In this document: positions 1-64,000 of the stretch, one piece after another
How positions within the stretch are numbered: position 1 is the first letter of the stretch
Layout of the letters: every line of letters begins with the position of its first letter
Assembly (NCBI GenBank): GCA_916048095.2
Contig: OU696593.1
Span: 5,560,830-5,624,829 of the forward strand
Reading direction: 5' to 3'
DNA: 64,000 bases
DNA from: Sacculina carcini
Lineage: Eukaryota; Arthropoda; Thecostraca; Sacculinidae
Program-made: the position numbers and the translations under genes
The notes under the pieces: generated by a model
Told to the model about the DNA's origin: nothing
The model's database searches: none
The model's input: only the letters and a program-made list of their open reading frames with translations

Positions 1-367
1 GTTCGCTGGTTCAATGATCAGGGGCTTCAAACGCAAACGAAGCGATGGCTCATTTTTATGTAATAAAAATGTCCCGCGGCCAGCAATAAAACATTCAATT
101 TCACCGTGTAGAATGAATTCATATACAAAACTAATGATTTTACTTCAAGAACCAGAACGGATGGTGTTCGAGTTCTGAATTATTCCTCACGTCGTCCGGG
201 TTTAAATATGAGGCGGGCTGAGTGAAAATATTCTGTCAAAATAAAATTAAAAATAATGAAATTTAGACTTTTTAATTGATTAAGGTTTTTATGAGTTCGC
301 CTTATTTATTTTTAATTTGCAATATTTTTATGAATTGCTCCGCACAACGGGCGGGTTTTAATGCTAG
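1..367 (+). mobile_element. Helitron-like copy H0, 3' end only
   Basis: This is the 3' part of a Helitron-like copy whose body lies left of the window. It contains two GC boxes (around 193-208 and 340-356) and ends in TTTTAATGCTAG at 367, followed at once by the 5' tip of the next copy. Positions 1 to about 3,200 match 13,242 to about 16,440 at a constant offset of 13,241, so this stretch belongs to a block that is repeated further right. No coding potential is seen. Confidence 0.6.
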
Positions 368-389
368 TATATATATATAAAAGAGATCC

Positions 390-423
<34 letters not shown>

Positions 424-3400
424 CCACCCTCCTTGGTCACATTTTCAGCAAGCTGCTACTCGGTAACCACTTAATGTACCGGCCAACAATTTATACCATT
501 ACGCTGGAAATTTTCTTGTCTACACGATAAGATAAATTTAAAATTTTAAAAATGAAATCAAAAAAAGGTATCGCGGTGAAAAGACAAAATGAACCCTGAA
601 AAATGCGAAAATTTTGGTCAATATTCCTACATCTACTCCTCATAAACCAGAAATGGTACAGCCAAACAGATTATACCACTGTGTAGAAAATATTCTGGTC
701 TACGCGATAGGCTATAATAAATATCCAAAAATTAAATATAAAATATGTAAAAATGACAAAATTTCAGTCTACATTCAAAATTATATTTAAGCTCGACGCG
801 TCTGATTTTTTGTACTTTTTTGTCTATTTCTCAGCAACTAAACATCACACATCTAAATAAATATTACCATCATGCTGGGAATTTTGTTTTCTACAGCACG
901 GTATAAATTTTAATTTTCCAGAGCGTATTAAAAAAAAGTTACGGCGGTGTGAAGTCAAAATGACAAAGTCAAAAAGGCACTGAAAAACGCGAATATTTTG
1001 GTCAATATTCCGCTATCTATTCCTCTTAAACCAGCAGAGTTACAGTTATTATAATTATACTATTGTGTAGAAAATTTTGTGTTCTACAAGAAACGCTATA
1101 ATTTATACCCACAAATGATACAAAAAACGTGTAAAATTGGAAAAATTCTCAAATACATCCAAAATTACACTTGAACACCGTGCGACTAAAATTAATTCAT
1201 TTTTCTACCTATTTCTGAAGAACTATCTGTTACACATAAAAATAAATTATACCATTGTGCTGGAAAGTTTGTTTTCTACAATACGGTATAATTCTTAATT
1301 TTCCAAAGTGTATCTGAAGGAAGTTACGGCGGTGTAAAGTCAAATGGACATATTGCCAATTTGACAGCTATTATACGCACTTGCGATTACACAGGAATAT
1401 ACTACTGTGTAGAGAATTTTGAGTAATACAAGAAAATGTATAATTTATACCCACAAATGATACAAAAAACGTGTAAAATTGGCAAAATTCTCAAATACAT
1501 CCAAAATTACACTTGAACACCGGGTGACTAAAATTAATTCATTTTTCTACCCATTTCTCAGGAACTGTTTGTCATACATTAAAATTAATTATACCATCGT
1601 GCTAGAAATTTTGTTTTCCACAATACGGTATAATTTTTAATTTTCCAAAGTGTATCTGAAGGAAGTTACGGCGGTGTAAAGTCAAAAGCACATATTACCA
1701 ATTTGACAGCTATTATGCGCACTTGCGATTACACAGGAATATACACCGATTAAATTTCACTGAAGCCCAATCACAATTAAGAATGCATCATATAAGCTCC
1801 AAGCATGGATGGTGTGGTTTTATTGGGTACAGTTTAATTAATGCTACACTATACTGAATATAAAGGCTTTATTGTCCTCAATAACGTTCCGCACGACTGG
1901 CGGGTAAAATGCTACTGGGAACAAAGTAAACTACTGAATTCTACTGTATAATTTAATTGGTTTAATTTCAAGCTGCATAAGCTTAAGCTGCATAAGGATA
2001 TGGGTTGTAATATAATGCAATGCAAACTATATGAATATGCTGTTTTAGCGGACGCATAAATCTGGAATTATAGAGATGACAGAAAGTTTCATTGTTTTGA
2101 TAGTGTTACACTTCTGAATTACTACACACGAAGGACGGGTGTGAATTTGAGCAGTGTTGAGGGAAAAACATCGTCAATAATTAAAACAAGAATTTACAAA
2201 TTTGACTTTTTCTGTTGGTCGTTTTTCATCCATTTTCTTTGTGTTTGTTTCGTGTTTGAGTTCTGAATTATTCCGCACGACGGGCAGCTTTAAATAAGAG
2301 GTGGGTTGTGGAAAAACATGTTTTCTAAATTGAAACATAAATTTCACATTTCGACTTTTATATTGGCTAAAACTTTCCTATGGGTTTGTTTTTCTTTTTC
2401 AATTTTCACTAATTTTTTATGAATTGAATATTAATTATATTTTATGAACTGTTCCGCACGACGGGCGGGCTTGAATGTATCTATAAAGAGTGGGTTTAAA
2501 TGATAGCGAGGTATATGATATTTTGCTAGCAGTAAATATTCTAGCGATAAAAGTAGAATAGCTCTTAAGCAAATGATTTTGGAGAATGATGTGAACCTTT
2601 AAATATATTTTGCGATCTGATGATATATGTATTGAGAATAATACGTAGCAGAATATAGATTGCACAATATAATATCGGCTGTAGTATCAAGGGCTGTAAT
2701 ATCGGTGTAATCCAAAAAATAACAACTGTAGGAATATGATGCATTAGTGGAAGCATTAACCGGGAATCATGAGATAATATGATAATGGTGTATAATTATA
2801 TCGCATTATGCAAAAAATGTGAATTTAGCTGCCTTACAGTTTGGTTCCGATACTATATTGGCGGGTTGAGTATTGGGTACTATATTGGCGGGATAAGTAT
2901 TGGTGGGCCGCGTGTTTGGGACCCCTGGGGTAGATAATCTCAGTCTTCTGATTACAAATTATGATCGCATCAGTATATTTTGTGATCACAAACTAATAAG
3001 TTAAATCACCTCAGACTAGGCTGAGTGCGGTCAAGATTGGATGGTTGGGTTGGGTTGGGTAGGTTTGATTCAGGTTAAATTGGGTTTTAATGATAGTGGA
3101 AAATATATAAATTTTAGCAATAAATATTATAGCGGTAAAAGTAAAATAGTACTCACGCAAACGATATTGGGGAATGATGTTAAGTAATAAATAAAGTTTG
3201 GAAACATTCTCATTCATGAAAAGATTCCATCATCTTTCATTGTTTGTTTCGTGTTTGTGTTCTGAATTATACCACACGACGGGCAGATTTATACATCAGG
3301 CGGGTTGAGGGATAATATTTGTCAAAATAAGAACAAAAATATCCACATTTAGACTTTTCTATTGGTTAAGATATTTATAGGTTACATTTTTTGCTTTTCA

Positions 3401-5220
3401 ATTTGTATTCATTATATTTTATGGATTTGATATGAATTTTATTGTATGAATTGTTCCGCACGACGGGTGGGTTTAAAAAAGTGTTTTTAGATCATTTTTT
3501 CAAATGGTTCATTTAAAAAAAGGTTTTTTTTCCAAAAAAAATAATGTTCCGCGGGCAGCAACTATAGACAATAGAACGTTCAATTTTCCCTGTAGAATTA
3601 ATCCATACACAAAACCAATGGATTTGACTTCTTATATGAATTTTATTGTATGAATTGTTCCCCACGACGGGCGGGTTTAAAAAAGGTGTTTTCATTTTTT
3701 AGTTCATTTTTTCAAATGGTTCATTTAAAAAGGTATTTTTTTACAAATAAAAATGCTCCGCGGGCAGCAACTATAGACAATAGAACGTTCAATTTACCCT
3801 GTAGAATAAATCCATACACAAAACCAATGGATTTGACTTCAAGATCCAGAACGGATCGTGTTCGAGTTCTGAATTATTCAGCACGACGGGCGGGTATAAA
3901 AATGACTCAGGCGGACTGAGGGGAAATATTTTGTCGAAATAAAAATAATTAAACTTATAATTTTCAATTGATTAATATTTTTATGAGTGTACCCTATTTC
4001 ATTTTTATTTTTCCATATTTTTTTACGAATTGAATATGAATTTCATGTTATGAATTGCTCCGCACAACGGGCGGGTTTTAATGCTATATATATACATAAA
4101 AAAGAAATTATCTGTCTGTCTGTGTATGTATGCTTGAATATGAGGTGACATAATTGCGCTGGTTCATGGTTCGCTGGTTCAATGATCAGGGGCTTCAAAC
4201 GCAAACGAAGCGATGGGTCATTTTTATGAAATAAAAATGTCCCGCGGGCAGCAATAAAACGTTCAATTTCACCGTGTAGAATGAATTCATATACAAAACT
4301 AATGGATTTGACTTCAAGAACCAGAACGGATGGTGTTCGAGTTCTGAATTTTTCCTCACGTCGGGCGGGTTTAAATATGAGGCGGGTTGAGTGAAAATAT
4401 TTTGTCAAAATAAAATTAAAAATAATGAAATTTAGACTTTTTAATTGATTAAGGTCTTCATGAGTTTGCCTTATTTATTTTTAATTTGCAATATTTTTAT
4501 GAATTGTTCCGCACAACGGGCGGGTTTTAATGCGGTTTTAATGCTATATATATACATAAAGAAGAAATTATCTGTCTGTCTGTGTATGTATGCTTGAATA
4601 TGAGGTGACATAATTGCGCTGGTTCATGGTTCGCTGGTTCAATGATCAGGGGCTTCAAACGCAAACGAAGCGATGGCTCATTTTTATGCAATAAAAATGT
4701 CCCGCGAGTAGCAATAAAACGTTCAATTTCACCGTATAGAATGAATTCATATACAAAACTAATGGATTTGACTTCAAGAACCAGAACGGATGGTGTTCGA
4801 GTTCTGAATTATTCCTCACGTCGGGCGGGTTTAAATATGAGGCGGGTTGAGTGAAAATATTTTGTCAAAATAAAATTAAAAATAATGAAATTTAGACTTT
4901 TTAATTGATTAAGGTCTTCATGAGTTTGCCTTATTTATTTTTAGTTTGCAATATTTTTATGAATTGTTCCGCACAACGGGCGGGTTTTAATGCGGTTTTA
5001 ATGCTATATATATACATAAAGAAGAAATTATCTGTCTGTCTATGTATGTATGCTTGAATATGAGGTGACATAATTGCGCTGGTTCATGGTTCGCTGGTTC
5101 AATGATCAGAGGCTTCAAACGCAAACGAAGCGATGGCTCATTTTTATGAAATATAAATGTCCCGCGGGCAGTTATTCATGTTATGAATTGCTCCGCACAA
5201 CGGGCGGGTTTTAATGCTAG
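368..5220 (+). mobile_element. Helitron-like non-autonomous element, copy H1
   Basis: The copy starts with a TATATATATATAAAAGAG tip and a CTGT microsatellite (about 390-424), which resembles the TC-TATATATATAAAA tips of animal Helitrons. The first 1.8 kb is AT-rich DNA containing diverged direct subrepeats (about 342 bp apart at 1,104 and 1,446). From about 1,880 on there are repeated modules, each with a GC-rich box that can form a short CCGC/GCGG stem. The copy ends in AATGCTAG at 5,220. Other internal landmarks are a hAT-like end (2,902-2,927), a (TTGGG)3 run (3,043-3,060) and three 460-bp modules (4,061-5,216). It has no Rep/helicase ORF; the 60-120-codon ORFs are unrelated to any protein I recognise. 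The Helitron assignment is an inference from the ends. Confidence 0.6.
4061..5216 (+). repeat. 460-bp tandem module inside H1
   Basis: The segment running from the CATAAAGAAGAAATTATCTG motif to the next copy of that motif recurs at about 4,101, 4,561 and 5,021, an exact 460-bp period. Each unit ends in a GC box followed by TTTTAATGCTATATATATAC, which resembles an element 3' end joined to another element 5' end. The last unit is truncated by a deletion and runs into the terminal CTAG. The same module recurs near 9,000, 16,730, 17,180, 24,560, 25,020, 34,620, 35,080, 35,290, 35,750 and 39,900, and inverted near 54,050 and 57,950. Confidence 0.85.
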
Positions 5221-5248
5221 TCTATATATATAAAAGAGATCCTCTGTG

Positions 5249-5280
<32 letters not shown>

Positions 5281-8200
5281 CCACCCTCCTTGGTCACATT
5301 TTCAGCAAGCTGCTACTCGGTAACCACTTAATGTACCCGCCAACAATTTATACCATTACGCGGGAAATTTTCTTGTCTACACGATAGGATAAATTTAAAA
5401 TTTTAAAAATGGAATCAAAAAAAGTTATCGCGGTGAAAAGACAAAATGAACCCTGAAAAATGCGAAAATTTTGGTCAATATTCCTACATCTACTCCTCAT
5501 AAACCAGAAATGGTACAGCCAAACAGATTATACCACTGTGTAGAAAATATTCTGTTCTACACGATAGGTTATAATTAATATCCAAAAATTAAATATAAAA
5601 TATGTAAAAATGACAAAATTTCAGTCTACATTCAAAATTATATTTAAGCTCGACGCGTCCGATTTTTTGTACTTTTTTCTCTATTTCTCAGCAACTAACT
5701 ATGACACATCTAAATAAATATTACCATCATGCTGGGAATTTTGTTTTCTACAGCACGGTATAATTTTTAATTTTCCAGAGTGTATTAAAAAAAAGTTACG
5801 GCGGTGTGAAGTCAAAATGACAAAGTCAAAAATGCAAAATTAGCACTGGAAACCGTGAATATTTTGGTAAATATTCCGCTATATATTCCTCATAAACCAG
5901 AAATGGTACAGCTATAAAAATTTAACTATTGTGTAGAGAATTTTGTGTTCTACAAGAAATATTTTAATTTATACCCACAAATGATACAAAAAACGTGTAA
6001 AATTGGCAAAATTCTCAAATACATCCAAAATTACACTTGAACACCGGGTGACTAAAATTAATTCATTTTTCTACTATTTCTCGGTAACTATTTGTCACAC
6101 ATCAAAATTAATTATACCATCGTGCTGGAAATTGTATTTTTTAAAATGCGGTATAATTTTTAATTTTCCAAAGTGTATCTGAACGAAGTTACGACGGTGT
6201 AAGGTCAAAATGTCATGTTGCCAATTTGACAGCTATTATGCGTACTTGCGATTACACATGAATATACACTGATTAAATTTCACTGAAGTCCAATCACAAT
6301 TTACGCACTTGCGATTACACAGGAATATACTACTGTGTAGAGAATTTTGTGTTCTACAAGATAAGCTATAATTTATACCCACAAATGATACAAAAAACGT
6401 GTAAAATTGGCAAAATTCTCAAATACATCCAAAATTACACTTGAACACCGGGCGACTAAAATTAATTCATTTTTCTACTATTTCTCAGGAACTGTTTGTT
6501 ACACATAAAAATAAATTGTACCATCGTTCTAGAAATCTTGTCTTCTACAATACGGTATAATTTGTAATTTTCCAAAGGGTATCTGAAGGAAGTTACGGCG
6601 GTGTAAAGTCAAAAGAACATATTGCCAATTTGACAGCTATTATGCGCACTTGCGATTACACAGGAATATACACCGATTAAATTTCACTGAAGCCCAATCA
6701 CAATTCAGAATGCATCATATTATCTCCAAGCATGGATGGTGTGGTTTTATTGCGTACAGTTTAATTAATGCTACACTCTACTGAATATAAAGGCTTTATT
6801 GTCCTCAATAACGTTCCGCACGACGGGCGGGTAAAATGCTACTTGGAACAAAGTAAGCTACTGAATTTTACTGTGTAATTTAATTGGTTTAATTTCAAGT
6901 TGCATACGCTTAAGTTGCATAAGGATACGGGTTGTAATATCATGCAATGCCAAGTATATGCATATGCTGTTTTAGAGGAAGCATTAATCTGGAATTATAG
7001 AGATGTTTCATTGTTTTGATAGTGTTACACCTCTGAATTACTACACACGAAGGACGGGTGTGAATTTGAGTAGTGTTGAGGGAAAAACATCGTCAATAAT
7101 TAAAACAAGAATTTACAAATTTGACTTTTCTATTGGTCGTTTTTCATCAATTTTCTTTGTGTTTGTTTCGTGTTTGAGTTCTGAATTATTCCGCACGACG
7201 GGCAGCTTTAAATATGAGGCGGGTTGTGGAAAAACATGTTTTCTAAATTGAAACATAAATTTTACATTTAGACTTTTATATTAGCTAAAACTTTCCTGTG
7301 GGTTTGTTTTTCTTTTTCAATTTGCACTAATTTTTTATGAATTGAATATTAATTATATTTTATGAACTGTTCCGAACGACGGGCGAATTAAATGTATCTA
7401 TAAAGAGTGGGTTTAAATGATAGCGAGGTATATGATATTTTGCTAGCAGTAAATATTCTAGCGATAAAAGTAGAATAGCTCTTAAGCAAATGATTTTGGA
7501 GAATGATGTGAACCTTTAAATATATTTTGCGATCTGATGATATATGTATTAGGAATAATACGTAGCAGAATATAGATTGCATAATATAATATCGGCTGTA
7601 ATATCAAGGGCTGTAATATCGGTGTAATCCAAAAAATAACAACTGTATGAATATGATGCATTAGTGGAAGCATTAACCGGGAATTATGAGATAATATGAT
7701 AATGGTGTATAATTATATCGCATTATGCAACAAATGTGAATTTAGCTGCCTTACAGTTTGGTCCCGATACTATATTGGCGGGTTGAGAGAAAAGTATTGG
7801 TGGGCCGCGTGTTTGGGACCCCTGGGGTAGATAATCTCAGTCTTCTGATTACAAATTATGATCGCATCAGTATATTTTGTGATCACAAACTAATAAGTTA
7901 AATCACCTCAGACTAGGCTGAGAGCGGTCAAGATTGAATGGTTGGGTTGGGTTGGGTAGGTTTGACTCAGGTTATATTGGGTTTTAATGATAGCGGAAAA
8001 TAAATAAATTTTAACAATAAATATTATAGCGGTAAAAGTGAAATAGTACTTAAGCAAATGATATTGGGGAATGATGTTAAGTAATAAATATAGTTTGGAA
8101 ACATTCTGATGAAAAGATTTCATCATCTTTCATTGTTTGTTTCGTGTTTGTGTTCTGAATTATACCACACGACGGGCAGATTTATATATCAGGCGGGTTG

Positions 8201-9652
8201 AGGGATAATATTTGTCAAAATAAGAACAAAAATATTCACATTTAGACTTCTCTATTGGTTAAGATATTTATAGGTTACATTTTTTGCTTTTCAATTTGTA
8301 TTCATAATATTTTATGGATTTGATATGAATTTTATTGTATGAATTGTTCCGCACGACGGGTGGGTTTAAAAAAGTGTTTTTAGATCATTTTTTCAAATGG
8401 TTCATTTAAAAAAAGGTTTTTTTTTAAATAAAAATGTTCCGCGGGCAGCAACTATAGACAATAGAACGTTCAATTTTCCCTGTAGAATTAATCCATACAC
8501 AAAACCAATGGATTTGACTTCAAATATGAATTTTATTGTATGAATTGTTCCCCACGACGGGCGGGTTTAAAAAAGGTGTTTCCATTTTTTAGTTCATTTT
8601 TTTCAAATGGTTCATTTAAAAAAGGTATTTTTTTACAAATAAAAATGCTCCGCGGGCAGCAACTATAGACAATACAACGTTCAATTTACCCTGTAGAATT
8701 AATCCATACACAAAACCAATGGATTTTACTTCAAGATCCAGAACGGATCGTGTTCGAGTTCTGAATTATTCAGCACGACGGGCGGGTATAAAAATGACTC
8801 AGGCGGACTGAGGGGAAATATTTTGTCGAAATAAAAATAATTAAACTTATAATTTTCAATTGATTAATATTTTTATGAGTGTACCCTATTTCATTTTTAT
8901 TTTTCCTTATTTTTTTACGAATTGAATATGAATTTCATGTTATGAATTGTTCCGCACAACGGGCGGGTTTTAATGCTATATATATACATAAAGAAGAAAT
9001 TATCTGACTGTCTGTGTATGTATGCTTGAATATGAGGTGACATAATTGCGCTGGTTCATGGTTCGCTGGTTCAATGATCAGGGGCTTCAAACGCAAACGA
9101 AGCGATGGCTCATTTTTATGCAATAAAAATGTCCCGCGAGTAGCAATAAAACGTTCAATTTCACCGTATAGAATGAATTCATATACAAAACTAATGGATT
9201 TGACTTCAAGAACCAGAACGGATGGTGTTCGAGTTCTGAATTATTCCTCACGTCGGGCGGGTTTAAATATGAGGCGGGTTGAGTGAAAATATTTTGTCAA
9301 AATAAAATTAAAAATAATGAAATTTAGACTTTTTAATTGATTAAGGTCTTCATGAGTTTGCCTTATTTATTTTTAGTTTGCAATATTTTTATGAATTGTT
9401 CCGCACAATGGGCGGGTTTTAATGCGGTTTTAATGCTATATATATACATAAAGAAGAAATTATCTGTCTGTCTATGTATGCATGCTTGAATATGAGGTGA
9501 CATAATTGCGCTGGTTCATAGTTCGCTGGTTCAATGATCAGGGGCTTCAAACGCAAACGAAGCGATGGCTCATTTTTATTAAATAAAAATGTCCCGCGGG
9601 CAGTTATTCATGTTATGAATTGCTCCGCACAACGGGCGGGTTTTAATGCTAG
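5221..9652 (+). mobile_element. Helitron-like copy H2
   Basis: The 5' tip TCTATATATATAAAAGAG starts directly after the CTAG of H1, and the copy ends in CTAG at 9,652. It belongs to the subfamily whose 5' region reads CTTGGTCACATTTTCAGC. A hAT-like end lies near 7,800-7,822. The stretch from about 6,600 to 8,600 matches 19,500-21,500 in H5 at a constant offset of about 12,895. No coding region is recognised. Confidence 0.6.
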
Positions 9653-9672
9653 TATATATATAAAAGAGATCC

Positions 9673-9706
<34 letters not shown>

Positions 9707-12700
9707 CCACCCTCCTTGGTCACATTTTCAGCAAGCTGCTACTCGGTAACCACTTAATGTACCGGCCAACAATTTATACCATTACGCTGGAAATTTTCTT
9801 GTCTACACGATAAGATAAATTTAAAATTTTAAAAATGAAATCAAAAAAAGGTATCGCGGTGAAAAGACAAAATGAACCCTGAAAAATGCGAAAATTTTGG
9901 TCAATATTCCTACATCTACTCCTCATAAACCAGAAATGGTACAGCCAAACAGATTATACCACTGTGTAGAAAATATTCTGGTCTACGCGATAGGCTATAA
10001 TAAATATCCAAAAATTAAATATAAAATATGTAAAAATGACAAAATTTCAGTCTACATTCAAAATTATATTTAAGCTCGACGCGTCTGATTTTTTGTACTT
10101 TTTTCTCTATTTCTCAGCAACTAAACATCACACATCTAAATAAATATTACCATCATGCTGGGAATTTTGTTTTCTACAGCACGGTATAAATTTTAATTTT
10201 CCAGAGCGTATTAAAAAAAAGTTACGGCGGTGTGAAGTCAAAATGACAAAGTCAAAAAGGCACTGAAAAACGCGAATATTTTGGTCAATATTCCGCTATC
10301 TATTCCTCTTAAACCAGCAGAGTTACAGTTATTATAATTATACTATTGTGTAGAAAATTTTGTGTTCTACAAGAAACGCTATAATTTATACCCACAAATG
10401 ATACAAAAAACGTGTAAAATTGGAAAAATTCTCAAATACATCCAAAATTACACTTGAACACCGTGCGACTAAAATTAATTCATTTTTCTACCTATTTCTG
10501 AAGAACTATTTGTTACACATAAAAATAAATTATACCATTGTGCTGGAAAGTTTGTTTTCTACAATACGGTATAATTCTTAATTTTCCAAAGTGTATCTGA
10601 AGGAAGTTACGGCGGTGTAAAGTCAAATGGACATATTGCCAATTTGACAGCTATTATACGCACTTGCGATTACACAGGAATATACTACTGTGTAGAGAAT
10701 TTTGAGTAATACAAGAAAATGTATAATTTATACCCACAAATGATACAAAAAACGTGTAAAATTGGCAAAATTCTCAAATACATCCAAAATTACACTTGAA
10801 CACCGGGTGACTAAAATTAATTCATTTTTCTACCCATTTCTCAGGAACTGTTTGTCATACATTAAAATTAATTATACCATCGTGCTAGAAATTTTGTTTT
10901 CCACAATACGGTATAATTTTTAATTTTCCAAAGTGTATCTGAAGGAAGTTACGGCGGTGTAAAGTCAAAAGCACATATTACCAATTTGACAGCTATTATG
11001 CGCACTTGCGATTACACAGGAATATACACCGATTAAATTTCACTGAAGCCCAATCACAATTAAGAATGCATCATATAAGCTCCAAGCATGGATGGTGTGG
11101 TTTTATTGGGTACAGTTTAATTAATGCTACACTATACTGAATATAAAGGCTTTATTGTCCTCAATAACGTTCCGCACGACTGGCGGGTAAAATGCTACTG
11201 GGAACAAAGTAAACTACTGAATTCTACTGTATAATTTAATTGGTTTAATTTCAAGCTGCATAAGCTTAAGCTGCATAAGGATATGGGTTGTAATATAATG
11301 CAATGCAAACTATATGAATATGCTGTTTTAGCGGACGCATAAATCTGGAATTATAGAGATGACAGAAAGTTTCATTGTTTTGATAGTGTTACACTTCTGA
11401 ATTACTACACACGAAGGACGGGTGTGAATTTGAGCAGTGTTGAGGGAAAAACATCGTCAATAATTAAAACAAGAATTTACAAATTTGACTTTTTCTGTTG
11501 GTCGTTTTTCATCCATTTTCTTTGTGTTTGTTTCGTGTTTGAGTTCTGAATTATTCCGCACGACGGGCAGCTTTAAATAAGAGGTGGGTTGTGGAAAAAC
11601 ATGTTTTCTAAATTGAAACATAAATTTCACATTTCGACTTTTATATTGGCTAAAACTTTCCTATGGGTTTGTTTTTCTTTTTCAATTTTCACTAATTTTT
11701 TATGAATTGAATATTAATTATATTTTATGAACTGTTCCGCACGACGGGCGGGCTTGAATGTATCTATAAAGAGTGGGTTTAAATGATAGCGAGGTATATG
11801 ATATTTTGCTAGCAGTAAATATTCTAGCGATAAAAGTAGAATAGCTCTTAAGCAAATGATTTTGGAGAATGATGTGAACCTTTAAATATATTTTGCGATC
11901 TGATGATATATGTATTGAGAATAATACGTAGCAGAATATAGATTGCACAATATAATATCGGCTGTAGTATCAAGGGCTGTAATATCGGTGTAATCCAAAA
12001 AATAACAACTGTAGGAATATGATGCATTAGTGGAAGCATTAACCGGGAATCATGAGATAATATGATAATGGTGTATAATTATATCGCATTATGCAAAAAA
12101 TGTGAATTTAGCTGCCTTACAGTTTGGTTCCGATACTATATTGGCGGGTTGAGTATTGGGTACTATATTGGCGGGATAAGTATTGGTGGGCCGCGTGTTT
12201 GGGACCCCTGGGGTAGATAATCTCAGTCTTCTGATTACAAATTATGATCGCATCAGTATATTTTGTGATCACAAACTAATAAGTTAAATCACCTCAGACT
12301 AGGCTGAGTGCGGTCAAGATTGGATGGTTGGGTTGGGTTGGGTAGGTTTGATTCAGGTTAAATTGGGTTTTAATGATAGTGGAAAATATATAAATTTTAG
12401 CAATAAATATTATAGCGGTAAAAGTAAAATAGTACTCACGCAAACGATATTGTGGAATGATGTTAAGTAATAAATAAAGTTTGGAAACATTCTCATTCAT
12501 GAAAAGATTCCATCATCTTTCATTGTTTGTTTCGTGTTTGTGTTCTGAATTATACCACACGACGGGCAGATTTATACATCAGGCGGGTTGAGGGATAATA
12601 TTTGTCAAAATAAGAACAAAAATATCCACATTTAGACTTTTCTATTGGTTAAGATATTTATAGGTTACATTTTTTTGTTTTCAATTTGTATTAATTATAT

Positions 12701-13608
12701 TTTATGGATTCGATATGAATTTTATTATATGAATTGTTCCGCACGACGGGCGGGTATAAAAAAGTGTTTTTGAGTTCATTTTTTCAAATGGTTCATTTAA
12801 AAAAAGGTAATTTTTTATACATAAAAATGCTCTGCGGGCAGCAACTATAGACAATAGAACGTTCAATTTACCCTGTAGAATTAATCCATACACAAAACCA
12901 ATGGATTTGACTTCAAGATCCAGAACGGATCGTGTTCGAGTTCTGAATTATTCAGCACGACGGGCGGGTTTAAAAATGACTCAGGCGGACTGAGGGGAAA
13001 TATTTTGTCGAAATGAAAATAATTAAACTAATAATTTTCAATAGATGAATATTTTTATGAGTGTACCCTATTTAATTTTTATTTTTCCATATTTTTTATG
13101 AATTGAATATGAATTTCATGTTATGAATTGCTCCGCACAACGGTCGGGTTTTAATGCTATATATATTCATGAAGAAGAAATTATCTGTCTGTCTGTGTAT
13201 GTATGCTCAAATATGAGGTGACATAATTGCGCTGGTTCATGGTTCGCTGGTTCAATGATCAGGGGCTTCAAACGCAAACGAAGCGATGGCTCATTTTTAT
13301 GTAATAAAAATGTCCCGCGGCCAGCAATAAAACATTCAATTTCACCGTGTAGAATGAATTCATATACAAAACTAATGATTTTACTTCAAGAACCAGAACG
13401 GATGGTGTTCGAGTTCTGAATTATTCCTCACGTCGTCCGGGTTTAAATATGAGGCGGGCTGAGTGAAAATATTCTGTCAAAATAAAATTAAAAATAATGA
13501 AATTTAGACTTTTTAATTGATTAAGGTTTTTATGAGTTCGCCTTATTTATTTTTAATTTGCAATATTTTTATGAATTGCTCCGCACAACGGGCGGGTTTT
13601 AATGCTAG
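9653..13608 (+). mobile_element. Helitron-like copy H3
   Basis: The copy lies between two CTAG ends (9,652 and 13,608). From 9,640 to about 12,660 it is nearly identical to 357 to about 3,380 of H1 (offset 9,283). It is also nearly identical to H4 at an offset of 3,958, so H3 and H4 form a large tandem duplication. After about 12,660 it diverges from H1, which marks a recombination point. No coding region is recognised. Confidence 0.6.
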
Positions 13609-13630
13609 TATATATATATAAAAGAGATCC

Positions 13631-13664
<34 letters not shown>

Positions 13665-16600
13665 CCACCCTCCTTGGTCACATTTTCAGCAAGCTGCTAC
13701 TCGGTAACCACTTAATGTACCGGCCAACAATTTATACCATTACGCTGGAAATTTTCTTGTCTACACGATAAGATAAATTTAAAATTTTAAAAATGAAATC
13801 AAAAAAAGGTATCGCGGTGAAAAGACAAAATGAACCCTGAAAAATGCGAAAATTTTGGTCAATATTCCTACATCTACTCCTCATAAACCAGAAATGGTAC
13901 AGCCAAACAGATTATACCACTGTGTAGAAAATATTCTGGTCTACGCGATAGGCTATAATAAATATCCAAAAATTAAATATAAAATATGTAAAAATGACAA
14001 AATTTCAGTCTACATTCAAAATTATATTTAAGCTCTACGCGTCTGATTTTTTGTACTTTTTTCTCTATTTCTCAGCAACTAAACATCACACATCTAAATA
14101 AATATTACCATCATGCTGGGAATTTTGTTTTCTACAGCACGGTATAAATGTTAATTTTCCAGAGCGTATTAAAAAAAAGTTACGGCGGTGTGAAGTCAAA
14201 ATGACAAAGTCAAAAAGGCACTGAAAAACGCGAATATTTTGGTCAATATTCCGCTATCTATTCCTCTTAAACCAGCAGAGTTACAGTTATTATAATTATA
14301 CTATTGTGTAGAAAATTTTGTGTTCTACAAGAAACGCTATAATTTATACCCACAAATGATACAAAAAACGTGTAAAATTGGAAAAATTCTCAAATACATC
14401 CAAAATTACACTTGAACACCGTGCGACTAAAATTAATTCATTTTTCTACCTATTTCTGAAGAACTATTTGTTACACATAAAAATAAATTATACCATTGTG
14501 CTGGAAAGTTTGTTTTCTACAATACGGTATAATTCTTAATTTTCCAAAGTGTATCTGAAGGAAGTTACGGCGGTGTAAAGTCAAATGGACATATTGCCAA
14601 TTTGACAGCTATTATACGCACTTGCGATTACACAGGAATATACTACTGTGTAGAGAATTTTGAGTAATACAAGAAAATGTATAATTTATACCCACAAATG
14701 ATACAAAAAACGTGTAAAATTGGCAAAATTCTCAAATACATCCAAAATTACACTTGAACACCGGGTGACTAAAATTAATTCATTTTTCTACCCATTTCTC
14801 AGGAACTGTTTGTCATACATTAAAATTAATCATACCATCGTGCTAGAAATTTTGTTTTCCACAATACGGTATAATTTTTAATTTTCCAAAGTGTATCTGA
14901 AGGAAGTTACGGCGGTGTAAAGTCAAAAGCACATATTACCAATTTGACAGCTATTATGCGCACTTGCGATTACACAGGAATATACACCGATTAAATTTCA
15001 CTGAAGCCCAATCCCAATTAAGAATGCATCATATAAGCTCCAAGCATGGATGGTGTGGTTTTATTGGGTACAGTTTAATTAATGCTACACTATACTGAAT
15101 ATAAAGGCTTTATTGTCCTCAATAACGTTCCGCACGACTGGCGGGTAAAATGCTACTGGGAACAAAGTAAACTACTGAATTCTACTGTATAATTTAATTG
15201 GTTTAATTTCAAGCTGCATAAGCTTAAGCTGCATAAGGATATGGGTTGTAATATAATGCAATGCAAACTATATGAATATGCTGTTTTAGCGGACGCATAA
15301 ATCTGGAATTATAGAGATGACAGAAAGTTTCATTGTTTTGATAGTGTTACACTTCTGAATTACTACACACGAAGGACGGGTGTGAATTTGAGCAGTGTTG
15401 AGGGAAAAACATCGTCAATAATTAAAACAAGAATTTACAAATTTGACTTTTTCTGTTGGTCGTTTTTCATCCATTTTCTTTGTGTTTGTTTCGTGTTTGA
15501 GTTCTGAATTATTCCGCACGACGGGCAGCTTTAAATAAGAGGTGGGTTGTGGAAAAACATGTTTTCTAAATTGAAACATAAATTTCACATTTCGACTTTT
15601 ATATTGGCTAAAACTTTCCTATGGGTTTGTTTTTCTTTTTCAATTTTCACTAATTTTTTATGAATTGAATATTAATTATATTTTATGAACTGTTCCGCAC
15701 GACGGGCGGGCTTGAATGTATCTATAAAGAGTGGGTTTAAATGATAGCGAGGTATATGATATTTTGCTAGCAGTAAATATTCTAGCGATAAAAGTAGAAT
15801 AGCTCTTAAGCAAATGATTTTGGAGAATGATGTGAACCTTTAAATATATTTTGCGATCTGATGATATATGTATTGAGAATAATACGTAGCAGAATATAGA
15901 TTGCACAATATAATATCGGCTGTAGTATCAAGGGCTGTAATATCGGTGTAATCCAAAAAATAACAACTGTAGGAATATGATGCATTAGTGGAAGCATTAA
16001 CCGGGAATCATGAGATAATATGATAATGGTGTATAATTATATCGCATTATGCAAAAAATGTGAATTTAGCTGCCTTACAGTTTGGTTCCGATACTATATT
16101 GGCGGGTTGAGTATTGGGTACTATATTGGCGGGATAAGTATTGGTGGGCCGCGTGTTTGGGACCCCTGGGGTAGATAATCTCAGTCTTCTGATTACAAAT
16201 TATGATCGCATCAGTATATTTTGTGATCACAAACTAATAAGTTAAATCACCTCAGACTAGGCTGAGAGCGGTCAAGATTGGATGGTTGGGTTGGGTTGGG
16301 TAGGTTTGACTCAGGTTATATTGGGTTTTAATGATAGCGGAAAATATATAAATTTTAACAATAAATATTATAGCGGTAAAAGTGAAATAGTACTTAAGCA
16401 AATGATATTGGGGAATGATGTTAAGTAATAAATATAGTTTGGAAACATTCTGATGAAAAGATTTCATCATCTTTCATTGTTTGTTTCGTGTTTGTGTTCT
16501 GAATTATACCACACGACGGGCAGATTTATATATCAGGCGGGTTGAGGGATAATATTTGTCAAAATAAGAACAAAAATATTCACATTTAGACTTTTCTATT

Positions 16601-17651
16601 GGTTAAGATATTTATAGGTTACATTTTTTGGTTTTCAATTTGTATTCATTATATTTTATGGATTTGATATGAATTTTATTGTATGAATTGCTCCGCACAA
16701 CGGGCGGGTTTTAATGCTATATATATACATAAAGAAGAAATTATCTGTCTGTCTGTGTATGTATGCTTGAATATGAGGTGACATAATTGCGCTGGTTCAT
16801 GGTTCGCTGGTTCAATGATCAGGGGCTTGAAACGCAAACGAAGCGATGGCTCATTTTTATGAAATAAAAATGTCCCGCGGGCAGCAATAAAACGTTCAAT
16901 TTCACCGTATAGAATGAATTCATATACAAAACTAATGGATTTGACTTCAAGAACCAGAACGGATGGTGTTCGAGTTCTGAATTATTCCTCACGTCGGGCG
17001 GGTTTAAATATGAGACGGGCTGAGTGAAAATATTTTGTCAAAATAAAATTAAAAATAATGAAATTTAGACTTTTTAATTAATTAAGGTCTTCATGAGTTT
17101 GCCTTATCTATTTTTAATTTGCAATATTTTTATGAATTGTTCCGCACAACGGGCGGGTTTTAATGCGGTTTTAATGCTATATATATACATAAAGAAGAAA
17201 TTATCTGTCTGTCTGTGTATGTATGCTTGAATATGAGGTGACATAATTGCGCTGGTTCATGGTTCGCTGGTTCAATGACCAGGGGCTTCAAACGCAAACG
17301 AAGCAATGGCTCATTTTTATGAAATAAAAATGTCCCGCGGGCATTTAGACTTTTCTATTGGTCAAGATATTTATAGCTTACATTTTTTGCTTTTCAATTT
17401 GTATTCATTATATTTTATGGATTTGATATGAATTTTATTGTATGAATTGTTCCGCACGACGGGTGGGTTTAAAAAAAAGTGTTTTTAGTTCATTTTTTTC
17501 AAATGGTTCATGATTTGCTTGATTGTATGAATTGCTCCGCACAACGGGCGGGTATTAATGCCATATATATACATAAAGAAGAAATTATCTGTCTGTCTGT
17601 GTATGTATGCTTGAATATGAGGTGACATAATTGCGCAGGTTCAATGGTATA
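13609..17651 (+). mobile_element. Helitron-like copy H4
   Basis: This is a tandem duplicate of H3 (offset 3,958) for its first ~2.8 kb; its later modules are different. Positions 13,942 to about 17,540 match 21,777 to about 25,375 in H6 (offset 7,835). The 3' end lacks a clear CTAG: a shortened module ending GGTTCAATGGTATA runs straight into the TC tip of H5. Confidence 0.55.
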
Positions 17652-20600
17652 TCTATATATATAAAAGAGATCCTCTGTGTGTCTGTGTGTGTGTCTGTGT
17701 GTGTGTGTGCTCACCATCCTTGGTCCATTTTCTATCAGCTAATACTCGGCCACCACTTGGCGTACCTGCTAACAATATATACCATCACGTTGGAAATTTT
17801 CTTGTCTACACTTAACACTAAATTTTAAATTTTAAAAATGAAACCAAAAAAAGTTATAGCGGTGAAAAGACAAAATCAACCCTGAAAAATGCGAAAATTT
17901 TGGTCAATTATCTGAAGACTACTCCTCCTAAACCAGCAATGGTACAGCTATACAAATTATACCACTGTGTAAAAAAATTTGTGTTCTACTCAACAAATTA
18001 TAATTTATACCCAAAAATTAAATATAAAACATGTAAAATGGAAAAAAATTCAATCTACATTCAAAATATTATTTAAACTCCACGCGTCCGATTTTCTATA
18101 CTTTGTTCTCTATATCTCAAAAACTAATTATCTCACATCTAAATAAATATTATCATCATGCTGGAAATTTTGTTTGCTAAAACACGGTATATTTTTTAAT
18201 TTTCCAAAGTGTATTAAAAAAAAGTTACGGTGGTGTGAAGTGTAAATGACAAAGTCAAAAATGCAAAATTAGCACACAAAAACGTGAATATTTTGGTTAA
18301 TATTCCGCTATCTATTCCTCATAAATCAGCAATGGGACAGCTATAAAATATATACTATTGTGTAAATAATTTTGTGTTCTACAAGAAAAGTTATAATTTG
18401 TACCCACAAATGATACAAAAAACGTGTAAAATTGGCAAAATTCTCAAATACATCCAAAATTACACTTGAACACCGGGTGACTAAAATTTATTCATTTTTC
18501 TATCTATTTCTCAAGAACTGTTTGTTACACATTAAAATAAATTATACCATCGTGCTCGAAAATTTTTTTTCTACAAAACGGTATAATTTTTAATTTTCTA
18601 AAGTGTATCTGAAGGAAGTTACAGTGGTGTACATTCAAAATGTCATGTTGCCAATTTAACAGCTATTATGCGCACTTGCGATTACACAGGAATATACTAC
18701 TGTGTAGAAAATTTTGTGTTCTACAAGATAAGCTATAATTCATACCAACAAATGATACAAAAAACGTGTAAAATTGGCAAAATTCTCAAATACATCCAAA
18801 ATTACACTTGAACACCGGGCGACTAAAATTAATTCATTTATCTACTATTTCTCAGTAACTATTTGTTACACATAAAAATAAATTATACCATTGTGCTAGA
18901 AATCTTGTTTTCTACAATACGGTATACTTTTTAATTTTCCAAAGTGTATCTAAAGGAAGTTACGGCGATGTAAAGTCAAAATGTCATGTTGCCAATTTGA
19001 CAGCTATTATGCGCACTTGCGATTACACATGAATATACACTGATTTAATTTCACTGAAGTCCAATCACAATTTACGCACTTGCGATTACACAGGAATATA
19101 CTACTGTGTAGAGAATTTTGTGTTCTACAATATAAGCTATAATTTATACCCACAAATGGTACAAAAACGTGTAAAATTGGCAAAATTCTCAAATACATCC
19201 AAAATTTCACTTGAACACCGGGCGACTAAAATTAATTAATTTTTCTACTATTTCTCAGTAACTATTTGTTATACAAAAAAATAAATTATACCATCGTGCT
19301 AGAAATCTTGTTTTCTACAATACGGTATAATTTTTAATTTTCCAAAGGGTATCTGAAGGAAGTTACGGCGGTGTAAAGTCAAAAGGACATATTGCCAATT
19401 TGACAGCTATTATGCGCACTTGCGATTACACAGGAATATACACCGATTTAATTTCACTGAAGCCCAATCACAATTAAGAATGCATCATATTAGCTCCAAG
19501 CATGGATGGTGTGGTTTTATTGGGTACAGTTTAATTAATGCTACACTATACTGAATAGAAAGGCTTTATTGTCCTCAATATTTACACATGAATTGTTCCG
19601 CACGACGGGCGGGTAAAATGCTACTTGGAACAAAGTAAGCTACTGAATTTTACTGTGTAATTTAATTGGTTTAATTTCAAGTTGCATACGCTTAAGTTGC
19701 ATAAGGATACGGGTTGTAATATCATGCAATGCCAAGTATATGCATATGCTGTTTTAGAGGAAGCATTAATCTGGAATTATAGAGATGTTTCATTGTTTTG
19801 ATAGTGTTACACCTCTGAATTACTACACACGAAGGACGGGTGTAAATTTGAGTAGTGTTGAGGGAAAAACATCGTCAATAATTAAAACAAGAATTTACAA
19901 ATTTGACTTTTTCTATTGGATAAGCTTTTTGCTTTTTGATTCATTATATTATATTTATAGTTCCGCACGACGGGCGGGCTTAAATACGAGGCAGTTCGAG
20001 AGAAAATATTTTCCCACACATAAAATAAAGTCGTTTTTCATCAATTTTCTTTGTGTTTGTTTCGTGTTTGAGCTCTGAATTATTCCGCACGACGGGCAGC
20101 TTTAAATATGAGGCGGGTTGTGGAAAAACATGTTTTCTAAATTGAAACATAAATTTCACATTTAGACTTTTGTATTAGCTAAAACTTTCCTGTGGGTTTG
20201 TTTTTCTTTTTCAATTTGCACTAATTTTTTTATGAATTGAATATTAATTATATTTTATGAACTGTTCCGCACGACGGGCGAATTAAATGTATCTATAAAG
20301 AGTGGGTTTAAATGATAGCGAGGTATATGATATTTTGCTAGCAGTAAATATTCTAGCGATAAATGTAGAATAGCTCTTAAGCAAATGATTCTGGAGAATG
20401 ATGTGAACCTTTAAATATATTTTGCGATCTGATGATATATGTATTAGGAATAATACGTAGCAGAATATAGATTGCATAATATAATATCGGCTGTAATATC
20501 AAGGGCTGTAATATCGGTGTAATCCAAAAAATAACAAGTGTATGAATATGATGCTTTAGTGGAAGCATTAACCGGGAATTATGAGATAATATGATAATGG

Positions 20601-21773
20601 TGTATAATTATATCGCATTATGCAACAAATGTGAATTTAGCTGCATTACAGTTTGGTCCCGATACTATATTGGCGGGTTGAGAGAAAAGTATTGGTGGGC
20701 CGCGTGTTTGGGACCCCTGGGGTAGATAATCTCAGTCTTCTGATTACAAATTATGATCGCATCAGTATATTTTGTGATCACAAACTAATAAGTTAAATCA
20801 CCTCAGACTAGGCTGAGAGCGGTCAATATTGAATGGTTGGGTTGGGTTGGGTAGGTTTGACTCAGGTTATATTGGGTTTTAATGATAGCGGAAAATATAT
20901 AAATTTTAACAATAAATATTATAGCGGTAAAAGTGAAATAGTACTTGAGCAAATGATATTGGGGAATGATGTTAAGTAATAAATATAGTTTGGAAACATT
21001 CTGATGAAAAGATTTCATCATCTTTCATTGTTTGTTTCGTGTTTGTGTTCTGAATTACACCACACGACGGGCAGATTTATATATCAGGCGGGTTGAGGAA
21101 TAATATTTGTCAAAATAAGAAGAAAAATATTCACATTTAGACTTTTCTATTGGTTAAGATATTTATAGGTTACATTTTTTGGTTTTCAATTTGTATTCAT
21201 TATATTTTCTGGATTTGATATGAATTTTATTGTATGAAATGTTCCGCACGACGGGTGGGTTTAAAAAAGTGTTTTTAGATCATTTTTTCAAATGGTTCAT
21301 TTAAAAAAAAGCAATTTTTTTTAAAAATAAAAATGTTCCGCGGGCAGCAACTATAGACAATAGAACGTTCAATTTTCCCTGTAGAATTAATCCATACACA
21401 AAACCAATGGATTTGACTTCAAATATGAATTTTATTGTATGAATTGTTCCGCACGACGGGCTGGTTTAAAAAAAGTGTTTCCATTTTTTAGTTCATTTTT
21501 TTCAAATGGTTCATTTAAAAAAAAGTATTTTTTTAAAAATAAAAATGCTCCGCGGGCAGCAACTATAGACAAAAGAACGTTCAATTTACCCTGTAGAATT
21601 AAACCATACACAAAACCAATGGATTTGACTTCAAGATGCAGAACGGATCGTGTTCGAGTTCTGAATTATTCAGCACGACGGGCGGGTTTAAAAATGACTC
21701 AGGCGGACTGAGGGGAAATATTTTGTCGGAATAAAAATAATTAAACTTATAATTTTCAATTGATTAATATTTC
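17652..21773 (+). mobile_element. Helitron-like copy H5, second 5' subfamily, 3' truncated
   Basis: The 5' tip is TC-TATATATATAAAAGAG followed by GTCTGTGTGTG microsatellite. Its 5' region reads TTGGTCCATTTTCTATCAGC, a different subfamily from H1-H4. The diverged ~350-400-bp subrepeats occur three times (around 18,395, 18,740 and 19,140). The copy breaks off at about 21,773, in the middle of a module, where it is joined to internal sequence of H6. Confidence 0.55.
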
Positions 21774-24700
21774 GTCTACGCGATAGGCTATAATAAATAT
21801 CCAAAAATTAAATATAAAATATGTAAAAATGACAAAATTTCAGTCTACATTCAAAATTATATTTAAGCTCGACGCGTCTGATTTTTTGTACTTTTTTCTC
21901 TATTTCTCAGCAGCTAAACATCACACATCTAAATAAATATTACCATCATGCTGGGAATTTTGTTTTCTACAGCACGGTATAAATTTTAATTTTCCAGAAC
22001 GTATTAAAAAAAAGTTACGGCGGTGTGAAGTCAAAATGACAAAGTCAAAAAGGCACTGAAAAACGCGAATATTTTGGTCAATATTCCGCTATCTATTCCT
22101 CTTAAACCAGCAGAGTTACAGTTATTATAATTATACTATTGTGTAGAAAATTTTGTGTTCTACAAGAAACGCTATAATTTATACCCACAAATGATACAAA
22201 AAACGTGTAAAATTGGAAAAATTCTCAAATACATCCAAAATTACACTTGAACACCGTGCGACTAAAATTAATTCATTTTTCTACCTATTTCTGAAGAACT
22301 ATTTGTTACACATAAAAATAAATTATACCATTGTGCTGGAAAGTTTGTTTTCTACAATACGGTATAATTCTTAATTTTCCAAAGTGTATCTGAAGGAAGT
22401 TACGGCGGTGTAAAGTCAAATGGACATATTGCCAATTTGACAGCTATTATACGCACTTGCGATTACACAGGAATATACTACTGTGTAGAGAATTTTGAGT
22501 TCTACAAGAAAATGTATAATTTATACCCACAAATGATACAAAAAACGTGTAAAATTGGCAAAATTATCAAATACATCCAAAATTACATTTGAACACCGGG
22601 TGACTAAAATTAATTCATTTTTCTACCCATTTCTCAGGAACTGTTTGTCATACATTAAAATTAATTATACCATCGTGCTAGAAATTTTGTTTTCCACAAT
22701 ACGGTATAATTTTTAATTTTCCAAAGGGTATCTGAAGGAAGTTACGGCGGTGTAAATTCAAAAGCACATATTACCAATTTGACAGCTATTATGCGCACTT
22801 GCGATTACACAGGAATATACACCGATTAAATTTCACTGAAGCCCAATCACAATTAAGAATGCATCATATAAGCTCCAAGCATGGATGGTGTGGTTTTATT
22901 GGGTACAGTTTAATTAATGCTACACTATACTGAATATAAAGGCTTTATTGTCCTCAATAACGTTCCGCACGACTGGCGGGTAAAATGCTACTGGGAACAA
23001 AGTAAACTACTGAATTCTACTGTATAATTTAATTGGTTTAATTTCAAGCTGCATAAGCTTAAGCTGCATAAGGATATGGGTTGTAATATAATGCAATGCA
23101 AACTATATGAATATGCTGTTTTAGCGGACGCATAAATCTGGAATTATAGAGATGACAGAAAGTTTCATTGTTTTGATAGTGTTACACTTCTGAATTACTA
23201 CACACGAAGGACGGGTGTGAATTTGAGCAGTGTTGAGGGAAAAACATCGTCAATAATTAAAACAAGAATTTACAAATTTGACTTTTTCTGTTGGTCGTTT
23301 TTCATCCATTTTCTTTGTGTTTGTTTCGTGTTTGAGTTCTGAATTATTCCGCACGACGGGCAGCTTTAAATAAGAGGTGGGTTGTGGAAAAACATGTTTT
23401 CTAAATTGAAACATAAATTTCACATTTCGACTTTTATATTGGCTAAAACTTTCCTATGGGTTTGTTTTTCTTTTTCAATTTTCACTAATTTTTTATGAAT
23501 TGAATATTAATTATATTTTATGAACTGTTTCGCACGACGGGCGGGCTTGAATGTATCTATAAAGAGTGGGTTTAAATGATAGCGAGGTATATGATATTTT
23601 GCTAGCAGTAAATATTCTAGCGATAAAAGTAGAATAGCTCTTAAGCAAATGATTTTGGAGAATGATGTGAACCTTTAAATATATTTTGCGATCTGATGAT
23701 ATATGTATTAAGAATAATACGTAGCAGAATATAGATTGCACAATATAATATCGGCTGTAGTATCAAGGGCTGTAATATCGGTGTAATCCAAAAAATAACA
23801 ACTGTAGGAATATGATGCATTAGTGGAAGCATTAACCGGGAATCATGAGATAATATGATAATGGTGTATAATTATATCGCATTATGCAAAAAATGTGAAT
23901 TTAGCTGCCTTACAGTTTGGTTCCGATACTATATTGGCGGGTTGAGTATTGGGTACTATATTGGCGGGATAAGTATTGGTGGGCCGCGTGTTTGGGACCC
24001 CTGGGGTAGATAATCTCAGTCTTCTGATTACAAATTATGATCGCATCAGTATATTTTGTGATCACAAACTAATAAGTTAAATCACCTCAGACTAGGCTGA
24101 GAGCGGTCAAGATTGGATGGTTGGGTTGGGTTGGGTAGGTTTGACTCAGGTTATATTGGGTTTTAATGATAGCGGAAAATATATAAATTTTAACAATAAA
24201 TATTATAGTGGTAAAAGTGAAATAGTACTTAAGCAAATGATATTGGGGAATGATGTTAAGTAATAAATATAGTTTGGAAACATTCTGATGAAAAGATTTC
24301 ATCATCTTTCATTGTTTGTTTCGTGTTTGTGTTCTGAATTATACCACACGACGGGCAGATTTATATATCAGGCGGGTTGAGGGATAATATTTGTCAAAAT
24401 AAGAACAAAAATATTCACATTTAGACTTTTCTATTGGTTAAGATATTTATAGGTTACATTTTTTGGTTTTCAATTTGTATTCATTATATTTTATGGATTT
24501 GATATGAATTTTATTGTATGAATTGCTCCGCACAACGGGCGGGTTTTAATGCTATATATATACATAAAGAAGAAATTATCTGTCTGTATGTGTATGTATG
24601 CTTGAATATGAGGTGACATAATTGCGCTGGTTCATGGTTCGCTGGTTCAATGATCAGGGGCTTGAAACGCAAACGAAGCGATGGCTCATTTTTATGAAAT

Positions 24701-25400
24701 AAAAATGTCCCGCGGGCAGCAATAAAACGTTCAATTTCACCGTATAGAATGAATTCATATACAAAACTAATGGATTTGACTTCAAGAACCAGAACGGATG
24801 GTGTTCGAGTTCTGAATTATTCCTCACGTCGGGCGGGTTTAAATATGAGACGGGCTGAGTGAAAATATTTTGTCAAAATAAAATTAAAAATAATGAAATT
24901 TAGACTTTTTAATTAATTAAGGTCTTCATGAGTTTGCCTTATCTATTTTTAATTTGCAATATTTTTATGAATTGTTCCGCACAACGGGCGGGTTTTAATG
25001 CGGTTTTAATGCTATATATATACATAAAGAAGAAATTATCTGTCTGTCTGTGTATGTATGCTTGAATATGAGGTGACATAATTGCGCTGGTTCATGGTTC
25101 GCTGGTTCAATGACCAGAGGCTTCAAACGCAAACGAAGCAATGGCTCATTTTTATGAAATAAAAATGTCCCGCGGGCATTTAGACTTTTCTATTGGTCAA
25201 GATATTTATAGCTTACATTTTTTGCTTTTCAATTTGTATTCATTATATTTTATGGATTTGATATGAATTTTATTGTATGAATTGTTCCGCACGACGGGTG
25301 GGTTTAAAAAAAAGTGTTTTTAGTTCATTTTTTTCAAATGGTTCATGATTTGCTTGATTGTATGAATTGCTCCGCACAACGGGCGGGTATTAATGCCATA
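21774..25400 (+). mobile_element. Helitron-like copy H6, 5' truncated
   Basis: The copy starts inside the element body at the GTCTACGCGATAGG motif, lacking the TC tip and about 330 bp of 5' sequence. It is nearly identical to H4 throughout (offset 7,835) and ends in TTAATGCCATA before the tip of H7. No coding region is recognised. Confidence 0.55.
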
Positions 25401-28215
25401 TCTATATATATAAAAGAGATCCTCTGTGTGTCTGTGTGTGTGTGTGTCTGTGTGTCTGTTCGACCCTCCTTGGTCCATTTTCTATCAGCTATTATTCGGC
25501 CAACACTTGACCTACCTGCTAACAATTTATACCATCACGTTGGAAATTTTCTTGTCTACACTTTAGATTAAATTTTAAATTTCAAAAATAAAATAAAAAA
25601 AGTTACAGCGGTGAAAAAACAAAATGAACCCTGAAAAATGCGAAAATTTTGGTCAATTTTCTGAAGACTACTCCTCCTAAACCAGCAATAGTACAACTAT
25701 AAAAATTATACCACTGTGTAGAACATTTTCTCTTCTACTCAACGAATTATAATTTATACCCAAAAATTAAATATAAAACATGATAAATGGAAAACAATCA
25801 ATCTACATTCAAAATTTTATTTAAACTTCCCGCGTCCGATTTTCTATACTATTTTCTCTATTTCTCAAAAACTAATAATCACACATCTAAATAAATAATA
25901 CCATCATGCTGAGAATTTGGTTTGCTAAAACACGGTATATTTTTTAATTTTCCAAAGTGTATTAAAAAAAAGTTACGGCGGTGTGAAGTGTAAATGACAA
26001 AAAGGCAAAAAGGCACAATTAGCACAAGAAACGTGAATATTTTGGTCAATATTCCGCTATCTATTCCTCATAAACCAGCAATGGTACAGCTATAAAAATT
26101 ATACTATTGTGTAGATAATTTTGTGTTCTACAAGAAAAATTATAATTTATACCCACAAATGATACAAAAAACGTGTAAAATTGGCAAAATTCTCAAATAC
26201 ATCCAAAATTACACTTGAACACCGGGTGACTAAAATTAATTCATTTTTCTATTATTTCTCAGTAACTATTAGTTAAACATAAGAATAAATTATACCATCG
26301 TGCTAGAAATATTGTTTTCTACAATACGGTATAATTTTTAATTTTCCAAAATATATCTGAAGGAAGTTACAGCGGTGTAAATTCAAAAGGACATATTGCC
26401 AATTTGACAGCTATTATGCGCACTTGCGATTACACAGGAATATACTACTGTGTAGATAATCTTATGTTCTACAAGATAAGTTATAATTTATATCCACAAA
26501 TGAAACAAAAAACGTGTAAAATTGGCAAAATTCTCAAATACATCCTAAATAACACTTGAACACCGGGCGAGTAAAATTAATTGATTTTTCTACTATTTCT
26601 CAGTAACTATTTGTTACACATAAAAATAAATTATACCATCGTGCTAGAAATCTTGTTTTCTACAATACGGTATAATTTTTAATTTTCCAAAGTGTATCTG
26701 AAGGAAGTTACGGCGGTGTAAAGTCAAAAGCACATATTACCAATTTGACAGCTATTATACGCACTTGCCATTACTCAGGAATATACACCGATTAATTTCA
26801 CTGAAGTCCAATCACAATTTACGCACTTGCGATTACACAGGAATATACTACTGTGTAGATATTTTTGTGTTCTACAAGATAAGCTATAGTTTAAACCCAC
26901 AAATGATACAAAAAACGTGTAAAATTGGCAAAATTCTCAAATACATCCAAAATTACACTTGAACACCGGGCGACTAAAATATATTCATTTTTCTACTATT
27001 TTCCAGTAACTATTTGTTACACATAAAAATAAATTATACCATCGTGCTGGAAATTTTGTTTTCTACAATGCAGTATAATTTTTAATGTTCCAAAGTGTAT
27101 CTGAAGGAAGTTACGGCGGTGTAAAGTCAAAGGGACATATTGCCAATTTGACAGCTATTATGCGCACTTACGATTTCACAGGAATATACACCGATAAAAT
27201 TTCACTGAAGCCCAATCACAATTAAGAATGTATCATATTAGCTCCAAGCATGGATGGTGTGGTTTTATTGCGTACAGTTTAATTAATGCTACACTATACT
27301 GAATATAAAGGCTTTATTGTCCGTAATATTTACACATGAATCGTTCCAGACGACGGGCGGGTAAAATGCTACTGGGAACAAAGTAAACTACTGAATTTTA
27401 CTGTGTAATTTAATTGGTTCAATTTCAAGTTGCATAAGGATACGGGTTGTAACATCATGCAATGCCAGCTATATGCATCTGCTGTTTTAGCGGAAGCATT
27501 AATCTGGAATTATAACGATGAAAGAAAGTTACATTGTTTTGATAGTGTTACACTTCTGAATTACTACACACGAAGGATGGGTGTGAACTTGAGCACTGTT
27601 GAGGGAAAAAACATCGTCAATAATTAAAACAAGAATTTACAAATTTAACTTTTTCTATTGGTCGTTTTTTATCAATTTTCTTTGTGTTTGTTTCGTGTTT
27701 GAGTTCTGAATTATTCCGCTCGACGGGCAGCTTTAAATATTAGGCGGGTTGTGGAAAAACATGTTTTCTAAATTGAAACATAAATTTCACATTTGGACTT
27801 TTATATTGGCTAAATCTTTTCTATGGGTTTGTTTTTCTTTTTCAATTTGCACTAATTTTCTATGAATTGAATATTAATTATATTTTATGAACTTTTCCGC
27901 ACGACGGGCGGGCTTGAATGTATCTATAAAGAGTGGGTTTAAATGATAGCGAGGTATATGATATTTTGCTAGCAGTAAATATTCCAGCGTTAAAAGTAGA
28001 ATAGCTCTTGAGCAAATGATGGTGGAGAATGATGTGAACCTTCAAATAATTTTGCGATCTGATGATATATGTATTAGGAATAATACGTAGCAGAATATAG
28101 ATTGCATAATATAATATCGGCTGTAATATTAAAGGGCTGTAATATGGGTGTAATCCAAAAAAATAACAACTGTATGAATATGATGCATTAGTGGAAGCAT
28201 TAACCGGGAATTATG

Positions 28216-28590
28216 AGATAATATTATGGAAAAAAGTTCATATATATACTAAAAAATTTATTGTTATTTTGTGTTTACATTTCGAAATTATCCCTGACGA
28301 CAGGCGGGCTTAAGTATGAGGCGGGTTGACTGAATAATATGCCGTCAATTATTAGAATAAGAATATGCAAATTCAGAACAGGAATTTTCTATTGGTATAG
28401 ATTTTTCAATTTAGAGTTTTCTATTAGACTGGCTGTTTGCATTTAAATATGTATTACTTTTGTTTTATTAATTGTTCCGCACGACGGGTGGATACAAACA
28501 TTCAATTTTACCATGTGGAATGAATCCATATACAAAACTCACGGGCTTGACATCAAGATCCAGACTCACTAATGTAAATGTGACTTAAAT
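28216..28590. repeat. Diverged GC-box module unique to H7
   Basis: This segment interrupts the otherwise conserved H7 body between the GGGAATTATGAGATAATAT motif and the sequence that continues ATGGTGTATAAATATATCGC in this copy. It has GC boxes (CCCTGACGACAGGCGGG; CCGCACGACGGGTGG) but differs from other modules over most of its length. It could be an older Helitron-like fragment inserted or retained here. Confidence 0.5.
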
Positions 28591-29854
28591 GGTGTATAAA
28601 TATATCGCATTATGCAACAAATGTGAATTTAGCTGTTTGTAACAATTTGGTTCCGATACTATATTGGCGGGTTGAGAGAAAAGTATTGGTGGGCCGCGTG
28701 TTTGGGACCCCTGGGGTAGGTAATCTCAGTCTTCTGATTACAAATTATGATCGAATCAGTATATTTTGTGATCACAAACTAATAAGTTAAATCACCTCAG
28801 ACTAGGCTGGGTGCGGTCAAGATTGAATGGTTGGGTTGGGTTGGGTAGGTTTGACTCAGGTTATATTGGGTTTTAATGATAGCGGAAAATATATAAATTT
28901 TAACAATAAATATTATAGCGGTAAAAGTGAAATAGTACTTAAGCAAATGATATTGGGGAATGATGTTAAGTAATAAATATAGTTTGGAAACAGTCTGATG
29001 AAAAGATTTCATCATCTTTCATTGTTTGTTTCGTGTTTGTGTTCTGAATTATACCACACGACGGGCAGATTTATATATCAGGCGGGTTGAGGGATAATAT
29101 TTGTCAAAATAAGAACAAAAATATTCACATTTAGACTTTTCTATTGGTTAAGATATTTATAGGTTACATTTTTTGCTTTTCAATTTGTATTCATTATATT
29201 TTATGGATTTGATATGAATTTTATTGTATGAATTGTTCCGCACGACGGGTGGGTTTAAAAAAGTGTTTTTAGATCATTTTTTCAAATGGTTCATTTAAAA
29301 AAAGGTTTTTTTTCCAAAAAAAATAATGTTCCGCGGGCAGCAACTATAGACAATAGAACGTTCAATTTCCCCTGTAGAATTAATCCATACACAAAACCAA
29401 TGGATTTGACTTCAAATATGAATTTTATTGTATGAATTATTCCGCACGACGGGCGGGTTTAAAAAAGGTGTTTCCATTTTTTAGTTCATTTTTTTCAAAT
29501 GGTTCATTTGAAAAAAAGTATTTTTTTACAAATAAAAATGTTCCGCGGGCAGCAACTATAGACAATAGAACGTTCAATTTACCCTGTGGAATTAATCCAT
29601 ACACAAAACCAATGGATTTGACTTCAAGATTCAGAACGGATCGTGTTCGAGTTCTGAATTATTCAGCACGACGGGCGGGTTTAAAAATGACTCAGGCGGA
29701 CTGAGGGGAAATATTTTGTCGAAATAAAAATAATTAAACTTATAATTTTCAATTGATTAATATTTTTATGAGTGTACCCTAATTCATTTTTATTTTTCCA
29801 TATTTTTTTATGAATTGAATATGAATTTCATGTTATGAATTGCTCCGCACAACG

Positions 29855-30585
29855 GGCGGGTTTTAATGCTATATGTATACATAAAGAAGAAATTATCTGT
29901 CTGTCTGTGTATGTATGCTTGAATATGAGGTGACATAATTGCGCAGGTTCAATGGTATATCTATACATAAAGAAGAAATTATCTGTCTGTCTGTGTATGT
30001 ATGCTTGAATATGAGGTGACATAATTGCGCGGATTCAATGGTATAGACCAGGGGCTTCAAACGCAAACGAAGGGATGGATCATTTTTATAAAATAAAAAT
30101 GTCCCGCGGGCAGCAATAAAACGTTTAATTTCACCGTGTAGAATGAATTCATATACAAAACTAATGGATTTGACTTCAAGAACCAGAACGGATGGTGTTC
30201 GAGTTCTGAATTATTCCTCACGTCGGGCGGGTTTAAATATGAGGCGGGTTGAGTGAAAATATTTTGTCAAAATAAAATTAAAAACAATGAAATTCAGACC
30301 TTTTAATTGATTAAGGTTTTCATGAGTTTGCCATATTTATTTTTAATTTGCAATATTTTTATGAATTGTTCCGCACAACGGGCGGGTATTAATGCCATAT
30401 ATATACATAAAGAAGAAATTATCTGTCTGTCTGTGTATGTATGCTTGAATATGAGGTGACATAATTGCGCAGGTTCAATGGTATATATATATACATAAAG
30501 AAGAAATTATCTGTCTGTCTGTGTGTGTATGCTTGAATATGAGGTGACATAATTGCGCGGGTTCAATGGTATAGATCAGGGGCTT
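29855..30585 (+). repeat. Short tandem modules with ATCTGTCTGTCTGTGTATG
   Basis: A unit of about 80-90 bp runs from ACATAAAGAAGAAATTATCTG (positions 29,879 on) to GGTTCAATGGTATA. It occurs twice in a row near 29,880-30,045 and twice again near 30,400-30,575, separated by one longer GC-box module. It is a shortened derivative of the 460-bp module. Confidence 0.7.
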
Positions 30586-31664
30586 AATTGTTCCGCACGA
30601 CGGGCGGGTAAAATTCTACTGGGAACAAAGTAAACTACTGAATTATTGTACCATATAGAACCATTAAATAAAAAACCATTATTATATAATAAAGAACCAT
30701 TTGAATATTAGTTAGTTAGTTGTCATTAGTTGGTTTATATATAAAGAACCATTGGTGTTGGGGCTTAATTGTTCCGCACGACGGGCAGGTTTAAATATGA
30801 GTGTTCGAGGGAAAATGTTAAATGTTTTGCTTTTTAATTTGTATTCAGTTTATTTTATGGATTGAATATGCATTTTATTTTATGGATTGAATATGCATTT
30901 TATTTTATAAATTGTTCAGCACGACGGGCGGGTTTAAATATGAGACGGGCCGAAGGAAAATATGTTGTCAAAAAATATAATTGAATTTAGACTTTTCAAT
31001 TGAGTAAGATTTTAATGAGTATATCTGTTTTCTTTTTTAATTTGCAATATGTTTATGAATTAAATATGAATTTCATCTTATGAATTGCTCCGCACAACTG
31101 GCGGGTTTCAATGCTAGACGGTGATATTAAGTTATTAAAATATTTTGGAAACATTATGATGAAAAAGTGTAGTCATTTTTCATTGTTTCGTGTCTGAGTT
31201 CTGAATTATTCAGCACGACGGGCATGTATAAATATGAGGCGGTTTAGGCAAACTATTTTGTGAAAATAAATATGAAAATATAGAAATTTAGACTTTTGTA
31301 TGGGTTTACTCAACTCTTTTTTAATTCATATTCCTTTTCTCTCATGAATTGAATACAAATTTAATAGTATGAACTGTTTCGCACGACGGGCGGGTTTACA
31401 TGCTAGGATTTTCATTGTTTGTTACGTGTTTGTGTTCTGAGTTATTCCGCACAATGGGTTGGTTTATATATGAGGCGGGTTGAGGGAAAATAATATGTCA
31501 AAATAAAAATAAAAATATTCACAATTGGACTTTTCTATTGAGTAAGACACTGATGAGTTTTCATTTTCTTTTTTAATTTGGAATATTTTTATGAATATGA
31601 ATTATTATGAATATTAATTCCATTTTATGAATTCCTCCGCACAACGGGCGGGTTTTAATGCTAG

Positions 31665-34600
31665 TCTATATCTATATATATAAAAGAGATCCTCTGTGTG
31701 TCTGTCTGTCTGTGTGTTTGTCTGTCCCACCCTTCTTGGTCACATTTTCAGCAAGCTGCTACTCGGTAACCACTTAATGTACCCGCCAACAATTTATACC
31801 ATTACGCTGGAAATTTTCTTGTCTACACGATAGGATAAATTTAAAATTTCAAAAATTAAACCAAAAAAAGTTATCGCGGTGAAAAGACAAAATGAACCCT
31901 GAAAAATGCGAAAATTTTGGTCAATATTCCTACATCTACTCCTCATAAACCAGAAATGGTACAGCCAAACAGATTATACCACTGTGTAGAGAATATTCTG
32001 TTCTACGCGATAGGCTATAATTAATATCCAAAAATTAAATATAAAATATGTAAAAATGACAAAATTTCAGTCTACATTCAAAATTATATTTAAGCTCGAC
32101 GCGTCCGATTTTTTGTACTTTTTTCTCTATTTCTCAGCAACTAAACATCACACATCTAAATAAATATTACCATCATGCTGGGAATTTTGTTTTCTACAGC
32201 ACGGTATAAATATTAATTTTCCAGAGCGTATTAAGAACAAGTTACGGCGGTGTGAAGTCAAAATGACAAAGTCAAAAAGGCACTGAAAAACGCGAATATT
32301 TTGGTCAATATTCCGCTATCTATTCCTCTTAAACCAGCAGAGTTACAGTTACAAAAATTATACTATTGTGTAGAAAAGTTTGTGTTCTACAAGAAACGCT
32401 ATAATTTATACCCACAAATGATACAAAAAACGTGTAAAATTGGAAAAATTCTCAAATACATCCAAAATTACACTTGAACGCCGTGCGACTAAAATTAATT
32501 CATTTTTCTACTATTTCTCAGTAACTATTTGTTACACATAAAAATAAATTATACCATCGTTCTAGAAATCTTTTCTTCTACAATACGGTATAATTTGTAA
32601 TTTTCCAAAGGGTATCTGAAGGAAGTTACGGCGGTGTAAAGTCAAAAGGACATATTGCCAATTTGACAGCTATTATGCGCAATTGCGATTACACAGGAAT
32701 ATACACCGATTAAATTTCACTGAAGCCCAATCACAATTAAGAATGCATCATATTATCTCCAAGCATGGATGGTGTGGTTTTATTGCGTACAGTTTAATTA
32801 ATGCTACACTCTACTGAATATAAAGGCTTTATTGTCCTCAATAACGTTCCGCACGACGGGCGGGTAAAATGCTATTGGGAACAAAGTAAACTACTGAATT
32901 TAACTGTGTAATTTAATTGGTTTAATTTCAAGTTGCATAAGCATAAGTTGCATAAGGATATGGGTTGCAATATCATGTAATGCCAACTTATGCTGTTTTA
33001 GCGGAAGCATTAACCTGGAATTATAGAGATGACAGAAGGTTGCATTGTTTTGATAGTGTTGTGGAAAAACATGTTTTCTAAATTGAAACATAAATTTCAC
33101 ATTTAGACTTTTAGATTAGCTATAACTTTCCTGTGGGGTTGTTTTTCTTTTTCAATTTGCACTAATTTTTTTATGAATTGAATATTAATTATATTTTATG
33201 AACTGTTCCGCACGACGGGCGAATTAAATGTATCTATAAAGAGTGGGTTTAAATGATAGCGAGGTATATGATATTTTGCTAGCAGTAAATATTCTAGCGA
33301 TAAAAGTAGAATAGCTCTTAAGCAAATGATTTTGGAGAATGATGTGAACCTTAAAATATATTTTGCGATCTGATGATATATGTATTAGGAATAATACGTA
33401 GCAGAATATAGATTGCATAATATAATATCGGCTGTAATATCAAGGGCTGCATTATCGATGTAATCCAAAAAATAACAACTGTATGAATATGATGCATTAG
33501 TGGAAGCATTAACCGGGAATTATGAGATAATATGATAATGGTGTATAATTATATCGCATTATGCAACAAATGTGAATTTAGCTACCTTACAGTTTGGTCC
33601 CGATACTATATTGGCGGGTTGAGAGAAAAGTATTGGTGGGCCGCGTGTTTGGGACCCCTGGGGTAGATAATCTCAGTCTTCTGATTACAAATTATGATCG
33701 CATCAGTATATTTTGTGATCACAAACTAATAAGTTAAATCACCTCAGACTAGGCTGAGAGCGGTCAAGATTGAATGGTTGGGTTGGGTTGGGTAGGTTTG
33801 ACTCAGGTTATATTGGGTTTTAATGATAGCGGAAAATATATAAATTTTAACAATAAATATTATAGCGGTAAAAGTGAAATAGTACTTAAGCAAATGATAT
33901 TGGGGAATGATGTTAAGTAATAAATATAGTTTGGAAACAGTCTGATGAAAAGATTTCATCATCTTTCATTGTTTGTTTCGTGTTTGTGTTCTGAATTATA
34001 CCACACGACGGGCAGATTTATATATCAGGCGGGTTGAGGGATAATATTTGTCAAAATAAGAACAAAAATATTCACATTTAGACTTTTCTATTGGTTAAGA
34101 TATTTATAGGTTACATTTTTTGCTTTTCAATTTGTATTCATTATATTTTATGGATTTGATATGAATTTTATTGTATGAATTGTTCCGCACGACGGGTGGG
34201 TTTAAAAAAGTGTTTTTAGATCATTTTTTCAAATGGTTCATTTAAAAAAAGTTTTTTTTTTAAAATATAAATGTTCCGCGGGCAGCAACTATAGACAATA
34301 GAACGTTCAATTTACCCTGTAGAATTAATCCATACACAAAACCAATGGATTTGACTTCAAGATGCAGAACGGATCGTGTTCGAGTTCTGAATTATTCAGC
34401 ACGACGGGCGGGTTTAAAAATGACTCAGGCGGACTGAGGGGAAATATTGTGTCGAAATAAAAATAATTAAACTTATAATTTTCAATTGATTAATATTTTT
34501 ATGAGTGTACCCTATTTCATTTTTATTTTTCCATATTTTTTTACGAATTGAATATGAATTTCATGTTATGAATTGCTCCGCACAACGGGCGGGTTTTAAT

Positions 34601-35949
34601 GCTATATATATACATAAAGAAGAAATTATCTGTCTGTCTGTGTATGTATGCTTGAATATGAGGTGACATAATTGCGCTGGTTCATGGTTCGCTGGTTCAA
34701 TGATCAGGGGCTTCAAACGCAAACGAAGCGATGGCTCATTTTTATGCAATAAAAATGTCCCGCGAGTAGCAATAAAACGTTCAATTTCACCGTATAGAAT
34801 GAATTCATATACAAAACTAATGGATTTGACTTCAAGAACCAGAACGGATGGTGTTCGAGTTCTGAATTATTCCTCACGTCGGGCGGGTTTAAATATGAGG
34901 CGGGTTGAGTGAAAATATTTTGTCAAAATAAAATTAAAAATAATGAAATTTAGACTTTTTAATTGATTAAGGTCTTCATGAGTTTGCCTTATTTATTTTT
35001 AGTTTGCAATATTTTTATGAATTGTTCCGCACAACGGGCGGGTTTTAATGCGGTTTTAATGCTATATATATACATAAAGAAGAAATTATCTGTCTGTCTA
35101 TGTATGTATGCTTGAATATGAGGTGACATAATTGCGCTGGTTCATGGTTCGCTGGTTCAATGATCAGGGGCTTCAAACGCAAACGAAGCGATGGCTCATT
35201 TTTATGAAATAAAAATGTCCCGCGGGCAGTTATTCATGTTATGAATTGCTCCGCACAACGGGCGGGTTTTAATGCTATATATACATAAAGAAGAAATTAT
35301 CTGTCTGTCTGTGTATGTATGCTTGAATATGAGGTGACATAATTGCGCTGGTTCATGGTTCGCTGGTTCAATGATCAGGGGCTTCAAACGCAAACGAAGC
35401 GATGGCTCATTTTTATGCAATAAAAATGTCCCGCGAGTAGCAATAAAACGTTCAATTTCACCGTATAGAATGAATTCATATACAGAACTAATGGATTTGA
35501 CTTCAAGAACCAGAACGGATGGTGTTCGAGTTCTGAATTATTCCTCACGTCGGGCGGGTTTAAATATGAGGCGGGTTGAGTGAAAATATTTTGTCAAAAT
35601 AAAATTAAAAATAATGAAATTTAGACTTTTTAATTGATTAAGGTCTTCATGAGTTTGCCTTATTTATTTTTAGTTTGCAATATTTTTATGAATTGTTCCG
35701 CACAACGGGCGGGTTTTAATGCGGTTTTAATGCTATATATATACATAAAGAAGAAATTATCTGTCTGTCTATGTATGTATGCTTGAATATGAGGTGACAT
35801 AATCGCGCTGGTTCATGGTTCGCTGGTTCAATGATCAGGGGCTTCAAACGCAAACGAAGCGATGGCTCATTTTTATGAAATAAAAATGTCCCGCGGGCAG
35901 TTATTCATGTTATGAATTGCTCCGCACAACGGGCGGGTTTTAATGCTAG
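31665..35949 (+). mobile_element. Helitron-like copy H8
   Basis: TC follows the CTAG of H7 directly and the copy ends in CTAG at 35,949. It has the TCACATTTTCAGC subfamily 5' region. Positions from about 32,500 to 34,200 match 37,500-39,200 in H9 at an offset of 5,036. Both copies share the same deletion that joins the GATAGTGTT and GTGGAAAAACATG motifs near 33,060 and 38,095, so they have a common immediate ancestor. Confidence 0.6.
34566..35907 (+). repeat. 671-bp direct duplication inside H8
   Basis: Two adjacent near-identical blocks, 34,566-35,236 and 35,237-35,907, each hold one full 460-bp-type module plus a shortened one ending CCCGCGGGCAGTTATTC. The period is 671 bp. A third junction of the same kind leads into the terminal CTAG of H8. 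Confidence 0.8.
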
Positions 35950-38900
35950 TATATATATAAAAGAGATCCTCTGTCTGTCTGTCTGTCTGTTTGTCTGTTT
36001 GTCTGTCCCACCCTCCTTGGTCACATTTTCAGCAAGCTGCTTCTCGGTAACCACTTGGTGTACCCGCCAACAATGTATACCATTACGTTGGAAATTTTCT
36101 TGTCTACACGATAGGATAAATTTAAAATTTCAAAAATATAACCGAAAAAAGTTACCGCGGTGAAAAGACAAAATGAACCCTGAAAAATGCGAAAATTTTG
36201 GTCAATATTCCTACATCTACTCCTCATAAACCAGAAATGGTACAGCCAAACAGATTATACCACTGTGTAGAGAATATTCTGTTCTACACGATAGGCTATA
36301 ATTCATATCCAAAAATTAAATATAAAATATGTAAAAATGACAAAATTTCAGTCTACATTCAAAATTATACTTATGCTCGACGCGTCCGATTTTCTGTACT
36401 TTTTTCTCTATTTCTCAGCAACTAACTATGACACATCTAAATAAATATTACCATCATGCTGGGAATTTTTTTCGCTACAGCACGGTATAATTTTTAATTT
36501 TCCAGAGTGTATTAAAAAAAAGTTACGGCGGTGTGAAGTCAAAATGACAAAGTCAAAAAGGCAAAATTAGCACTGGAAACCGTGAATATTTTGGTAAATA
36601 TTCCGCTATCTATTCCTCATAAACCAGCAATGGTACAGCTATAAAAACTTAACTATTGTGTAGAGAATTTTGTGTTCTACAAGAAATATTCTAATTTATA
36701 CCCACAAATGATACAAAAAACGTGTAAAATTGGCAAAATTCTCAAATACATCCAAAATTACACTTGAACACCGGGTGACTAAAATTTATTCATTTTTCTA
36801 CTATTTCTCAGTAACTATTTGTCACACATCAAAATTAATTATACCATCGTGCTAGAAATTTTGTTTTCTACAATACGGTATAATTCTTCATTTTCCAAAG
36901 TATATCTGAAGGAAGTTACGGCGGTGTAAAGTTAAAAGGACATATTGCCAATTTGACAGCTATTTTGCGCAATTGCGATTACACAGGAATATACTACTGT
37001 GTAGAGAATTTTGTGTTCTACAAGAAAAGGCGTAATTTATACCCACAAATGATACAAAAAACGTGTAAAATTGGCAAAATTCTCAAATACATCCAAAATT
37101 ACACTTGAACACCGGGTGACTACAATTTATTCATTTTTATACCCATTTCTCAGGAACTGTTTGTCATACATTAAAATTAATTATACCATCGTGCTAGAAA
37201 TTTTGTTTTCTACAGTACGGCATAATTCTTAATTTTCCAAAGTGTATCTGAAGGAAGTTACGGCGGTGTAAAGTCAAAATGTCATGTTGCCAATTTGACA
37301 GCTATTATGCGTACTTGCGATTACACATGAATATACACTGATTAAATTTCACTGAAGTCCAATCACAATTTACGCACTTGCGATTACACAGGAATATACT
37401 ACTGTGTAGAGAATTTTGTGTTCTACAAGGTAAGCTATAATTTATACCCACAAATGATACAAAAAACGTGTAAAATTGGCAAAATTCTCAAATACATCCA
37501 AAATTACACTTGAACACCGGGTGACTAAAATTAATTCATTTTTCTACTATTTCTCAGTAAATATTTGTTACACATAAAAATAAATTATACCATCGTTCTA
37601 GAAATCTTGTCTTCTACAATACGGTATAATTTGTAATTTTCCAAAGGGTATCTGAAGGAACTTACGGCGGTGTAAAGTCAAAAGGACATATTGCCAATTT
37701 GACAGCTATTATGCGCACTTGCGATTACACAGGAATATACACCGATTAAATTTCACTGAAGCCCAATCACAATTAAGAATGCATCATATTATCTCCAAGC
37801 ATGGATGGTGTGGTATTATTGCGTACAGTTTAATTAATGCTACACTCTACTGAATATAAAGGCTTTATTGTCCTCAATAACGTTCCGCACGACGGGCGGT
37901 TAAAATGCTATTGGGAACAAAGTGAACTACTGAATTTAACTGTGTAATTTAATTGGTTTAATTTCAAGTTGCATAAGCATAAGTTGCATAAGGATATGGG
38001 TTGCAATATCATGTAATGCCAACTTATGCTGTTTTAGCGGAAGCATTAACCTGAAATTATAGAGATGACAGAAGGTTGCATTGTTTTGATAGTGTTGTGG
38101 AAAAACATGTTTTCTAAATTGAAACATAAATTTCACATTTAGACTTTTATATTAGCTATAACTTTCCTGTGGGTTTGTTTTTCTTTTTCAATTTGCACTA
38201 ATTTTTTTATGAATTGAATATTAATTATATTTTATGAACTGTTCCGCACGACTGGCGAATTAAATGTATCTATAAAGAGTGGGTTTAAATGATAGCGAGG
38301 TATATGATATTTTGCTAGCAGTAAATATTCTAGCGATAAAATTAGAATAGCTCTTACGAAAATGATTTTGGAGAATGATGTGAACCTTTAAATATCTTTT
38401 GCGATCTGATGATATATGTATTAGGAAAAATACGTAGCAGAATATAGATTGCATAATATAATATCGGCTGTAATATCAAGGGCTGTATTATCGGTGTAAT
38501 CCAAAAAATTACAACTGTATGAATATGATGCATTAGTGGAAGCATTAACCGGGAATTATGAGATAATATGATAATGGTGTATAATTATATCGCATTATGC
38601 AACAAATGTGAATTTAGCTACCTTACAGTTTGGTCCCGATACTATATTGGCGGGTTGAGAGAAAAGTATTGGTGGGCCGCGTGTTTGGGACCCCTGGGGT
38701 AGATAATCTCAGTCTTCTGATTACAAATTATGATCGCATCAGTATATTTTGTGATCACACGCTAATAAGTTAAATCACCTCAGACTAGGCTGAGAGCGGT
38801 CAAGATTGAATGGTTGGGTTGGGTTGGGTAGGTTTGACTCAGGATATATTGGGTTTTAATGATAGCGGAAAATATATAAATTTTAACAATAAATATTATA

Positions 38901-40094
38901 GCGGTAAAAGTGAAATAGTACTTAAGCAAATGATATTGGGGAATGATGTTAAGTAATAAATATAGTTTGGAAACATTCTGATGAAAAGATTTCATCATCT
39001 TTCATTGTTTGTTTCGTGTTTGTGTTCTGAATTATACCACACGACGGGCAGATTTATATATCAGGCGGGTTGAGGGATAATATTTGTCAAAATAAGAACA
39101 AAAATATTCACATTTAGACTTTTCTATTGGTTAAGATATTTATAGGTTACATTTTTTGGTTTTCAATTTGTATTCATTATATTTTATGGATTTGATATGA
39201 ATTTTATTGTATGAATTGTTCCGCACGACGGGTGGGTTTAAAAAAGTGTTTTTAGATCATTTTTTCAAATGGTTCATTTAAAAAAAGGTTTTTTTTTTAA
39301 AAATAAAAATGTTCCGCGGGCAGCAACTATAGACAATAGAACGTTCAATTTTCCCTGTAGAATTAATCCATACACAAAACAAATGGATTTGACTTCAAAT
39401 ATGAATTTTATTGTATGAATTGTTCCCCACGACGGGCGGGTTTAAAAAGGGTGTTTCCATTTTTAATCATTTCATTTTGTATTTTTTTAGAAATAAAAAT
39501 GATCCGCGGGCAGCAACTATAGACAATACAACGTTCAATTTACCCTGTAGAATTAATCCATACACAAAACCAATGGATTTGACTTCAAGATCCAGAACGG
39601 ATCGTGTTCGAGTTCTGAATTATTCAGCACGACGGGCGGGTTTAAAAATGACTCAGGCGGACTGAGGGGAAATATTTTGTCGAAATAAAAATAATTAAAC
39701 TTATAATTTTCAATTGATTAATATTTTTATGAGTGTACCCTATTTCATTTTTATTTTTCCATACTTTAGACTTTTTAATTGATTAAGGAGTTCATGAGTT
39801 TGCCTTATTTATTTTTAATTTGCAATATTTTTATGAATTGTTCCGTACAACGGGCGGGTTTTAATGCGGTTTTAATGCTATATATATACATAAAGAAGAA
39901 ATTATCTGTCTGTCTGTGTATGTATGCTTGAATATGAGGTGACATAATTGCGCTGGTTCATGGTTCGCTGGTTCAATGATCAGGGGCTTCAAACGCAAAC
40001 GAAGCGATGGCTCATTTTTATGAAATAAAAATGTCCCGCGGGCAGTTATTCATGTTATGAATTGCTCCGCACAACGGGCGGGTTTTAATGCTAG
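35950..40094 (+). mobile_element. Helitron-like copy H9, left inverted arm
   Basis: This is the last + strand copy, from the TATATATATAAAAGAG tip to TTTTAATGCTAG at 40,094. It carries three private marks: a shortened module (39,455-39,500), a chimeric join TCCATACTTTAGACTT (about 39,757-39,775) and a CCGTACAACGGGCGGG box (about 39,842). All three recur in inverted form in H10, so H9 and H10 share a 3' half of the same origin. No coding region is recognised. Confidence 0.6.
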
Positions 40095-40299
40095 TATAGT
40101 CATAAAGTAAACTGTTATTCATCGATTTTACGTTGTTGTTAAGAAATGCGTAGAATATAGTATGACTCTTTTTTCTGCTGATTTGTTCCTGAATCGTTCT
40201 AAATCGTCTAACAAATATATCTCTATGGTCCACTCTTTGACAGCATTAAGTGTAATGTTGACAATGCTCGTAAGTATTGGTGCTGTTCAATCGTCGTTG

Positions 40300-40357
40300 C
40301 AGGCCTGTAATGTCATCCTAATCAGTATGTCAGGCATGTAATGCCATCCCAATCACG
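40300..40357. repeat. 31-bp imperfect tandem duplication
   Basis: CAGGCCTGTAATGTCATCC (from 40,300) is followed 31 bp later by CAGGCATGTAATGCCATCC (from 40,331). The two copies differ at a few positions, so the duplication is not very recent. Confidence 0.8.
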
Positions 40358-40411
40358 GTGGCCTTTTGTTGCAAATTCAACTTTTCATTATAGACTCTGT
40401 TCATCCTGAGA

Positions 40412-40439
40412 AGCCCAAAAATCAATATTTTATTGGGCT
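40412..40439. other. Perfect 7-bp-stem hairpin next to a splice-donor-like site
   Basis: AGCCCAA (40,412-40,418) is complementary to TTGGGCT (40,433-40,439), and the 14-nt loop contains a further AAAT/ATTT pair. The hairpin ends three bases before a strong donor-like AG|GTAAGTATT. Its function is unknown. Confidence 0.45.
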
Positions 40440-40442
40440 GAG

Positions 40443-40494
40443 GTAAGTATTAAACAAAATATATATGCCACTTTTTGCAATTTTTTGTTTTTAG
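40443..40494 (+). other. Possible 52-nt mini-intron
   Basis: The segment starts GTAAGTATTAAAC and ends in a T-rich tract, TTTTTTGTTTTTAG. It therefore has a good 5' splice site, a plausible branch sequence (TATTAAAC) and a polypyrimidine tract with AG. No open reading frame crosses it, so it would belong to a non-coding transcript or be fortuitous. Confidence 0.25.
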
Positions 40495-41405
40495 CGCAAC
40501 TTTTGCAACATTTTTTAAGATCAAAGATTTGGATTTAGGACAATTCTTATACTTTAAAAATATTTATTCCACACTATCGGGAATTTTTCAGTTATAAAGT
40601 TGTACAATGCAGCATATGCTTATGTATTATCAACATAAACTCGATAAACATGTATATGGAAGACGTGTGAACATTGTGTCTGTGTGTAGGGCTTGACACC
40701 CTGCGTATGTACGTTCCCATAAATATAATATAGACATACCACTCTGATAAAGACAGGTGCACTTGTGCAATAAAATTAAACTTTTATTTATATAGTTTTC
40801 AAGCAATCTTAGAACAAGATCAAGAGTCAAGTTAGTTGGTCAAGTCAAGATATTAGTTGAGTATAATTTGAATATAATTATCGCATAATCATGTTTTATC
40901 TGCAAAATCTATTTAGACCTTAGAACATTTTAGAAAACTAACATTGAATGAGTCTGTCAAATTATATTGCAGAATTAAATATCACTACCAGGCATCAGTG
41001 CGACAGATTCGACAGACTAGACAAGCATGTAAAACACACAGTCGTAATGCAACACGCTCACAATGCATTAGGTAGGAACAAAAACGTGAAAATCCTGAAG
41101 TATAATGTTAAGGAATTATTTCAGTCTAGATTTTATTGCCCTATTGTTTAAAATTTATTAAATTGATGAGGCTACAGTTGAAAGTCATGAAGCATGTAAT
41201 CTTAGCACAACCGCAAATGATAAAAACGTATTGTAGTAATTTAAAAATTACAAACTTTTCTCACAAGTATGTTTTCATAATTACATTATTTTCACTATCC
41301 TTTTACAGGTATAGTGAAATTTCCGCAAAATTTTAATTGCAACTTTAAAGTTTTTTAGCGCAACTTTTCGTGATAGCGCACCAAAAGGTCACCCTAGTAA
41401 TCAGT

Positions 41406-41918
41406 TGTAGCGGGCCACATTGGCTGCATTGTCGTCATTTTATGCTAGGCTTGTATATACATATTATTGTCAATTTATTATTTATCATTTTAATCATGTT
41501 TCCGGTCGAGAGTAACCGTGTGTATTTCTCCTCTCGCTCTCTCACACACACACCATGTTTGTCCGTGCACCTCACACCCTTCTGCTCTCACACTCTACTT
41601 CATTCGCAGTGCCTGTATTGCCGTGCCCACTGTACCGTTATTCGCTCTGTGTGCACACACCCTATCAGTCCTGCTCACGGGCCTGCTCTCTCGCAGTTGT
41701 TATTGTCACGAGGGCCGTGCGGACAACACACAGGTACAGTGGACACACGGCTGAAGGCAGTCGTCCCTAGTCGTTGCTGTGAGTATGATACGCGGCGCAG
41801 CACATCCCCTGGCTCTCTGCAGTTTGTTGGTGTGGTGCATGTAAATATATACATTACACATGGCGGTGTTCATGATTCTCGGGCTAGGCGATTGCATACG
41901 CGCCTGTAAAACGCTACA
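41406..41918 (+). repeat. LTR1
   Basis: The LTR has TGTAG...CTACA 5-bp inverted termini and is 513 bp long. It is the most diverged of the seven, for example GGCTGCATT in place of GGCTACATT and several substitutions around 41,475-41,510. That fits an array edge escaping homogenisation. It is preceded by the unique sequence CACCCTAGTAATCAGT. Confidence 0.85.
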
Positions 41919-41919
41919 T

Positions 41920-41937
41920 TGGTGACCCCGACGTGAT
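41920..41937 (+). promoter_or_regulatory. Primer-binding site, tRNA-Trp type (unit 1)
   Basis: TGGTGACCCCGACGTGAT starts two bases after the CTACA end of the LTR. It is complementary to the 3' end of eukaryotic tRNA-Trp (ATCACGTCGGGGTCACCA, recalled from known tRNA sequences). The same site lies at 43,724, 45,528, 47,332, 49,136, 50,940 and 52,744 in the other units, so all units keep the means to start minus-strand DNA synthesis. Confidence 0.8.
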
Positions 41938-41962
41938 CGCCGCATCTGTACCCGTCACCGCC

Positions 41963-43210
41963 ATGTCTGCAGCTTACATCACAGAAGCCGCAACTATGGC
42001 TCGAATGAGCACGCCGATGGCATCTGTCCGCCTGCCGCCATTCTCCGCCGTAGAACCGGAGCTCTGGCTAACGCAGGTGGAATTCGCCATAGATGTGTCC
42101 GGCGTAGAGGACGACCGCAACCGCCTGAAACTCCTGGTGGCCAACATACCTTTTTCACTGGCAACCCAGGTGAGAGACGTTATCATGTGTCCCACGGCGA
42201 CCTTTGCCGACTTGTGCGCTGCCTTAAGGTCCCGTCTTGCCACACAATCGTCGCAACCGGAAGCTCTTAAGGCCGACCCATTTGTCGCCGCTTCTGCTCA
42301 GCAGCCAGCGAGCTCATGGTCAGCGAGCGTCGTCGCCTCTGCCAAGATGCCGTCGCGACCGCCTGACACATCTGACACCAGCTTTGCAGCCAACGACAAT
42401 CATCTGAGTGAATTGGTGGTATTAATAGGCAGCCTCATCAAGGAGCTCCAGCTGTATCGAGCCGCTGACCATCAAACTGGTCACAGCGAGCTTCAGCTGT
42501 CCGAGTCTCGGCGCCCATCTCACACCATGCCTCACTCACGCTCGAGCAAACGTCGATCGGCCGATGCAACACGCTAAAACACCAGCAGCGGCAACTCAAC
42601 CGTGTGCTGGTATCACCGCTGCTTCGGCAAGAACGCCAAGCGGTGCAACAACCAGTGCAGCTGGCCTTCCAAGCAGCAGTTGCGGGTTGACGACCGTCCA
42701 CAGCAATTACAGCCGCTGCAAAAGCCGAAACCCCGCCAGAGGACGTACGTTCAGACATTGCAGAGCAACCAGGACCTCGTCAAACAGGTGGCACCGCGAC
42801 AGTCTCGCCGAAAAAGTCACCAGCCACGCGGCCTAGATACGTGCAGCGACGATTTCGTCCTGCACGGAAAGCGTCACTCATCACTTGATTGCTGCTTCAA
42901 GCCCGCAGTAGCAAAGCAGAGCGACACCACAGCGCTGCGGCATAAACAATATGTGCCTCGCACATCACAACCTTTCGGTACGCCTTGCCGAGGACCTAAG
43001 CCGCTCCTGCGAAGCAACAAGGCAATCAAACAACAACACGGCTCCGAACAACAGCCACGACAATCCAGCGAATGTACTTTGGCATCACGGAACCCTCAGC
43101 CGACCGTCGCCACTGCAACACCGCGGTCCATCCTCCGCTCACGTTCACCGCTTGCACGCTACGTTACTAGTCGTCGAGTTTCATTCTCATTACACTCTGA
43201 CAGGGGGTAG
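41963..43210 (+). pseudogene. Gag-like protein, unit 1, one nonsense codon
   Basis: This is the same 415-codon frame as the intact copies, but codon 205 is TAA (42,575-42,577) where the others have TCA. The frame is otherwise open to the TAG at 43,208-43,210. It is the most diverged copy at the protein level, especially in the first 20 residues. It shares S117, N230 and K328 with unit 7 at the other end of the array. Confidence 0.8.
43199..43210 (+). promoter_or_regulatory. Polypurine tract overlapping the gag stop codon
   Basis: GACAGGGGGTAG ends at the base before LTR2. It supplies the last gag codons and the TAG stop, and would serve as the plus-strand primer. The same arrangement precedes LTR3-LTR7 at 45,003, 46,807, 48,611, 50,415 and 52,219. 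In unit 6 the reading frame has already stopped upstream, but the tract is kept. Confidence 0.7.
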
Positions 43211-43722
43211 TGTAGCGGGCCACGTTGGCTACATTGTCGTCATTTTATGCTAGGCTTGTATATACGTTTTATTGTCAATTTCTTATTTGTCATTGTATTC
43301 GTGTTTCCGTTCGAGAGTAACCGTGTGTATTTCTCCTCTCGCTCTCTCTCACACACACACCATGTTTGTCCGTGCACCTCACACCCTTCTGCTCTCACAC
43401 TCTACTTCATTCGCAGTGCCTGTATCGCCGTGCCCACTGTACCGTTATTCACTGTGTGCACACACCGTATCAGTCCTGCTCACGGGCCTGCTCTCTCGCA
43501 GTTGTTATTGTCACGAGGGCCGTGCGGACAACACACAGGTACAGTGGGCACACGGCTGAAGGCAGTCGTCCCTAGTCGTTGCTGTGAGTGGTTACGCGGC
43601 GCAGCACATCCCCCGGCTCTGTGCAGTTTGTTGGTGTGGTGCATGTAAATATATACATTACACATGGCGGTGTTCATGATTCTCGGGCTAGGCGATTGCA
43701 TACGCGCCTGTAAAACGCTACA
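43211..43722 (+). repeat. LTR2
   Basis: The LTR is 512 bp, TGTAG...CTACA. It contains a CT/CA-rich stretch (about 43,336-43,362) and a TATA-like TAAATATATA (43,646-43,655) about 70 bp before its end. It carries a private GTTTTATTGTCAATTTC variant where the inner LTRs have GTGTTATTG. Confidence 0.9.
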
Positions 43723-43766
43723 TTGGTGACCCCGACGTGATCGTTGCATCTGTACCCGTCGCCGCC

Positions 43767-45014
43767 ATGACTACAGCCTACATCACAAAAGCCGCAACCA
43801 CGGCTCCAATGAGCACGCCGATGGCATCTGTCCGCCTGCCGCCATTCTCCGCCGTAGAAACGGAGCTCTGGCTAACGCAGGTGGAATTCGCCATAGATGT
43901 GTCCGGCGTAGAGGACGACCGCAACCGCCTGAAACTCCTGGTGGCCAACATACCTTTTTCACTGGCAACCCAGGTGAGAGACGTTATCATGTGTCCCACG
44001 GCGACCTTTGCCGACTTGTGCGCTGCCTTAAGGTCCCGTCTTGCCACACAATCGTCGCAACCGGAAGCGCTTAAGGCCGACCCATTTGTCGCCGCTTCTG
44101 CTCAGCAGCCAGCGAACTCATGGTCAGCGAGCGTCGTCGCCTCTGCCAAGATGCCGTCGCGACCGCCTGACACGCCTGACACCAGCTTTGCAACCAACGA
44201 CAAACTTCTGAGTGAATTGGTGGTATTAATAGGCAGCCTCATCAAAGAGCTCCAGCTGTATCGAGCCGTTGACCATCAAACTGGTCACAGCGAGCTTCAG
44301 CTGTCCGAGCCTCGGCGCCCATCTCACACCATGCCTCACTCACGCTCGCGCAAACGTCGATCGGCCGATGCAGCACGCTCAAACACCAGCGGCGGCAACT
44401 CAACCGTGTGCTGGTATCACCGCTGTTTCGGCAAGAACGCCAAGCGGTGCAACAGCCAGTGCAGCTGGCCTTCCAAGCAGCAGTCGCGGGTTGACGACCG
44501 TCCACAGCAATTACAGCCGCTGCAAAAGCCGAAACCCCGCCAGAGGACGTACGTTCAGGCATTGCAGAGCAACCAGGACCTCGTCAAACAAGTGGCACCG
44601 CGACAGTCTCGCCGAAAAAGTCACCAGCCACGCGGCCTAGATACGTGCAGCGACGATTTCGTCCTGCACGGAAAGCGTCACTCATCACTTGATTGCTGCT
44701 TCAAGCCCGCAGTAGCAAAGCAGAGCGACACCACAGCGCTGCGGCATGAACAATATGTGCCTCGCACATCACAACCTTTCGGTACGCCTTGCCGAGGACC
44801 TAAGCCGCTCCTGCGAAGCAACAAGGCAATCAAACAACAACACGGCTCCGAACAACAGCCACGACAATCCAGCGAATGTACTTTGGCATCACGGAACCCT
44901 CAGCCGACCGTCGCCACTGCAACACCGCGGTCCATCCTCCGCTCACGTTCACCGCTTGCACGCTACGTTACTATTCGTCGAGTTTCATTCTCATTACACT
45001 CTGACAGGGGGTAG
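43767..45014 (+). CDS. Gag-like structural protein of the LTR-gag element, unit 2 (reference copy)
   Basis: The protein has 415 residues, starting at the ATG in a strong Kozak context (GCCGCCATGA), 44 bases after the LTR. Residues ~23-100 resemble the N-terminal part of Ty3/Gypsy-type gag (RLPPF, ELWLTQVE, a hydrophobic SLATQVRDVI segment, then LRSRLA). The expected following capsid part appears to be missing: the chain goes straight to a low-complexity A/S/P-rich linker (about 104-145). A short helix (148-166) and a basic SRSRKRRSADAAR stretch (192-204) follow. CWYHRCFGKNAKRCNSQCSW (215-234) is the Cys/His signature known at the gag C-terminus of some animal Gypsy elements. The last ~180 residues are basic, Q/R/S-rich and unrecognised; they replace the usual protease. 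The stop abuts LTR3. The likely role is RNA binding or particle assembly, with enzymes supplied in trans. Confidence 0.8.
   Translation: MTTAYITKAATTAPMSTPMASVRLPPFSAVETELWLTQVEFAIDVSGVEDDRNRLKLLVANIPFSLATQVRDVIMCPTATFADLCAALRSRLATQSSQPEALKADPFVAASAQQPANSWSASVVASAKMPSRPPDTPDTSFATNDKLLSELVVLIGSLIKELQLYRAVDHQTGHSELQLSEPRRPSHTMPHSRSRKRRSADAARSNTSGGNSTVCWYHRCFGKNAKRCNSQCSWPSKQQSRVDDRPQQLQPLQKPKPRQRTYVQALQSNQDLVKQVAPRQSRRKSHQPRGLDTCSDDFVLHGKRHSSLDCCFKPAVAKQSDTTALRHEQYVPRTSQPFGTPCRGPKPLLRSNKAIKQQHGSEQQPRQSSECTLASRNPQPTVATATPRSILRSRSPLARYVTIRRVSFSLHSDRG
43971..43979 (+). other. Strong splice-donor-like site inside gag
   Basis: CAG|GTGAGAG lies at codons 69-71 of the unit 2 gag and is preserved in all units. 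It matches the metazoan 5' splice-site consensus well. Whether it is used is unknown. Confidence 0.3.
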
Positions 45015-45526
45015 TGTAGCGGGCCACGTTGGCTACATTGTCGTCATTTTATGCTAGGCTTGTATATACGTGTTATTGCCAATTTCTTATTTGTCATTGT
45101 ATTCGTGTTTCCGTTCGAGAGTAACCGTGTGTATTTCTCCTCTCGCTCTCTCTCACACACACACCATGTTTGTCCGTGCACCTCACACCCTTCTGCTCTC
45201 ACACTCTACTTCATTCGCAGTGCCTGTATCGCCGTGCCCACTGTACCGTTATTCGCTGTGTGCACACACCGTATCAGTCCTGCTCACGGGCCTGCTCTCT
45301 CGCAGTTGTTATTGTCACGAGGGCCGTGCGGACAACACACAGGTACAGTGGGCACACGGCTGAAGGCAGTCGTCCCTAGTCGTTGCTGTGAGTGGTTACG
45401 CGGCGCAGCACATCCCCCGGCTCTGTGCAGTTTGTTGGTGTGGTGCATGTAAATATATACATTACACATGGCGGTGTTCATGATTCTCGGGCTAGGCGAT
45501 TGCATACGCGCCTGTAAAACGCTACA
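45015..45526 (+). repeat. LTR3
   Basis: The LTR is 512 bp, TGTAG...CTACA. It carries the GTGTTATTGCCAATTTC variant near 45,070 that is shared only with LTR5. Confidence 0.9.
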
Positions 45527-45570
45527 TTGGTGACCCCGACGTGATCGTTGCATCTGTACCCGTCGCCGCC

Positions 45571-46818
45571 ATGACTACAGCCTACATCACAAAAGCCGCA
45601 ACCACGGCTCCAATGAGCACGCCGATGGCATCTGTCCGCCTGCCGCCATTCTCCGCCGTAGAAACGGAGCTCTGGCTAACGCAGGTGGAATTCCCCATAG
45701 ATGTGTCCGGCGTAGAGGACGACCGCAACCGCTTGAAACTCCTGGTGGCCAACATACCTTTTTCACTGGCAACCCAGGTGAGAGACGTTATCATGTGTCC
45801 CACGGCGACCTTTGCCGACTTGTGCGCTGCCTTAAGGTCCCGTCTTGCCACACAATCGTCGCAACCGGAAGCGCTTAAGGCCGACCCATTTGTCGCCGCT
45901 TCTGCTCAGCAGCCAGCGAACTCATGGTCAGCGAGCGTCGTCGCCTCTGCCAAGATGCCGTCGCGACCGCCTGACACGCCTGACACCAGCTTTGCAACCA
46001 ACGACAAACTTCTGAGTGAATTGGTGGTATTAATAGGCAGCCTCATCAAAGAGCTCCAGCTGTATCGAGCCGTTGACCATCAAACTGGTCACAGCGAGCT
46101 TCAGCTGTCCGAGCCTCGGCGCCCATCTCACACCATGCCTCACTCACGCTCGCGCAAACGTCGATCGGCCGATGCAGCACGCTCAAACACCAGCGGCGGC
46201 AACTCAACCGTGTGCTGGTATCACCGCTGTTTCGGCAAGAACGCCAAGCGGTGCAACAGCCAGTGCAGCTGGCCTTCCAAGCAGCAGTCGCGGGTTGACG
46301 ACCGTCCACAGCAATTACAGCCGCTGCAAAAGCCGAAACCCCGCCAGAGGACGTACGTTCAGGCATTGCAGAGCAACCAGGACCTCGTCAAACAAGTGGC
46401 ACCGCGACAGTCTCGCCGAAAAAGTCACCAGCCACGCGGCCTAGATACGTGCAGCGACGATTTCGTCCTGCACGGAAAGCGTCACTCATCACTTGATTGC
46501 TGCTTCAAGCCCGCAGTAGCAAAGCAGAGCGACACCACAGCGCTGCGGCATGAACAATATGTGCCTCGCACATCACAACCTTTCGGTACGCCTTGCCGAG
46601 GACCTAAGCCGCTCCTGCGAAGCAACAAGGCAATCAAACAACAACACGGCTCCGAACAACAGCCACGACAATCCAGCGAATGTACTTTGGCATCACGGAA
46701 CCCTCAGCCGACCGTCGCCACTGCAACACCGCGGTCCATCCTCCGCTCACGTTCACCGCTTGCACGCTACGTTACTATTCGTCGAGTTTCATTCTCATTA
46801 CACTCTGACAGGGGGTAG
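45571..46818 (+). CDS. Gag-like protein, unit 3
   Basis: The frame is intact, 415 codons. It differs from the unit 2 protein by A42P only, and a nearby silent CGCCTG to CGCTTG change accompanies it. Both changes, and the LTR3 variant, recur in unit 5, so units 3 and 5 are more closely related to each other than to the units between them. The stop abuts LTR4. Confidence 0.8.
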   Translation: MTTAYITKAATTAPMSTPMASVRLPPFSAVETELWLTQVEFPIDVSGVEDDRNRLKLLVANIPFSLATQVRDVIMCPTATFADLCAALRSRLATQSSQPEALKADPFVAASAQQPANSWSASVVASAKMPSRPPDTPDTSFATNDKLLSELVVLIGSLIKELQLYRAVDHQTGHSELQLSEPRRPSHTMPHSRSRKRRSADAARSNTSGGNSTVCWYHRCFGKNAKRCNSQCSWPSKQQSRVDDRPQQLQPLQKPKPRQRTYVQALQSNQDLVKQVAPRQSRRKSHQPRGLDTCSDDFVLHGKRHSSLDCCFKPAVAKQSDTTALRHEQYVPRTSQPFGTPCRGPKPLLRSNKAIKQQHGSEQQPRQSSECTLASRNPQPTVATATPRSILRSRSPLARYVTIRRVSFSLHSDRG

Positions 46819-47330
46819 TGTAGCGGGCCACGTTGGCTACATTGTCGTCATTTTATGCTAGGCTTGTATATACGTGTTATTGTCAATTTCTTATTTGTCA
46901 TTGTATTCGTGTTTCCGTTCGAGAGTAACCGTGTGTATTTCTCCTCTCGCTCTCTCTCACACACACACCATGTTTGTCCGTGCACCTCACACCCTTCTGC
47001 TCTCACACTCTACTTCATTCGCAGTGCCTGTATCGCCGTGCCCACTGTACCGTTATTCGCTGTGTGCACACACCGTATCAGTCCTGCTCACGGGCCTGCT
47101 CTCTCGCAGTTGTTATTGTCACGAGGGCCGTGCGGACAACACACAGGTACAGTGGGCACACGGCTGAAGGCAGTCGTCCCTAGTCGTTGCTGTGAGTGGT
47201 TACGCGGCGCAGCACATCCCCCGGCTCTGTGCAGTTTGTTGGTGTGGTGCATGTAAATATATACATTACACATGGCGGTGTTCATGATTCTCGGGCTAGG
47301 CGATTGCATACGCGCCTGTAAAACGCTACA
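46819..47330 (+). repeat. LTR4
   Basis: The LTR is 512 bp, TGTAG...CTACA, with the GTGTTATTGTCAATTTC variant shared with LTR6 and LTR7. Confidence 0.9.
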
Positions 47331-47374
47331 TTGGTGACCCCGACGTGATCGTTGCATCTGTACCCGTCGCCGCC

Positions 47375-48622
47375 ATGACTACAGCCTACATCACAAAAGC
47401 CGCAACCACGGCTCCAATGAGCACGCCGATGGCATCTGTCCGCCTGCCGCCATTCTCCGCCGTAGAAACGGAGCTCTGGCTAACGCAGGTGGAATTCGCC
47501 ATAGATGTGTCCGGCGTAGAGGACGACCGCAACCGCCTGAAACTCCTGGTGGCCAACATACCTTTTTCACTGGCAACCCAGGTGAGAGACGTTATCATGT
47601 GTCCCACGGCGACCTTTGCCGACTTGTGCGCTGCCTTAAGGTCCCGTCTTGCCACACAATCGTCGCAACCGGAAGCGCTTAAGGCCGACCCATTTGTCGC
47701 CGCTTCTGCTCAGCAGCCAGCGAACTCATGGTCAGCGAGCGTCGTCGCCTCTGCCAAGATGCCGTCGCGACCGCCTGACACGCCTGACACCAGCTTTGCA
47801 ACCAACGACAAACTTCTGAGTGAATTGGTGGTATTAATAGGCAGCCTCATCAAAGAGCTCCAGCTGTATCGAGCCGTTGACCATCAAACTGGTCACAGCG
47901 AGCTTCAGCTGTCCGAGCCTCGGCGCCCATCTCACACCATGCCTCACTCACGCTCGCGCAAACGTCGATCGGCCGATGCAGCACGCTCAAACACCAGCGG
48001 CGGCAACTCAACCGTGTGCTGGTATCACCGCTGTTTCGGCAAGAACGCCAAGCGGTGCAACAGCCAGTGCAGCTGGCCTTCCAAGCAGCAGTCGCGGGTT
48101 GACGACCGTCCACAGCAATTACAGCCGCTGCAAAAGCCGAAACCCCGCCAGAGGACGTACGTTCAGGCATTGCAGAGCAACCAGGACCTCGTCAAACAAG
48201 TGGCACCGCGACAGTCTCGCCGAAAAAGTCACCAGCCACGCGGCCTAGATACGTGCAGCGACGATTTCGTCCTGCACGGAAAGCGTCACTCATCACTTGA
48301 TTGCTGCTTCAAGCCCGCAGTAGCAAAGCAGAGCGACACCACAGCGCTGCGGCATGAACAATATGTGCCTCGCACATCACAACCTTTCGGTACGCCTTGC
48401 CGAGGACCTAAGCCGCTCCTGCGAAGCAACAAGGCAATCAAACAACAACACGGCTCCGAACAACAGCCACGACAATCCAGCGAATGTACTTTGGCATCAC
48501 GGAACCCTCAGCCGACCGTCGCCACTGCAACACCGCGGTCCATCCTCCGCTCACGTTCACCGCTTGCACGCTACGTTACTATTCGTCGAGTTTCATTCTC
48601 ATTACACTCTGACAGGGGGTAG
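47375..48622 (+). CDS. Gag-like protein, unit 4
   Basis: The frame is intact, 415 codons, and its translation is identical to that of unit 2, although the two units are 3,608 bp apart. That shows very recent duplication or ongoing conversion. The stop abuts LTR5. Confidence 0.8.
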   Translation: MTTAYITKAATTAPMSTPMASVRLPPFSAVETELWLTQVEFAIDVSGVEDDRNRLKLLVANIPFSLATQVRDVIMCPTATFADLCAALRSRLATQSSQPEALKADPFVAASAQQPANSWSASVVASAKMPSRPPDTPDTSFATNDKLLSELVVLIGSLIKELQLYRAVDHQTGHSELQLSEPRRPSHTMPHSRSRKRRSADAARSNTSGGNSTVCWYHRCFGKNAKRCNSQCSWPSKQQSRVDDRPQQLQPLQKPKPRQRTYVQALQSNQDLVKQVAPRQSRRKSHQPRGLDTCSDDFVLHGKRHSSLDCCFKPAVAKQSDTTALRHEQYVPRTSQPFGTPCRGPKPLLRSNKAIKQQHGSEQQPRQSSECTLASRNPQPTVATATPRSILRSRSPLARYVTIRRVSFSLHSDRG

Positions 48623-49134
48623 TGTAGCGGGCCACGTTGGCTACATTGTCGTCATTTTATGCTAGGCTTGTATATACGTGTTATTGCCAATTTCTTATTT
48701 GTCATTGTATTCGTGTTTCCGTTCGAGAGTAACCGTGTGTATTTCTCCTCTCGCTCTCTCTCACACACACACCATGTTTGTCCGTGCACCTCACACCCTT
48801 CTGCTCTCACACTCTACTTCATTCGCAGTGCCTGTATCGCCGTGCCCACTGTACCGTTATTCGCTGTGTGCACACACCGTATCAGTCCTGCTCACGGGCC
48901 TGCTCTCTCGCAGTTGTTATTGTCACGAGGGCCGTGCGGACAACACACAGGTACAGTGGGCACACGGCTGAAGGCAGTCGTCCCTAGTCGTTGCTGTGAG
49001 TGGTTACGCGGCGCAGCACATCCCCCGGCTCTGTGCAGTTTGTTGGTGTGGTGCATGTAAATATATACATTACACATGGCGGTGTTCATGATTCTCGGGC
49101 TAGGCGATTGCATACGCGCCTGTAAAACGCTACA
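48623..49134 (+). repeat. LTR5
   Basis: The LTR is 512 bp, TGTAG...CTACA, with the GCCAATTTC variant shared with LTR3. Confidence 0.9.
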
Positions 49135-49178
49135 TTGGTGACCCCGACGTGATCGTTGCATCTGTACCCGTCGCCGCC

Positions 49179-50426
49179 ATGACTACAGCCTACATCACAA
49201 AATCCGCAACCACGGCTCCAATGAGCACGCCGATGGCATCTGTCCGCCTGCCGCCATTCTCCGCCGTAGAAACGGAGCTCTGGCTAACGCAGGTGGAATT
49301 CCCCATAGATGTGTCCGGCGTAGAGGACGACCGCAACCGCTTGAAACTCCTGGTGGCCAACATACCTTTTTCACTGGCAACCCAGGTGAGAGACGTTATC
49401 ATGTGTCCCACGGCGACCTTTGCCGACTTGTGCGCTGCCTTAAGGTCCCGTCTTGCCACACAATCGTCGCAACCGGAAGCGCTTAAGGCCGACCCATTTG
49501 TCGCCGCTTCTGCTCAGCAGCCAGCGAACTCATGGTCAGCGAGCGTCGTCGCCTCTGCCAAGATGCCGTCGCGACCGCCTGACACGCCTGACACCAGCTT
49601 TGCAACCAACGACAAACTTCTGAGTGAATTGGTGGTATTAATAGGCAGCCTCATCAAAGAGCTCCAGCTGTATCGAGCCGTTGACCATCAAACTGGTCAC
49701 AGCGAGCTTCAGCTGTCCGAGCCTCGGCGCCCATCTCACACCATGCCTCACTCACGCTCGCGCAAACGTCGATCGGCCGATGCAGCACGCTCAAACACCA
49801 GCGGCGGCAACTCAACCGTGTGCTGGTATCACCGCTGTTTCGGCAAGAACGCCAAGCGGTGCAACAACCAGTGCAGCTGGCCTTCCAAGCAGCAGTCGCG
49901 GGTTGACGACCGTCCACAGCAATTACAGCCGCTGCAAAAGCCGAAACCCCGCCAGAGGACGTACGTTCAGGCATTGCAGAGCAACCAGGACCTCGTCAAA
50001 CAAGTGGCACCGCGACAGTCTCGCCGAAAAAGTCACCAGCCACGCGGCCTAGATACGTGCAGCGACGATTTCGTCCTGCACGGAAAGCGTCACTCATCAC
50101 TTGATTGCTGCTTCAAGCCCGCAGTAGCAAAGCAGAGCGACACCACAGCGCTGCGGCATGAACAATATGTGCCTCGCACATCACAACCTTTCGGTACGCC
50201 TTGCCGAGGACCTAAGCCGTTCCTGCGAAGCAACAAGGCAATCAAACAACAACACGGCTCCGAACAACAGCCACGACAATCCAGCGAATGTACTTTGGCA
50301 TCACGGAACCCTCAGCCGACCGTCGCCACTGCAACACCGCGGTCCATCCTCCGCTCACGTTCACCGCTTGCACGCTACGTTACTATTCGTCGAGTTTCAT
50401 TCTCATTACACTCTGACAGGGGGTAG
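49179..50426 (+). CDS. Gag-like protein, unit 5
   Basis: The frame is intact, 415 codons. Differences from unit 2 are A9S and L348F (private), A42P (shared with unit 3) and S230N in the Cys/His motif (shared with units 1, 6 and 7). The S230N mark cuts across the 3/5 versus 4/6 grouping, which points to recombination or conversion within units. The stop abuts LTR6. Confidence 0.8.
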   Translation: MTTAYITKSATTAPMSTPMASVRLPPFSAVETELWLTQVEFPIDVSGVEDDRNRLKLLVANIPFSLATQVRDVIMCPTATFADLCAALRSRLATQSSQPEALKADPFVAASAQQPANSWSASVVASAKMPSRPPDTPDTSFATNDKLLSELVVLIGSLIKELQLYRAVDHQTGHSELQLSEPRRPSHTMPHSRSRKRRSADAARSNTSGGNSTVCWYHRCFGKNAKRCNNQCSWPSKQQSRVDDRPQQLQPLQKPKPRQRTYVQALQSNQDLVKQVAPRQSRRKSHQPRGLDTCSDDFVLHGKRHSSLDCCFKPAVAKQSDTTALRHEQYVPRTSQPFGTPCRGPKPFLRSNKAIKQQHGSEQQPRQSSECTLASRNPQPTVATATPRSILRSRSPLARYVTIRRVSFSLHSDRG

Positions 50427-50938
50427 TGTAGCGGGCCACGTTGGCTACATTGTCGTCATTTTATGCTAGGCTTGTATATACGTGTTATTGTCAATTTCTT
50501 ATTTGTCATTGTATTCGTGTTTCCGTTCGAGAGTAACCGTGTGTATTTCTCCTCTCGCTCTCTCTCACACACACACCATGTTTGTCCGTGCACCTCACAC
50601 CCTTCTGCTCTCACACTCTACTTCATTCGCAGTGCCTGTATCGCCGTGCCCACTGTACCGTTATTCGCTGTGTGCACACACCGTATCAGTCCTGCTCACG
50701 GGCCTGCTCTCTCGCAGTTGTTATTGTCACGAGGGCCGTGCGGACAACACACAGGTACAGTGGGCACACGGCTGAAGGCAGTCGTCCCTAGTCGTTGCTG
50801 TGTGTGGTTACGCGGCGCAGCACATCCCCCGGCTCTGTGCAGTTTGTTGGTGTGGTGCATGTAAATATATACATTACACATGGCGGTGTTCATGATTCTC
50901 GGGCTAGGCGATTGCATACGCGCCTGTAAAACGCTACA
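50427..50938 (+). repeat. LTR6
   Basis: The LTR is 512 bp, TGTAG...CTACA, and has a private GCTGTGTGTGGTT (others GCTGTGAGTGGTT) near 50,797-50,809. Confidence 0.9.
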
Positions 50939-50982
50939 TTGGTGACCCCGACGTGATCGTTGCATCTGTACCCGTCGCCGCC

Positions 50983-52230
50983 ATGACTACAGCCTACATC
51001 ACAAAAGCCGCAACCACGGCTCCAATGAGCACGCCGATGGCATCTGTCCGCCTGCCGCCATTCTCCGCCGTAGAAACGGAGCTCTGGCTAACGCAGGTGG
51101 AATTCGCCATAGATGTGTCCGGCGTAGAGGACGACCGCAACCGCCTGAAACTCCTGGTGGCCAACATACCTTTTTCACTGGCAACCCAGGTGAGAGACGT
51201 TATCATGTGTCCCACGGCGACCTTTGCCGACTTGTGCGCTGCCTTAAGGTCCCGTCTTGCCACACAATCGTCGCAACCGGAAGCGCTTAAGGCCGACCCA
51301 TTTGTCGCCGCTTCTGCTCAGCAGCCAGCGAACTCATGGTCAGCGAGCGTCGTCGCCTCTGCCAAGATGCCGTCGCGACCGCCTGACACGCCTGACACCA
51401 GCTTTGCAACCAACGACAAACTTCTGAGTGAATTGGTGGTATTAATAGGCAGCCTCATCAAAGAGCTCCAGCTGTATCGAGCCGTTGACCATCAAACTGG
51501 TCACAGCGAGCTTCAGCTGTCCGAGCCTCGGCGCCCATCTCACACCATGCCTCACTCACGCTCGCGCAAACGTCGATCGGCCGATGCAGCACGCTCAAAC
51601 ACCAGCGGCGGCAACTCAACCGTGTGCTGGTATCACCGCTGTTTCGGCAAGAACGCCAAGCGGTGCAACAACCAGTGCAGCTGGCCTTCCAAGCAGCAGT
51701 CGCGGGTTGACGACCGTCCACAGCAATTACAGCCGCTGCAAAAGCCGAAACCCCGCCAGAGGACGTACGTTCAGGCATTGCAGAGCAACCAGGACCTCGT
51801 CAAACAAGTGGCACCGCGACAGTCTCGCCGAAAAAGTCACCAGCCACGCGGCCTAGATACGTGCAGCGACGATTTCGTCCTGCACGGAAAGCGTCACTCA
51901 TCACTTGATTGCTGCTTCAAGCCCGCAGTAGCAAAGCAGAGCGACACCACAGCGCTGCGGCATGAACAATATGTGCCTCGCACATCACAACTTTTCGGTA
52001 CGCCTTGCCGAGGACCTAAGCCGCTCCTGCGAAGCAACAAGGCAATCAAACAACAACACGGCTCCGAACAACAGCCACGACAATCCAGCGAATGTACTTT
52101 GGCATCACGGAACCCTTAGCCGACCGTCGCCACTGCAACACCGCGGTCCATCCTCCGCTCACGTTCACCGCTTGCACGCTACGTTACTATTCGTCGAGTT
52201 TCATTCTCATTACACTCTGACAGGGGGTAG
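50983..52230 (+). pseudogene. Gag-like protein, unit 6, C-terminal nonsense codon
   Basis: The frame is open to codon 378; codon 379 is TAG (52,117-52,119) where the other units have CAG. It would make a 378-residue protein that keeps the Cys/His motif and lacks only the last 37 residues, so it may still be functional. P337L is private and S230N is shared with units 5 and 7. Confidence 0.75.
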
Positions 52231-52742
52231 TGTAGCGGGCCACGTTGGCTACATTGTCGTCATTTTATGCTAGGCTTGTATATACGTGTTATTGTCAATT
52301 TCTTATTTGTCATTGTATTCGTGTTTCCGTTCGAGAGTAACCGTGTGTATTTCTCCTCTCGCTCTCTCTCACACACACACCATGTTTGTCCGTGCACCTC
52401 ACACCCTTCTGCTCTCACACTCTACTTCATTCGCAGTGCCTGTATCGCCGTGCCCACTGTACCGTTATTCGCTGTGTGCACACACCGTATCAGTCCTGCT
52501 CACGGGCCTGCTCTCTCGCAGTTGTTATTGTCACGAGGGCCGTGCTGACAACACACAGGTACAGTGGGCACACGGCTGAAGGCAGTCGTCCCTAGTCGTT
52601 GCTGTGAGTGGTTACGCGGCGCAGCACATCCCCCGGCTCTGTGCAGTTTGTTGGTGTGGTGCATGTAAATATATACATTACACATGGCGGTGTTCATGAT
52701 TCTCGGGCTAGGCGATTGCATACGCGCCTGTAAAACGCTACA
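52231..52742 (+). repeat. LTR7
   Basis: The LTR is 512 bp, TGTAG...CTACA, with a private G-to-T change in GGGCCGTGCTGACAAC (others GTGCGGACAAC) near 52,546. It is the last LTR of the array. Confidence 0.9.
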
Positions 52743-52786
52743 TTGGTGACCCCGACGTGATCGTCGCATCTGTACCCGTCGCCGCC

Positions 52787-53771
52787 ATGACTACAGCCTA
52801 CATCACAAAAGCCGCAACCACGGCTCCAATGAGCACGCCGATGGCATCTGTCCGCCTGCCGCCATTCTCCGCCGTAGAAACGGAGCTCTGGCTAACGCAG
52901 GTGGAATTCGCCATAGATGTGTCCGGCGTAGAGGACGACCGCAACCGCCTGAAACTCCTGGTGGCCAACATACCTTTTTCACTGGCAACCCAGGTGAGAG
53001 ACGTTATCATGTGTCCCACGGCGACCTTTGCCGACTTGTGCGCTGCCTTAAGGTCCCGTCTTGCCACACAATCGTCGCAACCGGAAGCGCTTAAGGCCGA
53101 CCCATTTGTCGCCGCTTCTGCTCAGCAGCCAGCGAGCTCATGGTCAGCGAGCGTCGTCGCCTCTGCCAAGATGCCGTCGCGACCGCCTGACACGCCTGAC
53201 ACCAGCTTTGCAACCAACGACAAACTTCTGAGTGAATTGGTGGTATTAATAGGCAGCCTCATCAAAGAGCTCCAGCTGTATCGAGCCGTTGACCATCAAA
53301 CTGGTCACAGCGAGCTTCAGCTGTCCGAGCCTCGGCGCCCATCTCACACCATGCCTCACTCACGCTCGCGCAAACGTCGATCGGCCGATGCAGCACGCTC
53401 AAACACCAGCGGCGGCAACTCAACCGTGTGCTGGTATCACCGCTGTTTCGGCAAGAACGCCAAGCGGTGCAACAACCAGTGCAGCTGGCCTTCCAAGCAG
53501 CAGTCGCGGGTTGACGACCGTCCACAGCAATTACATCCGCTGCAAAAGCCGAAACCCCGCCAGAGGACGTACGTTCAGGCATTGCAGAACAACCAGGACC
53601 TCGTCAAACAAGTGGCACCGCGACAGTCTCGCCGAAAAAGCCACCAGCCACGCGGCCTAGATACGTGCAGCGACGTTTTCGTCCTGCACGGAAAGCGTCA
53701 CTCACCACTTGATTGCTGCTTCAAGCCCGCAGTAGCAAAGCAGAGCGACACCACAGCGCTGCGGCATAAAC
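52787..53771 (+). pseudogene. Gag-like protein, unit 7, truncated by the array edge
   Basis: The frame matches the other units up to about codon 328 and then leaves the repeat. The reading frame continues for 22 codons into unrelated AT-rich DNA and stops at 53,839. Private changes are Q250H, S268N, D297V and S307P. S117 and K328 are shared with unit 1 only. No LTR follows, so the 3' end of the array was lost by deletion or rearrangement. Confidence 0.75.
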
Positions 53772-53854
53772 CATCTGTCACATATTTGTCTTTTATCAAC
53801 AGTGATATAATTTATACCATAATGAAGTCTGTTCTTTAGATATATATATATATA
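53772..53854. other. Junction segment between the gag array and the inverted Helitron-like copy
   Basis: This is 83 bp of AT-rich DNA with no match that I can see to the array or to the left spacer. It ends in a short AT run just before the inverted CTAG (53,855-53,858) of H10. Confidence 0.5.
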
Positions 53855-56800
53855 CTAGCATTAAAACCCGCCCGTTGTGCGGAGCAATTCATAACATGAA
53901 TAACTGCCCGCGGGACATTTTTATTTCATAAAAATGAGCCATCGCTTCGTTTGCGTTTGAAGCCCCTGATCATTGAACCAGCGAACCATGAACCAGCGCA
54001 ATTATGTCACCTCATATTCAAGCATACATACACAGACAGACAGATAATTTCTTCTTTATGTATATATATAGCATTAAAACCGCATTAAAACCCGCCCGTT
54101 GTACGGAACAATTCATAAAAATATTGCAAATTAAAAATATATAAGGCAAACTCATGAACTCCTTAATCAATTAAAAAGTCTAAAGTATGGAAAAATAAAA
54201 ATGAAATAGGGTACACTCATAAAAATATTAATCAATTGAAAATTATAAGTTTAATTATTTTTATTTCGACAAAATATTTCCCCTCAGTCCGCCTGAGTCA
54301 TTTTAAAACCCGCCCGTCGTGCTGAATAATTCAGAACTCGAACACGATCCGTTCTGGATCTTGAAGTCAAATCCATTGGTTTTGTGTATGGATTAATTCT
54401 ACAGGGTAAATTGAACGTTGTATTGTCTATAGTTGCTGCCCGCGGATCATTTTTATTTCTAAAAAAATACAAAATGAAATGATTAAAAATGGAAACACCC
54501 TTTTTAAACCCGCCCGTCGTGGGGAACAATTCATACAATAAAATTCATATTTGAAGTCAAATCCATTTGTTTTGTGTATGGATTAATTCTACAGGGAAAA
54601 TTGAACGTTCTATTGTCTATAGTTGCTGCCCGCGGAACATTTTTATTTTAAAAAAAAAAACCTTTTTTTAAATGAACCATTTGAAAAAATGATCTAAAAA
54701 CACTTTTTTAAACCCACCCGTCGTGCGGAACAATTCATACAATAAAATTCATATCAAATCCATAAAATATAATGAATACAAATTGAAAACCAAAAAATGT
54801 AACCTATAAATATCTTAACCAATAGAAAAGTCTAAATGTGAATATTTTTGTTCTTATTTTGACAAATATTATCCCTCAACCCGCCTGATATATAAATCTG
54901 CCCGTCGTGTGGTATAATTCAGAACACAAACACGAAACAAACAATGAAAGATGATGAAATCTTTTCATCAGAATGTTTCCAAACTATATTTATTACTTAA
55001 CATCATTCTCCAATATCATTTGCTTAAGTACTTTTTCGCTTTTACCGCTATAATATTGATTGTTAAAATTTATATATTTTCCGCTATCATTAAAACCCAA
55101 TATAACCTGAGTCAAACCTACCCAACCCAACCCAACCATTCAATCTTGACCGCTCTCAGCCTAGTCTGAGGTGATTTAACTTATTAGTTTGTGATCACAA
55201 AATATACTGATGCGATCATAATTTGTAATCAGAAGACTGAGATTATCTACCCCAGGGGTCCCAAACACGCGGCCCACCAATACTTTTCTCTCAACCCGCC
55301 AATATAGTATCGGGACCAAACTGTAAGGCAGCTAAATTCACATTTGTTGCATAATGCGATATAATTATACACCATTATCATATTATCTCATAATTCCCGG
55401 TTAATGCTTCCACTAATGCATCATATTCATACAGTTGTTATTTTTTGGATTACACCGATATTTCAGCCCTTGATATTACAGCCGATAATATATTATGCAA
55501 CCTATATTCTGCTACGTATTATTCCTAATACATATATCATCAGATCGCAAAATATATTTAAAGGTTCACATCATTCTCCAAAATCATTTGCTTAAGAGCT
55601 ATTCTACTTTTATCGCTAGAATATTTACTGCTAGCAAAATATCATATACCTCGCTATCATTTAAACCCACTCTTTATAGATACATTTAATTCGCCCGTCG
55701 TGCGGAACAGTTAATTAAATATAATTAATATTCAATTCATAAAAAAATTAGTGAAAATTGAAAAAGAAAAACAAACCCATAGGAATGTTTAGCCAATATA
55801 AAAGTCTAAATGTGAAATTTATGTTTCAATTTAGAGAACATGTTTTTCCACAACCCGCCTCATATTTAAAGCTGCCCGTCGTGCAGAATAATTCAGAACT
55901 CAAACACGAAACAAACACAAAGAAAATTGATGAAAAACGACCAATAGAATAGTCAAATTTGTAAATTCTTGTTTTAATTATTGACGATGTTTTTCCCTCA
56001 ACACTACTCAAATTCACACCCGTCCTTAGTGTGTAGTAATTCAGAGGTGTAACACTATCAAAACAATGAAACATCTCTATAATTCCAGATTAATGCTTCC
56101 TCTAAAACAGCATATGCATATACTTGGCATTGCATGATATTACAACCCGTATCCTCATGCAACTTAAGCGTATGCAACTTGAAATTAAACCAATTAAATT
56201 ACACAGTAAAATTCAGTAGCTTACTTTGTTCCAAGTAGCATTTTACCCGCCCGTCGTGCGGAACATTTGATGTGTAAATATTGAGGACAATAAAGACTTT
56301 CTATTCAGTATAGTGTAGCATTAATTAAACTGTACGCAAAAAAACCACACCATCCATGCTTGGAGATAATATGATGCGTTCTTAATTGTGATTGGGTTTC
56401 AGTGAAATTTAATCGGTGTATATTCCTGTGTAATCGCAAGTGCGCATAATAGCTGTCAAATTGGCAATATGTCCTTTTGACTTTACACCGCCGTAACTTC
56501 ATTCAGATACCTTTGGAAAATTACAAATTATACCGTATTATAGAAAATAAGATTTCTAGCACGATGGTATAATTTATTTTTATGTATAACAAATAGTTAC
56601 TGGAAAATAGTAGAAAAATAAATTAATTTTAGTCGCCCGGTTCAAGTGTAATTTTGGATGTATTTGAGAATTTTGCCAATTGTACACGTTTTTGTATCGT
56701 TTGTGGGTATAAATTAAAATTTTTCTTGTAGAACACAAAATTATCTACACAATAGTATAATTTTTATAGCTGTACCATTACTGGTTTATGAGGAATAGAT

Positions 56801-57437
56801 AGCGAAATATTGACCAAAATATTCACGTTTTTTGTGCTAATTTTGCCTTTTTGCTTTTTTGTCATTTACACTTCACACCGCCGTAACTTTTTTTAATACA
56901 CTTTGGAAAATTGAAAATTATACCGTGTTGTAGCAAACAAAATTCCCAGCATGATGGTATTATTTATTTAGATGTGTGATTATTAGTTTTTGAGAAATAG
57001 AGAAAAAAATATAGAAAATCGGACGCGTGGAGTTTAAATAAAATTTTGAATGTAGATTTAATTTTTTCCATTTTAAATGTTTTTTATTAAATTTTTAGGT
57101 ATAAATTATAATTTGTTGAGCAGAACAGAAAATTTTCTACACATTGGTATAACTTGTATAGTTGTACCATTGCTGGTTTAGGAGGAGTAGTCTTCAGAAA
57201 ATTGACCAAAATTTTCGCATTTTTCAGGGTTGATTTTGTCTTTTCACCGCTATAACTTTTTTGGTTTCAATTTTCAAATTAAAAATTTATATTACAGTGT
57301 AGACAAGAAAATTTCCAACGTAATGGTATAAATTGTTAGCGGATAGGCCAAGTGGTGGCCAAATAATAGCTGATAGAAAATGGACCAAGGAGGGTTGGAC
57401 AGACACACAGACACACACACACACACACAGAGGATCT

Positions 57438-57439
<2 letters not shown>
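53855..57439 (-). mobile_element. Helitron-like copy H10, right inverted arm
   Basis: The copy reads on the - strand from a tip at about 57,439 (AAGAGATCCTCTGTGTGTGTG) to CTAG at 53,855. Its 3' ~1.1 kb matches the inverse of 39,000-40,094 with only scattered differences and shares the private marks of H9. Its 5' region belongs to the other subfamily (TTGGTCCATTTTCTATCAGC), and near 55,870-56,060 it keeps a stretch that H9 lacks. It is therefore a mosaic. The hAT-like end lies inverted at about 55,252-55,277. Confidence 0.6.

Positions 57440-57530
<91 letters not shown>
57440..57530. repeat. Long (AT)n microsatellite at the tip of H10
   Basis: About 90 bp of almost pure alternating AT extends the short TATATATATA found at other tips. 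Such tracts expand by slippage and are prone to cruciform formation and assembly error. Confidence 0.95.
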
Positions 57531-57533
<3 letters not shown>

Positions 57534-57580
57534 TTTTATGAATTGTTTCGCCCGTTGTGCGAAACAATTCATAAAAATAT
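57530..57580. repeat. Perfect 22-bp inverted repeat with 7-nt loop
   Basis: The left arm 57,530-57,551 is exactly complementary to the right arm 57,559-57,580, and the loop is CCGTTGT. The hairpin sits where a GC box (normally ...GAATTGTTCCGCACAACGGGC...) ends the neighbouring copy H11. In other copies the flanks of the box are not palindromic, so this is a newly made long hairpin, directly adjoining the (AT)n tract. Confidence 0.85.
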
Positions 57581-60500
57581 TGCAAATTAAAAATAAATAA
57601 GGCAAACTCATGAAAACCTTAATAAATTAAAAAGTCTAAATTTCACTATTTTTAATTTTATTTTGACAAAATATTTTCACTTAGCCCGCCTCATATTTAA
57701 ACCCGCCCGACGTGAGGAATAATTCAGAACTCGAACACCATCCGTTCTGGTTCTTGAAGTCAAATCCATTAGTTTTGTATATGAATTCATTCTACACGGT
57801 GAAATTGAACGTTTTATTGCTGCCCGCGGGACATTTTTATTTAATAAAAATGAGCCATCGCTTCGTTTGCGTTTGAAGCCCCTGATCATTGAACCAGCGC
57901 AATTATGTCACCTCATATTCAAGCATACATACACAGACAGACAGATAATTTCTTCTTTATGTATATATATAGCATTAAAACCGCATTAATACCCGCCCGT
58001 TGTGCGGAACAATTCATAAAAATATTGCAAATTAAAAATAAATAAGGCAAACTCATGACGACCTTAATCAATTAAAAAGTCTAAATTTCATTATTTTTAA
58101 TTTTATTTTGAAAAAATATTTTCACTCAACCCGCCTCATATTTAAACCCGCCCGACGTGAGGAATAATTCAGAACTCGAACACCATAAGTTCTGGTTCTT
58201 GAAGTCAAATACGTTAGTTTTGTATATGAACTCATTCTATACGGTGAAATTTAACGTTTTATTGCTGCCCGCGGGACATATATATTTCATAAAAATGAGC
58301 CATCGCTTCGTTTGCGTTTCAAGCCCCTGATCATTGAACCAGCGAACCATGAACCAGCGGAATTATGTCACCTCATATTCAAGCATACATACACAGACAG
58401 ACAGATAATTTCTTCTTTATGTATATATATATAGCATTAAAACCCGCCCGTTGTGCGGATATTATATATTTTCCGCTATCATTAAAACCCAATATAACCT
58501 GAGTCAAACCTACCCAACCCAACCCAACCATTCAATCTTGACCGCTCTCAGCCTAGTCTGAGGTGATTTAACTTATTAGTTTGTGATCACAAAATATACT
58601 GATGCGATCATAATTTGTAATCATAAGACTGAGATTATCTACCCCAGGGGTCCCAAACACGCGGCCCACCAATACTTTTCTCTCAACCCGCCAATATAGT
58701 ATCGGAACCAAACTGTAAGGCAGCTAAATTCACATTTGTTGCATAATGCGATATAATTATATACCATTATCATATTATCTCATAATTCCCGGTTAATGCT
58801 TCCACTAATGCATCATATTCATACAGTTGTTATTTTTTGGATTACACCGATATTACAGCCCTTGATATTACAGCCGATATTATATTATGCAACCTATATT
58901 CTGCTACGTATTATTCCTAATACATATATCATCAGATCACAAAATATATTTAAAGGCTCACATCATTCTCCAAAATCATTTGCTTAAGAGCTATTCTACT
59001 TTTATCGCTAGAATATTTACTGCTAGCAAAATATCATATACCTCGCTATCATTTAAACCCACTCTTTATAGATACATTTAATTCGCCCGTCGTGCGGAAC
59101 AGTTCATAAAATATAATTAATATTCAATTCATAAAAAATGAGTGCAAATTGAAAAAGAAAAACAAACCCACAGGAAAGTTTTAGCTAATATAAAAGTCTA
59201 AATGTAAAATTTATGTTTCAATTTAGAAAACATGTTTTTCCACAACCCGCCTCATATTTAAAGCTGCCCGTCGTGCGGAATAATTCAGAACTCAAACACT
59301 AAACAAACACAAACAAAATTGATGAAAAACGACCAATAGAAAAGTCAAATTTGTAAATTCTTGTTTTAATTATTGACGATGTGTTTCCCTCAACACTACT
59401 CAAATTCACACCCGTCCTTCGTGTGTAGTAATTCAGAGGTGTAACACTATCAAAACAATAAAACATCTCTATAATTCCAGATTAATGCTTCCTCTAAAAC
59501 AGCATATGCATATACTTGGCATTGCATGATATTACAACCCGTATCCTTATGCAACTCAAGCGTATGCAACTTGAAATTAAACCAATTAAATTACACAGTA
59601 AAATTCAGTAGCTCACTTTGTTCCAAGTAGCATTTTACCCGCCCGTCGTGCGGAACATTTGATGTGTAAATATTGAGGACAATAAAGACTTTCTATTCAG
59701 TATAGTGTAGCATTAATTAAACTGTACGCAAAAAAACCACACCATCCATGCTTGGAGATAATATGATGCGTTCTTAATTGTGATTGGGCTTCAGTGAAAT
59801 TTAATCGGTGTATATTCCTGTGTAATCGCAAGTGCGCATAATAGCTGTCAAATTGGCAATATGTCCTTTTGACTTTACACCGCCGTAACTTCCTTCAGAT
59901 ACCTTTTGGTAAATTACAAATTATACCGTATTGTAGAAAACAAGATTTCTAGCACGATGGTATAATTTATTTTTATGTATAACAAATATTTACTGAGAAA
60001 TAGTAGAAAAATAATATAATTTTAGTCACCCGGTGTTCAAGTGTAATTTTGGATGTATTTGAGAATTTTGCTAATTTTACACGTTTTTTGTATAATTTAT
60101 GGGTCTAAATTATAACTTTTCTTGTAGAACACAAAATTATCTACACAATAGTATAAGTTTTATAGCTGTACTACTGCTGGTTTATCAGGACTGGATAGCG
60201 GAATAATGACCAAAATATTAACGTTTTTGTGTGCTAATTTTGCCTTTTTGACTTTGTCATTCACACTTCACACCGCCGTAACTTTTTTTTAATACACTTT
60301 GCAAAATAAAAAATTACACCGTGTTGTAGCCAAGAAAATTCCCAGCATGATGGTATTATTAATTTAGATGTGAGATTATTAGTTTTTGAGAAAGAGAGAA
60401 AAAAGTATAGAAAATCGGACGCGTCGAGTTAAAAAAATATTTTGAATGTTGATTGAATTTTTTTTACATTTTACATGTTTTATATTTTATTTTTGGGTTT

Positions 60501-60841
60501 AAATTATAGTGCGTTGAGTAGAACATACAATTTTCTACACATTGGTATAACTTGTATAGTTGTACCATTGCTGGTTTAGGAGGAGTAGTCTCCAGAAAAT
60601 TTACCAAAATTTTCGCATTTTTAGGGTTCATTTTGTCTTTTCACCGCAATAACTTTTTTTGGTTTTATTTTTAAAATTTAAAATTTAGTTTTAAGTGTAG
60701 ACAACAAGATTTACAACATGATGGTATAAATTTGGAGCGGGTACGCCAAGTGATGTCCGATAAGCAGCTCATAGAAAATGGACCAAGGAGGGTGGGACAC
60801 ACAAACACACAGACACACAGAGGATCTCTTTTATATATAGA
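57531..60841 (-). mobile_element. Helitron-like copy H11 with internal deletion
   Basis: The 5' tip TCTATATATAAAAGAG starts at 60,841 on the - strand and borders non-repeat DNA. The body continues normally to about 58,461. There GCGGAAAATATATAAT is joined to a module starting CCGCACAACGGGCGGG, which removes the usual middle modules. Two 460-bp-type modules follow (58,460-57,581) down to the hairpin at 57,530-57,580. It runs head to tail into H10. Confidence 0.55.
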
Positions 60842-61433
60842 TATATATATATATGCCTTCGGTAGACTGAATTCTTTCCCATATATTGATCTCGCCATTG
60901 AGCCCACCATGGAAAATATACAGTAAAATTTGGGATTAATATATGAGCTTCCAAATGGCCGGGGTCTCCGGTAGTTGTCTTGTGGCGCTTGTGGGTCCGT
61001 TTTTCTATAAGCAGTCGCGTGTTACTGGCCAGTCGCCAGTGTAAATGATGAGTATATTGTGGTTTTGTCGTGTAGACGCTTTGTTTATATGACTATTTGT
61101 GTTTATGTATAGAGTGATGAGGAGACACGTTGTTTGTGTATATTGTCGTTAGATGGCGTTACCAGTGTGTTAGCTGATTATATGTATGTGATCAATGGGC
61201 CGGACTTAGAGGTGCGAGGAGAAATAATGGGGCAGTGCGGTGGTGGAGTCTGTGGCGTGAGCGTGGAGCGGTTATTGTTGCGAGCGTGGAGCGCTTTGAG
61301 CTGTTGAATTGTGAGAATTTGCAGGTGAAGTTTTTATTGTATTAATTGTTTGTTTTCTGTCTCATCGCATTGTTCAACCTCATTCGTATTCGGTCATCTA
61401 ATACATCTTAAAACCACAAGCTAACCGGCCATA
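60842..61433 (+). other. 5' flank or leader of the second LTR retroelement
   Basis: A short AT tract is followed by unique, more GC-balanced sequence up to the gag start. It probably includes part of a 5' LTR and the untranslated leader. I cannot place LTR ends or a primer-binding site, because the matching 3' LTR lies outside the window. Confidence 0.35.
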
Positions 61434-61970
61434 ATGGCAAAAATATCTCACGATATGATCAGGGCGTTTGCCGGCGATGGAGACGTTGTGGCGTGGTTAA
61501 AGAAAGCAACGTTGGTAGCAAAGCTGCAAGGTGTATCTGACCTAGCCAGTTTCATTCCGCTGTATCTTGAGGGGGATGCGTTAGCGCTATATTTAGAGCT
61601 GTCTAAGGAGGCCCAGGACAATGCTGATCAGATTCAGCAAATGCTGATTGGAGCATTCACGGATGATGCGTTCACGGCGCATAGAAATTTGTGTGAGAAA
61701 AGATGGAGTGGCGAATCTGTTGATGTATATGCCAATGAGATCAGAAGGTTGGCTGGACTGGCCAGTTTCGATAATGCAGGTGTTGAGCATGCAACGAGAC
61801 TCGCGTTTGTGAATGGTTTTCCTGTCGACATCAGAGTCACGCTTCAGCGTTTACCAAATGTTTTAAAGATGACGACCAGCGAGCTGATTGCTCATGCCCG
61901 TGTGTTGGCTGCTAATAGAGCCGTGAATGTGGTGGCCGCCGGTGACGCGGTCAGTGGGAGCATGGAATAA
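61434..61970 (+). CDS. Gag (matrix/capsid part) of a second LTR retroelement
   Basis: The ORF has 178 codons from an ATG in a good context (GGCCATAATGGC). The pattern DVVAWLKKATLVAKLQ, then LYLEGDALALYLEL, then FTAHRNLCEKRWSGESVDVY and ANEIRRLAGLASF is typical of retrotransposon gag capsid domains in invertebrate elements. The ORF ends in TAA (61,968-61,970), but the same frame continues directly into two zinc knuckles. The stop is therefore inside what should be one Gag chain: either a nonsense mutation or, less likely, a readthrough site. It shares no visible similarity with the gag of the 1,804-bp array. Confidence 0.75.
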   Translation: MAKISHDMIRAFAGDGDVVAWLKKATLVAKLQGVSDLASFIPLYLEGDALALYLELSKEAQDNADQIQQMLIGAFTDDAFTAHRNLCEKRWSGESVDVYANEIRRLAGLASFDNAGVEHATRLAFVNGFPVDIRVTLQRLPNVLKMTTSELIAHARVLAANRAVNVVAAGDAVSGSME

Positions 61971-62174
61971 CAGCTGCGAGATAATGCTGCTCCGCGAAGA
62001 TTCAACGGACGATGCTTCGTGTGTGGAGGGCCTCACATGGCACGCTACTGTAGCAAACGTAAACCAATCGTGTGTTATCGGTGCGGAAAAGACGGACACA
62101 AGTCATTTGAATGCAAGTCGGAAAACTTGAGTGGGGTGGCTTGTGCGCCAGCAGTCACTCCAATGAGCCAATAA
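61971..62174 (+). pseudogene. Nucleocapsid part of gag with two zinc knuckles, after an in-frame stop
   Basis: This segment is in the same frame as the upstream gag. The first knuckle (62,013-62,051) is C-X2-C-X3-H-X4-C, one residue shorter than canonical; the second (62,073-62,114) is a canonical C-X2-C-X4-H-X4-C. The frame ends at TAA 62,172-62,174 and overlaps the protease frame by 64 bases. The role in the family is genomic RNA binding. Without readthrough of the TAA at 61,968 it would not be made. Confidence 0.7.
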
Positions 62175-62503
62175 TGGCGCAATCGTCAGGCCTGCCAATT
62201 ATTGACGTAACGATAGATGAGATGAAGGCGAAGGCATTGATTGATACTGGTTGTTCAGCTGTGGTCGTTAAAACGAGCTTTGTAAAATATATTGACGGTG
62301 AATGTGTGATGCTCGCGTTTGATGGTAGACAAGTGCAGTGTAGAGGTGAAGCGTGGATAACAGTGGGAGTACAGGATGAGTATGTGAAAGTGAAGGCCAT
62401 AGTGGTTGATGAGCTTGTTAGCAACATTGATATTGTGGTTGACATTGATATTTGTGGTTGGAATGGATTTGATCAATCATTTGGGTGGAGTGACTGTGAG
62501 TGA
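62111..62503 (+). pseudogene. Retroviral-type aspartic protease, broken at its C-terminus
   Basis: The frame is -1 relative to gag, with an upstream stop at 62,108-62,110, so a gag-to-protease frameshift would have to occur between 62,111 and 62,174. The active-site motif LIDTGCSAVV has its DTG at 62,243-62,251 (residue 45). The fold continues through the flap-like AFDGRQVQCRG stretch to SNIDIVV. Just after that a small tandem duplication (62,424-62,460) throws the frame off, and the expected G-[ML]-D protease C-terminal motif appears in the pol frame instead. The start at 62,111 is only the first ATG; the natural protein would begin by frameshifting. In the family this enzyme cuts the Gag-Pol polyprotein. 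Confidence 0.75.
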
Positions 62504-63920
62504 GAAATCTGTTCGATTCGGACAACAGTCATGTTGTGCAATGGAGATGAAGTGTGACAGCGTGCCAGTACCAAATGTGCATGAGAAAAACAGTAGAAAT
62601 GATGGTCCGCGAAATCTGAGCATCGAGGATCCAGATTTTCGCGCGTCGTTTGATGGTGAAAGGTGGGAAGTCGAATGGTTAACGAAGCTGCAGAATCCGG
62701 TACTAACAAAGAAAATTGGTTTTTACGAGAGGACACTTGATGATGCTGTGAGGGAAGAATTTGATGCCGAGGTGCGTAGGTGGGTTGACGAGAAGATTTT
62801 GGTGCCTTGGACGGGTACGCAAAATGTGGGTGTATTGCCATTGCTAGCGGTCGTTCAACCTACCAAGAACAAAGTTAGGCCAGTATTGGACTTCCGCGAG
62901 CTTAACCCTTTTTTGCACAGTCACACTGGAGATGATTTTATTGATGTATGCGGGGAAAAGTTAAGAGAATGGAGACGTATAGAAGGACCAGTATCGATCG
63001 TGGATTTGAAGGCTGCGTACCTCCAGGTTCATGTAGCAGAAAAATTGTGGAAACACCAATTAGTGAAATATGATGGAAACATATACTGTCTGACTAGAAT
63101 GGAGTTTGGGCTGTGTTCTGCGCCTAAAGCCATGACCCGAATTGTGCGTACGGTTCTACAGCAAGCGTCACTGGTTGAAAAAGCAACGGACTCGTACATA
63201 GACGATATCGTTGTGCAAGAGTCGATAGTGTCAGGTGCAGCGGTAGTTGACCATCTAGCCAAGTATGGGCTGAAAGCCAAAGAACCGGTTCCGATTGAGC
63301 AAAGTGCTGTTCTTGGGTTGCAACTGCAAAAGAGCGAGCAGGGGCATTTGGTGTACCGCAGAGGGAACGTAGTACCTGCCGTACCGGACGATATGACGAA
63401 ACGCCAATTGTTCTCACTTTGTGGCAAGTTGATCGGCCACTACCCCGTCGCCGGATGGCTGAGGCCCGCTTGCAGCTACCTCAAGCGTCATGCTCATTGT
63501 GTCGAGTGGGATGTTGTTGTAGGGGATAACGTGTTGCGTTTGCCAAAAGATATGGTTGAGAGGGTGACAGCGAATGACCCAGTGGGGGGAACATGGCATG
63601 TTCGAAAAACTAATGACGGTATTGTGTGGTGTGACGCCAGCATGCTTGCCATTGGTGCAGCGATAGAAATTGACGGAAATATTGTCGAGGACGCATCGTG
63701 GCAGAGGAAGAAGGAAGATGTGCATCACATCAATGTTGCAGAATTAGAAGCTGTGTTGAAAGGAGTGAATCTGGCAGTGAAATGGAAGCTCGAGGAAATT
63801 GAGATTCGGACAGATTCCGCTACAGTAGCTGGATGGGTCGGTATACTGTTGACTAAAGAAAGAAGAGACCAAGGGTGCAGCCGAAATCCTCGTGAAACGA
63901 CGGTTAGGTATACTGAGTGA
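62406..63920 (+). pseudogene. Reverse transcriptase and RNase H (pol) of the second LTR retroelement
   Basis: The open frame has 504 codons from the first ATG; only sequence after about 62,454 is homologous. Residues ~18-33 are the protease C-terminus (VGMDLINHLGGVTV). RT motifs are VRPVLDFRELN (157-167), catalytic Asp in SIVDLKAAYLQVHV (D200), LTRMEFGLCSAPKAM (229-243) and the YIDD box (264-267, DNA 63,195-63,206). A connection segment with LCGKLIGHYPVAGWLRPACS (338-357) is followed by RNase H with D410 in VWCDAS, E446 in NVAELEAV and D470 in RTDSATVAGW. Near codon 485 the frame shifts, so the last ~20 residues are wrong. RT-then-RNase H order fits an LTR element. I see motifs commoner in a poorly named invertebrate group than in classical Gypsy or BEL, and do not assign a clade. 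Confidence 0.8.
62424..62460 (+). repeat. 18/19-bp tandem duplication causing a frameshift
   Basis: ACATTGATATTGTGGTTG (62,424-62,441) is followed at once by ACATTGATATTTGTGGTTG (62,442-62,460), the same sequence plus one T. The net 19-bp gain moves the reading frame and separates the protease from the RT frame. Confidence 0.9.
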
Positions 63921-64000
63921 CTTGAATTCGGAGCTGGGATTGAGAGTTAGTGTGACCAGTGTTCCAACGACAGCAAATAAAGCGGATATACTAACTCGCG
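63868..64000 (+). pseudogene. Continuation of RNase H in another frame, cut by the window end
   Basis: From 63,868 the homologous reading continues in the +1 frame (TKGAAEILVKRRLGILSDL ...) and stays open to the end. It includes the NKADILTR motif (its Asp codon at 63,984-63,986) that closes RNase H in related elements. The shift lies in the purine-rich AAAGAAAGAAGAGACC at about 63,855-63,870, as a net +1 or a loss of 2 or 5 bases. Integrase, if present, would lie beyond the window. Confidence 0.65.

Follow-up and report, generated by a model that had tools for sequence, protein, structure and literature searches.

An animal chromosome carries a satellite-like tandem array of a truncated LTR element, in which six complete units and a shortened seventh follow one another head to tail and neighbours hold a single LTR in common. 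The array runs from position 41406 to about 53771, on the plus strand, of the window (the whole 64,000-nucleotide stretch analysed here), and we regard it as confirmed that the array is real. Its repeating element derives by internal deletion from a CsRn1-type element, and the encoded protein is a polyprotein that has been deleted twice. As to its origin, we give about even odds (a probability of roughly 0.5) to the array having been seeded at the cDNA stage and then expanded by unequal exchange.

Each unit has the same order: an LTR, one base, a primer-binding site (TGGTGACCCCGACGTGATCG) and an ATG in the context CCGCCATG, all found in seven of seven units. The LTRs, with the termini TGTAGCG...CGCTACA, lie at 41406-41918 (unit 1, 513 bp), 43211-43722, 45015-45526, 46819-47330, 48623-49134, 50427-50938 and 52231-52742 (units 2-7, 512 bp each). 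The Trp-type primer site of unit 1 is at 41920-41939, and its position is the same in all units. A polypurine tract (GACAGGGGGTAG) stands upstream of the next LTR in six of the seven units, once in each of units 1-6 (at 45003-45014 ahead of the unit 3 LTR), and unit 7 ends ahead of the tract and of the terminal LTR. The coding frame of 415 aa is open in four units: 2 (43767-45014, with its stop codon inside the polypurine tract), 3 (45571-46818), 4 (47375-48622) and 5 (49179-50426). It has stops in unit 1 (41963-43210; TAA at 42575-42577) and unit 6 (50983-52230; TAG at 52117-52119, giving 378 aa), and is cut by the array end in unit 7 (52787-53771). Much of this had been proposed in the initial annotation, namely an LTR element in a probable animal genome (the genome is indeed animal-like), an LTR-gag-LTR-gag layout with one LTR between neighbours, a tRNA-Trp primer site and an ATG in good context in every unit, and several ORFs still open; these points stand, with the amendment that the LTRs number seven, not eight, and that the polypurine tract assigned to every unit is found in units 1-6 and not in unit 7, which is cut before it. 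Its exact 1,804-bp period is borne out as the dominant spacing of repeated 14-mers (1804; 9,369 of those counted), but unit 1 measures 1805 bp and has divergent bases.

The count of seven units is the copy number in the assembly. That the array is an artefact of this assembly is highly improbable: pairwise comparison of the seven units yielded zero identical pairs, and hence they do not represent one unit stuttered by the assembler. Unit 1 in particular differs from units 2-6 at 17-18 of 510 bases in the LTR and at 32-35 of 1292 in the internal region (2.5-3.5%), and the contigs are long, that of the array being 7.3 Mb.

The 415-aa frame comprises DUF7041, which models as a capsid N-terminal domain, followed by a zinc box, CX2HX9CX3C, joined to the tail of pol. 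A 64-residue Gag block, which models as the capsid C-terminal domain, is absent, as are the protease, reverse transcriptase, RNase H and integrase core. It is the missing Gag block together with the retained pol tail that identifies the element as a CsRn1-type internal-deletion derivative. The TR-GAG elements of plants possess LTRs, a primer site, a polypurine tract and a gag-derived frame without the pol enzymes, and are defined by a complete gag as their only coding content. The element reported here resembles them in all the former features; however, it has a truncated Gag with a pol tail, is of the CsRn1 type and resides in an animal-like host. Hence, the earlier description of the element as gag-only has to be given up. 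TRIM elements, in turn, have a non-coding internal region. They are defined with a ‘short internal domain’ (PMC6934838), whereas the unit here is of 1.8 kb and its internal region of 1.29 kb holds the Gag/pol-tail frame.

The Trp-type primer site (TGGTGACCCCGACGTGAT) begins one base after the LTR end. A 26-nt Trp-type tRNA 3' end has exact matches at 13 places in the genome; both of the two places viewed continue with CCA, one of them lying next to what is clearly the LTR end of an autonomous element and the other having a CTCCAGA anticodon loop, which is presumably that of Trp. ARAGORN predicted no tRNA gene in eight fetched stretches, and the window itself gave no match to Rfam and none in a tRNA scan. 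The Gag box (CWYHRCFGKNAKRCNNQC) matches exactly the CX2HX9CX3C pattern defined for the CsRn1 clade (PMC2582038). By its sequence the element has the hallmarks of the Ty3/gypsy CsRn1 clade, a placement that rests on the primer site and the Gag box as the element has no reverse transcriptase. It shares a tRNA-Trp primer site and a Gag box of the CHCC type with PwRn1, AgCR and CsRn1 (PMC2582038), which are full elements with pol.

We searched the genome (264 Mb, 43 contigs) and, of the 25 loci with an internal region that were listed beyond the window, read 20. Single LTR-internal-LTR copies are present elsewhere, as the initial annotation had suggested looking for, and perfect 4-bp target-site duplications (TSDs) flank 11 of 11 stand-alone two-LTR copies (nine independent insertions); no TSD is present at L027, a twelfth copy with both LTRs, which adjoins an autonomous element. 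Related autonomous elements also occur in the genome, and the autonomous family found shares with the element, at the DNA level, only the LTR starts, the polypurine tract and the primer site. As the LTR, the Trp-type primer site and the polypurine tract are all kept, the element is presumably mobilised by the proteins of its autonomous relatives, which would carry out its packaging, copying and integration; it is, in other words, probably helper-dependent. With its frame of Gag pieces and pol tail and no capsid C-terminal domain, it is a clear case of a probably helper-dependent element whose frame stays open under little protein constraint. We also considered whether the array is kept as a host-useful gene cluster for a Gag-derived protein. 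Of 17 copies aligned from outside the array, 14 do lack an in-frame stop, with four stop events observed against about 12 expected. Yet dN/dS is 0.98 between units 1 and 2, with a median of 0.82 over 113 pairs, units 1 and 6 have stop codons, and the frame lacks the Gag block that is conserved best; we consider such a role extremely unlikely.

Shared-LTR units of mixed families also occur at three further loci. Two of these composites, C24 and C11, are flanked by perfect duplications, read as GTGG and TGTG, and each therefore looks like one insertion. In C24 the 5' LTR comes from one family and the 3' LTR from another, with a perfect TSD around the whole. The C11 5' LTR holds an insertion of about 950 bp. 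Nested insertion of two elements was considered for both and dropped, as no inspected internal flanks fit a TSD. The C2 end-to-end pair (element, TTG, autonomous LTR) was likewise rejected as a co-integrated dimer: its LTR pairs diverge at 15/507 against 7/751, and its outer flanks agree at three of four bases. GTGG is also the end of the family Y internal polypurine tract, by which the C24 5' flank can be read otherwise; circular cDNA recombined with a resident element at C24 would leave an identical structure with an identical TSD.

In the reading we favour, CsRn1-type reverse transcription or its cDNA products would sometimes chain units through the stretch formed by the LTR end and primer site, and the chained multi-unit cDNA, with one LTR between neighbours, would integrate as a single piece, as the two duplication-flanked composites support. 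Such a cDNA would have seeded the array. Unequal exchange and gene conversion would then have extended it on the chromosome and made its units more alike, as variant patterns among the units support, and at some point the 3' end was lost. That this chaining is a repeated habit of CsRn1-type reverse transcription, acting on co-packaged RNAs of the same or different families, with the cDNA integrating whole and seeding satellite-like arrays, is a tentative generalization to which we give somewhat less than even odds. If true, chained cDNA may carry different outer LTRs, with C24 as a direct record. A genome in which one clade has both a homotypic array and mixed composites flanked by TSDs would make two steps separable: the composites would record the chaining before integration and the array the later exchange.

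The initial annotation had named both repeated unequal exchange and integration of a concatemer; unit variants attest to exchange at a later time, the mixed composites favour multimers formed as cDNA for the seeds, and both origins stay in contention. With the 3' end of the array truncated, an array-level TSD is unreadable (CAGT are the 4 bp immediately 5' of the first LTR), and a purely chromosomal history retains real standing. In that history one ordinary LTR-internal-LTR insertion was built up as homologues or sister chromatids crossed over unequally, LTR to LTR, time after time, and gene conversion from other copies patched unit 1. It accords with the internal-region tree, where the seven units fall together in a single clade (100/99), and with 10 internal states (six of them beyond the unit 7 cut) and two LTR states that array units share and other aligned copies lack. 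Inner units have clearly exchanged variants; 65C, 680C and 719T are common to units 3 and 5. The DNA around the array is full of duplications (88.6-99.2% identity in the 15 pairs listed), and the locus may simply be prone to them; the tandem TRIM arrays of cestodes have also been ascribed to unequal crossing-over (PMC4558846). Against it, unit 1 does not join the clade of units 2-7 in the LTR tree but falls in a group with weak support, and of the 44 fixed differences that separate unit 1 from units 2-7, 25 already segregate in other copies, where 10-14% would be expected for new mutations, and hence outside sequence must have entered. The mixed-family composites with perfect TSDs in the same genome also count against it. 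On balance we judge the purely chromosomal history possible, though doubtful. Its prediction of a one-clade internal tree from a single insertion is a point against cDNA seeding. The 25 of 44 had suggested that unit 1 came from a different subfamily, an idea abandoned as its internal region falls in the array clade and carries short patches of the other haplotype; its LTR has patches of the other LTR haplotype. Those patches would suit another route, whereby homologous recombination, with no need of integrase, placed cDNA or a one-LTR circle in a resident copy, as reported for yeast (cited in PMC11899658). The C24 structure is compatible with it; however, sequence inspection shows the two LTR families of C24 to share only about 11 bp of end homology outside the primer site, and the array itself offers no direct support for this route, which we hold to be unlikely.

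Shared-LTR tandems are already known from plants, cestodes, bivalves, kangaroos and yeast. The initial annotation called a satellite-like array of gag-only elements unusual in a probable animal genome; non-autonomous shared-LTR tandems as such are not new in animals, being described in bivalves and taeniid cestodes (PMC6934838). In a literature search of titles and abstract openings, in which some queries were narrow, we recognised no array from an animal whose LTR element bears gag. The TRIM arrays of plants, taeniid cestodes and bivalves (biv-TRIM), denoted TDRx_I(x-1), are likewise non-autonomous, head to tail and with one shared LTR, and their genomes also contain single copies and solo LTRs (PMC6934838; PMC4558846). 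In rice and other plants, tandem LTR-retrotransposons also alternate LTR and internal region with shared LTRs, and some are TSD-flanked; they keep conserved protein domains, whereas here we find an animal deletion derivative and mixed-family tandems, and the choice between complex insertion and later recombination as the origin of the tandems was left open in that account (Morales-Diaz et al., 2025; PMC11899658). Further shared-LTR multimers, of other element families in other hosts, are those of Ty1 in yeast and the centromeric LTR tandems of kangaroos (as cited in PMC11899658; Ty1 multimers also in a reference title in PMC5371812). In bivalves, shared-LTR arrays of non-autonomous elements reach TDR58_I57 (PMC6934838).

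The array comprises seven consecutive units with a single LTR between neighbours, the first spacing being 1805 bp and the next five 1804 bp; within it (41406 to ~53771 of the window) GC content is raised from ~33% to 56%. In every unit the LTR is accompanied by a primer site of Trp type and by an ATG whose context is CCGCCATG; units 1-6 also possess a polypurine tract (PPT). The 415-aa frames are open in units 2-5 and interrupted by stops in units 1 and 6; unit 7 is truncated, and the 3' end and target-site duplication (TSD) of the array are missing.

The family is dispersed through the 264.4 Mb genome (43 contigs; window at C26:5560830-5624829). A DNA search with the element lists 74 matches from 39 of the 184 candidates scored, a lower bound, as the window's own array is absent from the list. 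Some of the matches are LTR-only and look like solo LTRs; internal sequence is found at at least 25 loci outside the window, 20 of which were read. The initial annotation had described a gag-only element, a reading that genome copies running on into protease and RT would have contradicted; at none of the 20 loci does the element itself extend into either enzyme. The single LTR-internal-LTR copies with TSDs that it suggested looking for also exist: a perfect 4-bp TSD flanks each of the 11 stand-alone copies in which both LTR ends are present. These represent nine independent insertions, because flanks are common to three C11 copies (L025, L026 and L034, at C11:5.35-5.39 Mb): these lie within ~34 kb of each other, have identical flanks and TSD, and represent a segmental duplication of one insertion. 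A twelfth two-LTR copy (L027, on C2) adjoins an autonomous element and its own flanks show no match; this locus was considered as a composite and dropped, the divergence being unequal between its two LTR pairs. LTR-pair divergence ranges from 0 to 3.3% in the 13 copies measured.

At three of the 20 loci read (on C24, C11 and C1) the element is joined to others through a common LTR and primer site; joins of this sort may show the way in which an array begins. The LTR-end/primer-site junction pattern (up to 3 mismatches) occurs at 110 places in the genome; among the ~100 listed, same-strand neighbours less than 3 kb apart are confined to the array, with 7 places, and to one pair each on C11 (4544919/4545531) and C24 (1427941/1425575). 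The C24 composite has the order LTR_Y-INT_Y-LTR_Y-INT_go-LTR_go, where Y is a second LTR family with gag, protease and part of RT, as judged by eye, and go is the array element. Its outer flanks are GTGG/GTGG, with the caveat that GTGG also ends the internal PPT of Y. Chromosomal exchange between the LTRs of one element cannot explain the composite, because its two end LTRs differ. Such joins would form if minus-strand synthesis reached the primer site of one RNA and then proceeded on a second, co-packaged RNA; alternatively, at C24, a circular cDNA may have recombined into a resident Y element. The C11 composite is an autonomous element whose leader holds tandem pieces of several units of the array element: primer site-internal 2-99; LTR end and primer site; internal 1217-1289; LTR; internal 2-1221. 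Its outer flanks are TGTG/TGTG; a chance 4-bp flank match has a probability of ~1/256 in each case, assuming equal base frequencies. The C11 composite also carries (L044, 3532-5670) a 713-aa stop-to-stop frame that leads from Gag sequence of the array element into that of the autonomous element, with part of the middle in a different reading frame from single copies. The C1 composite has the internal region, a hybrid LTR, the primer site and then another gag (CsRn1-like by eye).

Among units 2-6 the mean difference over 10 pairs is 3.4 bases in the 1292-base internal region and 1.8 bases in the 512-base LTR. The variants 65C, 680C and 719T are common to units 3 and 5 and absent from units 4 and 6; in the four-gamete test these sites conflict with site 1245 (3 incompatible pairs). 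At sites 535, 906 and 1538 units 1 and 7 keep the family states, and units 2-6 have derived states in common. Such variation is characteristic of array growth through unequal exchange and conversion, homogenisation being lowest at the array edges. The internal-region tree unites all units in a single clade (100/99) adjoining the copy L017; the LTR tree has a clade of units 2-7 (98/90), with unit 1 outside. Unit 1 has short tracts of the family's other haplotype (LTR 72-135; internal 534-650, 964-996, 1059 and 1163), and of the 44 fixed differences that separate it from units 2-7, 25 involve states that other copies also carry; new mutations would be expected to do so in 10-14% of cases. It follows that sequence has come in from another copy, via gene conversion or recombinant RNA.

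Shared-LTR tandems of TRIMs are described from plants, cestodes and bivalves (PMC6934838, PMC4558846); Morales-Diaz et al. (PMC11899658) cite others in kangaroo centromeres and yeast, as well as tandem insertions in Drosophila, and for rice tandems allow for either a complex insertion or subsequent recombination. Unlike these, the present array is built from a protein-coding, internally deleted CsRn1-type element, in an animal-like genome that also holds mixed composites; we recognised no comparable case in searches of open-access papers, most of them judged by title or abstract.

The array locus as a whole is duplication-prone. AT-rich repeat units, each present in many duplicated copies, flank the array (window 1-38100 and 54182-60854), with up to 99.2% identity over 3.7 kb and partly inverted copies on the right. 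Outside the array, a second retroelement (61425-63920) has an aspartyl-protease-like frame and RT/RNase H, with Pfam matches to DUF7047, RVT_1 (under its cut-off) and RVT_3. On the same contig, ~80 kb upstream of the array, lies a rearranged element copy (L032, C26:5521700-5525391) with inverted internal pieces adjoining LTR_Y-like sequence. TTAGG-type repeats are abundant in the genome (9,340 and 10,013 pattern matches, one figure per strand), as would suit an insect.

Autonomous relatives of the array element are present in the same genome: a 5.8-kb copy (L047) has RVP, RVT_1, RNase H, H2C2 and rve, and Gag and RT motifs of its kind recur at L038, L040, L042, L044 and L045. In their DNA they have the first LTR bases, PPT and primer site in common with the short element, the remaining LTR sequence being unlike; we infer that they mobilise it. 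Since these relatives were found via a DNA pattern, closer helpers may exist. The 17-nt primer-site complement occurs in same-strand pairs at C3:6691540/6691828 (L052, 288 bp apart) and C9:5687732/5687786 (L053, 54 bp apart), at neither of which ARAGORN finds a tRNA gene. Trp-type tRNA 3' sequence with a CCA tail is found at L057 (C6:7775933-7776108) and L058 (C9:5472057-5472232): at L058 it reaches through the CTCCAGA anticodon loop, and at L057 it directly adjoins an autonomous LTR end, as if a primer tRNA had been copied into cDNA.
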